The position numbers were made by a program, and so were the translations under genes. From contig JAGHJI010000004.1 of the NCBI GenBank assembly GCA_017886765.1, positions 1 through 50,183 on the forward strand: a DNA stretch of 50,183 bases, written 5' to 3'. The stretch comes from Eubacterium sp. Lineage in GTDB: Bacteria; Bacillota; Clostridia; Oscillospirales; Acutalibacteraceae. The notes beneath the pieces are model-generated. The model made no database searches. It saw only the letters and a list, made by a program, of their open reading frames with translations, and was not told the DNA's origin. Shown here in pieces: positions 1-50,183 of this stretch (positions are counted from its first letter, which is position 1; the number at the start of each line of letters is the position of its first letter).

Positions 1-2
1 AT

Positions 3-92
3 CCAACCCGCCAAAAAAATGACGGCAGTATCCGCCCGGATTATGAAATCAGTTCCCTTGCCCAAGTAAAGCCGTTGCTTGAGAGAATTTAA
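3..92 (+). CDS. C-terminal end of an unidentified protein (5' truncated)
   Basis: An open frame enters from the left edge and stops at TAA 90-92, giving about 29 residues that end in SSLAQVKPLLERI. The gene begins upstream of the window. The tail is too short to identify a family. A strong hairpin terminator follows about 55 bases later, which fits the 3' end of a real transcription unit. The frame is inferred from the absence of stops only. Confidence 0.4.
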   Translation, partial: PTRQKNDGSIRPDYEISSLAQVKPLLERI

Positions 93-146
93 ACATTATC
101 CGTTTCAGTAATGTTTTAATTTTTTTATTTATACCATAACGATTAT

Positions 147-182
147 AAAAACAGGGCTGTGATTTTTTCACAGCCCTGTTTT
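147..182. terminator. Bidirectional intrinsic terminator between convergent genes
   Basis: A 12-bp stem (ACAGGGCTGTGA / TCACAGCCCTGT) has T residues on the right and A residues on the left, so it can end both the gene entering from the left and the leftward nanA. An almost identical hairpin recurs at 19198-19225 and 19523-19550, flanking a small inserted element. Confidence 0.85.
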
Positions 183-186
183 ACGA

Positions 187-1089
187 TTAACCTAATTCGT
201 TTACATATTTATTGATCTTATCCGCAATCGGTTTGGCATCCTCACGCAATACGGGAAGGAAAGGACTTCTTGGCTGACCGCAGTCAATACCGAATCTCAG
301 GGAGATGACCTGCTTTGCCGCGCCGTAAAGAGATTTACAGGCAAGTAAATCAAAGATACAGTCGTTTATTTTATACTGCAGGACCTTAGCTTCCTCAATT
401 CTGTTTTCATTTACCAGATTATCCAAAGCCACGAAAAGCTCAGGCATACAGCCGTATGTGCCGCCGATACCGGCGTCGGCGCCCATAATTCTTCCGCCAA
501 CAAACTGTTCGTCCGAGCCGTTGAAGATTATGAAATCATCTCCCGCGGCTTTGCGGTATCTTTCCATAAGGTATACGGGCTCCGCTGAGTTTTTAACGCC
601 GATGATTTTTTCGTTTTTCGCAAATTCGCCCAGCATGGCAGGTGACAGATCAAAGCCGGTAAGCTGAGGAATATTATAAATGATAAACGGAACGTCCGCA
701 GCGTCAATAATGGACTCCCAGTGAAGTTTCACGCTTTCTGCCGGCAGATGGTAGTAAACGGATGGTACGGCGCTTACGGCGTCGGCGCCTATGCTCTGGG
801 CATGCTTTGCAAGCTCTATGCTCTCCTTAGTGGATGCGCAGCCAACGTGAACGATTACGGTGAAATCATCGCCTGCCGCTTCTTTCACCGCCGCGGCAAC
901 CTGCTTCCTTTCCTCGGTTGAAAGCAAAAATCCCTCTCCGGTTGAGCCGCAGGCGTATACGCCGCGTACGCCAAGGGATTTATATACCTTTACAAGCTGT
1001 TTCATTTTATCCCGGTCAATATTATCGTCTTTATCATATATTGCGTTTAGCGCGCAGAACACGCCTCTGAATTTATTTAAGTCTGTCAT
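187..1089 (-). CDS. nanA: N-acetylneuraminate lyase (dihydrodipicolinate synthase family)
   Basis: Class I aldolase of 300 residues that cleaves N-acetylneuraminate to N-acetylmannosamine and pyruvate in the cytoplasm. Visible family marks are GSTGE near residues 48-52, the catalytic tyrosine in IIYNIP (Tyr138) and the Schiff-base lysine in IIGVKNSA (Lys166). The family also contains DapA and other aldolases. The sialate assignment rests on the divergent nanE next door and on FNGSDEQF and GADAGIGGTYG further on, which resemble sialate lyases. An upstream in-frame GTG at 1098 lies inside the ribosome site, so ATG 1089 is chosen, preceded by GAGGTG. No kinase (nanK) or transporter is visible in the window. 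Confidence 0.85.
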   Translation of the reverse strand: MTDLNKFRGVFCALNAIYDKDDNIDRDKMKQLVKVYKSLGVRGVYACGSTGEGFLLSTEERKQVAAAVKEAAGDDFTVIVHVGCASTKESIELAKHAQSIGADAVSAVPSVYYHLPAESVKLHWESIIDAADVPFIIYNIPQLTGFDLSPAMLGEFAKNEKIIGVKNSAEPVYLMERYRKAAGDDFIIFNGSDEQFVGGRIMGADAGIGGTYGCMPELFVALDNLVNENRIEEAKVLQYKINDCIFDLLACKSLYGAAKQVISLRFGIDCGQPRSPFLPVLREDAKPIADKINKYVNELG

Positions 1090-1107
1090 TTTTATCACCT
1101 CTGCCTA

Positions 1108-1136
1108 ATTGTATCACACCATATTTTAATATTCAA
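1108..1136 (-). promoter_or_regulatory. Sigma-A type promoter of nanA
   Basis: Read on the minus strand: TTGAAT (1136-1131), a 17-base spacer and TACAAT (1113-1108), 19 bases upstream of the nanA start. Its -35 box directly abuts the -35 box of the nanE promoter. Confidence 0.6.
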
Positions 1137-1165
1137 TAGACAATTCATTTTTGTTGTGATATACT
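1137..1165 (+). promoter_or_regulatory. Sigma-A type promoter of nanE
   Basis: TAGACA at 1137-1142, a 17-base spacer, and TATACT at 1160-1165, about 30 bases before the nanE ATG. It is back to back with the nanA promoter with no base between the two -35 boxes, so a single bound regulator could control both. Confidence 0.6.
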
Positions 1166-1195
1166 TAATAAAAGAAAACAGCGGGGGAGATTTTT

Positions 1196-1882
1196 ATGAC
1201 GAATAAAGAGATACTTGAACAGATTAAAGGCGGACTGATTGTGTCCTGTCAGGCGCTGGAAACCGAGCCCCTTTATGACAGCTATATTATGTCAAAAATG
1301 GCATGGGCGGCATATTTGGGCGGCGCCGTTGGTATAAGGGCAAATACGGTTGTGGATATAAAAGCAATTAAAGAAAAGGTCAATCTGCCGGTTATCGGTA
1401 TTATCAAGCAGGAGTATGAAGACAGCGATGTTTATATTACCCCGACTATGAAAGAAGTGGACGCGCTTGTTGAAATCGGCTGTGAAATTATAGCCGTTGA
1501 CGCAACAAAGAGATTAAGACCCGGCGGCGTAAGCCTTGAGGCGTTTTTTACTGAGGCGAGAAACAAATATCCGGACCAACTGTTTATGGCGGACACAAGC
1601 TGTTTTGAGGAGGGCAAAATGGCGCAGGAGCTTGGATTTGACCTTATAGGAACGACAATGGCGGGATATACTCCGTATACAAAAGGAACGGTGATACCCG
1701 ATTATACCCTTATGGAGCGGTATGTTAAGGAACTGGATACACCCGTTATTGCCGAGGGAGGCATTTGGGTGCCGGAGCAGCTCAAAAAGGCAATCGATCT
1801 GGGTGTTTACGCCGCAGTCGTCGGCACTGCCATAACACGTCCCATGGATATTACAAAGCGTTTTGTGAATGCGATAAAATAA
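1196..1882 (+). CDS. nanE: N-acetylmannosamine-6-phosphate 2-epimerase
   Basis: TIM-barrel epimerase of 228 residues, the usual length, converting ManNAc-6-phosphate to GlcNAc-6-phosphate in sialic acid catabolism. It shows the family's opening LIVSCQALETEPLYD, the strand GAVGIRAN, the catalytic-lysine region IGIIKQEY, the segment IIAVDATKRLRPGG and the phosphate-binding end VIAEGGIW...VVGTAITRP. A ribosome site GGGGGAGA lies before ATG 1196. It is transcribed away from nanA; both act on the same pathway, and the intervening kinase is not in the window. A strong terminator overlaps its stop codon. Confidence 0.93.
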   Translation: MTNKEILEQIKGGLIVSCQALETEPLYDSYIMSKMAWAAYLGGAVGIRANTVVDIKAIKEKVNLPVIGIIKQEYEDSDVYITPTMKEVDALVEIGCEIIAVDATKRLRPGGVSLEAFFTEARNKYPDQLFMADTSCFEEGKMAQELGFDLIGTTMAGYTPYTKGTVIPDYTLMERYVKELDTPVIAEGGIWVPEQLKKAIDLGVYAAVVGTAITRPMDITKRFVNAIK

Positions 1883-1924
1883 AAGACCCGCCCTGTTTCC
1901 AGATGAAAACAGGGCGGGTCTTTT
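1881..1924 (+). terminator. Intrinsic terminator of nanE
   Basis: A perfect stem of AAAAGACCCGCCCTGTTT with its complement around a short loop, overlapping the nanE TAA and ending in TTTT. It is symmetric, with A and T tracts on both sides, so it could also end transcription of the leftward tRNA-Pro. Confidence 0.9.
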
Positions 1925-1925
1925 A

Positions 1926-2002
<77 letters not shown>

Positions 2003-2062
2003 ATTTCGCGATATCTATTATTGCATATTATCATTCATTTTTCAAGCCCTAAAATTATTTTT

Positions 2063-2092
2063 TTGACAAAACATTATATGTAATGATATAAT
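2063..2092 (+). promoter_or_regulatory. Promoter of the GH51 operon
   Basis: Consensus TTGACA at 2063-2068 and TATAAT at 2087-2092 with an 18-base spacer, about 34 bases before the arabinofuranosidase start. Confidence 0.75.
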
Positions 2093-2125
2093 TTCATTAT
2101 GTAATACACGTCAAGGAGAAATTTT

Positions 2126-4516
2126 ATGAAAAAAATAATCGCTTTTCTTGCTGCTCTTGTACTTATCGCTGCAGCAGGCGCAGTTCCTGCGTCAGCCGAT
2201 GAGAACGCGGTGCTTACGATTTCGGCAGAGGAAAATTCACACAATATATCCGACAAGCTGTACGGTTTATTCCTTGAGGACATATCCTATGCCTGCGACG
2301 GCGGTCTGGTGTCAAACCTGGTCAATAATGATTCCTTTGAGTATCAGTTTAACAAGACTACGGGCTGGGTCACGGATAACGTGGATTTGTCCGTTGATGA
2401 AACGGATACTCCGCTTAACGATAACAATCCTACTTATGCTGCCATTACGGTTGACGGCAGCGGTAGACTGACCAATCTGGGTTATACGGAAATGTATGAC
2501 TATAAAACGTATGACAGGGATGAGGATAAAGCGCAGACAGCCGATATGGGCTTTAAGGAAAACGCTGAATATGATTTTTCCTGCTACATAAACAACAGGG
2601 ATTTTGAGGGCACGGTAAGCGTTTATCTGGATTCCGACGCGAACAGGGTAAATGTTACCGAGCTGGATATTTCCAAATGCGGAAGCGTTTGGAGCCAGCT
2701 GTCCGCTACCCTTACATCCGTTGCTCAGGAGGACGGCGGACTTACCATAGAATTTGACGGTACCGGCACGCTGCTGCTGGATTTTGTGACCCTTGTGCCT
2801 AAGGACAGCCACGGCTACGGCATGGACGAATGGAAATATACCACCCTGCGGTCTGACCTTTATACTGCTCTTGAGCAGATGAACCCGGCGTTTATCCGTT
2901 TTCCCGGCGGATGCCTGGCGGAGGGAGACAGCCTTGAAAATCTCTATGACTGGAAAGAGACGATCGGTCCGCTGGAGGAGCGTGTTCAGTTCTATAACCT
3001 CTGGAGAGATGACGAGGGCAGGGATTATATCAATACGATGGCAATGGGCTACCACGAGTATTTCCAGCTCTGCAGTGACCTGGACGCTGAGCCGCTGCCT
3101 ATACTTAACGTGGGACTGACCTGTCAGGGAAGGGCGGCCTACGACGATTATGTCCTGGCGCTTGAAAAATGCTCCATGACGGACGACGAGTGGGAAACCT
3201 ATCTGACCGAGACCAGAAATATCGACCCTGAGAATACCCAGGAAAGGGAAGATTTCACAAAGTATATCGAGGGTCTTAATATAAATTCCCGTGAGGATTT
3301 TGAAACTTACCTGGATACTATTGCTCTGCGTCCCGGCACAGCCGAATGGGACGCCTATGTACAGGACATTCTGGATCTGATAGAGTATGCCAACGGCGAC
3401 GCCACAACGACCTACTGGGGCGCGATACGTGCCGCCAACGGCAGCGCAGAGCCTTTTGACCTCAAGTATATAGGATTGGGCAACGAGAACTGGGGAGAGA
3501 TTTATGAACGGAATTTCAAAGCCCTGTATGAGGAAGTAAAGAAAGCTTATCCGGATATTACCGTTATCTCCTCAGCGGGCACATATCTTGAAGGCGAGGC
3601 CTATGACGAGAACTGGAGCTGGATCAGCGCGGATTACAGGGATACGGTAGTTGACGAGCATTACTATACATATGACGGCTATCTCTTTGACCACAATGAC
3701 AGATATGATAACTTTGACCGTGACGGTGCTCACGTATTTATCGGCGAATATGCCGCCACACCCTCAGGCGTGGGGACGATTCAGACCAAGTCGAATATCT
3801 ACGGCGCTGTTGAGGAAGCAAGCTATCTTACCGGTATTGAGCGAAACGGAGATATTGTGGATATGGCTTCCTACGCGCCTACGTTCGCTAAGGTAAACGC
3901 GCAGAGCTGGAACGTAAACCTGATCTGGTTTGATTCCCAGGAGGTCGTGCTTACCCCAAGCTACTATGTACAGATGCTTTATGCCAACAACTACGGGACA
4001 AAATATCTGGAATCAACATTCGCAAACGGCGAAACGATACAGGATGGTGTATATGAATCCGTAACGGTGGATGAGGATTCCCAGACACTGTATGTAAAGC
4101 TGGTGAATACAAGCGGCAGTGCCAAAAGCGTTGATGTGAACCTGACGGGCTTCGGCGATATCAACCGCGTGTCCGTCCAGTCCATTGAGGGCAGCTATAA
4201 ATCCGCCTGCAACGAAATCGGCAGCAATACCACATACCCTGTTGAGAACGATCTCACTGCGGGGGAAAGCGTGACAGTGGATATGGGCAAATATGACGTT
4301 ACCGTTTTGCGTGTCGCATACGGCAATAATGACGGAGCGTCCCTTTACGCCTTACCCGATTTTATCAGTACGATGACGACCGATACCACCGGTTATCTGC
4401 CTGACGCTATAAAGATCGGCGTACCCTGCGGCATGGTCGGCGGTGTGGTGATCATAGCCGCTGTTGTCGCGATTGTCGTTAAAGTAAAAAATAAAAAGCC
4501 TAAGAAGAATGATTAA
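2126..4516 (+). CDS. Membrane-anchored GH51 alpha-L-arabinofuranosidase
   Basis: A 796-residue glycoside hydrolase expected to release arabinose from arabinan or arabinoxylan side chains at the cell surface. It has a signal peptide ending near PASADEN (about residue 25), the GH51 opening GLFLEDISYACDGG, and an inserted beta-rich carbohydrate-binding-like segment (about 75-230). The conserved FIRFPGGC follows, then the acid/base Glu454 in GLGNENWGE and the nucleophile Glu541 in FIGEYAA, and a C-terminal beta domain. Unusually it ends with a hydrophobic helix (GGVVIIAAVVAIVVKV) and a lysine-rich tail, which would hold it in the membrane facing out. The ribosome site is AAGGAG. It is the first gene of a three-gene operon. 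Confidence 0.9.
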   Translation: MKKIIAFLAALVLIAAAGAVPASADENAVLTISAEENSHNISDKLYGLFLEDISYACDGGLVSNLVNNDSFEYQFNKTTGWVTDNVDLSVDETDTPLNDNNPTYAAITVDGSGRLTNLGYTEMYDYKTYDRDEDKAQTADMGFKENAEYDFSCYINNRDFEGTVSVYLDSDANRVNVTELDISKCGSVWSQLSATLTSVAQEDGGLTIEFDGTGTLLLDFVTLVPKDSHGYGMDEWKYTTLRSDLYTALEQMNPAFIRFPGGCLAEGDSLENLYDWKETIGPLEERVQFYNLWRDDEGRDYINTMAMGYHEYFQLCSDLDAEPLPILNVGLTCQGRAAYDDYVLALEKCSMTDDEWETYLTETRNIDPENTQEREDFTKYIEGLNINSREDFETYLDTIALRPGTAEWDAYVQDILDLIEYANGDATTTYWGAIRAANGSAEPFDLKYIGLGNENWGEIYERNFKALYEEVKKAYPDITVISSAGTYLEGEAYDENWSWISADYRDTVVDEHYYTYDGYLFDHNDRYDNFDRDGAHVFIGEYAATPSGVGTIQTKSNIYGAVEEASYLTGIERNGDIVDMASYAPTFAKVNAQSWNVNLIWFDSQEVVLTPSYYVQMLYANNYGTKYLESTFANGETIQDGVYESVTVDEDSQTLYVKLVNTSGSAKSVDVNLTGFGDINRVSVQSIEGSYKSACNEIGSNTTYPVENDLTAGESVTVDMGKYDVTVLRVAYGNNDGASLYALPDFISTMTTDTTGYLPDAIKIGVPCGMVGGVVIIAAVVAIVVKVKNKKPKKND

Positions 4517-4518
4517 CC

Positions 4519-5487
4519 ATGAACATAACCTTTTATTCCAACGTTACTACAAAAGAAGAGGTGTTAAAATATATACCTCAGCTAAGCGCCCATCATGTAA
4601 AATTTGTAAAACTCAGCGATAAAAAACGCCTGACAGAAGAATGTAAGGATACAGAAATCCTTTTTGTTGACGCGATGGGTACGGTGGACAGGGAGACCAT
4701 CTCCGCTCTCGCCGACTTAAAGCTCATTCAGTCGGAGGGCGTAGGATACCAGGGTGTTGACGTGTCCTACGCCATCCAGAAAGGGATACCCGTCTGCAAC
4801 AACAAGGGCGTAAACGATACGGCGGTGGCGGAGGACGCCCTGCTGCTGATGCTGGCATGTCTTAAAAATATGATTACTGGTCATCAGAGTATGTATGACG
4901 GCAGACAGCTTGAGGTGAAAAAAGCTTCTTTCGGCGTAATCAAGGAACTCAGTCAGTGTACTGTGGGTTTAATAGGTTTCGGCGATATAGCCAGAGTAAC
5001 GGCAAAATACTGCAATGCCCTGGGCGCAAGGGTAATCTATACAAACAGAACGAGATATAAGGAGCTTGAAAGGCAGTACAATGTTGCATATTGCAATATG
5101 GATGAACTTTTGGGGCGGTCGGATTTTGTGTCGCTCCATGTAGCGGTGACCGACGACACAAGGGGAATGGTGGATCCCTCCTTCCTGTCAAAAATGAAGA
5201 AAGACGCTTATCTCATCAACACTTCCCGTGGTGAACTGGTCAATAACGAGGCGTTGCTTAACGCTCTGCTGAGCGGGGATATTGCCGGTGCGGGGCTTGA
5301 TGTTATTGCTCCGGAGCCTGTGGAAAAAGATAATATCCTGCTTGACGCAAGGATTAAGGATAAGCTGGTTTTAACGCCCCATATTGCCGGGATCACCAAC
5401 CTTACGGTGCAAAAAATTTACCGCAATATGTGGGAGAATATACAAAGGATTATGAATGGCAGACCGTTGATAAACAGGGTGGACTGA
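4519..5487 (+). CDS. D-isomer-specific 2-hydroxyacid dehydrogenase
   Basis: An NAD-dependent oxidoreductase of 322 residues related to SerA and D-lactate/glycerate dehydrogenases. It shows the nucleotide-binding GLIGFGDIA (about 152-160), the catalytic Arg in NTSRGELV, Glu in APEP and His in LTPHIAG, in the usual order. The substrate cannot be told from sequence. It starts two bases after the arabinofuranosidase stop with no strong ribosome site, suggesting translational coupling, and is followed one base later by the next gene. A role with sugar-acid or hydroxyacid products of the operon is only an inference from context. Confidence 0.85.
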   Translation: MNITFYSNVTTKEEVLKYIPQLSAHHVKFVKLSDKKRLTEECKDTEILFVDAMGTVDRETISALADLKLIQSEGVGYQGVDVSYAIQKGIPVCNNKGVNDTAVAEDALLLMLACLKNMITGHQSMYDGRQLEVKKASFGVIKELSQCTVGLIGFGDIARVTAKYCNALGARVIYTNRTRYKELERQYNVAYCNMDELLGRSDFVSLHVAVTDDTRGMVDPSFLSKMKKDAYLINTSRGELVNNEALLNALLSGDIAGAGLDVIAPEPVEKDNILLDARIKDKLVLTPHIAGITNLTVQKIYRNMWENIQRIMNGRPLINRVD

Positions 5488-5488
5488 T

Positions 5489-6370
5489 ATGAAAAAATTA
5501 GTATGCTTTTTCCTCAGCGTTATCATGCTGATCACTTTATTTTCCGGCTGTACAAAAGTGGCTCAATTTACCTTTTGTCCGGATATTGAAGCAGGGGATA
5601 TTTCCGTTGTGTCCTTCAACTGCGCTGCTCCCTGGGGCAGTCTGCTTAACGGAACATCAAGCTCGGCGAGAGTCAAACGCTTTGCCGCGTATATGAATGC
5701 CGTTAAGCCCGATTCCATCGGCACGCAGGAAATGAATGCCGACTGGATGGAAAAACTGGGCGATTTAATGAGCGATTATGATTCCTACGGTGTTGCCCGC
5801 GGCGGCGATGACAGCGAAAAGAAGAGTGAGATGAACTCTATCTTCTGGCTTAAGGACAAATATGAATGTATCGAGCAAAACACCTTCTGGCTGTCTGAAA
5901 CACCGGAGACCGAGAGTAAATACGAGGGCGCCGGCTGCAACCGCATATGCTCCTATGTTATGCTCAGGAACAAGGAAACCGGTCAGGTATATCTGCACAT
6001 GAACACACACCTGGATAACGCCAGCGACGAGGCAAGGGTGTTCGGCGCGCAGGTCATCAGGGACAAGATAAAGGAAATCAAATTAACTTCCTCCCAGTCT
6101 GATTTCACCATTGTGCTGACAGGGGATTTTAATGATATAGAAAGCGGTAATCCCTGCCAAACAATAAGCGAGATGCTTACAAGCTGTTCCGCCGCGGCGC
6201 CTGAAAATAAGAAAAGCACCTATACCGACTGGGGTGATCTTGAGGATGACGGCGAGCCTATAGATTTCATATTCACGGACGGAGAACCGGCGGGCTATCT
6301 GATTCTTGACGATACTTCTAACGGTTATGTGTCTGACCATTACGGCGTATATGCGACGATTAGACTGTAA
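5489..6370 (+). CDS. Endonuclease/exonuclease/phosphatase (EEP) family lipoprotein
   Basis: A secreted lipoprotein of 293 residues with lipobox LFSGC (Cys at about 20) after a hydrophobic stretch, then an EEP fold. Motifs seen are VVSFNCAAPW, the metal-binding Glu in GTQEMN, HLDN in MNTHLDNAS, LTGDFND and the final SDHYGVYA. Family members hydrolyse phosphodiesters (nucleic acid, inositol phosphates, sphingomyelin); the substrate is unknown here. It is the last gene of the GH51 operon, with a ribosome site AGGGTGG inside the preceding gene's end, and is closed by a terminator at 6389. Confidence 0.85.
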   Translation: MKKLVCFFLSVIMLITLFSGCTKVAQFTFCPDIEAGDISVVSFNCAAPWGSLLNGTSSSARVKRFAAYMNAVKPDSIGTQEMNADWMEKLGDLMSDYDSYGVARGGDDSEKKSEMNSIFWLKDKYECIEQNTFWLSETPETESKYEGAGCNRICSYVMLRNKETGQVYLHMNTHLDNASDEARVFGAQVIRDKIKEIKLTSSQSDFTIVLTGDFNDIESGNPCQTISEMLTSCSAAAPENKKSTYTDWGDLEDDGEPIDFIFTDGEPAGYLILDDTSNGYVSDHYGVYATIRL

Positions 6371-6388
6371 TGAATCGTAAATAATAAG

Positions 6389-6423
6389 AGCCGGAAGTAA
6401 CGGACGTTACTTCCGGCTTTTTT
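6389..6423. terminator. Intrinsic terminator between convergent genes
   Basis: Stem AGCCGGAAGTAAC / GTTACTTCCGGCT with loop GGAC and a T tail on the plus strand. The reverse side is less T-rich (TCTTATTATTT) but could also serve the leftward gene ending at 6437. Confidence 0.85.
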
Positions 6424-6436
6424 AAATAATATCTGT

Positions 6437-7531
6437 TTATCCGAAAAAGAATACCAGCAGCAGTACAATGATTGCGATTACCGCAACGCAGCCGAAAAAT
6501 TTCAATCCCTTCGTGACTGCGTCCCCCACACCGGTGGGCATAACCTGGTTAAAGATATATCGTACAGGTTCCTTGACCTTTTTGCCTACAAGATTTTTAA
6601 ACCTTAAATCGTATGTGCCGATCGTGCCGTCCTTTTTAAGCTCGATGATCCTTACGCCTCTGTCCAGACCGGGACCGTATACGTGAAAGCCTGCCCCCTG
6701 GGCGTACCCCAGGTCAATGCCGTCGACCTTGCCGTGGAAGGAATTGTTGTGGTCGTGACCGAAATAAACGCCCAGTACTTCGCCCTTTTCCTTAAAGGCG
6801 GCAAATTCGCCGCTGTTTTCTTCAGGGTCGGCAGGGGATTCTTTCATAAATCCGTCGGAGTTTACAAGGTCTCTGTTTAAAACAAAGTGTTTATGCGCGT
6901 GATTTCCGTATCCTCTGACCGCGCCTCGGGTACCCATTTTTACCTCGTTTAACAGTTCAACTACCTCGCAGACAGGTATGTGCTGAATAACGACCGAGGG
7001 TATCAGTCTGCCGTATTTTTGTTCATACTCGTCCCTTGTTTTTCTGTACCAATCGATTTGATTTTCGTGTACATGGTCATAGCCGAGCTTTAAATTGGAA
7101 TGGCTGTCTATCAAATAAAGGAGAAATTTCAGCTCGCCGCCGTCGGAAATTTCGATAACGTGATTTGCTGTTCCGTCAATGCCGTCCGTATTCTCACCGA
7201 TAAAATAATCAAATCCCTTGTAAATCTCAAACTGTTCCTCATTCGTCAGACCTACCTGCCTGTCATGATTTCCGAAGCAGACGGAAAAGGGAATCTTCCT
7301 GTTCCTTACCGGTTTTGTCAGAATATCCAGAACCTCGGTTACCGTTTCCTTTTTCAGCTTTTGGCCTATGACGCCGCCCCAAATCTGGTCTCCTGAATAA
7401 ACCACCAGGTCAGGGTTTTCACGGTCAAGAGCGGCGTTTATCAGGTCCAGCGTGTCGGGACTTACCTTGGTACCCTCCTGGGTGTCGGCAATCTGCATAA
7501 TCTTAAAAGTTTTATTCTTAAAGCTGGGCAT
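6437..7531 (-). CDS. Calcineurin-like metallophosphoesterase with C-terminal membrane anchor
   Basis: A 364-residue protein with the phosphoesterase motif series QIADTQEG (about 12-19), YSGDQIWGG, CFGNHDRQ, VIQHIPV and YFGHDHN. In the first motif the usual D-x-H is D-T-Q, so a metal-binding histidine is replaced by glutamine while all other ligands are present. No signal peptide is seen. A single hydrophobic C-terminal helix (CVAVIAIIVLLLVFFFG) suggests a tail anchor with the enzyme in the cytoplasm. Start ATG 7531 is preceded by GAGGTGA. It stands alone and converges with the EEP lipoprotein. The substrate is unknown. Confidence 0.85.
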   Translation of the reverse strand: MPSFKNKTFKIMQIADTQEGTKVSPDTLDLINAALDRENPDLVVYSGDQIWGGVIGQKLKKETVTEVLDILTKPVRNRKIPFSVCFGNHDRQVGLTNEEQFEIYKGFDYFIGENTDGIDGTANHVIEISDGGELKFLLYLIDSHSNLKLGYDHVHENQIDWYRKTRDEYEQKYGRLIPSVVIQHIPVCEVVELLNEVKMGTRGAVRGYGNHAHKHFVLNRDLVNSDGFMKESPADPEENSGEFAAFKEKGEVLGVYFGHDHNNSFHGKVDGIDLGYAQGAGFHVYGPGLDRGVRIIELKKDGTIGTYDLRFKNLVGKKVKEPVRYIFNQVMPTGVGDAVTKGLKFFGCVAVIAIIVLLLVFFFG

Positions 7532-7580
7532 ATCTATTCACCTCATTTTATTGTTGTAATCATTTTAACACATATTTTCC

Positions 7581-7609
7581 TTGACTGCAACTTTAACTGC
7601 AATTATAAT
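7581..7609 (+). promoter_or_regulatory. Promoter of tRNA-Arg
   Basis: TTGACT at 7581-7586, a 17-base spacer and TATAAT at 7604-7609, 12 bases before the tRNA 5' end. Confidence 0.75.
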
Positions 7610-7621
7610 AGTAATGGTATC

Positions 7622-7697
7622 TCTGCCTGTAGCATAATGGCTGATGCATCAGATTCCGATTCTGAAGATTGGGGGTTCGAGTCCCTTCAGGCAGGCC
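7622..7697 (+). tRNA. tRNA-Arg (anticodon CCG)
   Basis: A 76-nt cloverleaf with encoded CCA. The acceptor is CTGCCTG / CAGGCAG with discriminator G, the D stem GCAT/ATGC, the anticodon stem TCAGA/TCTGA with loop TTCCGAT (anticodon CCG, reading CGG), variable AGATT, and T arm GGGGG-TTCGAGT-CCCTT with two G-T pairs. It has its own promoter and terminator. Confidence 0.95.
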
Positions 7698-7698
7698 A

Positions 7699-7738
7699 CG
7701 CCGGAGAAAAGAAAACTTTTCTCCGGCTTATTTTATTT
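7699..7738 (+). terminator. Terminator of tRNA-Arg
   Basis: Stem GCCGGAGAAAAG / CTTTTCTCCGGC with an AAAA loop at 7699-7726, followed by TTATTTTATTTT. Confidence 0.9.
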
Positions 7739-7758
7739 TAATAACGGATAACAACAGA

Positions 7759-7787
7759 ACAGGCGCAGACCTTATGCCTGCGCCTGT
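7759..7787 (-). terminator. Likely terminator of amt
   Basis: Stem ACAGGCGCAG / CTGCGCCTGT just after the amt stop on the minus strand. The tail TCTGTTGTTATCC is only moderately T-rich, so termination may be partial. Confidence 0.5.
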
Positions 7788-7830
7788 ATCATTCAGTTGA
7801 GTTTTTAAATTATGCGGTTGTTTACGGAAT

Positions 7831-9570
7831 TTAAGCCTCTTCATCCTGGAGCGCGTCGTAACCGTGTTCGCCGGTACGAATCTTAACAACGTCCTCCACA
7901 TCGTAAATGAAGACTTTTCCATCTCCGATATTGCCTGTATAAAGGGTTTCCTGAACCGTTTTAACCAGTGTTTCAACCGGGATTTTGCATACTACGATAT
8001 CAATCTTGATTTTAGGCAGCAGGCGCGAACCTACCGGATTGCCTCTGAAATAAATGCCGTGACCTTTCTGCGCGCCGTAGCCGAATACATTGGTAACAGT
8101 TATACCTGTTATACCGAGTTCACCAAGCGCTTCTTCCAGTTCACCGAATTTGCTCTGATTGGCAATAATGGTAACCTTTGTGATTTTTGCTCCCGGTGTT
8201 TCATGATGTACAACTTCAACCGTGTTTTTAACAAGCTTTTCTTCAGCAACGTCATCGGATGTTTTCTTACCGGCGTTGGATGCGCCGAGTTCTGAATAAT
8301 CCTGCGCCACCGCAACAAAATCGGGATAAGCGACATTGCCGTGCTCACCGATATCAAGACCCTGAAGCTCCTCCTCGCGTGAAACGCGGATTCCGATGGT
8401 CTTCTTAAGCACGAGCCAAAGAATTCCGGTTGTTACAAAGACGAACGCGCCGACGGTAACGATACCCAAAAGCTGCTTGCCCAGCAGACTGAAACCGCCG
8501 CCGAAGAAAAGACCGTTTGTTGTGGAAAGGGAGGTGACGCCTTCCTCTGCAAACAGACCGACGCAGATCGTGCCTAAAACGCCGCAGCCCAGGTGAACAG
8601 AAGTTGCGCCTACAGGATCGTCAATCTTCAGCTTGTCAAACATCATGACGAGGAATACAACAAGTATGCCTGAAACAGCACCGATGATAATGGACGATTC
8701 CACGGAAACATACGCGCATCCGCCGGTTATACCCACAAGACCTGCAAGACAGCCGTTTATCGTCATACCCAGATCAGGCTTTTTCATAACGATCCATGAC
8801 GTTGCCGTGGATGTGAGTACGGCCACGATGGCGGAGGTATTCGTTGTCATAAGAATGTGCATAACGTCAGTTGGATTTTCAAAGCTCATGGTAGAGCCGG
8901 GGTTGAATCCGAACCAGCCGAGCCAGAGGACAAAAAGACCGATGACGGCAAGGGACATGCTGTGACCGGGAATGGCCTTCGGCTTGCCGTCTTTACCGTA
9001 CTTACCGATACGGGGACCGAGGATAATCGCGCCTGCCAGAGCAGCCCAGCCGCCCACGGAGTGAACAACCGTATCGCCGGCAAAATCCATGAAGCCCAGA
9101 TCAGCCAGCCATCCGCCGCCCCATACCCAGTGACCGACAATGGGGTAAATGACAAGGGTAAGTATAAACGAGAAGATGATGAAAGATATGTACTTAACTC
9201 TTTCCGCTACTGCGCCGGAAACGATCGTTGCCGCAGTTCCGCAGAATACAAGCTGGAAAAAGAATTTGCCCCAGAAAGGAACGGAAGAGGTAAGGGTTTC
9301 ATCATAAAACGAATTATCGGCGTCGCCCAGAATAAACAGATGCTCCGTACCGATAAACGGGTTGTCTCCGCCGAACATAAGTCCCCATCCCAGCAAAAGA
9401 AAGCCGAGGGAGGATACAGCAAAGACGATAAAATTCTTGGAAAGAATGTTTACGGTGTTTTTCGCTCTGGCAAAGCCGGCTTCTACGCTTGCAAAGCCGA
9501 GATTCATAAAAAACACCAAGATTGCCGCAAGGAACACCCAAAGGGTGTCCGTTATGGAAAATGAAGCCAT
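7831..9570 (-). CDS. amt: Ammonium transporter fused to a PII (GlnB-like) domain
   Basis: A 579-residue membrane protein. Residues about 1-410 form an Amt/Mep channel with the N-terminal helix DTLWVFLAAILVFFMN, VEAGFARAKN, and GHWVWGGGWLADLGFMDFAG followed by VHSVGG. After a linker, residues about 465-575 form a complete PII domain: KVTIIANQ, GITVTNVFGYGAQKG, LLPKIKIDIVV, GNIGDGKVFIYDVEDV and KIRTGE. The T-loop reads YFRGNPVGSRLLPK and lacks the tyrosine that GlnD uridylylates in proteobacteria. Such fusions are known; the PII part presumably gates its own channel in response to ATP/ADP and 2-oxoglutarate. The ribosome site is AGGAGG. Confidence 0.93.
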   Translation of the reverse strand: MASFSITDTLWVFLAAILVFFMNLGFASVEAGFARAKNTVNILSKNFIVFAVSSLGFLLLGWGLMFGGDNPFIGTEHLFILGDADNSFYDETLTSSVPFWGKFFFQLVFCGTAATIVSGAVAERVKYISFIIFSFILTLVIYPIVGHWVWGGGWLADLGFMDFAGDTVVHSVGGWAALAGAIILGPRIGKYGKDGKPKAIPGHSMSLAVIGLFVLWLGWFGFNPGSTMSFENPTDVMHILMTTNTSAIVAVLTSTATSWIVMKKPDLGMTINGCLAGLVGITGGCAYVSVESSIIIGAVSGILVVFLVMMFDKLKIDDPVGATSVHLGCGVLGTICVGLFAEEGVTSLSTTNGLFFGGGFSLLGKQLLGIVTVGAFVFVTTGILWLVLKKTIGIRVSREEELQGLDIGEHGNVAYPDFVAVAQDYSELGASNAGKKTSDDVAEEKLVKNTVEVVHHETPGAKITKVTIIANQSKFGELEEALGELGITGITVTNVFGYGAQKGHGIYFRGNPVGSRLLPKIKIDIVVCKIPVETLVKTVQETLYTGNIGDGKVFIYDVEDVVKIRTGEHGYDALQDEEA

Positions 9571-9649
9571 AAAACTTCTGCCTCCTGTAGTGTTTTATAA
9601 ATTTTCACCTGCCGCGCGCACACAGGAAATGCATATAGTTTTTATCGAT

Positions 9650-9692
9650 AAAAAAAGAGGACGAAGGCGTAAATAGAAACGTCTTCGTCCTC
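9650..9692 (-). terminator. Terminator-like hairpin in the amt 5' leader
   Basis: On the minus strand the stem GAGGACGAAG / CTTCGTCCTC, extended by CGT/ACG around a short loop, is followed by seven T residues. It lies between the amt promoter and start codon, only a few bases from the predicted transcription start and about 80 bases before the ATG. This placement suggests attenuation or a very short constitutive RNA. Confidence 0.75.
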
Positions 9693-9702
9693 TATGCGAT
9701 TC

Positions 9703-9731
9703 ATTATACTATGTTATTCACAATTTGTCAA
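9703..9731 (-). promoter_or_regulatory. Strong sigma-A promoter of amt
   Basis: Minus strand TTGACA (9731-9726), a spacer of exactly 17, and TATAAT (9708-9703), a perfect consensus match. Transcription would start near 9696, immediately before the leader hairpin. Confidence 0.85.
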
Positions 9732-9860
9732 TGCTTTATTCAAATTTTAATCATCTTTCGTCAGATAAATTCAGTTGAAAAACATAACCCATTATATGCT
9801 TTGATTGTTATATCATGCGCGGGGATAAAGTGATTGCTCGTGTTGATATCCTTAGATTTT

Positions 9861-10073
9861 CTATTGTGTTTTCCGCATCTTCTTGTCCCATTGGGCAAGA
9901 ATATCTGCGTATTCACAGTATTTATGCGGCCTGACAGGTCTTGTGAAAGGCGGGGAACAGAAATGCAGAAGCAGACATTCGCCTATATCTTTGTAATGAT
10001 CCACATATTCATAATCTATTAATTCCCCGTTTTTAATCCTCTGCTTTATTCTGTTGTGATACGGATACATCAT
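9861..10073 (-). CDS. Small conserved-looking protein of unknown function
   Basis: A 70-residue basic, tyrosine-rich protein starting MMYPYHNRIKQRIKNGEL, with FCSPPFTRPVRPHKYCEY in its second half. Composition and length look like a genuine small gene and it shares no reading frame with a larger gene. The ribosome site before ATG is weak (AAAAGAA), and the second ATG at 10070 is an alternative start. No domain is recognised. It lies upstream of, and in the same direction as, the amt promoter. Confidence 0.55.
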   Translation of the reverse strand: MMYPYHNRIKQRIKNGELIDYEYVDHYKDIGECLLLHFCSPPFTRPVRPHKYCEYADILAQWDKKMRKTQ

Positions 10074-10215
10074 TTCTTTTGGTCATCCATTCTTCTGAAA
10101 ATAGGAGGTTATTTGTGTGAAGCAGTTGCTTCGGTTTTAATGTAATAAAAAATAATGCGAATAAAATGTGTTACCTTTTATCCATAAAGCCAACATATTA
10201 TACAGGGAGGTCATT

Positions 10216-10383
10216 ATGGATATTAAAACACTCAAAAAGATATTAAATGAAAAAACGATGCAGTTTACGGAAGCTGAAATTCAGAATATGATAGATGAAG
10301 AGCTTGAAAAACCGCCGGAGGAAATGGATACGAAATTTATAGATTTTTGTATGGATGTGCTTGAAAATAATAAATCAAAGTGA
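10216..10383 (+). CDS. Small acidic protein of unknown function
   Basis: 55 residues, MDIKTLKKILNEK..., helical and strongly acidic, ending DFCMDVLENNKSK. The ATG at 10216 follows a good AGGGAGGT ribosome site; the frame stays open further upstream but has no such site. The pattern resembles the cytoplasmic N-terminal stub seen ahead of membrane helices in some Clostridia proteins, but here no helix follows. It could act with the membrane phosphoesterase downstream, though a separate promoter lies between them. Confidence 0.55.
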   Translation: MDIKTLKKILNEKTMQFTEAEIQNMIDEELEKPPEEMDTKFIDFCMDVLENNKSK

Positions 10384-10435
10384 TCAGTCTCCATACGACT
10401 GAAGAGCGTATAGCCTTATTAGCAACAGAAACCGA

Positions 10436-10465
10436 TTGACAGGGAATGTTTAAAAATATTATAAT
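10436..10465 (+). promoter_or_regulatory. Promoter of the membrane metallophosphoesterase
   Basis: TTGACA at 10436-10441, an 18-base spacer and TATAAT at 10460-10465. A second TATAAT-like box follows closely. Confidence 0.7.
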
Positions 10466-10494
10466 TGGTATAATGAATCCCGGAGGAATGATTT

Positions 10495-12039
10495 ATGAAA
10501 CAGTTATTAAACAATCTTCTGTTCAGCAAAAAGGCTCTGGCTGTTTTTACTGCTTTTTCGGCTGTGTCAGCGCTGTTCTTTTACTCTGTACGATACGGTT
10601 ATGTTTTTGTGGATAATGCTTTATATTCAGGCTTTTCACTCGGGCTTTTTGTTTTCGTGGTTTTAAGCGCAGTATGCCTGCTTATCCTGCTCAATTTAAA
10701 GGTAAGACAAAAATTTCCCATATCTGAAAAAATGATGAACGCTGTCGCTCTGGTGTGCGAGGCTTTAAGTATTATTGCCTTTTTATATTCGGTTATCACT
10801 TTGATAACGGATAATTTTATGAGCTTATCTTCGGCTTTCTATCTGGGCGCTGAGGCTTTTCCGGTATGGTCGCTTGTTGTCGGCGTTGCTTTTTTCGCAT
10901 TTGTATTTCCGCTTATAAAAAAGAACGCTGTCAGGAAAGCGGTTTGTGTCATAACGGCAGTCGTACTTATATTTGTCACATACGCTTCGGTATTTCCGGT
11001 AACGCCGTACAGATTCACCAGCGGTCCGGTTGTTTTTGATAACGGACAGGAATATGCCGTGGTTTTCTCAACAAATGATGCCGGAACCGGATATATTGAA
11101 TATGAATATCAGGGGGAGACTGTTCGTTTGTACGATGAAAGCGACGGCCGCAAAAACGGAAGCTCCATGATACATACCGTGACGGTGCCGAAGGCGCAGC
11201 TTTCTGAAAATACCTATAAGGTAGGTTCGACAAGAGTGATTGACGAGCTTGGCTACGGAGGCAGAAACGGAAAGACAATTGAAAGTGAAAATGTTGCCTT
11301 TAACGATTCCTTCGGCGAAAACATAGATGTGCTTACGGTTTCAGACTGGCATACGAAAAATGAACGGGCAAAAGCGGCATCCGCAAATCTCGGAGATTAT
11401 CAGGCGCTTATCCTGTTGGGTGACTGCGCGCCGTCTCTTATGAGCCAGAAGGATGTTGCCGATTATATTCTGGAGTTTGCTTCGGATCTGACACAGGGCA
11501 GTATGCCTGTTTTGTATGTGCGCGGCAATCATGAGACCCGCGGAAGAGAAGCCTCCAATCTCAGTTCCTATCTGGGATTTGATCATTTTTATTACACCGC
11601 GTCCCTTGGAAGCTATGATTTCATCGTGCTTGACAGCTGTGAGGATAAGGAGGATTCGCACCCCGAATACGGCGGCATGGTCAACTATGAAAACTACAGG
11701 CGTGACATGGTGGAGTGGCTTGACACGCTGGAGGAAACGAGCAATCACACGATTGCGTTGTGTCATGCCAAGGAGATCTGCCGTGAGCCTGAATTGTCAC
11801 AGCAGGCGCTTGAGAAATTGGATGCTCTTAATGTAAGTCTCCTGGCAAGCGGTCACGAGCATATACTTGAATTTGAAGAGGGCGGAAATTTCCCGACCTT
11901 GATTGACGGCGGCGTGGATTCTGTAGGTGCCGGTTCCTATGCCGCGTCGATTCTGCGGATATCGCCATCGGGAATTCAGATGGAAAGCGCCGATGAAAAC
12001 GGTGAAATATTGCTGAATGAAACGGTTTCATGGCGGTAA
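10495..12039 (+). CDS. Membrane-embedded metallophosphoesterase, catalytic domain outside
   Basis: 514 residues. Five hydrophobic helices fill residues about 13-175, for example GLFVFVVLSAVCLLILL and VCVITAVVLIFVTYASVFP. A beta-rich segment (about 180-275) reminiscent of the N-terminal domain of purple acid phosphatases follows, then a calcineurin-like phosphoesterase with VSDWHT, LLGDCA, YVRGNHETRG, LCHAKEI and SGHEH, so all metal-binding positions are kept. With a cytoplasmic N-terminus and five helices the enzyme would face outward. The substrate is unknown. The ribosome site is GGAGG. It is monocistronic, between its own promoter and terminator. Confidence 0.85.
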   Translation: MKQLLNNLLFSKKALAVFTAFSAVSALFFYSVRYGYVFVDNALYSGFSLGLFVFVVLSAVCLLILLNLKVRQKFPISEKMMNAVALVCEALSIIAFLYSVITLITDNFMSLSSAFYLGAEAFPVWSLVVGVAFFAFVFPLIKKNAVRKAVCVITAVVLIFVTYASVFPVTPYRFTSGPVVFDNGQEYAVVFSTNDAGTGYIEYEYQGETVRLYDESDGRKNGSSMIHTVTVPKAQLSENTYKVGSTRVIDELGYGGRNGKTIESENVAFNDSFGENIDVLTVSDWHTKNERAKAASANLGDYQALILLGDCAPSLMSQKDVADYILEFASDLTQGSMPVLYVRGNHETRGREASNLSSYLGFDHFYYTASLGSYDFIVLDSCEDKEDSHPEYGGMVNYENYRRDMVEWLDTLEETSNHTIALCHAKEICREPELSQQALEKLDALNVSLLASGHEHILEFEEGGNFPTLIDGGVDSVGAGSYAASILRISPSGIQMESADENGEILLNETVSWR

Positions 12040-12073
12040 TGTTTTAAGCAAATCATGATTTCAGTAAGGAATA

Positions 12074-12118
12074 AAAGCTCAGTGTAAACAATTCGGTTTG
12101 TTTGCACGGAGCTTTTGT
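12074..12118 (+). terminator. Intrinsic terminator of the membrane phosphoesterase
   Basis: A long stem: AAAGCTC with GAGCTTT outside, GTGTAAACAA with TTGTTTGCAC inside, then TTTGTTATT. The tail is modest. Confidence 0.7.
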
Positions 12119-12154
12119 TATTCGTAGCCGAATTTATATGAAAATAAATTATTA

Positions 12155-12183
12155 TTGGAGTATGAGGAAAATTGTGGTATACT
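12155..12183 (+). promoter_or_regulatory. Promoter of polA
   Basis: TTGGAG at 12155-12160, a 17-base spacer and TATACT at 12178-12183, 30 bases before the polA start. Confidence 0.6.
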
Positions 12184-12212
12184 ATTTATCAAGCTATATA
12201 TGAGGTGACAAC

Positions 12213-14813
12213 ATGAAACTGCTTGTAATTGACGGTAACAGTATTGTTAACCGCGCTTTTTACGGTATAAAACTGCTCACGACAAAAAGCGGAGAGTATA
12301 CAAATGCAATCTATGGCTTTTTAAATATTATGCTTAAGCTGGAGGATGTCTGCTCGCCGGACGGTATTGCGGTAGCCTTTGATGTGCACGCGCCGACCTT
12401 CCGCCATAAAATATATGACGAATATAAGGCGGGTCGCCACGCCATGCCTGATGAGCTGAGACAGCAGATGCCGGTATTAAAGGAAATGTTAAAAAATCTC
12501 GGTATATCGACTCTGGAAAAAGAAGGCTGGGAGGCTGATGATATTCTCGGCACCCTTGCCGAAGCCTGCCGCAAAAACGGCGACGAATGCTTCATTGCCA
12601 CGGGGGACAGGGATTCCCTGCAGCTGGCGCACGGGGGCGTTAAGGTGTTGCTTGCCCGTACAAAAATGGGACAGGCGGTAACAGATGTTTATGATGAGAA
12701 TACAATTATGGAGGAATACGGCGTAACGCCGGCCGAGCTTATACAGGTCAAGGCGCTGCAGGGCGACAGTTCGGACAACATCCCCGGTGTTGCGGGAGTT
12801 GGCGCCAAGACGGCGCTGGATCTGATTCAGCGGTTTCATAATATTGATTATATTTATGAAAACCTTGACACACTGGATATAAAAGCAGGTGTTAAGGCAA
12901 AGCTGGAAAAGGACAGGGACAAGGCGTATCTGTCACTTGACTTGGGCACGATCCGCACGGACGCTCCCGTTGATCTGAATACTGAAAGCTACAGAGTATC
13001 AGGCGGCGACAGTCAGAAAGCGGTTGCACAGTTTATAAAGCTTGAGCTGTTTTCTCTTATTCCTAAATTCCATCTTGACCCGAACAATGCCGCGCCGGCT
13101 GAAGAGAAAGCGGAGGAAAAGAGAGAGATCACACGGCTTACCTGTGTTGACGCGGATTATCTCCTGAACAGAGTGAAGGGTACGGACGCATACTTTTATC
13201 CCCATATCGTGGACGGCGGGATTACGGACCTGTACTTTGCTTTCGGTGACGAAATCATCGTTATTCCCTCCGAAACACCGGAGTATTCCTATTTTGTTCG
13301 CAATTTCTTTGAAGACGAGGAAACAAAAAAATATTCCTATAACACTAAAGAATTGCACCGCCTTGCCTGTAAGTACGGTGTGGAATTGAAAAATGTCTGC
13401 GGTGACCTGATGCTCTCCGCCTATCTTTTAAGACCCAGCGACAGCAATTATGATGTGGAACACCTCTGTCTTGAATACGGCGTAAAGGTGCCTGAATTTT
13501 TAAACACTCTGGGAGAAGCGGACAGGACGGTGTCCGTTGCCGCCGTAATCAAACCGCTGTTTGAAAAGCTGGATAAGCTGATTAAAGACGCTGATGAGGA
13601 AAAACTGCTCCATGAAATTGAGCTTCCGCTTTCGGCAGTTCTTGCCAAGATGGAGTATGCCGGATTTGAGGTTGACCGCGACGGTATTGAAACATTCGGT
13701 GAAAAGCTGGGTGCAAGAATCAACGAGCTGACGCAAGCTATTTACGAAAGCGTAGGATATGAGTTTAATATCAATTCGCCAAAGCAGCTTGGCGTGGCTC
13801 TGTTTGAGGACCTTGGGCTCCCCTGCAAGAAAAAGACAAAGACCGGTTATTCCACAAACGCCGAGGTACTGGAGGGACTTGTCCATCAGCATCCGGTCAT
13901 TGAGCAGATTCTGGAATACCGCTCGCTGAGCAAGCTGAAATCTACCTATTGCGACGGACTGCTGAAGGTCATTGAAGATGACGGACGTATTCATACACGT
14001 TTCAATCAGGTGGAAACGAGAACCGGCAGGATATCTTCCCTTGAGCCGAATCTCCAGAACATACCTATCCGTACGGAATTAGGCAGAGAAATGCGGAAAT
14101 TTTTTATTGCAGGAAAGGGCAAAAAGCTGATCGACGTGGATTACAGTCAGATAGAACTGAGGGTGCTGTCCGATTTGGCTGATGATGAAACGATGATTAA
14201 TGCCTTTAACAATGGTGAAGATATACACGCCATTACGGCATCCCAGGTATTTAACATGCCGCTTGAAATGGTTACGCCGCAAATGCGCAGCAGGGCAAAG
14301 GCTGTTAATTTCGGTATTGTTTACGGAATAGGGGCATTCTCCCTTGCGAAAGACATCGGCGTTACGAACAAAGAGGCGAAGCAGTACATTGACAATTACC
14401 TTGCCACATACAGCGGTGTGGACCACTACATGCACCGCATGATCGAGGTGGCAAAGGATAAAGGCTACAGCGAAACGCTGTTTAAGAGGAAACGCTATCT
14501 GCCGGAGCTTGCCTCCTCAAACCGTATGCTCAGAGCCTTCGGCGAGCGAGTTGCCAGAAATATGCCGATACAGGGCACGGCGGCGGATATTATAAAAATC
14601 GCGATGGTCAAAGTGGACAGGAGACTCAGAGCCGAAAATATGCAGTCGCAGCTTATTCTTCAGGTTCACGACGAGCTGATTGTTGAGGCGCCTGATGATG
14701 AGGCGGAAAAGGCTCTTGCCATCGTGACCGAGGAAATGGAGAACGCCTGTAAGATGAAAGTCCTCCTCAGAGCGGACGGAAAGATAGGAAATACGTGGTA
14801 TGATGCGCACTAA
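12213..14813 (+). CDS. polA: DNA polymerase I
   Basis: 866 residues: 5' nuclease, inactive proofreading domain and family A polymerase. The flap nuclease shows LVIDGNSIVNRAFYGI, EADDILGTLA and GDSSDNIPGVAGVGAKTA. In the middle domain (about 300-480) the DxE exonuclease motif is absent, as in other Firmicute PolA proteins. Polymerase motifs are A DYSQIELR (about 643), B RAKAVNFGIVYG (about 695) and C QVHDELIVEAP (about 817). It fills Okazaki gaps and repair patches. The ribosome site is GAGGTGA. It is unusual only in lacking coaE or mutM behind it; a palindromic repeat and a HAD gene follow. Confidence 0.97.
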   Translation: MKLLVIDGNSIVNRAFYGIKLLTTKSGEYTNAIYGFLNIMLKLEDVCSPDGIAVAFDVHAPTFRHKIYDEYKAGRHAMPDELRQQMPVLKEMLKNLGISTLEKEGWEADDILGTLAEACRKNGDECFIATGDRDSLQLAHGGVKVLLARTKMGQAVTDVYDENTIMEEYGVTPAELIQVKALQGDSSDNIPGVAGVGAKTALDLIQRFHNIDYIYENLDTLDIKAGVKAKLEKDRDKAYLSLDLGTIRTDAPVDLNTESYRVSGGDSQKAVAQFIKLELFSLIPKFHLDPNNAAPAEEKAEEKREITRLTCVDADYLLNRVKGTDAYFYPHIVDGGITDLYFAFGDEIIVIPSETPEYSYFVRNFFEDEETKKYSYNTKELHRLACKYGVELKNVCGDLMLSAYLLRPSDSNYDVEHLCLEYGVKVPEFLNTLGEADRTVSVAAVIKPLFEKLDKLIKDADEEKLLHEIELPLSAVLAKMEYAGFEVDRDGIETFGEKLGARINELTQAIYESVGYEFNINSPKQLGVALFEDLGLPCKKKTKTGYSTNAEVLEGLVHQHPVIEQILEYRSLSKLKSTYCDGLLKVIEDDGRIHTRFNQVETRTGRISSLEPNLQNIPIRTELGREMRKFFIAGKGKKLIDVDYSQIELRVLSDLADDETMINAFNNGEDIHAITASQVFNMPLEMVTPQMRSRAKAVNFGIVYGIGAFSLAKDIGVTNKEAKQYIDNYLATYSGVDHYMHRMIEVAKDKGYSETLFKRKRYLPELASSNRMLRAFGERVARNMPIQGTAADIIKIAMVKVDRRLRAENMQSQLILQVHDELIVEAPDDEAEKALAIVTEEMENACKMKVLLRADGKIGNTWYDAH

Positions 14814-14836
14814 TCTTTCGCGCAGCGAAATCAGAT

Positions 14837-14917
14837 AGAATGGTGCACACTTGCCATGCGGGCGATTGGTAATCGCCCCTACGATGAACCCAGACCATTT
14901 TCTGCCCGCTGTGCGCA
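14837..14917. repeat. Interdigitated palindromic repeat downstream of polA
   Basis: Four nested inverted pairs occur in 81 bases: AGAATGGT/ACCATTTTCT, TGCACAC/GTGCGCA, GCGGGC/GCCCGC and GGGCGATT/AATCGCCC. Some pairs exclude each other, so alternative folds exist. There is no T tract. It looks like a dispersed non-coding repeat sitting in the 225-base gap before the HAD gene; nothing else is seen in that gap except the HAD ribosome site. Confidence 0.5.
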
Positions 14918-15038
14918 ACTCATGCATTTTAATAAGAGCAAAAACTAGGAAAGAAAGATTTCCAACAAGGAATAACAGAGTATAATAATCGGAGAACTGT
15001 GGCACATGTGCGAATAATTACGAAAAAGGAGAATCTCA

Positions 15039-15797
15039 ATGAAATATCCTAAAATGATACTATTTGATTACGGACATACTCTTTTGTATGAACCTGGTTG
15101 GGATTCTGATAGAGGAAATAAGGAGCTTTTGAAATATGTTACAAAAAATCCGAATAACTGCACTCTTGATGATATCAGAAAAGGCGCAGAACTTATTTTC
15201 GGAAAACATATCGAAGGCGTTCGTAAAATAGGTTATGATATTTCTGGCCAGGTCGGTAATAAAGTATTGTATGAATATCTTGGGATTGAGTTTTCCCTGA
15301 CGCCGCTCGAAATGGAGACCGTTTTTTGGCAAGGCGCGTCCATGGGAGCGATTATGCCGGACGCTGACAAAATGCTCGATTATCTAAATGAAAATGGCAT
15401 AAGAAGCGCTGTTATCAGCAATCTTTTGTGGTCGGGAGCTGCCTTAACTGAAAGACTTAACAGACTGTTGCCAAACAATCAATTTGAGTTTGTTATGACT
15501 TCAAGTGATTACTTTATGCGAAAGCCCAACCGAATTTTGTTTGATATTGCCATACAAAAAGCCGGAGTTACTTCCGGTGAAATATGGTATTGCGGCGATG
15601 ATCCGCAAGCAGATATCGAAGGAGCGTCACAAGTTGGTATTTATCCCGTTTGGTACGATCATGACACGCATAAGGACTACAACAACCGTAACAATGAACA
15701 CTTACCACAGTGTGAACATTTACATATTCACGAATGGAATGATATGATAGGTTTGTTAGAGAAAATAAAACCATGTATAATAACTGCACAAGTATGA
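15039..15797 (+). CDS. HAD-superfamily hydrolase
   Basis: 252 residues with the four HAD motifs: FDYGHTLL (nucleophile Asp at about 9; the second motif-I aspartate is glycine, as in several HAD subfamilies), SAVISNLLWSG, MRKPNRILF (lysine) and WYCGDDPQADIEGA (metal aspartates). A helical cap lies between motifs I and II. It is probably a small-molecule phosphatase; the substrate cannot be read. The ribosome site AAAGGAG is strong. Its stop overlaps the start region of rimI, so the two are coupled. It looks more AT-rich than polA and is an unusual member of this locus, so it may have been inserted. Confidence 0.8.
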   Translation: MKYPKMILFDYGHTLLYEPGWDSDRGNKELLKYVTKNPNNCTLDDIRKGAELIFGKHIEGVRKIGYDISGQVGNKVLYEYLGIEFSLTPLEMETVFWQGASMGAIMPDADKMLDYLNENGIRSAVISNLLWSGAALTERLNRLLPNNQFEFVMTSSDYFMRKPNRILFDIAIQKAGVTSGEIWYCGDDPQADIEGASQVGIYPVWYDHDTHKDYNNRNNEHLPQCEHLHIHEWNDMIGLLEKIKPCIITAQV

Positions 15798-16225
15798 TGA
15801 ACATAAAACCGTTTGAGAAAAAGTATCTTGACGATGTATATGAAATTGAAAAAATCTGCTTTTCAAACCCTTGGTCAAAAGAGAATCTGGAAAGGCAGAT
15901 TGATACGCAGACCTCACATTTTCTTGTTGCGGAAATGGACGGCAAAGCGGTCGGCTATATGGGATTGCAGATTTTTGCCGGCGAGGGTTATGTTACGAAT
16001 GTAGCAGTCCTGCCGGAGTACAGAGGCCAGGGAATCGCAAAGGCTTTGATAGCAGAGCAGATGAAAAACGATATGGAATTTATAACCCTGGAGGTCAGGG
16101 AAAGCAATACTCCCTCCATTCATCTGTACAAAAAATCGGGGTTTGAAACGGTGGGCGTGCGCCCTGATTTTTACGCAGACCCGACCGAAAACGCAGTGAT
16201 AATGACAAAATACATGAACAAATAA
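15794..16225 (+). CDS. rimI: Ribosomal protein S18-alanine N-acetyltransferase
   Basis: A GNAT acetyltransferase of about 143 residues. Family marks are the start IKPFEKKYLDDVYEIEKICF, the acetyl-CoA loop PEYRGQGIAKALI (R-G-Q-G-I-A) and EVRESNTPSIHLYKKSGF near the end. RimI acetylates the N-terminus of S18 and is typically clustered with tsaD, as here. The start is uncertain: ATG 15794 overlaps the HAD stop (ATGATGA) but has no clear ribosome site, while ATG 15773 gives eight extra non-conserved residues and a weak GAGA site. Confidence 0.85.
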   Translation: MMNIKPFEKKYLDDVYEIEKICFSNPWSKENLERQIDTQTSHFLVAEMDGKAVGYMGLQIFAGEGYVTNVAVLPEYRGQGIAKALIAEQMKNDMEFITLEVRESNTPSIHLYKKSGFETVGVRPDFYADPTENAVIMTKYMNK

Positions 16226-16239
16226 AGACAGGTATAGAA

Positions 16240-17259
16240 ATGAAAATATTAGGCATTGAATCCTCCTGTGACGAGACTGCGGCGGCGGTTGTGGAGGACG
16301 GAAGAAACGTTTTATCCAATATCATTGCTTCCTCTCTGGAGGAGCATAAGCTCTACGGCGGGGTTGTGCCGGAGATTGCGTCACGGCGCCATGCCGAATC
16401 CATAAGCGGTGTTGTAAGGGAAGCTTTGGAACAGGCGAACTGTAAAATGGCGGACATTGACGCTGTGGCGGTTACATATGCGCCGGGGCTTATCGGGGCG
16501 CTGCTGGTTGGTGTTAATTTCGCTAAGGGACTTGCTCTGGCGGCGGACAAGCCCCTGGTGCCCGTTCACCACATCAGAGGCCATATTGCGTCAAACTACA
16601 TTTCAAGTGATGTAAAGCCGCCGTTTTTGTGCCTGATTGTCAGTGGCGGACACTCCCACATTGTTGCAGTGAATACGTATACCGAATTTGAGATCATAGG
16701 CAAAACACGGGACGACGCCGCCGGCGAGGCGCTGGACAAGGCAGGCAGGACCATGGGGCTGGAATACCCGGGCGGCGTCAGCATTGACAGGCTGAGTCCG
16801 CAGGGTGATGAAAATATGTTTAAATTCCCTAAACCAAAAGTCAGCGGCAGCCCATACGATTTCTCGTTCAGCGGACTGAAAACAGCGGTGATCAATACCG
16901 TTCATCACGCACAGCAGAAAGGAGAAGAAATAAATACCGCGGACCTGGCGGCTTCTTTTCAGAAAGCGGTGGTTGACTGCCTGATTTCCAATTTGGAAAA
17001 GGCTGCTCGGGAAAAGAATTATAATAAAATTGTTATAGCCGGCGGCGTTTCTGCCAATTCTAAATTAAGGAGAGAGGCGCAGAAGCTTTGCGAAAGGCAT
17101 AAATGGACACTGTATTTGCCCGAACTGAAATACTGCGGAGACAATGCGGCGATGATTGCCTCACAGGGATATTATGAATTTATCGGCGGTACTATAGCCG
17201 GCGAGGACCTTAACGCTTATGCCACAATGCCTATTGACAAGAATTACAAAACTGATTGA
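16240..17259 (+). CDS. tsaD: tRNA N6-threonylcarbamoyladenosine transferase
   Basis: 339 residues, the family length. It transfers threonylcarbamoyl to A37 of ANN-reading tRNAs together with TsaB/TsaE, which are not in this window. Visible are ILGIESSCDETAAAV, the metal-binding HHIRGHI (two histidines), VSGGHSHI, DDAAGEALDKAGR, FSFSGLKTA and IAGGVSANSKLR. It follows rimI by 14 bases in the same operon. Confidence 0.96.
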   Translation: MKILGIESSCDETAAAVVEDGRNVLSNIIASSLEEHKLYGGVVPEIASRRHAESISGVVREALEQANCKMADIDAVAVTYAPGLIGALLVGVNFAKGLALAADKPLVPVHHIRGHIASNYISSDVKPPFLCLIVSGGHSHIVAVNTYTEFEIIGKTRDDAAGEALDKAGRTMGLEYPGGVSIDRLSPQGDENMFKFPKPKVSGSPYDFSFSGLKTAVINTVHHAQQKGEEINTADLAASFQKAVVDCLISNLEKAAREKNYNKIVIAGGVSANSKLRREAQKLCERHKWTLYLPELKYCGDNAAMIASQGYYEFIGGTIAGEDLNAYATMPIDKNYKTD

Positions 17260-17307
17260 CGGTCTATTACCTTATTGTTACATTTTAATGAATTTTTACC
17301 GCCGCTA

Positions 17308-17335
17308 TTGAATTTTTACTATTATTTGGTATAAT
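17308..17335 (+). promoter_or_regulatory. Promoter of pckG
   Basis: TTGAAT at 17308-17313, a 16-base spacer and TATAAT at 17330-17335. The leader is about 60 bases, with AAAGGAG before the ATG. Confidence 0.65.
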
Positions 17336-17400
17336 CTATTTGTGTGATTACCGAAAGGTATATGCAAATTACAAACTATTAATAAAGGAGAATAGATGCT

Positions 17401-19182
17401 ATGGAAACAAATCTTACATCAAATAAGTCACTTCTTGATTGGCTTGATGAAAAGGTTGAATTACTCAAACCATCTAAGATCGTCTGGATTGACGGCTCTC
17501 AGGAGCAGATTGATGCTCTCAGAGCAGAGGCTTGCTCAACAGGCGAACTGATCAAGCTTAATGAAGAGCTTCTTCCCGACTGCTATCTTCACAGAACAGC
17601 AGTAAACGACGTTGCTCGTGTTGAGGATCGTACACTTATCTGCTCAAGAAGTGAAAAGGATGCCGGTCCTACTAACCACTGGATGGATCCTGAAAAGGCA
17701 TACAAAATGCTTTACGACATCGCAGCAGGTTCATATGAGGGAAGAACAATGTATATTATCCCTTATTCAATGGGTCCTGTAGGTTCTCCGTTCTCTAAAA
17801 TCGGTATTGAGATCACTGACTCTATCTACGTTGTTCTCAATATGTGCATCATGACAAGAGTAGGCAAGAAAGTTCTTGACGTTCTCGGCGATTCAAATGA
17901 CTGGGTTCGCGGCATGCACTGCAAATGTGATATCGACGCAGAAAACAGATGGATCTGCCAGTTCCCTGAAGACAACACCATTATTTCCGTAAACTCAGGT
18001 TACGGCGGAAACGTACTTCTCGGTAAAAAGTGCTTTGCTCTTCGTATTGCTTCTTACCTTGGTAAGAACGAAGGCTGGCAGGCAGAGCATATGCTGATCC
18101 TCGGCCTCGAAAAGCCAAACGGAGAGACTAAGTATATCTGCGCAGCATTCCCGTCAGCATGCGGCAAGACCAACCTTGCAATGCTTATTCCGCCTGAGGG
18201 ATACAAGAAGAAGGGTTACAAGGTATGGTGCGTAGGCGACGATATCGCTTGGATCAGAAAAGGTCCTGACGGACGTCTTTATGCTATCAACCCTGAAAAC
18301 GGTTTCTTCGGCGTAGCTCCGGGAACAAATGAAAAATCAAATCCAAACGCTCTTGAATCAACAAAGAAGGGCACAATCTTCACAAATGTTGCTCATAATC
18401 TTGACAACAACACAGTTTGGTGGGAAGGTCTTGACAAGAATCCGCCAACAAATGCTGTTGACTGGAAGGGCAATCCTTGGAACGGCGCTGAAAGCGAAGA
18501 AAAGGGCGCTCATCCAAACTCAAGATTTACAGCTCCTGCTGTTAACTGCCCATGCATCTCAAGCGAGTTTGAAAATCCGCAGGGTGTTCCGATTTCAGCT
18601 ATCGTATTCGGCGGCAGACGTGCTAAGCTTACTCCGCTGGTTTATCAGTCAAAGGATTGGAATCACGGTGTATTCGTTGGTTCAATCATGGGCTCTGAGA
18701 CAACTGCTGCAGCAACAGGCGCAGTAGGTGTTGTTCGTCGTGATCCTATGGCTATGCTTCCGTTCTGCGGTTACAATATGGGTGATTACTGGAAGCACTG
18801 GATTGAGATCGGTGAGACTCTTGATCCTGACAAGGCTCCTAAGATCTTTAACGTTAACTGGTTCAGAAAGGACGACGAGGGCAACTTCCTGTGGCCTGGT
18901 TTCGGCGACAACCTTCGTGTTCTTGACTGGATTATCGACCGTTGCGAAGGCGATGTTGACGCTCAGGAGACAGCTATCGGTTATCTTCCTTATGCTAAGG
19001 ATATCAACCTTGAAGGTCTTGATATGACTGAGGCTGACCTTGACAAGATTCTTGACGTTGACAAGGATGCTTGGGAAGAAGAGCTCAAGGGCGTTGACGA
19101 ACTCTATGCAAAATTCGGCGATACGCTTCCCAAAGAGCTTGCTGACGAGCTTGCGCAGGTTAAAGCCGACCTTGAAAAATAA
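17401..19182 (+). CDS. pckG: Phosphoenolpyruvate carboxykinase (GTP)
   Basis: 593 residues of the GTP-using family, interconverting oxaloacetate and PEP. In gut anaerobes it often runs as CO2 fixation. Motifs: the P-loop AFPSACGKTNLAM (about 249-261) with the family's active-site cysteine, ENGFFGVAPGTNEKSNP, NTVWWEG, SRFTAP and the nucleotide-pocket FNVNWFRKD. Its codon use differs visibly from its neighbours, with leucine almost always CTT/CTC and few CTG, which fits a highly expressed gene. It is monocistronic; its terminator stem has been split by an inserted element. Confidence 0.96.
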   Translation: METNLTSNKSLLDWLDEKVELLKPSKIVWIDGSQEQIDALRAEACSTGELIKLNEELLPDCYLHRTAVNDVARVEDRTLICSRSEKDAGPTNHWMDPEKAYKMLYDIAAGSYEGRTMYIIPYSMGPVGSPFSKIGIEITDSIYVVLNMCIMTRVGKKVLDVLGDSNDWVRGMHCKCDIDAENRWICQFPEDNTIISVNSGYGGNVLLGKKCFALRIASYLGKNEGWQAEHMLILGLEKPNGETKYICAAFPSACGKTNLAMLIPPEGYKKKGYKVWCVGDDIAWIRKGPDGRLYAINPENGFFGVAPGTNEKSNPNALESTKKGTIFTNVAHNLDNNTVWWEGLDKNPPTNAVDWKGNPWNGAESEEKGAHPNSRFTAPAVNCPCISSEFENPQGVPISAIVFGGRRAKLTPLVYQSKDWNHGVFVGSIMGSETTAAATGAVGVVRRDPMAMLPFCGYNMGDYWKHWIEIGETLDPDKAPKIFNVNWFRKDDEGNFLWPGFGDNLRVLDWIIDRCEGDVDAQETAIGYLPYAKDINLEGLDMTEADLDKILDVDKDAWEEELKGVDELYAKFGDTLPKELADELAQVKADLEK

Positions 19183-19197
19183 TTATATATAATGATA

Positions 19198-19225
19198 ACA
19201 GGGCTGTGATTTTCACAGCCCTGTT
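19198..19225 (+). repeat. Left copy of duplicated terminator hairpin (element A flank)
   Basis: The stem of the pckG terminator (ACAGGGCTGTGA...TCACAGCCCTGT) without its T tract. Element A follows at once. The same 28 bases with one change recur at 19523-19550, where the T tract is found. Confidence 0.85.
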
Positions 19226-19522
19226 AGACTGTCGATAAAGTCGGCTGAACCACGCCAAGACAAATGTGTGTAGCATGGCATTTTCTTTTGTAGGGGACAG
19301 CGTCCTCGCTGTCCCGTTCTGACGAAGGGATTTTAACAAAAAAACAGCGGTAAGGATATCGAATCCTTACCGCTGTTCTGCGTTTTTCGTTTTTTGCTCG
19401 GGGGCAGTACTCTCGTACAGCTCCCGCTCGCAAGAAAACGAAATTCACCTCGATTTCTCGAAGTCTGTCCAGCGTGTAGGAAGTACATACTTTTCTCTAT
19501 TTACAGTTTTTTCTACACGCTG
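19226..19522 (+). mobile_element. Terminator-nested small element, copy A
   Basis: About 297 bp inserted between the stem and T tract of the pckG terminator. The ends are imperfect inverted repeats: left (T)AGACTGTCGATAAAG, right (reverse complement) CAGCGTGTAGAAAAAA. About 31 bp at the left and about 185 bp at the right nearly match copy B at 30491-30785, while some 80 bp between them is unrelated. The middle here holds a separate hairpin (GGGGACAGCG/CGCTGTCCC). The shared right part contains a strong hairpin at 19343-19377 and a long imperfect one at about 19381-19445. No credible protein is encoded, so a non-autonomous, MITE-like element is the likely reading. Confidence 0.75.
19338..19377 (-). 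terminator. Hairpin inside element A that works as a leftward terminator
   Basis: Stem AACAGCGGTAAGGAT / ATCCTTACCGCTGTT with a 5-base loop, followed on the minus strand by seven T residues. It would end a minus-strand RNA covering the long imperfect hairpin at about 19381-19445. The equivalent hairpin in copy B is at about 30607-30641. Confidence 0.6.
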
Positions 19523-19556
19523 ACAGGACTGTGATTTTCACAGCCCTGTTTTTGTT
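19523..19556 (+). terminator. Right copy of duplicated terminator, with T tract
   Basis: A second copy of the pckG terminator stem (19523-19550, one base different from 19198-19225) directly followed by TTTTTG. Transcripts of pckG that pass the T-less left stem would carry the whole element and stop here. Confidence 0.85.
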
Positions 19557-19567
19557 TGTTAAAAGAA

Positions 19568-19600
19568 ACAGACCCGCTGATTTTATACCAGCGGGTCTGT
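19568..19600. terminator. Terminator of the zinc-ribbon gene
   Basis: Stem ACAGACCCGCTG / CAGCGGGTCTGT; on the minus strand it is followed by TTCTTTTAAC. Confidence 0.7.
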
Positions 19601-19634
19601 TCTGTTTTCTAAAAAAATAGAAATGTAAAAATTA

Positions 19635-20141
19635 TTATCGGTAAATCATAAAAGAGTTTGCAAGCTGGTCATATGAAACAGCCATAAGCGTGAAAAAGAG
19701 AAAAATAAAAATAACTGCCAGTACCCAAAGAACAATGGGCAGGACGATGCCTGCTATGCAGAGGTTTTTTGCTTTCTTTTTATTCAGTTCACTGTTATAG
19801 CTGTATTGATTTGACGGAGGGATCTCGTTGATTTTGCTGATACCGATACAGCCGAAGATAATGCCCAGTATCGGAAAAAACAGACCCAGTATGATTGCTA
19901 AGATGCCCATTGTTCTGGCATCCTCAATCTTTGAACTTATCATATACTCATACGCCTCGGGCGTGTACTGCTGGGCATACGGATTGTATTGGGCGTTCGG
20001 CTGCTGGTAAGTCTGCCGGGTATATCCGCTGTCCCCGGATTGAAAGGGCTGCTGGGTATATGTATTTTCAACAGGTTCACCGCAGTGCTCGCAATAGTAT
20101 ACGCCGTCGGGGATATACTGACCGCATTTCTTACATAACAT
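19635..20141 (-). CDS. Zinc-ribbon membrane protein (DUF4190-like)
   Basis: 168 residues: an N-terminal zinc ribbon with two C-x2-C pairs (LCKKCGQ, YYCEHCGE), a Gln/Tyr/Pro-rich linker, and two transmembrane helices (MGILAIILGLFFPILGIIFG and LCIAGIVLPIVLWVLAVIFIF) with a Lys-rich loop between. This architecture is common in Firmicute membrane proteins of unknown role. ATG 20141 is chosen over an upstream ATG at 20159 because AAGAGTGAT sits just before it. It stands alone, divergent from the phage cluster. Confidence 0.8.
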   Translation of the reverse strand: MLCKKCGQYIPDGVYYCEHCGEPVENTYTQQPFQSGDSGYTRQTYQQPNAQYNPYAQQYTPEAYEYMISSKIEDARTMGILAIILGLFFPILGIIFGCIGISKINEIPPSNQYSYNSELNKKKAKNLCIAGIVLPIVLWVLAVIFIFLFFTLMAVSYDQLANSFMIYR

Positions 20142-20286
20142 ATCTATCACTCTTTTCATCTTTTATATCTCTATTCTATCAAATGCCGATTTGTTAGTCA
20201 ATATAGCAAAATTTTGAATAATCAGGCTAAAAAATTTTTATTTGGCATATTTTCACCGAAAATATAGATGATTTTACGCATAAAAC

Positions 20287-20322
20287 CGCTCTGTACGCTC
20301 CATTAGTGCAGGGCGATTTTTT
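20287..20322 (+). terminator. Terminator-like hairpin upstream of the phage cluster
   Basis: Stem CGCTCTGTAC / GTGCAGGGCG (two G-U pairs) followed by ATTTTTT. It lies 50 bases before the small terminase gene and could insulate or attenuate the cluster. A possible promoter TTGGCA-17-TAGATG lies just upstream. The rest of 20160-20286 is AT-rich with nothing else recognised. Confidence 0.55.
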
Positions 20323-20373
20323 CGTTCTGTAAATATCGGTTAGGGAGATGATTATATTTCAAGAAGAAAGAAA

Positions 20374-20691
20374 GTGACGCAGCGGGATGTGACCGAGGGC
20401 TTCAGGCGCCTTGCCTTCGGCGATATTCAGGACGCGGTAAAGCTTCTTTTTGAAACAGAGGAAAACATACTTTCTTCTCTTCCGGCTCTTGATCTGTTTA
20501 ATATCAGCGAGATAAAACGGCAAAAGGGCGGCGGAATGGAAATCAAGTTTTTTGACAGAATCAAAGCGCTTGAAAAGCTCAGGGAGATTACCGGCGCAGA
20601 CGAAAGGCAGACAGCGCTATCCTTTTACGACGCGCTTGAAAAAAGCGCCGGCAGGATCGGCGAAAAGGAAAAAGAGGATATTTATGACTGA
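20374..20691 (+). CDS. Phage terminase small subunit-like protein
   Basis: About 105 residues, VTQRDVTEGFRRLAFGDIQDAVKLLF..., helical, immediately upstream of and overlapping the large terminase, which is the basis of the call. GTG 20374 is the only standard start. However, a better ribosome site (GGGAG, 20343-20347) points at ATT 20356, which would add the basic residues ISRRKK typical of a DNA-binding N-terminus. The real start may therefore be a non-standard ATT. Confidence 0.65.
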   Translation: MTQRDVTEGFRRLAFGDIQDAVKLLFETEENILSSLPALDLFNISEIKRQKGGGMEIKFFDRIKALEKLREITGADERQTALSFYDALEKSAGRIGEKEKEDIYD

Positions 20692-21943
20692 GTTTACTCC
20701 TTTTTCAGAAAAGCAGCTTTTTGTTTTAAACTGGTGGTGCAAAAACAGCAAATTCAGAGACAGAAACGGAATCATCTGCGACGGCGCCGTCAGAAGCGGG
20801 AAGACGCTTTGTATGAGTATATCCTTTATCTGCTGGGCGTTTTACACTTTCAGCGATACGTCCTTTGCCTTTTGCGGAAAGACCATCGCTTCACTGAGAC
20901 GGAATGTGATTACGCCTTTGTTGCCGGTGCTGGGTGACCTGGGCTTTAAGTGCGAGTTTAAAATCAGTAGAAATTATTTGGAAATATCCAGAGGCGGCTT
21001 TTCAAACCGCTTTTATCTTTTCGGCGGCAGGGACGAATCCTCCGCCTCTCTGATACAGGGGATGACGCTGGGCGGCGTAATGTTTGACGAGGCGGCGCTT
21101 ATGCCCCGCTCCTTTGTGGAACAGGCGATAGCGAGGTGCTCCCTGGAAAACGCCAAATATTTTTTTAACTGCAATCCCGAGCATCCGTATCACTGGTTCT
21201 ATTTACAATGGATAAAAAGGTGCCGGGAGAAAAACATGCTTTATGTCCATTTCACAATGGAGGACAACCCCTCCCTTTCCGAGACGGTAATAAACCGGTA
21301 TAAAAAGCTCTATTCAGGAGCGTTTTATGAACGTTTTGTGGAGGGCAGGTGGGTGGCGGCGGACGGATTGGTCTATCCTATGTTTGTCCACAGCCGCCAC
21401 GTAAAAAAATACGCCGGCAAAATATACGAGTACTATCTGTCCTGCGACTACGGTACCGTGAATCCCTTTTCACTGGGGCTTTGGGGCAGAGGCGAGGATG
21501 GGTGGTACAGGCTTGACGAGTATTATCACTCCAGCCGTGACAAGGGCGTTCAGCTTACGGATGAGGAATACTATCAGGCGCTTTTGCGTCTAGCAGGGGA
21601 CAGAGAAATCAAGGCGCTGATAGTGGATCCGTCGGCAGCGTCCTTTATCCAGACCGTCAAACGTCATAACCGCTGCAGAGTCATAAAGGCGGATAACGAT
21701 GTGAACAGCGGTATAAACCGAGTGTGTCAGGCGCTTAAAAATGATGAGATATTCATCTCTCCCAACTGTACTGACGCGATAAGGGAGTTTTCGGTCTACC
21801 GCTGGGACAACGGTATCAAAAAGGACGCTCCGAAAAAAGAAAACGATCACGCGATGGATGATATAAGGTATTTTGTATCTACCGTGCTGTATAAGCAGGT
21901 CAGATCAGATTCCTTTGCGTCCGTTGCCATAGAAAGGAAATAA
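20684..21943 (+). CDS. Phage terminase large subunit
   Basis: 419 residues; the ATPase and nuclease that pumps DNA into capsids. Walker A is DGAVRSGKT (33-41), Walker B VMFDEAALM, coupling region NCNPEHPYHWFY, and the RNase H-like nuclease begins at LSCDYGTVNPF with a later VDPSAASF and DDIRYF. All key residues are kept, so packaging activity is plausible. ATG 20684 overlaps the small-subunit stop by 8 bases and fits the family start MTEFTPFSEKQ. The frame is open further upstream, but that part is the small terminase read out of frame. Confidence 0.92.
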   Translation: MTEFTPFSEKQLFVLNWWCKNSKFRDRNGIICDGAVRSGKTLCMSISFICWAFYTFSDTSFAFCGKTIASLRRNVITPLLPVLGDLGFKCEFKISRNYLEISRGGFSNRFYLFGGRDESSASLIQGMTLGGVMFDEAALMPRSFVEQAIARCSLENAKYFFNCNPEHPYHWFYLQWIKRCREKNMLYVHFTMEDNPSLSETVINRYKKLYSGAFYERFVEGRWVAADGLVYPMFVHSRHVKKYAGKIYEYYLSCDYGTVNPFSLGLWGRGEDGWYRLDEYYHSSRDKGVQLTDEEYYQALLRLAGDREIKALIVDPSAASFIQTVKRHNRCRVIKADNDVNSGINRVCQALKNDEIFISPNCTDAIREFSVYRWDNGIKKDAPKKENDHAMDDIRYFVSTVLYKQVRSDSFASVAIERK

Positions 21944-21945
21944 CT

Positions 21946-23070
21946 TTGGGCTTATTAAATTTCAGAAAAAATAAAAGGAATACGGTTTCCGCCTCAGCGG
22001 TGCAGACTTCGCCGGGGACAAGGCATCCGTATTACCAGCTTTCGTCGTATATGCCGATGAACGGTATGTCGCGTGTCTATGCCCAGGTGCGCGAGGCTGT
22101 TCCCATCATTGACGCTGCTGTCAATAAAATCATAAGACTGACGGATGGCTTCCGCTTTGAAACAGGGGATGAAAGACTGAATGAAAAAATGAACAGCTAT
22201 TTTGAGCAGATAAACGTGGGTGGAACGCAGCAGGGAATATCCGCTTTTGTTTCCAACTATCTCAGCCAGCTTTTAACCTTCGGCACCGCAGTCGGCGAAA
22301 TGGTTATCGGAGACGGAGAAATATACGCGCTTTACAACAGCGAGTTATCCGGATTGGAATTCAGAAGGGCATCCAACGGAATTGACGTTGATTTTTATAC
22401 CTGCAATGAAAAAATTGCCAATCCCTCTTTGATCCTTTATTCCGTGCTTAATCCGAAACCGGGAAAGCTCTGCGGCACCAGTATTCTGGAGGGACTGCCG
22501 TTTATCAGCGATATTCTTATGAAAATTTACAATACCATCGGCGAAAACTGGGAACATGCCGGCAATATCAGATACGCGGTTGTCTGCAGACCCTCCGGCG
22601 ATACGGACAGCATGGACGCGCAGAGCAGAGCGGACGCTGTGGCGAAGGCCTGGAGAGAGGCTATGGATTCAACCAGCGTTAAGGATTTTGTAGCGGTAGG
22701 AGATGTGAGCGTACAGGTGATAGGGGCGGACAATGTCTGTCTAAACAGCGAGATACCCGTAAGACAGCTTCTGGAGCAGATTGTAGCAAAAACAGGGCTG
22801 CCGCCCTTTATGCTGGGGCTTAACTGGTCCTCTACGGAAAGGATGAGCACGCAGCAGGCGGATATTCTTACCACGGAGCTTGAGGCCTACAGGCGTATTC
22901 TCACTCCGGTAATAAGCAAAATCGGTGATATGTACCTTGCCCTGAGCGGTGAAAGCCGCAGGGCAACGGTCATATGGGATGATATTACGCTCCAGGACGA
23001 ATGTGACAGTGCAAAAGCCAGACTCTATATTGCTCAGGCGGAAAAAACAGAAAGGGAAAATTCAGTGTAG
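21946..23070 (+). CDS. Phage portal protein
   Basis: 374 residues. The dodecameric portal ring is the usual product after the large terminase. Supporting features are MGLLNFRKNKR, REAVPIIDAAVNKIIRLTDG, GTSILEGLPFI and GLPPFMLGLNW with ERMSTQQADI near the end. It starts with TTG two bases after the terminase stop, preceded by GAAAGGAAA. It is shorter than many portals, with no long C-terminal extension. Confidence 0.85.
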   Translation: MGLLNFRKNKRNTVSASAVQTSPGTRHPYYQLSSYMPMNGMSRVYAQVREAVPIIDAAVNKIIRLTDGFRFETGDERLNEKMNSYFEQINVGGTQQGISAFVSNYLSQLLTFGTAVGEMVIGDGEIYALYNSELSGLEFRRASNGIDVDFYTCNEKIANPSLILYSVLNPKPGKLCGTSILEGLPFISDILMKIYNTIGENWEHAGNIRYAVVCRPSGDTDSMDAQSRADAVAKAWREAMDSTSVKDFVAVGDVSVQVIGADNVCLNSEIPVRQLLEQIVAKTGLPPFMLGLNWSSTERMSTQQADILTTELEAYRRILTPVISKIGDMYLALSGESRRATVIWDDITLQDECDSAKARLYIAQAEKTERENSV

Positions 23071-23079
23071 GACTACTGA

Positions 23080-24060
23080 ATGGGTGTATGTATGACTATT
23101 GGATATATTGAAAAAGATTTTTCACCCCAGGAAAGCGATCTGCAGAAGATCAACAGATTTACCAGAAGTGAATTCGGCGCTGACAGCCTTTACATTTTCA
23201 GCGCGGCGCTGTGCAACAATGACGTTGACAGGGATTATGAAAAATTCTCGCTTCAGGCGCTGGAAGAGCTGAGTAAAAAATTCCTGGGGAAAACGGGTAT
23301 CTCCGACCATTCTATGAAGGCCTCCGACCAAAAGGCCAGGATTTTCGATACTTGGGTAGAAAAGGTGGAGGGCAGAAAAACGGCGGACGGCGAGGATTTT
23401 TATCAGCTGAAGGCCAAGGCGTACATGGTGAGAAGTCAGGAAAACGCAGACCTCATTACAGAAATTGAAGCGGGAATAAAAAAGGAGGTTTCCGTTTCCT
23501 GTTCCATGGGCAGCAGTGTATGCTCCATATGCGGCTGTGACAAAAGAAAGGGATACTGCGAGCATATAGCTGGCCGGGAATATAACGGAAAAACCGCTTT
23601 CACCATTCTGTCAGACGTCAGGGACGCGTATGAATTCAGTTTCGTGGCAGTACCTGCCCAGCGTGAGGCGGGGGTCACAAAATCTTTAAAACATATGAAA
23701 GGAAAAAATGAAATGACGCAGATCATAAAAACGCTTAAAAACTGCGGTGATGAAATTGTACTTTCCGCAGAACAGGCTGAGGAAATTGTAAAAGGCTTTG
23801 AAAGTTTATCAGAAGAAGCGGCTCTCGGCAGGGAATACAAAAAAAGTCTGACAAACGAGGTTATCAGCCTCTGCGCCAAGGCTATGCCGGAAATGGACCT
23901 GAATGTTTTCAGCGGCGTGGCCCAGGTGATGACCACAAAGGAACTGCTTTCATTCAAAAAAGCCTTTGCCAAATCAAAGAAACCGGAGGGCGCTGTATTG
24001 CAGCTTAAACCCGAAAAGCGTGAGCCGGCAGGCGGTGCGCATGCCAACTACAAAATTTAG
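23080..24060 (+). CDS. Capsid maturation protease / scaffold-like protein
   Basis: 326 residues between portal and capsid genes, the place of the prohead protease. The N-terminal half has GISDHSMKASDQKARIFDTW (candidate catalytic His) and EVSVSCSMGS (candidate Ser), then a cysteine-rich insertion (CSICGCDKRKGYCEH) that looks like a metal-binding knuckle. YEFSFVAVPAQREAGVTKS ends the protease part. Residues from about 210 are helical and acidic, as in fused scaffolds. Starts at 23080 or 23092 are both possible; AGG is better spaced for 23080. Confidence 0.75.
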   Translation: MGVCMTIGYIEKDFSPQESDLQKINRFTRSEFGADSLYIFSAALCNNDVDRDYEKFSLQALEELSKKFLGKTGISDHSMKASDQKARIFDTWVEKVEGRKTADGEDFYQLKAKAYMVRSQENADLITEIEAGIKKEVSVSCSMGSSVCSICGCDKRKGYCEHIAGREYNGKTAFTILSDVRDAYEFSFVAVPAQREAGVTKSLKHMKGKNEMTQIIKTLKNCGDEIVLSAEQAEEIVKGFESLSEEAALGREYKKSLTNEVISLCAKAMPEMDLNVFSGVAQVMTTKELLSFKKAFAKSKKPEGAVLQLKPEKREPAGGAHANYKI

Positions 24061-24072
24061 GAGGAAAACATC

Positions 24073-25071
24073 ATGGCATTTGATAACATAAAACTTGAAA
24101 AAGGACTTTACACAACAGGAAAATCATTTACGAAGGCGCTGGAAGAAATCGATCCGTCAGAAAATTACAGAGGCACCTCTCTTGAGGGGCTGGACGCTTA
24201 TGAGAGACAGCTCAAGAGATTTGACATAAAGGTGTCAGGCTCAAATTCAGATCCGGTCTCAAAATTCTTTGCCACCACCGATTCTGCGGCACTTTTTCCG
24301 GAATACGTTTCAAGAGCCGTACAACTCGGTATGACGAGTGACAATAAGGTTGAGAGAATCGTTGCAACCACTACGGAAATTGACAGTATGGACTACAGGT
24401 CCATCTCTACCGGAAATGTAACAGCAGATTTTGCTCTTTCAGAAGTGGAAGAAGGTGAAACGCTCCCGGAGCTTACGATTAAGCTGAATTCCAATCTCAC
24501 TAAGCTCAAAAAGCACGGCAAAATGCTTGTCTCGTCCTATGAGGCGATTAAGTTCCAGAAGCTCGATCTGTTTACCGCGGTGCTTAAACAAATCGGTACA
24601 TATATTGCCAACAGTGAGTTTGAGCAGGCGCTGGAGGTGATCGCAAACGCGGATAATATAAGAAATCTTACCCTTCAGACCGAAACTTTAGGCTTTGCGG
24701 ACATAGTAAACGCATGGGCAACCTTTGCCCCGTACAGAATGACAAGCCTTGTAGTGAATCCAAATTCATTGGCAAAACTCTTACTTATGGAGGAATTCAG
24801 AGATTCCTATGCCGGAATGGATGCACACGCTACGGGCAATATGATTACACCATTCGGCGCCGAGCTTTTCTCAACCGGTGTACTGCCGCAAAATGTGGTG
24901 CTTGCCTTTGATAAAAACTGTACAGTTGAAAAGGTACAGGCGGGCGGCGTTATAACAGAATTTGACAAGCTTATTGACCGCCAGCTTGAACGCGCCACGA
25001 TTTCAACGATTGTAGGCTTCTCTACTATTTACGGAAATGCGGCCTCCCTTCTCAAACCTGCCGGGGACTAA
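24073..25071 (+). CDS. Major capsid protein (HK97-fold)
   Basis: 332 residues, positioned after the protease and preceded by a strong AGGAGG. Features are a helical N-terminal segment, ESRAV-like PEYVSRAVQLG, a long E-loop-like stretch (FALSEVEEGETLPELTIKLNS), then KKHGKMLVSSYEAIKF and LVVNPNSLAKLL as in the HK97 A/P domains. It is intact and not shortened. Confidence 0.85.
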   Translation: MAFDNIKLEKGLYTTGKSFTKALEEIDPSENYRGTSLEGLDAYERQLKRFDIKVSGSNSDPVSKFFATTDSAALFPEYVSRAVQLGMTSDNKVERIVATTTEIDSMDYRSISTGNVTADFALSEVEEGETLPELTIKLNSNLTKLKKHGKMLVSSYEAIKFQKLDLFTAVLKQIGTYIANSEFEQALEVIANADNIRNLTLQTETLGFADIVNAWATFAPYRMTSLVVNPNSLAKLLLMEEFRDSYAGMDAHATGNMITPFGAELFSTGVLPQNVVLAFDKNCTVEKVQAGGVITEFDKLIDRQLERATISTIVGFSTIYGNAASLLKPAGD

Positions 25072-25083
25072 AGGCGGAGCAAA

Positions 25084-25437
25084 ATGACGGATTATACATT
25101 AGTCAAAGAAGAGCTTATGAAAGCGCTGGGATGCGACGAGGCGCAGGCGGAACAGTATGAATCTTATATAAATAGCGCGCTTGCGTCCGTTGCCGCAATG
25201 CTTCAAAGCGATGAGGATGAAAACGATATACGTGTTGTAACACTGTGTGCGATGAAAGCATATTACCAGATCATTCTGACGCAGGAGGATGACGGTATCA
25301 TTTCTTTTAAAGCCGGTGACGTTTCGTATACAAAGGAAGAAACATCGGTATCCAGGGCAAAGGCATTATTAAGAGCGGCAGAGGAAAACTGCGGCGGTTT
25401 GGTGTACGGCGGCAGCTTTGCGTTCAAGGCGGTGTAA
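25084..25437 (+). CDS. Head-tail connector (gp6-like)
   Basis: 117 residues, helical, starting MTDYTLVKEELMKALG with a conserved CAMKAYYQIIL core and KAGDVSYTKEE. Length, position right after the capsid gene and helix pattern fit HK97 gp6/YqbG-type adaptors. Ribosome site GGCGGAG. Confidence 0.65.
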   Translation: MTDYTLVKEELMKALGCDEAQAEQYESYINSALASVAAMLQSDEDENDIRVVTLCAMKAYYQIILTQEDDGIISFKAGDVSYTKEETSVSRAKALLRAAEENCGGLVYGGSFAFKAV

Positions 25438-25438
25438 A

Positions 25439-25792
25439 ATGAAAAAGGATATTATAAAAAGCCAGCTGGATAAGGCGGGCAGGACGGTTTATCTTAAGGA
25501 CGGCGCATGGAGGTCCGTACCGTTTAAAGCCTGTGTTTCCCACCTGTGGAGGAAAAAGACTTCCGCTTTTGAGCCGGAATATGCCCAGCTTGGCAGGAGC
25601 TTTTCCGAATATTACCTTTATATCGGGCCTTACGGTCACGATATTACATCATTGTCCGGTGACGCTGTGCTGGAGCTGGATGGTGAAAATTATGCCTTCA
25701 AACACGCCGACGCCGTTCTTTTCGGCGGAGAGGTTATTTACTATACAGGGATACTGAAAAGAATAAAGGGGGCTGACTGGGATGAAAATTGA
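25439..25792 (+). CDS. Head completion / head-tail joining protein
   Basis: 117 residues starting MKKDIIKSQLDKAGRTVYL, beta-rich, one base after the previous stop. Its position between connector and tail-completion genes suggests a head-closure protein. No specific motif is recognised, so function is from context. It overlaps the next gene by 11 bases. Confidence 0.55.
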   Translation: MKKDIIKSQLDKAGRTVYLKDGAWRSVPFKACVSHLWRKKTSAFEPEYAQLGRSFSEYYLYIGPYGHDITSLSGDAVLELDGENYAFKHADAVLFGGEVIYYTGILKRIKGADWDEN

Positions 25793-26177
25793 AAATATAC
25801 TTGACGCGCTCATCCATCTGATAGAATCGGACGATTATTTCTCTTCTGTAAATATTCTGAAAGCGTATCCCTGCTCACCGGCGCCAAGCCGTCTTGCGGG
25901 AGAAACGGTAGCGCTGGGACTGGAGAAAATCAAAATGTCCTCCTCAAGCGTGGACGAAAGCAACAGAACCGGTGAAATATCCGTGTTTGCCGATATATTC
26001 ATACCTGTAAAAAAATCAAACGACAGAGCCTTTGATATTTTATCAAAGCTTTGCGGATGCTTCTGCGTTTATAATGTTCTTTCTGTGTCGGCTCAGCGGA
26101 TCGCAGTGGATGTGAACACCGCTTCCTATGTGCTTAAAACGGTTTTTACTTTTAACGATGAGATTGAGGTGAATTGA
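25782..26177 (+). CDS. Tail completion/terminator-like protein
   Basis: 131 residues, MKIENILDALIHLIESDDYF..., of mixed alpha/beta type with a conserved-looking GETVALGLEKI and VDVNTASYVLKTVF. In related phages the gene at this place caps the tail tube or joins it to the head. The call is by order only. GGTG-type ribosome sites and an 11-base overlap tie it to the previous gene. Confidence 0.5.
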   Translation: MKIENILDALIHLIESDDYFSSVNILKAYPCSPAPSRLAGETVALGLEKIKMSSSSVDESNRTGEISVFADIFIPVKKSNDRAFDILSKLCGCFCVYNVLSVSAQRIAVDVNTASYVLKTVFTFNDEIEVN

Positions 26178-26267
26178 ATGAACGAAAATATTGATATTGC
26201 AAAGCAGATAAGCGAGATCATACGCCTGGACCAGAAAAGGTATGATAAAAGCGGCGGTGATGTGTAA
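26178..26267 (+). CDS. 29-residue frame in place of the sheath-tube-tape measure genes
   Basis: MNENIDIAKQISEIIRLDQK and nine further residues, ending with TAA directly before the next ATG. It has a proper ribosome site (GAGGTG, six bases before ATG), so it is probably translated. It may be a coupling peptide or the start of a deleted tail gene. Its position is exactly where four or more tail genes are missing. Confidence 0.45.
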   Translation: MNENIDIAKQISEIIRLDQKRYDKSGGDV

Positions 26268-26774
26268 ATGAAATTAAAATTCAGGGATTTTGAATTCCCT
26301 GTTAATCCGTCGGACATAGAGATTTCATCGTCATCCAACTGCGTGAGCAGGGCGGTCTTAGGGAAAAACAGCAATGTCCAGAACCTATCCGTTAATCCGG
26401 TGACTGTTACCGGCAGCGGAGCATTTTACGGCGATAACGGCGGAGAATACTGCGCCATGCTTCAGAATATGCTGAAAGATAAAAGTCCCGGCTGGCTGCT
26501 GATACCCTCCGCTCCTCCGGTAAAAGCCTTTTTTACAAAGTTTACATTCAATAAAAACTGTAAGAAGAATTGTGTGCAGTATTCCTTTGCATTTACCGAG
26601 GATTGTACACAGCGCGCAGCGGAAAAAGCTTTCACTTGTACTGTTGCGAAAGAGGGTGAAAACGCCTTTGACATCGCGTACCGGTGTTCCGTGACGGTGG
26701 ATGATATTATGAGACTGAACGATATCAGAACGCCGTTTGATATTGCGGAAGGGAGCAGAGTGATCATCAGATGA
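26268..26774 (+). CDS. LysM-containing baseplate protein (XkdP-like)
   Basis: 168 residues. The N-terminal part FRDFEFPVNPSDIEISSSS is typical of XkdP/gp53 proteins next to the tape measure in contractile phages. The C-terminal ~50 residues form a LysM (AKEGENAFDIAYRCSVTVDDIMRLNDIRTP). It would bind peptidoglycan or stabilise the baseplate hub. It is shorter than PBSX XkdP. The stop overlaps the next ATG (ATGA). Confidence 0.75.
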   Translation: MKLKFRDFEFPVNPSDIEISSSSNCVSRAVLGKNSNVQNLSVNPVTVTGSGAFYGDNGGEYCAMLQNMLKDKSPGWLLIPSAPPVKAFFTKFTFNKNCKKNCVQYSFAFTEDCTQRAAEKAFTCTVAKEGENAFDIAYRCSVTVDDIMRLNDIRTPFDIAEGSRVIIR

Positions 26775-27721
26775 AAATAGTTTTGAAAACAATCAGCGGA
26801 ATGGAATATGAGCCGGAGGAAATCACGGAGATTAATTTTACTCGCACCGCAGGTGTAGCCTGCGACAGTATCCGTTTAAGATTTAAAAGTTCGGATCACC
26901 GCGATGAAATCGTTACAGTTAAAGCCTTTAATGCCGGTGAGATGATTTTTAACGGCTATTGTGATAACCAGAGAATCAGTGAGGACGGCGGCGGATACGA
27001 AGTTTATATATACGCACGTTCGTCCGCCTGTATCCTTGTTGACAATGAGGCTGAACCTTTTACATACAATATGCCCACCGCAAACCAGCTTTGCTTCACT
27101 TTTGCAAGACCTTTCGGCTTTTCAGGAAATCTGCCCGTTATTGAAAGCAAGGAAAAGTATGAGGTTACCAAAGGGACTTCCTGTTACGGAGCGATAAGCG
27201 GTTTTGTGTCCATGGCGGCGGGAAAGCATATATATATTTCTCCGCAAAACCGTATTCAGCTTCTTGAAAAAAGCGAGGATATTGAAAACCTTGGAAAGTA
27301 TGGTGTCCTAAGCGCAGCGACGGTTATAAACCGGAGCGAGCCGCTGACGGAGGTGCGTTTCAAAAAGACGTCGTCCGCTTCCGGTTACAGACTGCACATG
27401 AGGGCGCAGGCGCGGCAGGATTTTAATTTTAATGAAAGGGTCCGTTATGTCAATCTATCCTCTCTGCCCCAGTGGCAAAGGAAATATACCGTTTTAAAGA
27501 CGCTGAAAAATTCCTTTGAGGATTATCGGACCCTTGAGGTTACGGTGACGGGTTATATGAGCAAGCCTTTGCTCCAGCGCTTTTCTTACAGTTCGGGAAT
27601 CGGCGCGTACGAGGAGTATATTTTAACCGAAAAGGAATATATATACAGCGCGTCGGGAGAAATGACAAAGCTTACACTGAAAAAAGAAATCGATATAAAG
27701 GAGATAACGTATGTGGATTAG
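26771..27721 (+). CDS. Baseplate hub protein (XkdQ / gpD-like)
   Basis: 316 residues starting MKIVLKTISGMEYEPEEITEI, beta-rich, with the hub pattern DNQRISEDGGGYEVYIYARSS and VTKGTSCYGAISGFVSMAAG. In contractile phages this protein, after LysM, forms the hub around the spike. Both flanking genes overlap it, showing a coupled operon. Confidence 0.7.
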   Translation: MKIVLKTISGMEYEPEEITEINFTRTAGVACDSIRLRFKSSDHRDEIVTVKAFNAGEMIFNGYCDNQRISEDGGGYEVYIYARSSACILVDNEAEPFTYNMPTANQLCFTFARPFGFSGNLPVIESKEKYEVTKGTSCYGAISGFVSMAAGKHIYISPQNRIQLLEKSEDIENLGKYGVLSAATVINRSEPLTEVRFKKTSSASGYRLHMRAQARQDFNFNERVRYVNLSSLPQWQRKYTVLKTLKNSFEDYRTLEVTVTGYMSKPLLQRFSYSSGIGAYEEYILTEKEYIYSASGEMTKLTLKKEIDIKEITYVD

Positions 27722-28067
27722 CAGAAAGCTGATATCAAAAGAGGACACACCTGCGATACAGAGCGGTATGAGTACGCTGAATCATAATGGGCAGGTGGAG
27801 GCGGTATCCACCGGAGCGGAGAGAGATATCCGTATCTATTCGCCTTACGGCTACAGCTTTTCACTGCCGTCGGGTGTGGAAATGCTGCTTTCAAACAGCT
27901 CCGGGCAGCAGGCAGCGATAGGTACCCTTATGCAGAATACGGATACAGAGCCGGGAGAAATAAAAATCACCGCGGCATCCGGAGCGTGTATCCGTCTGAA
28001 GAACAATGGTTCAGTGGTGATAAACGGAATGGAAATTGACAAAGACGGGGTGATCGTCGGTGAGTGA
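27711..28067 (+). CDS. Baseplate spike/assembly protein (gpV-like)
   Basis: 118 residues, beta-rich, with an OB-like GERDIRIYSPYG-type region and a repetitive C-terminal stretch (IKITAASGACIRLKNNGSVVING) like the beta-helix of short spikes. It is shorter than P2 gpV. Position between hub and gp25-like gene supports the call. Confidence 0.6.
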   Translation: MWISRKLISKEDTPAIQSGMSTLNHNGQVEAVSTGAERDIRIYSPYGYSFSLPSGVEMLLSNSSGQQAAIGTLMQNTDTEPGEIKITAASGACIRLKNNGSVVINGMEIDKDGVIVGE

Positions 28068-28338
28068 TAAGAACCCTATTATCCGCCGTGTCCTGACGGA
28101 CTGCGTTACCGCGTTTATCTGCCCGAGGGGAGAATTTTATCCTGACAAGGACTATGGAAGCCGGATTATGAAAAACATTGTTACCGCGGATATACAGACC
28201 CTGCTTTGTTACGCCAGACAGGCGGTAAGCGAAATGGACGGCGTATTTGTCAAATCAGCGGTGAAGGAGAAAGACAACATATTATTTAATATTCTGATAA
28301 ACCATGAGGAAGGGCAGGTGAGCATCCCGGTTGAATAA
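28060..28338 (+). CDS. Baseplate wedge protein (gp25/gpW-like, XkdS)
   Basis: 92 residues, GTG start behind GGGGTGAT and overlapping the spike gene by 8 bases. It shows the gp25 signature of a short positive N-terminus, GREFYPDKDYGSRI-like CPRGEFYPDKDYGSRI, and VSEMDGVFVKSA. It joins hub to J-like protein. Confidence 0.75.
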   Translation: MSDKNPIIRRVLTDCVTAFICPRGEFYPDKDYGSRIMKNIVTADIQTLLCYARQAVSEMDGVFVKSAVKEKDNILFNILINHEEGQVSIPVE

Positions 28339-29404
28339 GACGTATGAACAAATCATGGAAGAGATGAAAAACGCGTATTTCAGCGAGTGCGGTGAAAGGC
28401 TTGACGATTATTCACAGACTGCAAAAAGGCTTGAGGCTGTAGCCGGAGAGCTGTATGCGATCTCCTGTTACGGTGATTATATATTCAGACAGGCATTTAT
28501 ACAAACTGCCACAAAAGAAAATCTTGACAGGCACGGTCAGGTCAGAAACTGCGTCAGAAAGACGGCGGCCAAAGCCTCCGGTACTCTGACCTTTTATATT
28601 GACCAGCCGGCGGAGGAAAAAATCGAAATAGCGGAAGGTACAGTCTGTTCAGCGGAAAAATTTCCCTATATCCAGTTCGCCGTAACACAGAGCGGGTCGA
28701 TTGAAGCAGGACAGACCGGCGTTACGCTGCCCGCGGAGGCGCTCTCCAGCGGCAGTGATTATAATCTGGAGTCCGGCACGGTTACCGTTATGGTAAACGC
28801 GCCCGTGGGTGTGAGCGGCGTCAGAAATGATATACTGTTTACCGGCGGATATGATGATGAAAGTGACAGCGCTTACAGGCAGAGGATTCTGGCGCATTAT
28901 TCTGTTGAGCCTAACGGTGTAAATGCGCAGTCCATAGCCAACGCTGTTTTGCAGCTTGATTTTGTAACCGACTGCTATATACCAGACGCGGATACCCCGG
29001 GCAAGATTACGACGGTTGTCGCCACGAAGAACAACCTCATCACTGCAGAGCAGACAGAACAGGTGAAAAAAGCCGTAGGGATAGACGAGCTTACGGGAGC
29101 GCAGATTGATGTTCAGCTTGCCCAGCCTCAGGAATTTTCCATAGTGATCGAAGCATATATCCGCTCAGGCTTTGATAAGGAGAATGTGAAGACGGAAATG
29201 GAAAGAACAGTCCGGGAAATCTGCTCGGCATGCAGAATCGGAGAGGCGCTGATGCTGAATACCGTGTCAAAAAAGCTGGCGGCTGTTTCTGAAATCAGCA
29301 GTTTCAATATTTATTCAAACGACGCTTACGGAGAGGTTGTTCCCTGCGCAAGCAAAAGCTATCTCTATCTTGAAAATCTGGCGGTGAATTGCTTTGACGA
29401 ATGA
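28331..29404 (+). CDS. Baseplate J-like protein (XkdT)
   Basis: 357 residues of the gpJ/XkdT family. N-terminal YSQTAKRLEAVAGELYAI, middle TFYIDQPAEEKIEIAEGTVC, the hallmark FTGGYDDESDSAYRQRIL and PNGVNAQSIANAVLQLDFV, and the end NTVSKKLAAVSEI. It starts with TTG inside the gp25-like gene. Complete length suggests it is under selection. Confidence 0.85.
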   Translation: MNKTYEQIMEEMKNAYFSECGERLDDYSQTAKRLEAVAGELYAISCYGDYIFRQAFIQTATKENLDRHGQVRNCVRKTAAKASGTLTFYIDQPAEEKIEIAEGTVCSAEKFPYIQFAVTQSGSIEAGQTGVTLPAEALSSGSDYNLESGTVTVMVNAPVGVSGVRNDILFTGGYDDESDSAYRQRILAHYSVEPNGVNAQSIANAVLQLDFVTDCYIPDADTPGKITTVVATKNNLITAEQTEQVKKAVGIDELTGAQIDVQLAQPQEFSIVIEAYIRSGFDKENVKTEMERTVREICSACRIGEALMLNTVSKKLAAVSEISSFNIYSNDAYGEVVPCASKSYLYLENLAVNCFDE

Positions 29405-29954
29405 AAGGTTATATGAAAGACTTTCCTCGCTTTTTGACAAGCTGGGTATAGAGCATCCTGCCGGCTCGACTGAAAATGCGGAGCTTATGGCGTACTGCGT
29501 CGGAATAGACAGTGTGTACAAGGATTTTGAACTTTATTTCAGTCAGCTATTCGCGGATACAGCTTCGGGATTGGGTCTGTCTCTTTTCTGCGAGCTGTTT
29601 AAGCTTGATTCCGGCCTGGCGGACTCTGAGAAAAGAACGCTTATTATACAGGGACTCGGAAGGCAGTATGGTGATTACATATTCGGCACGATGGAAAGTG
29701 CATTTGAAAAGTTAGGAGGCTTTTCCGTAAGCTGTGAGCATTTTCTTCTCACCATTAACGGCTCGGTTAAGGATGATCCGGCCCTGCTTTCCAAGGCAGG
29801 AAAAATCATTGAAAATAATCTTCCGCCCTGTACGGCGGCGAAATTCAGCGGAGACGGCGCCGATTTTGATTACTGGGATTCCACCGATTTTTTATTTGCT
29901 GAATATGATGATCTGAAACTGGGATTTGAACTTTTGGATACAGTAACAGTATAA
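29394..29954 (+). CDS. Tail protein I-like (XkdU/YmfQ)
   Basis: 186 residues following J, the normal P2 gpI place. MTNERLYERLSSLFDKLG, then ERTLIIQGLGRQYGDY-like KRTLIIQGLGRQYGDY, and the C-terminal LLSKAGKIIENNLPPCT pattern common to this family. TTG start (29394) behind GGTGA, overlapping the J gene by 11 bases. Confidence 0.7.
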   Translation: MTNERLYERLSSLFDKLGIEHPAGSTENAELMAYCVGIDSVYKDFELYFSQLFADTASGLGLSLFCELFKLDSGLADSEKRTLIIQGLGRQYGDYIFGTMESAFEKLGGFSVSCEHFLLTINGSVKDDPALLSKAGKIIENNLPPCTAAKFSGDGADFDYWDSTDFLFAEYDDLKLGFELLDTVTV

Positions 29955-29968
29955 GTAAAGGAGAGAAA

Positions 29969-30451
29969 ATGAGCAGTACAAATAAGACAAAAAATCTGGG
30001 ACTGAACAGCTGGATAGGCTCCGATAAACCGAAAAGAATTGATTTTAATACGGACAACGAGATAATAGACCAGGTCGTTTCCGGCCATAATCAGGATACC
30101 TCCCTCCATATCAGCGATGACGAAAGGGAAAGATGGAACAACTATATGTTTACCGGAATGTATTACGGAAACGGGACGACACAGCGGGTTATTACCACAA
30201 GCTGTCCCTTTGAGGCGAGAATCGGTTTTGTATTTGCCAACAGCAGAACGATGTCCATCGTGCGTTTTTCAGAATCGAAGAACAATAATTATTTCGGCAT
30301 CTTCGGCTTCCTTGCAAATTCGCTGGGTATTAAACTGAATGACGACTGCAAAAGCTTTACGGTTAATCAGAGCGCTTCCGCGATGACATCGAGTGAATAT
30401 GCTAATTTCAACGAGTCGGGCGTGGCTTATCATTATGTAATGTTCAGATAA
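29969..30451 (+). CDS. Short tail-fibre-like protein
   Basis: 160 residues behind AAGGAGAG. The N-terminal baseplate-attachment pattern KNLGLNSWIGSDKPKRIDFN and the HxxDxxLHISDDERERWN motif are typical of short Clostridia phage fibres. The rest is beta-rich with no receptor domain recognised. It is the last gene; its terminator is split by element B. Confidence 0.7.
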   Translation: MSSTNKTKNLGLNSWIGSDKPKRIDFNTDNEIIDQVVSGHNQDTSLHISDDERERWNNYMFTGMYYGNGTTQRVITTSCPFEARIGFVFANSRTMSIVRFSESKNNNYFGIFGFLANSLGIKLNDDCKSFTVNQSASAMTSSEYANFNESGVAYHYVMFR

Positions 30452-30466
30452 TAATTATAAAACTGT

Positions 30467-30490
30467 ACTCCGGATCTTTTGGTCCGGAGT
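30467..30490 (+). repeat. Left copy of duplicated terminator hairpin (element B flank)
   Basis: A 24-base hairpin (ACTCCGGATC...GGTCCGGAGT), the stem of the fibre gene's terminator without T tract. It is repeated without change at 30786-30809, where the T tract follows. Confidence 0.88.
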
Positions 30491-30785
30491 CAGACTGTCG
30501 ATAAAGTCGGCTGAACCACGCCGAAATAAAATACAACAATCCGTTTTGCCTCCCTTGTTAAAGGAAGGTGGCAGCGCGTAGTGCTGACGGAGGGATTCTA
30601 ATAAAAAGCAGCGGTAAGGATATCGAATCCTTACCGCTGTTGTGCGTTTTTCGTTTTTTGCTCGGGGGCAGTACCCTCGTACAGCTCCCGCTCGCAAGAA
30701 AACAAAATTCACCTCGATTTCTCGAAGTCTGTCCAGCGTGTAGGGATACATACTTTTTTAAATTTACAACTTTTTCTACACGCTG
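30491..30785 (+). mobile_element. Terminator-nested small element, copy B
   Basis: About 295 bp with the same ends and right-hand part as copy A (19226-19522), in the same orientation. Ends: left CAGACTGTCGATAAAG, right (reverse complement) CAGCGTGTAGAAAAA. The middle differs from copy A and holds a hairpin-forming repeat (CCTCCCTTGTTAAAGGAAGG). Differences from A in the shared right part are single bases plus a short AT-rich patch near the end. An internal inverted copy of the left end (reverse complement CAGACTTCGAGAAATC) lies at about 30717-30732. Confidence 0.78.
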
Positions 30786-30816
30786 ACTCCGGATCTTTTG
30801 GTCCGGAGTATTTTTT
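30786..30816 (+). terminator. Right copy of duplicated terminator, with T tract
   Basis: Exact second copy of the 24-base stem followed by ATTTTTT. It restores termination for transcripts leaving the phage cluster through element B. Confidence 0.88.
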
Positions 30817-30817
30817 C

Positions 30818-30846
30818 TTTACTTTATTGATATATTGTACTATAAT
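30818..30846 (+). promoter_or_regulatory. Promoter of the panT-coaX operon
   Basis: TTTACT at 30818-30823, a 17-base spacer and TATAAT at 30841-30846. The leader of about 88 bases contains hairpins CGGCAAA/TTTGCCG (30865-30885) and ATGCA/TGCAT (30893-30905). I recognise no known riboswitch in it. Confidence 0.6.
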
Positions 30847-30940
30847 ACTAACGCATTGTATCCGCGGCAAAAATAAGATTTGCCGGGTGGTTATGCACTT
30901 TGCATTCCGCTCAGGAACAGTAGCAGAAAGGAAATTTAAT

Positions 30941-31519
30941 ATGAAAACAAACACACGGAAAATCGCAGGGACCGGTCTGCTTACTGCTATAGTAGTGGTG
31001 CTTCAGCTGCTTGGCAGTTTTATAAAACTCGGTCCTTTCTCCATCTCACTTGTGCTTATACCAATAGTAGTCGGTGCGGCGCTGTATGGTAAGCTGGCAG
31101 GTGCGTGGCTGGGTCTGGCTTTCGGCATAGCCGTTCTTGTGTCAGGCGACGCGGCGGCGTTTATGACGATCAATCCTGCCGGCGCAATAATTACCGTTAT
31201 CGTCAAGGGACTGCTTGCCGGACTTGCGGCAGGGCTGGTTTACAGTCTGATTGAGAAGAAAAATAAGACGGCGGCAACGATTGCGGCTGCGATTGTATGC
31301 CCTGTAGTCAATACAGGCGTGTTCCTTATCGGATGTTCGCTGTTCTTTATGGACACGGTAAGGCAGTGGGCGGAAGGCGCCGGTTTCGGCTCTTCGGTAG
31401 GAACGTATATGATCGTCGGTTTGGTAGGGCTTAATTTTGTATTTGAACTGGTGATAAATATTGTACTTTCACCTGTGATTGTTAAGCTTGTAAGACTGGG
31501 AAAGAAGGAAAGCAAATGA
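30941..31519 (+). CDS. panT: ECF transporter substrate-binding (S) component, probably for pantothenate
   Basis: 192 residues with about six helices (for example LGPFSISLVLIPIVVGAALYG, VLVSGDAAAFMTINPAGAIITV, MIVGLVGLNFVFELVINIVL) and the small-residue-rich pattern of ECF S components. Substrate is inferred from four-base overlap with coaX, whose product phosphorylates pantothenate. AGAAAGGAAA precedes ATG 30941; the frame continues upstream through the leader but without a good start. It needs the shared EcfT/EcfA1/A2 module encoded elsewhere. Confidence 0.75.
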   Translation: MKTNTRKIAGTGLLTAIVVVLQLLGSFIKLGPFSISLVLIPIVVGAALYGKLAGAWLGLAFGIAVLVSGDAAAFMTINPAGAIITVIVKGLLAGLAAGLVYSLIEKKNKTAATIAAAIVCPVVNTGVFLIGCSLFFMDTVRQWAEGAGFGSSVGTYMIVGLVGLNFVFELVINIVLSPVIVKLVRLGKKESK

Positions 31520-32280
31520 TTTTAGCTGTAGACATAGGAAATACGAATATTGTACTGGGGTTTCTGGACGGAGAAGAGCTGATTCACGAATGCCGGCTTA
31601 CCACGGCGGCTGATGATTCGGCCGACGAGTATGCCATTAAATTTAAAAGTATATTTGAAATTTTTGATATAAGGGTTGAGGATATTGAGGGCAGCGTGCT
31701 GTCCTCGGTGGTGCCGCCCCTGAACAGGACCATCCCCAAGGCGCTTATGCTGATTACCGGCAAGAAGCCGATTGTTGTGGGACCGGGTGTGAAAACGGGG
31801 CTGAACATAAAAATCAACAATCCTGCGGAACTGGGCGCAGATATGGTGGCCGGCGCGGTGGCAAGTATATCCAAATACCCCTGTCCGCAGATCGTTTTTG
31901 ACCTGGGTACTGCCACAACTGCCTCTGTTATTGACAGAAACGGCTGCTTTCTCGGCGGCTCCATCGTCTGCGGAGTAAAGACAGGTTTGAATGCGCTTAC
32001 GTCCTCAACAGCGCAGCTGCCGCAGATCGAGATCGTGGCGCCTGAAAAGGCTGTGTGCGCTAATACGATTGATTCCATGCGCAGCGGTACGGTCTTTGGC
32101 ACGGCAGCAATGCTTGACGGAATGATAAAAAGGTTTGAGGCGGAGCTGGGCGAAAAAGCCACCGTAATCGTTACGGGCGGTCTGGGCGGTGTGATTGCCA
32201 ACTATTGCGAGAGCGACATGATCGTTGACAGACATTTGCTGATTGACGGACTCCGTATAATATATGAGAAGAACAAATAA
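31516..32280 (+). CDS. coaX: Type III pantothenate kinase
   Basis: 254 residues, the first enzyme of coenzyme A synthesis. ASKHA-fold motifs: phosphate 1 LAVDIGNTNIVLG, base of the pocket PIVVGPGVKTGL, the metal-binding LGADMVAGAVA, phosphate 2 IVFDLGTATTASVI and GGSIVCGVKTGLNAL, and adenosine motif VIVTGGLGG. The ATG overlaps the panT stop (ATGA), indicating coupled translation. Confidence 0.95.
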   Translation: MILAVDIGNTNIVLGFLDGEELIHECRLTTAADDSADEYAIKFKSIFEIFDIRVEDIEGSVLSSVVPPLNRTIPKALMLITGKKPIVVGPGVKTGLNIKINNPAELGADMVAGAVASISKYPCPQIVFDLGTATTASVIDRNGCFLGGSIVCGVKTGLNALTSSTAQLPQIEIVAPEKAVCANTIDSMRSGTVFGTAAMLDGMIKRFEAELGEKATVIVTGGLGGVIANYCESDMIVDRHLLIDGLRIIYEKNK

Positions 32281-32303
32281 TTTTTATATCAGAGGTTAAT
32301 TTT

Positions 32304-33548
32304 ATGGCAGTATTTCGCGGTTTCAGGGCATACAGACCTGCCGGTGACAAGCAGGCGCTGATACCCGCGCTTCCCTATGACGTTATGAACGGTGACGAGG
32401 CAAAAGAAATGGTAAAGGGCAATCCCTATTCTTTTCTTCACGTTGACAAGGCGGAGATTGATCTGCCGCCGGGAACGGATATTTATTCCGACGCAGTGTA
32501 TGAAAAGGCGAGGAAAAATCTTTTAAAGCTTGAAAACTCGGGTGCGCTGGTACAGGACAGCCGACCCTGCTTTTATATATACAAACAGGTGATGAACGGC
32601 AGGGAGCAGATTGGTATCGCCGGCTGTGCTTCCATAGATGATTATACAAATAATATTATTAAAAAGCATGAGCATACACTGGCAAAAAAGGAGACCGACC
32701 GTATACGCCACGTGGATACCTGTGATGCCAACACGGGACCGATATTTCTTACATACAGAAAAAACGACGCCATTAACCATATCGTGTCACAGTGGATGCG
32801 CAGCCACAGCGCTGTTTATGACTTTTTTGCCGACGGCGCCCAGCAGACGGTGTGGGTCATAGATGACAGCGAGACGGTCAAGGAACTCTCAGCTCTGTTT
32901 GAAACCGTTGCGTCAATGTATATCGCCGACGGACACCACAGGTGCGCTTCCGCAGTAAAAGTGGGTCAGATGCGCAGAAAAGCCAATCCGGATTATACAG
33001 GCGATGAGGAGTTCAATTATTTTCTCGCGGTTGCCTTTCCCGGAGACCAGCTTGAAATCATGGATTATAACCGTGTGGTCAGGGACCTGAACGGCTACAG
33101 CGTCTCTGATTTTATTGACAGACTTTCGGAAAAATTCACTGTAACAGAACGTAACGGCAGATACAAGCCGGTAAAAAAACACACCTTCGGTATGCTGATA
33201 AAAGATCAGTGGTACAGCCTGGAGGCGAAAAGTGAAATCATCAATGAACTTAATCCGGTGGAAAGGCTGGATGTGTCGATCCTTCAGGACAATATACTGG
33301 CGCCGATCTTGAATATCACCAATCCCAAGGATGATGACAGGATTGATTTTATCGGCGGTATCAGGGGATTGGGCGAGCTCGAAAAAAGGACCTCTGCGGA
33401 TATGGTGCTTGCCTTTGCCATGTATCCCACGACTATAGACGACCTGATGGCGATTGCGGACGCAGGGATGATCATGCCTCCGAAATCAACCTGGTTTGAG
33501 CCAAAGCTCCTTTCCGGTCTGTTTATCCATCCGTTGTCGGATAAATAA
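32304..33548 (+). CDS. DUF1015 family protein
   Basis: 414 residues of the DUF1015 family: start FRGFRAYRPAGDKQALIPALPYDVMN, middle YIADGHHRCASAV, and end DNILAPILNITNPKDDDRIDFIGG. The conserved DGHHR suggests an enzyme or nuclease-like fold (ParB/sulfiredoxin-related HTH proteins use a similar GHHR/GERR loop), but no reaction is established. It follows coaX by 23 bases and may share its transcript. Confidence 0.85.
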   Translation: MAVFRGFRAYRPAGDKQALIPALPYDVMNGDEAKEMVKGNPYSFLHVDKAEIDLPPGTDIYSDAVYEKARKNLLKLENSGALVQDSRPCFYIYKQVMNGREQIGIAGCASIDDYTNNIIKKHEHTLAKKETDRIRHVDTCDANTGPIFLTYRKNDAINHIVSQWMRSHSAVYDFFADGAQQTVWVIDDSETVKELSALFETVASMYIADGHHRCASAVKVGQMRRKANPDYTGDEEFNYFLAVAFPGDQLEIMDYNRVVRDLNGYSVSDFIDRLSEKFTVTERNGRYKPVKKHTFGMLIKDQWYSLEAKSEIINELNPVERLDVSILQDNILAPILNITNPKDDDRIDFIGGIRGLGELEKRTSADMVLAFAMYPTTIDDLMAIADAGMIMPPKSTWFEPKLLSGLFIHPLSDK

Positions 33549-33555
33549 ATGCTTC

Positions 33556-33584
33556 TTGCAATTCATGCTTTACTGTGTTAAAAT
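33556..33584 (+). promoter_or_regulatory. Promoter of the M28 peptidase gene
   Basis: TTGCAA at 33556-33561, a 17-base spacer and TAAAAT at 33579-33584. Confidence 0.5.
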
Positions 33585-33613
33585 AAAACTAATAATTTTT
33601 TGGAGGGCAGAAT

Positions 33614-34873
33614 ATGAAGATTGCGAAAGAATATTCCGAAAAAATTGATATAAAAAAGAATACGGAGTATGCTGTTAAGGGAATAACAAAGATATGTAAG
33701 AAGATCGGTCCCCGTAAGCCCGGCTCGCCTGAGGAGCTCCGCGCGCAGCAGTGGATGGAAAGGGATATGAAAAACTACTGCGACAAGACGGAGATCGAGT
33801 CCTTTACGCTGCACAGGCAGGGATTTATGGGATTTATTCCGTTCACCGTGGCCTGCGGTGTTGCGTCGGTATTTGTAAACTGGTTTGCATCTCCGATTGC
33901 CGCCCTGGTGCTTTGTGTGCTGGCATTCATTCCTCTTTTGTTTGAATTTCTGATGTATAAGCAGTTTGACGACTTTCTTTTCCCGAAACAGACGTCTCAC
34001 AACATGATTGCCACAAGAAGTCCGAAGGGCGAGGTTAAACAGAGAATTATTCTTGTAGGTCATTCCGACAGCCAGTTTGAATGGACGCTGAACTATCTTA
34101 TGGGCGGACTGAAGGCAAAGCTTTTTGTTGAGATTCCCGCTGTTGTCGGTCTGATTGTGCAGACGGTGTACGCTGTTGTCTGCCTGATTGTCGGCAAGGG
34201 TACAATGGCGGCTATGGATATAACGAAGGCAAGATGGTTCTTCATCACGTTTTTTGTAGTATCCTGCGTGTTCATTCCTTTTGAAATTGCTTTCCTGTTT
34301 TTCCAGAGCTGGACGAAATCCGTTCCCGGCGCTTCCGATAACCTTTCCGGATGCTATGCGGGTATGGCGACCATCAAGGCGCTTGCAGAAGCCGGAATAG
34401 AATTTGAGAATACAGAAGTCAGAATGATCTGTTCCGGTTCTGAGGAAGCCGGACTCAGAGGCGCCAAGGCGTATGCCAAAGCGCATGAGGAAGAACTTAA
34501 AGACATACCCACGGCAGTTATCGCTATCGATACCTTCCGTGACCTGGAGGATATGGCGGTTTATGACCGTGACCTTTCAGGTACCGTCCGTCATGACTGG
34601 GGCGTAAAGAATCTGGTCAAAAACGCCGCTGCCAACTGCGGATATGATCTGTCCTTTGAGTCTATTTACATAGGCGGAAGCGACGCCGCCGCGTTTACAC
34701 AGCGCGGTATAAAGGCTACTGGCTTTGCCGCGATGAATCCGGACCCCCCGCGTTATTACCATACACGTCTTGACACGCCGGAAAATCTCAGACCCGAAGC
34801 GATTGAGGCGGGCATAGAAATATTGTGCGAAACGCTCTGTATGTACGACAAGGAAGGCTTGCCGGAAAAATAA
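33614..34873 (+). CDS. Membrane-embedded M28 family zinc peptidase
   Basis: 419 residues. Zinc-ligand motifs are present in order: VGHSDSQ (His/Asp), GASDNLSG (bridging Asp), SGSEEAGLRG (catalytic Glu plus ligand), AIDTF and the final YHTRLDT (His). Hydrophobic helices occur before the domain (about 75-115: TVACGVASVFVNWFA, ALVLCVLAFIPLLFEFLM) and, unusually, inside it between the first His and the bridging Asp (about 175-235: VVGLIVQTVYAVVCLIVG, FFITFFVVSCVFIPFEIAFL). The active site must therefore assemble around membrane segments. It is likely an aminopeptidase; substrate unknown. The ribosome site is GGAGG. Confidence 0.85.
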   Translation: MKIAKEYSEKIDIKKNTEYAVKGITKICKKIGPRKPGSPEELRAQQWMERDMKNYCDKTEIESFTLHRQGFMGFIPFTVACGVASVFVNWFASPIAALVLCVLAFIPLLFEFLMYKQFDDFLFPKQTSHNMIATRSPKGEVKQRIILVGHSDSQFEWTLNYLMGGLKAKLFVEIPAVVGLIVQTVYAVVCLIVGKGTMAAMDITKARWFFITFFVVSCVFIPFEIAFLFFQSWTKSVPGASDNLSGCYAGMATIKALAEAGIEFENTEVRMICSGSEEAGLRGAKAYAKAHEEELKDIPTAVIAIDTFRDLEDMAVYDRDLSGTVRHDWGVKNLVKNAAANCGYDLSFESIYIGGSDAAAFTQRGIKATGFAAMNPDPPRYYHTRLDTPENLRPEAIEAGIEILCETLCMYDKEGLPEK

Positions 34874-34889
34874 GTTCATCATTTTGTAT

Positions 34890-34932
34890 AAATCACCTGT
34901 TATTGTAAAAAAATATAGCAGGTGATTTTTTT
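34890..34932 (+). terminator. Terminator whose 3' arm contains the spoVAE ribosome site
   Basis: Stem AAATCACCTGTTAT / ATAGCAGGTGATTT followed by seven T residues that run straight into ATG 34933. AGGTGA (34920-34925) is both stem and Shine-Dalgarno sequence. Folding would both end the peptidase transcript and hide the spoVAE ribosome site. Confidence 0.8.
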
Positions 34933-35289
34933 ATGATGTTTTTAAAGGCGTTTTTGGTGGGCGGTCTGATCTGTGTTATCGGTCAGCTTCTTATTGACCT
35001 GACAAAGCTTACCCCCGCCAAGATACTTGTTCTGTTTGTGTGTGTGGGTGTATTGCTGGGCGGAATAGGCGTCTATCAGCCGCTGGTCGAGTTCGCCGGC
35101 GCCGGCGCCACCGTACCCCTTACCGGTTTCGGTAACTCGCTGGCAAGAGGGGTCAAGGAAGCAATACAGAAGGACGGCTTTCTCGGGGTAATAACCGGCG
35201 GTTTTACCGCATGCGCGGCGGGCGTTACCGTGGCGATGCTCAGCGGCCTGATTGTGGCGCTGATATGCAGACCCAAGGATAAAGGATAG
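34933..35289 (+). CDS. spoVAE: Stage V sporulation protein AE (SpoVAE/SpoVAEb family)
   Basis: 118 residues with three to four helices: LKAFLVGGLICVIGQLLIDL, KILVLFVCVGVLLGGIGVY and the C-terminal GFLGVITGGFTACAAGVTVA. The conserved PLTGFGNSLARGVKEAI is diagnostic. SpoVA proteins carry dipicolinic acid into the forespore and out at germination. spoVAC and spoVAD, usually directly upstream, are absent here, so this copy is isolated. Start at 34933 (or the adjacent ATG 34936) with the ribosome site buried in the upstream terminator stem. No sporulation sigma-factor promoter is clear. Confidence 0.9.
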   Translation: MMFLKAFLVGGLICVIGQLLIDLTKLTPAKILVLFVCVGVLLGGIGVYQPLVEFAGAGATVPLTGFGNSLARGVKEAIQKDGFLGVITGGFTACAAGVTVAMLSGLIVALICRPKDKG

Positions 35290-35332
35290 GCGAAGACGTT
35301 AAAATTCGTTGTATCTTGTCAGATGAATTATC

Positions 35333-35361
35333 TTGATATCTTTTTTTCTATATGTTATAAT
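35333..35361 (+). promoter_or_regulatory. Promoter of the SCP2 gene
   Basis: TTGATA at 35333-35338, a 17-base spacer and TATAAT at 35356-35361. Confidence 0.7.
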
Positions 35362-35406
35362 TACAGTGCAAGGAATTGTAATATACAGTATATGGAGGTA
35401 ATTCAG

Positions 35407-35733
35407 ATGGCAATGACCTATGAATCTGTTGTTCAGGCGGCAAGGAAAAAGTTTTTAAATACGGATGTATCCTCTGTTCAGGGAACACTTGCGTTTCAGA
35501 TCAATCTCATCGGCAAGGTCGAGGGTATATTCTATATTGAAATCAAGGACGGACGCGTACATGTTGAACCGTATGAGTACTATGACAGAAACGCTATCCT
35601 TACAATGAACGCGACGAACTTTATGAAGCTCATCAACGGCAAGCTTGATCCTGTTATTGCTTTCACAACAGGAAAGCTCAAGGTTGACGGAGATGTAAAC
35701 GCCGCGCTTGAGATCGTTAAATTTTTAAAATAA
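35407..35733 (+). CDS. SCP2 sterol-binding domain protein
   Basis: 108 residues making up a single SCP2-like domain: GTLAFQINLIGKVEGIFYIEIKDGRV-type beta sheet (residues about 20-45), then the helix and NGKLDPVIAFTTGKLKVDGD that ends most SCP2 domains. It binds hydrophobic ligands; the role in Clostridia is unknown. ATG 35407 follows GGAGGTAATTC. The frame is open further upstream, but that part covers the promoter. Confidence 0.85.
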   Translation: MAMTYESVVQAARKKFLNTDVSSVQGTLAFQINLIGKVEGIFYIEIKDGRVHVEPYEYYDRNAILTMNATNFMKLINGKLDPVIAFTTGKLKVDGDVNAALEIVKFLK

Positions 35734-35741
35734 TTAAGTTA

Positions 35742-35775
35742 AAAGGATAGTGTTTTCCACTATCCTTTCATTTTG
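35742..35775 (+). terminator. Terminator of the SCP2 gene
   Basis: Stem AAAGGATAGTG / CACTATCCTTT followed by CATTTTGATTT, a weak tail. Confidence 0.65.
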
Positions 35776-35790
35776 ATTTGAGGTGAAGAT

Positions 35791-36297
35791 ATGTTCAGGG
35801 AAGTCAGTTTTACGGACGTTAAGGAAAATGTTGTTGACCTTTTAAAAAACAGATGGGGCCTTGTTACCGCCGGTGACAGCGCAGCCTGCAATATGATGAC
35901 GGTGTCCTGGGGCGCTGTGGGCGAGCTGTGGGGGAAGGATATGGCGACAATCTATATCCGCCCTCAGAGATATACCGAGGAATTTCTCAATAAAAACGAT
36001 TATTTCACTCTGAGTTTTTACAGACCTGAGGATAAAAAGCGGATTCACGGCGTATGCGGCTCCAAAAGCGGCAGGGATGTTGATAAAATAAGGGCGTGCG
36101 GTCTGACACCATGTTATGACGAGAATGCGCCTTATTTCCAAGAGGCTGAGATCGTCCTCGTCTGCAAAAAAATGGCTAAGGGAAAATTTGAGCCTGATGA
36201 ATTTACAGATCCCACGATTACGGATACCTGGTATCCTGAAAAGGATTTTCATTTCATTTATTACGGCGCCATTGAAAAAGTCTTGATTTCTGAATAA
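35791..36297 (+). CDS. Flavin reductase-like FMN-binding protein
   Basis: 168 residues with a split-barrel flavin-binding fold: WGLVTAGDSAACNMMTVSWGAVGELW, IYIRPQRYTEEFL, FTLSFYRPEDKKRIHGVCGSKS and FHFIYYGAIEKVL. It is probably an NAD(P)H:FMN oxidoreductase or flavoredoxin. The ribosome site is GAGGTGA. Its 3' end contains the -35 box of the SRP RNA promoter. Confidence 0.8.
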   Translation: MFREVSFTDVKENVVDLLKNRWGLVTAGDSAACNMMTVSWGAVGELWGKDMATIYIRPQRYTEEFLNKNDYFTLSFYRPEDKKRIHGVCGSKSGRDVDKIRACGLTPCYDENAPYFQEAEIVLVCKKMAKGKFEPDEFTDPTITDTWYPEKDFHFIYYGAIEKVLISE

Positions 36298-36311
36298 TTA
36301 TATAGTATAAT
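36283..36311 (+). promoter_or_regulatory. Promoter of the SRP RNA (and dnaX operon)
   Basis: TTGATT at 36283-36288 inside the preceding gene, a 17-base spacer and TATAAT at 36306-36311. Start predicted near 36318. Confidence 0.75.
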
Positions 36312-36326
36312 ATCTTAAGCGAAAAA

Positions 36327-36488
36327 GGTAGGGGTTTTGTCCTTATTTCATAATGTAGCGTATGGGCCCTGTGCAACGGAGTGCTACGAACCTTGTCAGG
36401 CGGGGAACCGAGCAGCAATAAGTGGATTATTCTGTGTGCCGCAGACCAGTCTGTGCGTTACATTATGAAATAAGCAGCTTCTGCCTTT
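36327..36488 (+). ncRNA. ffs: Signal recognition particle RNA (long Firmicute type)
   Basis: About 160 nt. The conserved domain IV is seen as TTGTCAGGCGGGGAACCGAG followed by CAGCAATAAG, and the long arms pair end to end: CTTATTTCATAATGTA with TACATTATGAAATAAG, and GGTAGGGG with CTTCTGCC outside. It scaffolds Ffh for membrane targeting. The location directly upstream of dnaX is the usual one in Firmicutes. The exact ends are estimates from the outermost pairs; the tail is TTTTC. Confidence 0.9.
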
Positions 36489-36527
36489 TCATTGTCTAAT
36501 GTGATTTTAAGGGGGTAACGTGCGTTT

Positions 36528-38195
36528 ATGTATCAGGTTTTATATCGTAAATACAGACCGAAAAACTTTTCAGATGTGTACGGACAGGACCACGTTATTT
36601 CCACGCTGAAAAATGAGATCAAAGAGGGGAGAATCTCCCACGCCTATCTCTTTACGGGCTCCAGAGGCACGGGTAAAACCACCTGCGCCAAAATTCTTGC
36701 AAAGGCCGTGAACTGTGAAAATTCGGCGGACGGCGAGCCGTGCAATGCGTGTGAGGTCTGCCGGGGTCTTGACAACGGTACGATCTATGACGTTGTTGAG
36801 ATTGACGCGGCGTCAAATAACGGCGTTGACAATATCCGCGATCTGCGTGAAGAGGCAAATTACACGCCCAGCCGCGGCCGTTACAGAGTATATATCATCG
36901 ACGAGGTGCACATGCTCTCCACAGGGGCGTTTAACGCATTGCTGAAAACCCTTGAGGAGCCGCCTGCCCATGTTATATTTATTCTTGCCACCACGGAGGT
37001 GCATAAGCTGCCGGCGACCATTCTTTCACGCTGTCAGCGCTTTGACTTCAAGCGTATCCAGCCGCAGACCATGGCGGTAAGGCTTAAGCAGGTTGCTTCC
37101 CTGGAGGGAATGACCCTTTCCGACGACGCGGCAGTGCTGATTGCCAGGATAGCTGACGGCGCCCTGCGTGACGGACTTTCCATACTGGACCAGTGCGGCA
37201 GCAGAAACAAGGAGATTGATTCCGCCCTTGTATCAGAGGTTGCCGGTCTTGCCGGCAGAGAGGTGCTCCATAAACTGACGGATTGCGTACGCGGCAGGGA
37301 CAGTTCAAATGCGCTGGAGATCATTTCAGACCTTTATCAGAACAGCTATGATATGGAACGACTCTGTGTAGAGATGATCAATCATTTCAGAAATTTTCTT
37401 ATCGTCAAAACAGTTAAGAAGAGCAGGGAGCTTATCGTCTGCACGGATGACGAGTATCATTCTATCGTGGAAGAGGCGAAAGGCTTTACACTTGAAAATA
37501 TAATTAACGGTCTGGATCTGTTTCAGAATACCCTTACGAAGATAAAATCGGGAGCAAATTCCAGAATAGAAATGGAAATGTCGTTTATTAAGCTTTGCGA
37601 GCCTAAGCTTGACGATTCCCGGGAATCTCTGCTGGACAGGATATCACAGCTTGAAAGAGCCGTTAAAAGCGGCGTGGCGGTACAATCTGTACGGGAAAAA
37701 AGCGAAGATGTTCCAACGTCTGCCGGTGAGGAAAAAGGCGCTGGACAGAATGAAAAAATAAAAGAACGAACGCCTGAAACCGTACCGCAGGAACAGACGC
37801 AAATACCGCCGGTTCAGGAAAAAGTGCAGGCGCCGGAACAGCCCCAGACGCAGCAGATACAGCCGGAGCCTGAGGGCGTAAGCGAATTTGAGCATTGGGC
37901 GGAATTTATGGATATAATCCATAAAACGGATATTGCGCTTTTCGGTGTGTTGAGCGGATCCGGCGCGCATTTTGACAGTGGCCGGTTTGTTATCGACAGC
38001 CCGAATCCGACTATAAAACAGTTTATACAGATACCGACGCATCTTAAGGCGATCAAACAGGCGGTGCTGGAAGTAACCGGCAAGCCTTATAAAATAGCGG
38101 TCAGCAGACCTAAAAGCCAAAATCAACAGCAGCGCGATCTGCTGGAGGATCTGATCAACCGCGCGCAGAATAATGTGGAAATAAATTTTGAATAA
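36528..38195 (+). CDS. dnaX: DNA polymerase III subunits gamma and tau
   Basis: 555 residues; clamp-loader ATPase and replisome organiser. LYRKYRPKNFSDVYGQDHV starts the AAA+ domain, the P-loop is TGSRGTGKTTCAK (about 42-54), the zinc site is formed by CNACEVCRGL with the earlier VNCEN cysteine, the Walker B YIIDEVHMLS and sensor ATTEVHKLPATILSRCQRF follow. A low-complexity Gln/Pro/Glu linker (about 390-445) leads to a C-terminal tau-like domain. No frameshift site for a short gamma form is evident. It is head of dnaX-ybaB-recR-smpB. Confidence 0.96.
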   Translation: MYQVLYRKYRPKNFSDVYGQDHVISTLKNEIKEGRISHAYLFTGSRGTGKTTCAKILAKAVNCENSADGEPCNACEVCRGLDNGTIYDVVEIDAASNNGVDNIRDLREEANYTPSRGRYRVYIIDEVHMLSTGAFNALLKTLEEPPAHVIFILATTEVHKLPATILSRCQRFDFKRIQPQTMAVRLKQVASLEGMTLSDDAAVLIARIADGALRDGLSILDQCGSRNKEIDSALVSEVAGLAGREVLHKLTDCVRGRDSSNALEIISDLYQNSYDMERLCVEMINHFRNFLIVKTVKKSRELIVCTDDEYHSIVEEAKGFTLENIINGLDLFQNTLTKIKSGANSRIEMEMSFIKLCEPKLDDSRESLLDRISQLERAVKSGVAVQSVREKSEDVPTSAGEEKGAGQNEKIKERTPETVPQEQTQIPPVQEKVQAPEQPQTQQIQPEPEGVSEFEHWAEFMDIIHKTDIALFGVLSGSGAHFDSGRFVIDSPNPTIKQFIQIPTHLKAIKQAVLEVTGKPYKIAVSRPKSQNQQQRDLLEDLINRAQNNVEINFE

Positions 38196-38214
38196 ATAAC
38201 AGGAGAACAAAACT

Positions 38215-38559
38215 ATGAAAGCAAGACTTCCAAAGGGAATGGGCGGCGGCCCTCAGAATATGCAGAGCATGCTCCGTCAGGCGCAGAAAATGCAGGAGGA
38301 TATTGAAGCCAAAAAGGCGCAGCTTGAGGAAAAGGAATATGTTGTCTCTTCGGGCGGCGGCATGGTGGAAATCACCATGATGGGCAATCATGAGGTCAAG
38401 GCGATAGGTCTTAATCCGGAGGTCGTTGACCCGGATGATGTGGAAATGCTGGAGGATATGCTGGTTGCCGCTTTCAACGAGGCCGTGCGTCAGATAGACG
38501 AGGAGTCTGAAAGAGAGCTTGAAAAGGTGACCGGAGGACTGAATATCCCCGGACTTTAA
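38215..38559 (+). CDS. ybaB: YbaB/EbfC nucleoid-associated protein
   Basis: 114 residues with the family core NMQSMLRQAQKMQEDIEAKK, VSSGGGMVEITMMGNHEV and a helical end. It is a dimeric DNA-binding protein of the nucleoid, nearly always located between dnaX and recR, as here. The ribosome site is CAGGAGA. Confidence 0.93.
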   Translation: MKARLPKGMGGGPQNMQSMLRQAQKMQEDIEAKKAQLEEKEYVVSSGGGMVEITMMGNHEVKAIGLNPEVVDPDDVEMLEDMLVAAFNEAVRQIDEESERELEKVTGGLNIPGL

Positions 38560-38620
38560 AAAACTGTGCCCGTTTTGGTGAAAAAATACGGGTAAATTAA
38601 ACAAAAGTGTTGAGGTAGTT

Positions 38621-39220
38621 ATGGCGTATAATCTTGCACCGCTTCAAAATTTAATAGAGCAGTTTGAGCGTATGCAGGGCATAGGGCATAAAACGGCGCA
38701 GCGTATGGCATTTTATGTGCTTGGACTGTCTGATGAGGAGGCAAATGCGTTTGCCAAGGCAATCACCGACGCCCATACGAAGATCAGGCAGTGTAAAATT
38801 TGCTGCGATCTGGCGGACGATGATCTCTGTCCCATCTGTAAAAGCAGTACCAGGGATAAAAGTGTGATATGCGTTGTGGAGGATCCCCGGGACGTTGCGG
38901 CGATAGAGCGCACCCACGAGTATAACGGTACCTATCATGTCCTGCACGGCGCCATATCGCCTATGGATAATATTGGTCCTGACCAAATCAGAATCAAGGA
39001 ACTCATGGCAAGACTGAACGACGACACGGTGGAAGAGGTCATTATGGCGACAAATCCTACCGTTGAGGGAGAGGCGACCGCTATGTACATAAGCAGACTG
39101 CTCAAGCCTATGGGCATTACGGTCAGCAGACTTGCTTACGGCGTTCCTGTAGGCGCGGATTTGGAATATGCGGACGAGGTTACGCTGTCCCGCGCCCTTG
39201 AGGGAAGAAATCTGATATAA
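38621..39220 (+). CDS. recR: Recombination mediator RecR
   Basis: 199 residues. Helix-hairpin-helix GIGHKTAQRMAFYVL, C4 zinc finger CKICCDLADDDLCPIC, Toprim VICVVEDPRDVAAIE, and the Walker-like tail TRLAYGVPVGADLEYADEVT-type SRLAYGVPVGADLEYADE. It loads RecA on SSB-coated gaps with RecO/RecF. Standard length and position. Confidence 0.97.
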   Translation: MAYNLAPLQNLIEQFERMQGIGHKTAQRMAFYVLGLSDEEANAFAKAITDAHTKIRQCKICCDLADDDLCPICKSSTRDKSVICVVEDPRDVAAIERTHEYNGTYHVLHGAISPMDNIGPDQIRIKELMARLNDDTVEEVIMATNPTVEGEATAMYISRLLKPMGITVSRLAYGVPVGADLEYADEVTLSRALEGRNLI

Positions 39221-39241
39221 AAATGCAAAGGAGTGATAGAC

Positions 39242-39706
39242 TTGGACAGGAATGAAAAGCAGGTCATTGCGAATAATAAAAAAGCCTATCACGACTATTT
39301 TGTCCTGGAGACTTATGAGGCGGGCATTGAGCTTTTCGGTACGGAGATTAAATCCATCCGTAACGGCAGAGTGAATCTTAAGGACAGCTTTTGCTCTGTT
39401 GATGACGGGGAAATGTTCGTGATAGGTATGCATATTTCCCCTTATGAAATGGGCAACCGATTTAACCGCGACCCGATGCGCAAAAAAAGGCTGCTCCTGC
39501 ATAAAAGGGAGATTATGAAACTTTTCGGTCAGTCCCAGCAGCAGGGTCTGTCCATCATTCCGCTCAGCCTGTACCTTTCAAACGGCAGGGCGAAACTGGA
39601 AATAGGATTGTGTAAAGGTAAAAAACTTTACGACAAGCGCGCCGTTCAGGCGAAAAAGGATTCAGAAAGACAGATCGAACGTACACTCAAGGAAAATTAT
39701 CACTGA
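39242..39706 (+). CDS. smpB: tmRNA-binding protein SmpB
   Basis: 154 residues that deliver tmRNA to stalled ribosomes. Features: [65 protein letters not shown] and [20 protein letters not shown]. The start is TTG 39242, nine bases after AAGGAG; GTG 39233 lies too close to that site. ssrA follows by only 19 bases. Confidence 0.95.
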
Positions 39707-39725
39707 TATAGATACCCTTATATAT

Positions 39726-40077
39726 GGGGGTGAAAGGCTTTCGACAGGGTTGTTGAGCCTTGGTCAGCGAGTAGCGGAGTTGCACCGCTTTAAAAGTAAC
39801 AACTTAAAATGAACTGACAAAGATAGATCAGTAGCTCTTGCTGCTTAATTAGCGGCTTGCGTTCTCTTACAGAGCGCCACGGCTGCATGAGGGCGTCGAC
39901 TTAGTGGCGAACATGAATGAAAGAGCGCCTCGGCTTTCATCAGGAATCAGAGGATACCGTAGGTCCAAGGCTGTCTGCCGCCGTGGACTGAGGGGATAAC
40001 CCAAAAGACAGACTACACTCGTAGAGCCCTTGGTAAGATGATTTTGGACGCGAGTTCGATTCTCGCCACCTCCACCA
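39726..40077 (+). ncRNA. ssrA: Transfer-messenger RNA
   Basis: 352 nt. The tRNA-like ends pair as GGGGGTG / CACCTCC with discriminator A and encoded CCA; conserved 5' AAAGGCTTTCGACAGGG and 3' T-arm GCGAGTTCGATTCTCGC are present. The tag frame ends in codons for DKDRSVALAA followed by TAA (about 39818-39850), giving the usual degradable -ALAA tail. The 5' neighbour is smpB. The 3' end is the attachment-like site of a later duplication. Confidence 0.95.
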
Positions 40078-40107
40078 GCAAAGCACCGAAAGGTGCTTTT
40101 TATTTTT
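40057..40107 (+). repeat. Direct repeat 1: tmRNA 3' end plus terminator
   Basis: The last 21 bases of ssrA, GCA, and the terminator hairpin AAAGCACC-GAAA-GGTGCTTT with T tail. It recurs at 40202-40251 with one T missing. Confidence 0.9.
40080..40107 (+). terminator. Terminator of ssrA
   Basis: AAAGCACC / GGTGCTTT with a GAAA tetraloop, then TTATTTTT. Confidence 0.9.
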
Positions 40108-40201
40108 AGAGAATCGAACAGGGAAATGCGAAGCATAGAAACAGTCCGGGGGACTGTTTCGGTGCCCGCGTGCGTGTCGGCGAACGCAGAAGTGAGCCGA
40201 G
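40108..40201 (+). mobile_element. 94-bp residue between duplicated tmRNA ends
   Basis: Non-coding segment with inner hairpin AAACAGTCC/GGACTGTTT. It starts with GAGAATCG (40109-40116), the inverse of the CGATTCTC (40202-40209) that opens the second repeat, so its borders form an inverted repeat of T-arm sequence. This is what a small element or a deleted integrative element at an ssrA attachment site would leave. Confidence 0.55.
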
Positions 40202-40251
40202 CGATTCTCGCCACCTCCACCAGCAAAGCACCGAAAGGTGCTTTTATTTTT
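40202..40251 (+). repeat. Direct repeat 2: copy of tmRNA 3' end plus terminator
   Basis: Matches 40057-40107, including the CCA end and the GAAA-loop terminator (40225-40244). It lacks the rest of tmRNA, so it is not a gene. Confidence 0.9.
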
Positions 40252-40312
40252 GTTTATTTATTATACTCCTGTTAAATCCGTTTTAAATTTATATGGTTTT
40301 GGATGAATTTTA

Positions 40313-40341
40313 TTGCATATCGTCTCAGGGTCATATATAAT
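40313..40341 (+). promoter_or_regulatory. Promoter of the GPH symporter
   Basis: TTGCAT at 40313-40318, a 17-base spacer and TATAAT at 40336-40341, 24 bases before the chosen ATG. Confidence 0.6.
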
Positions 40342-40365
40342 GAGCTTATAGAGGGGGTAGACGGT

Positions 40366-41838
40366 ATGGAAAAATTCGTGCCTAAAAAAGAAGTGATGGC
40401 GTACGCCGTCGGCGCACTGGGGCAGGGAATGGTTTACGCCATAATGAGCTCCTACATATCCGATTTTTATTTATCGGTACTGAAGCTTTCGCCGGTGTTC
40501 GTGCTGTTTTTAATGTTTTTCGCCAGGATATGGGACGCAGTCAACGATCCGATCATGGGTGTTATAACGGATAGAGCGAACCCGAAAAAGGGCAAGCTGC
40601 GCCCTTATCTTCTAATTACGCCCATACCTATTGCGATTCTGACGATTCTGCTTTTTAATTCGCCGAATCTTTCCGGCGTTCAGCTGATGATTTATGCCAC
40701 GGTGACCTATGTCCTGTGGGATATGGTCTACACCGTGTCCGATGTTCCGTTCTGGGGACTTCCCAATGCGTTGACGCCGAATCCTGACGAAAGAGGCAAT
40801 ATCATCAGCGTTGCCCGTACGGCAAACGGGGTCGGCTCCGCCATACCGATGGCAATGTTTATGCTGTTAGGGTTCATTTTGCCTTACATGAATCTTTCCG
40901 GCACCGAGCTGGAGGAAACAAAGTATATGACCATCGCTCTTTTCTGCGCTGTGGTGGGAAATATCTTGTTTGCCTTCGCATATTTCAAGACAAAAGAGCG
41001 TGTGAACATCCCCGTACCCAAAAAAAGCAAAGGCAACGGCAAGGGAACCCTTAGACTGATCTTTACCTGCAAACCGCTGATTCTGACGGGGCTTATGGGC
41101 GTTCTTTCCGCCGGCCGTTATATGTATCAGGCGGGAGCGGTGCATGTGGCGAGATACAGTTTTTATGTAGGCAGGGATCTGACCGGGGTCACCGGCGCCG
41201 AGAGGGAGGCTGCCCTGCAGTCCAATATCAGTACCGTTTCAACCGTTTTTTCAATCGCCACGGCGGCGGGAATGTTCGGCACCATGCTCATCATGCCGCT
41301 TTTATTCAAAAAGTTCAATTACAAGCAGATCATTATAGGCACCTCTGCCTTAGGCTTTGCCGCCTCGCTGATCATGTGGTTTATCGGATATGATCATTTT
41401 TGGGCGTGCGTGCCGTTTTTGGTCATATCCTGCATACCCTGCGGCGCCATCAATATCTGTATTTGTGCCATGATCGGCGACAGCCTGGACTATATGGAGT
41501 GGAAAATGGGCGTCCGCCTGACCGGAATGGGCAGCGCGATACAAAGTTTTGTTTCAAAATTCGGAAATGCCCTGGCAACTTCATTTATTGTTCTGATGTA
41601 TATTATTGTAAATCTTGATGTTGCAAGCATAAATGCCGATATCACGGCAAATCCGCTTGAAATGGGCCAAAACATCAGGTCCGGTATGTTTAGTCTGGTT
41701 TCTCTTATTCCGGGATTGTCCCTTCTTATCTGCGCTATACCGGTGTTCTTTTATGACCTGACGGGCAAGAAAAAGGAAAAAATCACCCAAGAGCTGGAGG
41801 AACAGAGAAAAGCCAAGGGAATCGTTATTGAAAAATAG
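40366..41838 (+). CDS. GPH-family sugar:cation symporter
   Basis: 490 residues, twelve helices of the MelB/GPH family. Signature regions: EVMAYAVGALGQGMVYAIMSS, ARIWDAVNDPIMGVITDRA and the loop NPKKGKLRPYLL, VSDVPFWGLPNALTPNPDERG. It likely imports an oligosaccharide or glycoside with Na+ or H+; the substrate is not readable, and no glycosidase lies beside it. ATG 40366 follows GAGGGGGT; the upstream open frame contains the promoter. Confidence 0.9.
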   Translation: MEKFVPKKEVMAYAVGALGQGMVYAIMSSYISDFYLSVLKLSPVFVLFLMFFARIWDAVNDPIMGVITDRANPKKGKLRPYLLITPIPIAILTILLFNSPNLSGVQLMIYATVTYVLWDMVYTVSDVPFWGLPNALTPNPDERGNIISVARTANGVGSAIPMAMFMLLGFILPYMNLSGTELEETKYMTIALFCAVVGNILFAFAYFKTKERVNIPVPKKSKGNGKGTLRLIFTCKPLILTGLMGVLSAGRYMYQAGAVHVARYSFYVGRDLTGVTGAEREAALQSNISTVSTVFSIATAAGMFGTMLIMPLLFKKFNYKQIIIGTSALGFAASLIMWFIGYDHFWACVPFLVISCIPCGAINICICAMIGDSLDYMEWKMGVRLTGMGSAIQSFVSKFGNALATSFIVLMYIIVNLDVASINADITANPLEMGQNIRSGMFSLVSLIPGLSLLICAIPVFFYDLTGKKKEKITQELEEQRKAKGIVIEK

Positions 41839-41849
41839 GTAAAAACCAG

Positions 41850-41877
41850 GACCGCTCATATCGGGCGGTCTTTTTTT
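41850..41877 (+). terminator. Terminator of the GPH symporter
   Basis: GACCGC / GCGGTC stem followed by seven T residues. Confidence 0.85.
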
Positions 41878-41925
41878 GAGTTAAATTATTGTAGCAAGTA
41901 AATAGCGTATTTTTATTTTCCAAAC

Positions 41926-41954
41926 TTGACACTATAATATTTATAATATATAAT
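41926..41954 (+). promoter_or_regulatory. Promoter of greA-lysS
   Basis: TTGACA at 41926-41931, exactly 17 bases, and TATAAT at 41949-41954, in a very AT-rich region. Confidence 0.85.
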
Positions 41955-41989
41955 AAACTAATTAAAAAATGCGATAAGGAGTTTTTATT

Positions 41990-42457
41990 ATGGCAACAAA
42001 ACAATTTAAAATGACTGCGGCAGGCAAGGAAGAGCTTGAAAAAGAGCTGGATTACCTGAAGACTGAAGGCAGAATTGATATAGCGGAAAAGCTTAAGGTT
42101 GCGCGTTCATACGGTGACCTTTCTGAAAACAGCGAGTATGATGAGGCGAAGTCGGAGCAGGCTAAGATCGAGGCGCGTATCAGCGAGCTGGAGTATCAGC
42201 TTGATAACGCGGTGATTATTGACGCCGCCAGCTCGGACACAATCAGCATGGGCTCCAAGGTGACTGTAATCAGGAAAAATGACAATACACAGGCGGTTTA
42301 TGAGATCGTGGGCTTTGCCCAGTCGGATCCCGCACAGGGCAAGATTTCCGATGAAAGTCCGGTAGGCAAGGCGCTGATGGGCGCCAAAGTGGGCGAGACA
42401 GTTGTTGTTGAGGCTCCAATCGGTAATCTTGAGCTGGAAATCAAGACAATAGATTAA
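41990..42457 (+). CDS. greA: Transcription elongation factor GreA
   Basis: 155 residues. An N-terminal coiled coil (TAAGKEELEKELDYLKTEGR ... SYGDLSENSEYDEAKSEQ with the acidic tip D and E that reach the polymerase active site) and a C-terminal FKBP-like domain (ISMGSKVTV ... ISDESPVGKALMGAKVGE). It rescues backtracked RNA polymerase. Ribosome site AAGGAG. It is co-transcribed with lysS, 14 bases apart. Confidence 0.96.
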   Translation: MATKQFKMTAAGKEELEKELDYLKTEGRIDIAEKLKVARSYGDLSENSEYDEAKSEQAKIEARISELEYQLDNAVIIDAASSDTISMGSKVTVIRKNDNTQAVYEIVGFAQSDPAQGKISDESPVGKALMGAKVGETVVVEAPIGNLELEIKTID

Positions 42458-42471
42458 AAGAGGTACGTTTT

Positions 42472-44310
42472 ATGGCAGGAAAGTTTGAAATCACCAAGGC
42501 AGGCGACGGTACGTTTACATTTGAGTTTTTTGTAGATGATGCGTCCCTGGGAAAAAGTCCTGTTTTTGAGAAAGAGGATATGTGCAAGCGGGGAGTCAAG
42601 GCTGTTAAGAAAAACAGCAGAATGAAAGTGCAAAATACCCTGCAGAATGACGAGGAAAAAACCAATCCCAAATATCTCGTTGAGGCGGACGGGGACAAGG
42701 TCAAGTACACCCTGTTTCTCCAGACCGGAGCGGCAGCCCTGGAGGGCAGCGCCGAAAGCGAGCAGCAGGCGCTGGAGAATATAGAAAAAATCGGCAACAA
42801 CGCCAACGCCGCTCAGATGAAAATGGCGGAGGTCGTCCTTTCGGAAAACGAGCAGAAGCAGATTCGTATCAACAAGCTGAAGGAATTGCAGGCGTCCGGA
42901 AACGATCCCTTTGAAATCACAAAGGCCGTTCAGACGCATACTGCCGCACAGATTAACGAACATTTTGACGAACTTGAGGATAAGGACGTGTCCATCTGCG
43001 GACGTATTATGACCTGGAGAGATATGGGCAAAGCCAATTTTATTGACGTTCATGACAGGACGGGCAGGATGCAGGTCTATGTCCGTATGAACGATATCGG
43101 CGAGGAAGCGTTTAAGGAATTCAAGAAATGGGACCTGGGCGATATTGTTCAGGTTGACGGCTTTGTTTTTAAAACAAGGACCGGTGAGATTTCCGTTCAC
43201 GCGAAAAAAATCACGCTTCTTTCAAAATCCCTTCTTCCTCTGCCGGAAAAATTCCACGGTCTTACGGATACCGACACCCGTTACAGAAAGCGGTATCTGG
43301 ATATGATCATGAATCCGGATGTTAAGGATACGTTTATCAAGCGGTCAAGGATCATTTCATCCATACGAGAATATCTGGACAACCTGGGATTTATTGAGGT
43401 GGAGACCCCGATGCTCAACAATATCCCCGGCGGCGCGGCTGCAAGGCCGTTCATTACCCATCATAATACCCTTGATATGGATATGTATCTGCGTATTGCC
43501 ACGGAGCTTTATCTGAAAAGGCTTATCGTAGGCGGTATGGAAAGGGTCTATGAGATCGGACGTAATTTCAGAAACGAGGGTATGGACGTAAGGCATAATC
43601 CGGAGTTCACCTGTATCGAGCTTTATCAGGCATATACCGATTATCACGGCATGATGGATATTGCGGAGGCTTTGATCAGAAACGCGGCAAACGAGGTATG
43701 TGACGGTAATCTTCATATTACCTTTAACGGTACGGAAATTGACCTGGAAACGCCCTTTGCCCGCATGACGATGATAGAGGCGGTTGAAAAGTACAGCGGC
43801 GTCAATTTTGCTGATTTTATGTCGGACAATGAAAAGGCGGTGGAGATCGCTGAGAAAAAGGATATAGAAATTGCTCCCGGCAAAGCCACATGGGGAGATA
43901 TCCTCAATTCATTTTTCGAGGAATATGTGGAGGACAACCTGATTCAGCCCACATTTATTATGGACTATCCTGTTGAGATCAGTCCGCTGACTAAAAGAAA
44001 GCCGGACTGTCCGGCTCTTACCGAAAGATTTGAACTGTTTATCGTTGGCGGAGAATACGGCAACGCTTACTCCGAGCTGAATGACCCTATTGACCAGATG
44101 GAGCGTTTTGAGGCGCAGATGAAGCTCAGGGAAGCCGGCGACGACGAGGCGAATATGATAGACCACGATTTCGTTACGGCTCTGGAATACGGTATGCCGC
44201 CGACAGGCGGTCTGGGTATCGGCATTGATAGACTGGTCATGCTCCTTACCGATAACTATTCTATCCGTGATGTTCTGCTGTTCCCCACAATGAAAACGCT
44301 GGACAAATAA
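42472..44310 (+). CDS. lysS: Lysyl-tRNA synthetase with tandem YegP-like N-terminal extension
   Basis: 612 residues, roughly 115 more than usual. Residues about 1-55 (MAGKFEITKAGDGTFTFEFF ... RGVKAVKKNSRM) and about 66-118 (NPKYLVEADGDKVKYTLFL ... ALENIEKIGNNANAAQ) look like two YegP/DUF1508 beta modules. The standard synthetase begins near 122 (LSENEQKQIRINKLKELQAS). It contains the OB-fold anticodon domain, class II motif 1, motif 2 (EIGRNFRNEGMDVRHNPEFT) and motif 3 (GLGIGIDRLVMLL). The extension keeps the frame with no internal ribosome site visible at 122, so the fusion appears real. The ICE begins right after its stop. Confidence 0.93.
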   Translation: MAGKFEITKAGDGTFTFEFFVDDASLGKSPVFEKEDMCKRGVKAVKKNSRMKVQNTLQNDEEKTNPKYLVEADGDKVKYTLFLQTGAAALEGSAESEQQALENIEKIGNNANAAQMKMAEVVLSENEQKQIRINKLKELQASGNDPFEITKAVQTHTAAQINEHFDELEDKDVSICGRIMTWRDMGKANFIDVHDRTGRMQVYVRMNDIGEEAFKEFKKWDLGDIVQVDGFVFKTRTGEISVHAKKITLLSKSLLPLPEKFHGLTDTDTRYRKRYLDMIMNPDVKDTFIKRSRIISSIREYLDNLGFIEVETPMLNNIPGGAAARPFITHHNTLDMDMYLRIATELYLKRLIVGGMERVYEIGRNFRNEGMDVRHNPEFTCIELYQAYTDYHGMMDIAEALIRNAANEVCDGNLHITFNGTEIDLETPFARMTMIEAVEKYSGVNFADFMSDNEKAVEIAEKKDIEIAPGKATWGDILNSFFEEYVEDNLIQPTFIMDYPVEISPLTKRKPDCPALTERFELFIVGGEYGNAYSELNDPIDQMERFEAQMKLREAGDDEANMIDHDFVTALEYGMPPTGGLGIGIDRLVMLLTDNYSIRDVLLFPTMKTLDK

Positions 44311-44349
44311 ACCCAGTGTTTATGCGGGTTTACAGCACATCAAATCCCA

Positions 44350-44421
44350 GTTGACAACAAATTGACAACAATTTTTCATAGTAATATGGAGAAATACAGC
44401 GCAAAATGAATTGTTGTCAAC
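44350..44421. repeat. Recombinase arm-type repeats at ICE end
   Basis: Three copies of a 10-12 base word: GTTGACAACAA (44350-44360), ATTGACAACAAT (44361-44372) and, inverted, ATTGTTGTCAAC (44410-44421). Their place at the boundary fits arm sites for a tyrosine recombinase. Confidence 0.65.
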
Positions 44422-44449
44422 TCAAAAACGCAAAATAGCACTTACTGCT

Positions 44450-44494
44450 AAGAGAACACTTTTTGAAAGTAATTTCAGGAGTGTTCTCTTTTTT
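44450..44494 (+). terminator. Intrinsic terminator at ICE left end
   Basis: AAGAGAACACT / AGTGTTCTCTT with an inner TGAAA/TTTCA stem, followed by TTTTTT. It shields the element from lysS readthrough. The rest of 44495-44555 holds only the AAAGGAATG ribosome site of the next gene. Confidence 0.8.
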
Positions 44495-44555
44495 CGTTTA
44501 GGGTTAGCTTTTGTTATGACAGAAATGATTTGAATAGAAAGAAAGGAATGAAATC

Positions 44556-44828
44556 ATGATTAGTGACGAGACAAAGGCATATCATGACCTAAAAAAACGC
44601 AATGAGGTGCGTGAAAGTGCTAAGAGACTTCGTAAACAGTTTCTTCGCTATAAAGATGCAGAGATTGTTTATAGCATTCAGCATAAAAAACTGATGGAAC
44701 TTGCCAGTGAGGCAGGAGCAATCTATCGAATGGATAGTACAGTGTTGATTAACAGAGATATTTTTGATGAATATTTGGAACGGTTCCGTGAACCAAGTAC
44801 TTTGAATTTTAAGGAGGAGGAGGAATGA
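44556..44828 (+). CDS. Small ICE protein, HTH/excisionase-like, paralogue 1
   Basis: 90 residues, basic in its first half. Core LMELASEAGAIYRMDSTVLINRDIFDEYLERF matches the next protein (ARxAGAVYxxxxxVLIRRSIFEEYL), so the two are tandem paralogues. The pattern fits small winged-HTH proteins (DUF6462-like) of Clostridia ICEs, possibly excisionase or accessory regulators. Overlaps the next gene by four bases. Confidence 0.65.
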   Translation: MISDETKAYHDLKKRNEVRESAKRLRKQFLRYKDAEIVYSIQHKKLMELASEAGAIYRMDSTVLINRDIFDEYLERFREPSTLNFKEEEE

Positions 44829-45079
44829 GTGGAAACCTGTGGATGTTTTCGGATATGCTTGACGATGAAGATATAGAAATGTTAAAGCGTGATTTTATAA
44901 CCTATTATCAAGGCGCTGATTATTATGGTCTCGGGCTAAAAGTATTTACTCGTATGGCACGAGAGGCCGGGGCTGTATATAAGATCGGCAAAAAGGTTTT
45001 AATACGACGTAGTATTTTTGAAGAGTATTTGCGTCAATTGTATCGAAAAGAAAAAACGCAACAAAACAGTAATGAGTAA
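44825..45079 (+). CDS. Small ICE protein, HTH/excisionase-like, paralogue 2
   Basis: 84 residues. An acidic N-terminal part (LDDEDIEMLKRDFITYYQG) and the shared module FTRMAREAGAVYKIGKKVLI RRSIFEEYL. Translationally coupled to the first by ATGA-type overlap behind GGAGGAGG. Function is inferred from similarity of layout to other element-borne regulators. Confidence 0.65.
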   Translation: MSGNLWMFSDMLDDEDIEMLKRDFITYYQGADYYGLGLKVFTRMAREAGAVYKIGKKVLIRRSIFEEYLRQLYRKEKTQQNSNE

Positions 45080-45096
45080 AAGCGGAAGGGGGCTAC

Positions 45097-45219
45097 ATAG
45101 AGGAAGAATATCAAACTGCAGGATTGCAATACAAGCAAATTTTAGCCATTCATTTTGGATTTTCACTGCTTTTGTCCAAATCTCAGTATGAGAATCCAAA
45201 AAACTCTATAATTCAATAA
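45097..45219 (+). pseudogene. Open frame with no start codon, probable gene remnant
   Basis: 41 sense-like codons (EEEYQTAGLQYKQILAIHFG...LLLSKSQYENPKN) with credible protein composition, ending TAA and followed by a terminator. No ATG, GTG or TTG lies before residue 10, and the frame is closed upstream by TGA 45073. Either the start decayed or ATA 45097 is used; GGAAGGGGG lies just upstream. Confidence 0.4.
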
Positions 45220-45228
45220 CTGCCACAG

Positions 45229-45262
45229 AAAGCCGGATTGAGTAACAATCAATCCGGCTTTA
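45229..45262 (+). terminator. Terminator after the paralogue pair
   Basis: AAGCCGGATTG / CAATCCGGCTT stem, then TAATTTATAT. The space to 45321 holds nothing else recognised except AGGAGG before the next gene. Confidence 0.75.
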
Positions 45263-45321
45263 ATTTATATCAAGGCTCAAATGTGTATTCAATTTTACCA
45301 AAGCATAGGAGGATACTTTAA

Positions 45322-45534
45322 ATGAGGCAAGGCGTATTGATTTATGATCATGATACAGATCGGATGGATATTCGGTTTGATTTGGATGATTATTATGGAG
45401 GGCTTCATTGCGGAACAAGTATGGAGGTATTTGTGAATAATAAATGGGTTCCTACCAGAATAGAGATAAACGATCAATGGTATCTGGTTGGAATTAAAAC
45501 AGGTAATCTTATAGGCTTGAGAGTAAGAATCTAA
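45322..45534 (+). CDS. DUF5348-family small protein
   Basis: 70 residues, RQGVLIYDHDTDRMDIRFDL...YGGLHCGTSMEVFVNNKWVPTRIE...WYLVGIK, a beta-rich family common in ICEs and plasmids of gut Clostridia. Function unknown. Strong AGGAGG site. Confidence 0.75.
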   Translation: MRQGVLIYDHDTDRMDIRFDLDDYYGGLHCGTSMEVFVNNKWVPTRIEINDQWYLVGIKTGNLIGLRVRI

Positions 45535-45611
45535 ATATTCATTAGGGGCAGTTTCTTTAAATAAGGACTGCCCTATTTTCATATCAAAATTTAAGAAAGG
45601 AGAACGCTGTT

Positions 45612-46682
45612 ATGAAATGCTTGTTAAAGTACCAGTGGGTAAAACTGTCTCGGGCATATTTACCTCAGGGCAAGGGGCTAATGGGTTACTGGGCAAAACT
45701 GGCATCTCGTGCAGCGTTTCGAAAGGGACATGCCCTTTATTGTGGATACAAAAATGAGGTAATTCCGGGAATGTGGTCTGGTGGAATTGTTGGACTTAAA
45801 AGCATTCTTGGTTTGAAGAGCCGAGCACAGACCTTAGAAATAATGAATGAATTATCCGCTTTAGGATATATCAGCTACTCTTTGGATCCAAAAACGAAAA
45901 AGCTAACCTATCAAATCAATGACTGGGTTGTAAAATGTTCTGGAGCTGAATGTTCTGAAGGTACTGTTTATGCGAGTGACGGATATGGCTTTATTTGTCT
46001 TCCGAGAGATATTACTCAGAGGCTGGCAGATAGTAACCGTAAATTCAGTGAATCGGATGCATGGTTAGATCTTTGGTGTCATACTGTCTGGCAGGATTCA
46101 GGAAATATTTTCTCTTTATTGGCACCAACCGTTCAATTTGAACGACGCAAAGCTTTATTAACCTTGGAAACCATGGGACAGAGATGGAAATGGGAAAAGA
46201 CAAAAGTATGGCGTTTCTTTCAAAAGTATAAGGATGTCTTCGCGCTGTATCGTCTTCCCGGCTCCTATGGATGTCTCATTTTTAATCAATTGTATCAAAC
46301 CGGTACAGAGGTTTCACTGCCTACACAGGCGAATGTTGTACGCATTATCGAAGAAATACGCATTTCAGCAGGCAATGTACATATTGAAGGTACGGACCAT
46401 GAACGCTTATCCCGCATGATAGCATGGTTTAGTGTAAAAACATCTGCTGAACGTATCGAAAAGCCGGAAGAAAACAGCAAAGCTGAAAATCGCGTTGCAC
46501 TTTCGAACCCTATAATACGCGCGTATTTTTCTCTGCATTGTTGGAATTGTAAGAATTGTAATTATGACTGCAAGGAAGTAGTATATATCTCACCTTTAGA
46601 GAATTTTGAGAATATACGAGGACCTTGTGTTCATTTTCCAGAATTCAAAAAATCAAAGGAGAGTTACTATGAGCGAGAATAA
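45612..46682 (+). CDS. ICE protein with winged-helix-like N-terminus and Cys-rich C-terminus
   Basis: 356 residues, not assigned to a family. The N-terminal third (SILGLKSRAQTLEIMNELSALGYISYSLD) resembles a winged-helix DNA-binding unit of replication-initiator or DnaD type. The middle is aromatic-rich and helical. The end has HCWNCKNCNYDCKEV and a later GPCVHF, giving C-x2-C-x2-C-x3-C, a possible metal-binding site. Ribosome site AAAGGAGAA. It overlaps the following gene by 14 bases. A regulatory or replication role is a guess. Confidence 0.6.
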   Translation: MKCLLKYQWVKLSRAYLPQGKGLMGYWAKLASRAAFRKGHALYCGYKNEVIPGMWSGGIVGLKSILGLKSRAQTLEIMNELSALGYISYSLDPKTKKLTYQINDWVVKCSGAECSEGTVYASDGYGFICLPRDITQRLADSNRKFSESDAWLDLWCHTVWQDSGNIFSLLAPTVQFERRKALLTLETMGQRWKWEKTKVWRFFQKYKDVFALYRLPGSYGCLIFNQLYQTGTEVSLPTQANVVRIIEEIRISAGNVHIEGTDHERLSRMIAWFSVKTSAERIEKPEENSKAENRVALSNPIIRAYFSLHCWNCKNCNYDCKEVVYISPLENFENIRGPCVHFPEFKKSKESYYERE

Positions 46683-47307
46683 AAAAGCAGAACAATCTGC
46701 ATATGAACAGCAGGAAAGCCGCCTTTCTGCGCAGTCAGCAGCATTTATTAAGCTTCTGACACAGCGTGGAATCCTTGGCGATGCTGATATTGACGATGAT
46801 AAGATCAGACAGGTGCAAAAAGATAAAAAGCGTCGTACATATCACAATACCGAGATGCTTTTGCAAAATTACCGAAGTATTGTTTGGGCACTGGAGTGTT
46901 TTCCAACGACTATTGTTGATGAACTAGATCGCCCTTTGAATGATTTGGACGCTATACTGCGTTACATCGATGTAGAACTTAGCTTGGATAACAAAAAGTT
47001 GGAAAGTAGAATCGAAAGCATAAAAAAATCCAGACTTCTCCTGGATCGAGTGAATGAGGCACTAACCGTTCTGAAGAGAAAACCGGAACACGGCGAAAAA
47101 ATGTATGAAGTAATCTACATGACATATCTTGCACCCGAAAAACTTTCTCACAACGAACTGTTATACCGACTCAACATTTCCTCACGGCATTATTACAGGC
47201 TTCGAACGCAGGCAATTGGCATCATTTCTTTACGACTTTGGTCAGTTCCTTCTACCGAGATGGATTCGTGGTTTGAAGTGCTGACATTGCTTGAAGATTT
47301 ATGCTGA
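46669..47307 (+). CDS. ArpU-like / sigma-like regulator
   Basis: 212 residues, largely helical with a coiled-coil-like centre (LDNKKLESRIESIKKSRLLLDRV) and a C-terminal HTH (NELLYRLNISSRHYYRLRTQAIGIISLRLW) like ArpU/phage late regulators and sigma region 4. It starts at ATG 46669 behind AAAGGAGAG. A likely target is the transfer operon that begins behind the hairpin at 47424. Confidence 0.6.
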   Translation: MSENKKAEQSAYEQQESRLSAQSAAFIKLLTQRGILGDADIDDDKIRQVQKDKKRRTYHNTEMLLQNYRSIVWALECFPTTIVDELDRPLNDLDAILRYIDVELSLDNKKLESRIESIKKSRLLLDRVNEALTVLKRKPEHGEKMYEVIYMTYLAPEKLSHNELLYRLNISSRHYYRLRTQAIGIISLRLWSVPSTEMDSWFEVLTLLEDLC

Positions 47308-47423
47308 AAACAAAATGTCCTATTGGATGGCACAAAAATGTAAATAAATTGGCAAGGTATATGCCGATGACATGCAAAAGGAAAAGAGTTATAATTATAT
47401 CATCCCAAAATGGGACTGGCGAT

Positions 47424-47472
47424 AAAACGCTGTTTCTGAGACTGAGAAAAGTCTATGGAAACAGCGTTTTTT
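47424..47472 (+). terminator. Attenuator-like terminator before the transfer genes
   Basis: AAAACGCTGTTTC / GAAACAGCGTTTT enclosing an inner AGACT/AGTCT stem, followed by TT and then, after 12 bases, AAAAAGGAGG of the VirB2-like gene. It could end the upstream operon or control entry to the transfer genes. The rest of 47308-47423 shows no gene. Confidence 0.75.
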
Positions 47473-47498
47473 GCACAATCAAAAAGGAGGTATACAGC

Positions 47499-47861
47499 AT
47501 GACAAGTCAGATCAAAAAAGGGAAACGATACCTGGTAAATGGGTATTGGACATTGGTCAGCACCGCTTCAGCATTACTGATCTCTTTGCAGCCAATCATG
47601 GCTGACACGATCTGGGATCGTTTCTCGAAAATAATGCGCGATGTCTATGGGCAGCTGGCCGGTATCAGTACAATCGTAGCTGTCACTGCTGCGGCAGTCG
47701 CACTTCTGGTTCGTATGATTTCAAGAAACCAGCGTGCAGTTGACGAAGCGACAAGTTGGCTGAAGCGCATTGTTGTGACGTGGATTGTTCTGAACAGTTT
47801 AGGCTTTATCGTTGCCTACCTGCAGCCGCTTGTCAGTGGCGGACAATACACAGGCACTTAA
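47499..47861 (+). CDS. VirB2/TrbC-like pilin-type membrane protein
   Basis: 120 residues: signal-like helix WTLVSTASALLISLQPIMA with A-x-A-type end, an amphipathic segment, and two helices (STIVAVTAAAVALLVRMI, WIVLNSLGFIVAYLQPL) separated by a basic loop (RNQRAVDEATSWLKR). The layout is that of VirB2-like conjugation proteins, directly ahead of a VirB6-like gene. ATG 47499 follows AAGGAGG; the longer upstream frame covers the hairpin and is rejected. Confidence 0.75.
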   Translation: MTSQIKKGKRYLVNGYWTLVSTASALLISLQPIMADTIWDRFSKIMRDVYGQLAGISTIVAVTAAAVALLVRMISRNQRAVDEATSWLKRIVVTWIVLNSLGFIVAYLQPLVSGGQYTGT

Positions 47862-47969
47862 TCCCTCCAAATCCAAATAATCAGTGTTGCGGATTGGAGG
47901 TGATGCGCTATATTAGATTGGATTTTTGAGGGTATTGCTAATTGGGTTGCCAGTATCGTCAGCCAGCTA

Positions 47970-49994
47970 ATGGATGCGGTGTCCGGAATATTTCTTTCTG
48001 CTCTTGGAACCGATATGACAGCAATGGAGGAATACTTTCCGTTTCTCTCAAAAGCATTTGATGTTATGCAGTACACTGCATGGGCTATGCTGTTTTTAAT
48101 AACAGTGTGGCAGTTGTTCAAGGCATTTGGAGGACCAATAACGGAAAGTGAACACCCTCTTCAGTTAATTGCCAGAAGTTCTATTTTTGCAGTGTTAATT
48201 GCATTTGCAAAGCCAATTTTCGAGTTGACGCTGGATATTGCAAGGGCTCCTTACACAGCTTTAATGGATATTCAGATGACGGCAGAAGATTTTACATTTG
48301 CCGGGGTTGAAAATGTGCTGAAAAGCGGAATAACAACGCTGGTTTCTGTGATAACGGTTGTTGGTCTTATACTGATGCTCATTCTTGAAATCTCTCTTGG
48401 TTGGAACTATTTCAAACTATTACTAGAGACAGTAGAACGCTATATTGTTGTTGGAGTACTGTGCTATACTTCCCCCTTGGCATATTGCATGGGTGGCTCC
48501 AAAGCAACTGAACAGGTTTTTAAATCTTGGTGTCGTATGGTTGGATCACAACTGCTGCTGTTGGTCATGAATGTATGGTTTTTAAGAGGCTTCAGCACTT
48601 CTGTGGGACAATTTATCGCGAATGCCGGCGCACTGTCAAACGGTCAGGGAAATATCTTCCTTTGGATGTTCTGCGCTCTGGCATTTCTTAAAACCGCCCA
48701 GAAATTTGACAGCTATTTAGCGGCCATGGGTTTAAATGTCGCTCAAACAGGATCAAGCATGGGAATGGAGATTCTGATGGCAGCCCGTGTACTTTCTGGT
48801 GTAGGAGGTGCAGCCAAAAGTGCCGGAAATGTATTCAACGGAGGTTCGAGTGCAGCTGGAGGAACTGCTGCTTCGTCATTCGCTGCTGGGTTTGCAAGTA
48901 AGTTTAAGGGAAATTCCTATGTACGCGATGCTGTAGTAAATGGCGGAACAAGAATGGGCGCCGGAGGTGGATTTGGCTTTGTGGGTCGTGCATTTGGTGG
49001 CATTGCTGCAAGAAATGGCGCTACATTAACTGGAGAATCAATTTCCTCTGTCGCTTCAAGAACACCAAATGTTTCCGGAAGCATAGCCGGTGAAATTGCT
49101 GACCGAAGCCTTGGAAATTATATGCCGCAGCTTGGCAATCACAAACTGAGTGGAACACAGATTACTGGAGGACATATCAGCACAACTGCAACCGGTGCTG
49201 ATGGAAAAAACTCAAATGTGGAACTGTATAATGCATCTCAATTTGAAAAACCACAAGGACCGCACTCAGTGGTTACCGCATCAGATGGTACACAATGGTA
49301 TCAAATGGCAAGCGGCGAAGGCAGAAATGCATTCTACAGTACACCGGAATTTACCGGAAACGCAGCAGAAGCTGCTCAGGTTGCCTCTGTATTTCCAGGA
49401 GCAGCAGAAGGAACATCTTTGCGTACTGTGGGTGAAGGTGTTCTGGAAGCGTCTTCAGATACTGGAAATACTACATGGTACAACAGCGCCTTCTATCAAG
49501 AGCCTGAAGCACCTCATTCCATTATGACAGATGCCAATGGCGTGGAATGGTATGCGATGGCTCAACATGGCACCGTGCCTGAATTCGAAAACGGTGATGA
49601 AGCAACCATTTATAACCAAAGCGTATTTAGAGACTTTATGCCTGGATATGAGCAGCAGATCATGTCTGTAGATGGAAGCCAGCGAGATGGACACTTTGAA
49701 GTGCGTCATGATGATGGCAGCGGCACCGCCTTCTACGATACGGCTGTTTATGATACTCCGAGAGGAGACTATCAGGTATATGAAGACAAAGACGGCCATC
49801 AATGGTTTGCTATTCATGGCGATTCTGCAGTGGAACGCCGACCAGTCTATGAGAACGGAAAACCTGTTTATGATGGAGAAAATGTAAAGTCGGTTTCAGT
49901 TGAAACCGTTCGATACAAATCTACACCAAGCCGTTTTGAAAATCCGGAAAGGCGGAGCGATACTTCATCCAAACCGCCCCGAAGAAAAAATTAA
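47970..49994 (+). CDS. VirB6/TrbL-like conjugation channel protein with C-terminal repeats
   Basis: At least 674 residues. Six or so helices occupy residues up to about 270 (AWAMLFLITVWQLF, SVITVVGLILMLILEISLG, LLLLVMNVWFLRGF, IFLWMFCALAFLK). The rest is a Gly/Ser/Ala-rich and then repeat-bearing hydrophilic tail. Three repeats of about 30 residues share Y-x-x-A/S-x-F/Y ... PHSxxTxxDGxxWYxMA (about 421, 505, 590). ATG 47970 has no ribosome site, whereas GGAGGTGAT at 47896 points to ATA 47910, which would add the family-like start LDWIFEGIANWVASIVSQLM. The real start may thus be non-standard. It forms the inner-membrane channel of the transfer machine. Confidence 0.85.
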   Translation: MDAVSGIFLSALGTDMTAMEEYFPFLSKAFDVMQYTAWAMLFLITVWQLFKAFGGPITESEHPLQLIARSSIFAVLIAFAKPIFELTLDIARAPYTALMDIQMTAEDFTFAGVENVLKSGITTLVSVITVVGLILMLILEISLGWNYFKLLLETVERYIVVGVLCYTSPLAYCMGGSKATEQVFKSWCRMVGSQLLLLVMNVWFLRGFSTSVGQFIANAGALSNGQGNIFLWMFCALAFLKTAQKFDSYLAAMGLNVAQTGSSMGMEILMAARVLSGVGGAAKSAGNVFNGGSSAAGGTAASSFAAGFASKFKGNSYVRDAVVNGGTRMGAGGGFGFVGRAFGGIAARNGATLTGESISSVASRTPNVSGSIAGEIADRSLGNYMPQLGNHKLSGTQITGGHISTTATGADGKNSNVELYNASQFEKPQGPHSVVTASDGTQWYQMASGEGRNAFYSTPEFTGNAAEAAQVASVFPGAAEGTSLRTVGEGVLEASSDTGNTTWYNSAFYQEPEAPHSIMTDANGVEWYAMAQHGTVPEFENGDEATIYNQSVFRDFMPGYEQQIMSVDGSQRDGHFEVRHDDGSGTAFYDTAVYDTPRGDYQVYEDKDGHQWFAIHGDSAVERRPVYENGKPVYDGENVKSVSVETVRYKSTPSRFENPERRSDTSSKPPRRKN

Positions 49995-50000
49995 CGAAGT

Positions 50001-50044
50001 AAAACAGCCATAGTTATGGAAATTCCAAAAACTATGGCTGTTTT
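50001..50044 (+). terminator. Terminator after the VirB6-like gene
   Basis: AAAACAGCCATAGTT / AACTATGGCTGTTTT stem with a T-rich right side. The last 139 bases to the window edge contain no recognisable gene. Confidence 0.75.
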
Positions 50045-50183
50045 CATTTATCCAATATAAGTCCAATGGTATGAAGTCAAGTAGGTGATGAAGAAAAGAA
50101 TTAAGAAAAGCGTAGGGAAAAGCACTATGTAGGCGGCAAAAAGGGAACACCAAACTAAGCCCTGCTCCTGTCATTTTTTGAAA

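Follow-up and report, generated by a model that had tools for sequence, protein, structure and literature searches.

Stem-loop targeting is already known within the IS1182 family. In the sections consulted of two reports, IS1272 and TnSha1, IS1182-family elements of staphylococci, are described as inserting at stem-loops, including terminators, that have no base sequence in common, and each report cites Siguier for the statement that some IS1182 members target palindromes (PMC5678879, PMC4923244). According to the same sections, new IS1272 insertions replace the stem-loop with no target duplication, and older copies lie at inverted repeats or elsewhere (PMC5678879); insertion of TnSha1 deletes part of the stem-loop, again with no target duplication (PMC4923244). 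A cruciform model has been drawn for IS1272, in whose pathway b the element is joined to the stem at its 5' feet and the whole stem-loop is duplicated, and in whose pathway c the loop is duplicated (PMC5678879). ISPse1 (PMC3281130) and ISCaa15 (PMC3196728), both IS1182 elements by their authors' classification, make 4-bp duplications, and no hairpin target is named for either in the portions consulted. Bacterial MITEs are described as short and gene-free, with terminal inverted repeats, many copies and strong secondary structure, and none is named in the consulted sections of that account as having a whole terminator hairpin for its target duplication (PMC10969869).

Our literature search, which had ISfinder and TnPedia outside its scope, recognised no MITE of the IS1182 family and no observed duplication of a whole stem-loop in the parts of the articles that it covered. 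Long, variable duplications are listed for the IS1182 family in ISfinder and TnPedia, and those entries may thus already show stem-loop duplication. Group IIC introns insert just behind terminator hairpins; they are retroelements, are not known to make a target duplication and have ends other than those of the elements described below.

The stretch of DNA analysed here as a whole, termed the window, comprises 50,183 nt of a Eubacterium sp. draft genome and contains two related elements, A and B, each lying between two copies of a stem-loop. Their features are as follows.

19198..19225, no strand assigned: left stem-loop copy downstream of the PEP carboxykinase gene, 28 bp (27 bp if position 19225 belongs to the element), by repeat comparison
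19226..19522, + strand: MITE copy A, 297 bp, by genome search and end mapping
19343..19377, + strand: internal terminator-like hairpin of A, by hairpin and terminator scoring
19470..19522, + strand: terminal palindromic unit of A, by copy comparison
19523..19550, no strand assigned: right stem-loop copy at A, identical to the left copy at 27 of 28 bases
30467..30490, no strand assigned: left copy of the duplicated terminator stem-loop at B, 24 bp, by repeat comparison; no T tract 3' of it on the + strand
30491..30785, + strand: MITE copy B, 295 bp, by genome search and end mapping
30491..30507, + strand: left end of B, CAGACTGTCGATAAAGT, equal at 16 of 17 bases to the left end of L066, a complete IS1182-family element
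30607..30641, + strand: internal hairpin of B, terminator-like on either strand; its stem sequence varies among element families
30671..30682, + strand: apex (GTAC-loop-GTAC) of a conserved hairpin inside the element, with pairs that covary
30718..30731, + strand: RE1, an inner motif resembling the right end, TTTCTCGAAGTCTG, by copy comparison
30734..30785, + strand: terminal palindromic unit CAGCGTGTAG...CTACACGCTG, which bears the outer right end, by copy comparison
30786..30809, no strand assigned: right stem-loop copy at B, followed by a T tract, by repeat comparison

Copies A and B are very probably MITEs moved in trans by a CAG-ended IS1182 transposase, with repair copying the whole stem-loop at which they insert. 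At many unrelated sites the duplicated segment is the stem-loop, with the dyad at its centre; sites A and B each have a single hairpin in relatives; and complete IS1182 elements with ends of this kind show the same duplication. The presumed mover resembles IS1272 and TnSha1, as described in the sections consulted, in its IS1182-type transposase and its stem-loop targets. It differs from them in that the whole stem-loop is duplicated, in that the mover would belong to a CAG-ended clade, and in that A and B themselves are MITEs. Replacement of the stem-loop in the manner of IS1272 was considered and rejected for the present elements: the stem-loop is present twice at complete copies, and one incomplete Eubacterium sp. 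copy (L021) is free of a hairpin on both sides.

The original prediction, made from the sequence of the window, had placed B within an exact 24-base duplication of a terminator stem, and both the duplication and its coordinates were right, all 24 bases of 30467-30490 and 30786-30809 being equal in a self-comparison of the window. The duplicated 24 bp form a palindrome around their own loop, and ATTTTTT directly follows the right copy on its 3' side. On the + strand the left copy lacks a T tract, so that termination may fall to the internal hairpin together with the right copy. Were the T at 19225 an altered first base of element A, the duplication there would measure 27 bp. The stem-loop at A differs from that at B; the hairpins at the two sites are unrelated in sequence, as had been claimed for the flank of B relative to the pckG one. 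The predicted architecture, with inverted ends, a conserved left end, a conserved right part and a variable middle, likewise held: the inverted ends of B, CAGACTGTCGATAAA and CAGCGTGTAGAAAAA, are equal at 11 of 15 bases, the left end common to A and B extends over 42 nt at 90% identity (two of these nucleotides belonging to the flank), the common right part over 142 nt at 97% and a further 41 nt at 88%, and the middle differs. Neither A (297 bp) nor B (295 bp) contains an open reading frame of 100 amino acids, in keeping with MITEs, which are short and gene-free and have inverted ends and many copies. Upstream of site B (about 24073-30451) the window also has head and baseplate genes of phage type and, beyond these genes and site B, a cellular type III pantothenate kinase gene (31516-32280).

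The Eubacterium sp. draft (1.90 Mb in 91 contigs, 98% complete) was searched with B as query, giving 47 matches. Of these, 18 were the internal palindrome hit a second time and one was a further piece of a copy already counted; the others are 28 places, and joining the halves of three insertions broken across contig ends left 25 insertions or remnants. Both ends are present in 18 of these, 15 of them contiguous (L001, L002, L004-L011, L013, L015, L016, L018, L022) and three split (C25/C64, C23/C65 and C15/C8) with the same hairpin on the two halves. A stem-loop copy lies on each side of all 18, and the 18 stems are all different; this genome-wide set of two-ended insertions thus bore out the expectation that the flanks would be hairpins, and with it the view that the shared geometry of A and B is not due to chance. 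The hairpin copies have diverged in some cases, by two mismatches at L018, three at L022, one loop base at L016 and one arm at L002 and L013. Four further copies (L003, L014, L019, L021) have neither the terminal palindrome nor a full right hairpin copy; L014 retains part of the latter, and L021 has no hairpin on either side. Two remnants (C84, C16) consist of the right part only, each with a hairpin adjoining its right end. At C24:23971 the match covers no more than some 52 nt, all from the variable middle, and this is perhaps a different repeat: the corresponding piece of B, at about 30548-30599 (CCTCCCTTGT...GACGGAGGGATTC), is found alone at C24:23971-24023, and G013 matches positions 54-120 of the query, so that this piece may be a separate small palindromic repeat that has come to lie within the element.

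Like L003, L014, L019 and L021, further short forms (L078, L082, L087, L108, L129, L143 and L161, among others) have the terminal palindrome partly or wholly missing. None of these forms carries a full right hairpin copy, the inner end often lies next to a T-rich stretch, and they are either deletions or one-ended insertions. There are also tandem dimers (L090, L124, L128, L169, L177), composed of two left-end-to-RE1 units in series; where both ends are visible, the dimer has a single terminal palindrome and is bracketed by the hairpin copies.

The order of parts is the same across the element families: left end, variable stretch, terminator-like hairpin, GTAC-loop-GTAC hairpin, RE1 and terminal palindrome. 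The last of these, about 31-54 nt long, is made up of two facing ends, the outer one being the right end; the possibility that it is a separate mover was rejected, as 15 of 15 occurrences in the Eubacterium sp. genome are parts of known copies. Pairing of the left end with RE1 was set aside, the apparent covariation in a few copies (G029, L009) being broken in L023 and L287. Consensus folding of 54 units was uninformative, and in a block of 39 sequences only a six-pair apical hairpin was supported. In these 39 sequences the apex hairpin has 17 cells changed on both sides, compared with 2.9 in shuffles, and 98.3% pairing, compared with 89.2%; support from covariation is nevertheless moderate, because a single pair accounts for 12 of the 17 two-sided changes and pair types are no more numerous than in shuffles (5 compared with 5.1). 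Elements that are otherwise related can have stems of unrelated sequence in the terminator-like internal hairpin (as L023 does relative to the other Eubacterium sp. copies), which looks, from comparison of the copies, as if the hairpin were swapped as a cassette. The presence of this hairpin may render an insertion harmless.

The same parts of the element bear on a further alternative, namely that the elements would be kept not only as selfish DNA but as mobile terminators or 3'-end RNAs useful to the host, an idea that is compatible with movement by IS1182. Of 92 units, 85 have an internal hairpin with a stem score of at least 8, and among its 69 distinct cores many are variants of each other; the hairpins of A and B score as terminators on both strands, and the other hairpin covaries; all this would suit a host function. 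The patchy presence of the element, whose left end was found in 8 of 31 genomes of the genus, and the near relative G031, which has no match to B, argue against it, and we consider such a role unlikely.

The shape of the duplicated target was measured in a pooled set made up of the Eubacterium sp. copies, 40 hand-chosen stretches from eight members of the genus, and loci at which the exact 18-base left end was found in 84,980 scanned species genomes, a scan that gave at least 108 stretches. As the genus stretches were mainly places with both ends, that set is biased towards complete copies. The 80 titles among the scan matches listed are mostly of Clostridia, Oscillospiraceae or Ruminococcaceae, with some chance matches in unrelated phyla. 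Among the matches listed, 176 distinct left ends were counted, 83 with a flanking direct repeat and 93 with none, the latter comprising contig ends, chance matches in unrelated genomes, indels in the hairpin and real short forms. Exclusion of 14 of the 83 for length or score left 69 measured duplications among the matches listed (14 from Eubacterium sp., 23 from the genus and 32 from the scan). A stem-loop (stem score of at least 7) is present in 66 of these 69, and in 58 (12, 18 and 28 in the three sets, respectively) it is also centred within 1 bp of the dyad, so that 11 of the 69 duplications among the matches listed fail in stem or centring. Of 5000 random windows of the same lengths, which served as the control in place of other intergenic hairpins, 430 contain a stem-loop and 39 of these are also centred.

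Length was compared with stem size in the 62 of the 69 duplications among the matches listed that are centred within 2 bp. They are 18-36 bp long, most of them near 25 bp, their length correlates with the distance spanned by the outermost G-C pair (r = 0.72, n = 62), and the cuts usually fall 1-3 bp outside that pair on each side. The prediction that duplication length equals stem length is therefore nearly, but not exactly, correct. A T tract on the 3' side (at least four T in eight bases) or an A tract on the 5' side (at least four A in eight) accompanies all 62 duplications among the matches listed, and both tracts accompany 44, compared with 31.7% of random positions having a T or an A tract. 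These results suggest that the elements recognise the hairpin and no base sequence, and hence that DNA shape is read. The predicted target had been a hairpin plus T tract, not a sequence of bases: its hairpin part is upheld by the stem-loops, their centring and the variety of stems, and a T tract as part of the target is only compatible with the data, since most hairpins between genes are terminators. A conventional transposon that prefers terminators and cuts with a fixed stagger, so that its duplication would cover the hairpin incidentally, could account for the terminator-like surroundings of all 62 sites and for the clustering of lengths near 25 bp; the range of lengths, their correlation with the stem and the centring of 58 of the 69 on the dyad, all among the matches listed, render it very improbable.

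The proposal that A and B depend on a transposase of IS1182, a family that the original prediction had left unnamed, derives from complete elements in related genomes. DUF772 transposases were found in 7 of 80 genomes of the genus. Two of them, L065 and L066, carry Pfam DDE and DUF772 domains and score 420.7 and 410.8 bits against the IS1182 model NF033551 (cut-off 270). L065, with the ends CAGCTTGTCGAAAAAG and CAGTCTGTAGAAAAAC, is flanked by two exact 24-bp copies of a stem-loop, and L066, with the ends CAGACTGTCGAAAAAG and CAGACTGTAGAAAAAC, by two exact 26-bp copies. The MITEs thus share their ends with an autonomous IS1182 element, the left end of the MITE equalling that of L066 at 16 of 17 bases; the right ends are less similar (CAGCGTGTAGAAAAAG in the MITE, CAGACTGTAGAAAAAC in L066). 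An internally deleted IS1182 copy, L115, retains a 111-amino-acid piece 72% identical to transposase P0001 and has two different hairpins as flanks; its 18-base left end is that of the MITE by selection, because L115 was found through that end.

Hits to IS1182 occurred in 17 of 197 genomes of the order and gave 22 loci, which together with L064-L066 made 25 loci for examination. Eight of these (L065, L066, L326, L327, L328, L330, L331, L332) combine CAGnnTGTC left ends with a stem-loop duplication, of 24, 26, 28, 30, 27, 34, 35 and 31 bp, respectively, the 35-bp one (L331) with two mismatches. In L324 and L325 the ends contain CAG and each side bears a hairpin, but the two hairpins differ; recombination is supposed to explain these unlike flanks, and L324, L325 and L115 are perhaps hybrids of two insertions. 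Another eight loci, L329 among them, have other ends (of the GGGGCTGT or CTGTTGACAAA type) and no whole-hairpin duplication. The remaining seven (L064, L337, L340, L342-L345) were excluded as masked, incomplete or unclear, which left 18 transposases for a tree. The ten hairpin-flanked elements (the eight together with L324 and L325) lie on one side of a branch with support of 95/95, and none of 500 shuffles produced as clean a split. L329, an IS1182 element of another genus, groups with two others beside this clade (support 94/88). Its insertion point is the loop of a 13-bp stem, and its 7-bp duplication is the loop region; the cross-flank stem of 13 compares with a maximum of 8 in 2000 random pairs. 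Since L329 was scored in the tree as having no hairpin flank, yet lies in a hairpin loop, the clade result applies to whole-hairpin flanks only. L339, which has no duplication, splits an A/T-rich palindrome of 9 bp at its centre, where 2000 random pairs reached at most 8.

No IS1182 transposase was found in the Eubacterium sp. draft by way of DUF772, transposase P0001 or NF033551 (at E up to 1e-60), and P0001 has hits in only two of the eight MITE-bearing genomes, one of the hits being a fragment. A repeated IS could have been lost from a draft of 91 contigs, and a partner elsewhere would be compatible with descent from IS1182 despite the missing partner in the draft. A retroelement priming beside terminators, in the manner of group IIC introns or as a passenger of one, would also occupy terminator hairpins, and several short forms do lie between hairpin and T tract with the second copy absent. 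We regard it as very improbable, given the terminal inverted repeats, the target duplication at all 18 two-ended Eubacterium sp. insertions (which sets these MITEs apart from group IIC introns), the presence of such ends and duplications on complete IS1182 elements too, and a search of 19000-31000 against Rfam with no match up to E = 1.

Element-free counterparts of both sites were found in relatives. For site B, six relatives were searched and five stretches read: one plain hairpin and no element follow the homologous gene in G031, G064, G054 and G067, and G049 has a single hairpin with a long loop and no element, so that there is one hairpin in five of five. For site A, matches were present in 75 genomes, and the best 30 of the 75 loci were read, including that of Eubacterium sp. 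and thus 29 of the 74 others, one of which (L187) offered too little sequence, leaving 28 to be scored. Among these 28 relatives (from the 29 best of 74 loci read), all show a terminator-like hairpin no more than 170 bp behind the carboxykinase gene, 27 have no element end, and inspection of the flanks by eye revealed no identical second hairpin copy. The terminator stem behind the carboxykinase gene (L183-L211) differs in most relatives, including G031, in which the gene is 99% identical to that of Eubacterium sp. The notion that the flanking hairpins are the element's own pair of terminators, rather than target sequence, would fit their occurrence at all 18 two-ended Eubacterium sp. copies; the stem differs at every site, however, and for A and B the notion is refuted by relatives that have one hairpin at the same place and no element, so that we give it practically no credence. 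Origin of A and B from one duplicated block or by gene conversion, rather than by two insertions, is suggested only by the 97% identity of their right parts over 142 nt and is hardly conceivable, being already refuted, as the original prediction of independent sites implied, by the different target hairpins, the different neighbours (a GTP-type PEP carboxykinase gene at A, phage-type baseplate and head genes at B), the single hairpin of relatives at both sites and the 16 further two-ended insertions.

Movement of A and B in trans by the CAG-ended IS1182 transposase would proceed as follows. A DDE transposase would attach one end of the element to the 5' foot of the stem on each strand, and repair of the gaps would duplicate the stem-loop, whatever its length. 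The two 5' feet would be near each other only with the palindrome extruded as a cruciform or held as hairpins, a cruciform intermediate and this order of cuts being the arrangement that we infer. Since repair would copy the whole stem-loop, the target duplication would be the hairpin itself and its length would vary with the stem. Whole-hairpin duplication fits pathway b of the model drawn for IS1272, and L329 fits pathway c, its loop duplication being predicted by the cruciform model as well; in the sections consulted, both outcomes had earlier existed only as branches of that drawing (PMC5678879). What is added here is whole-hairpin duplication at dozens of sites, tied to one transposase clade, and loop duplication in its neighbour L329. 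ISPse1 and ISCaa15, of the same family, differ from the CAG-ended elements in their short duplications, as far as the portions consulted describe them.

A broader reading is offered tentatively and is rather less likely than not: this branch of IS1182 and its MITEs would insert purely by shape, the hairpin would set the length of the duplication (the whole stem-loop in one clade, the loop in its neighbour), and the MITEs would repeatedly adopt target terminators as internal ones, becoming mobile terminators that leave termination intact. The cruciform model can now be tested directly by altering the stem and reading the duplication. The insertions are in addition a natural record of terminators exposed as hairpins in a genome, and the elements may provide a tool by which DNA is placed behind genes with the genes unbroken.

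Two further places in the window have terminator-like hairpins. The one at 151-178 has almost the same stem as site A (ACAGGGCTGTGA...) and no element. Positions 40057-40106 and 40202-40251 form a 50-nt direct repeat, 96% identical, with a terminator-like hairpin at its end; in contrast to the flanks of the elements, this repeat reaches upstream of the hairpin.
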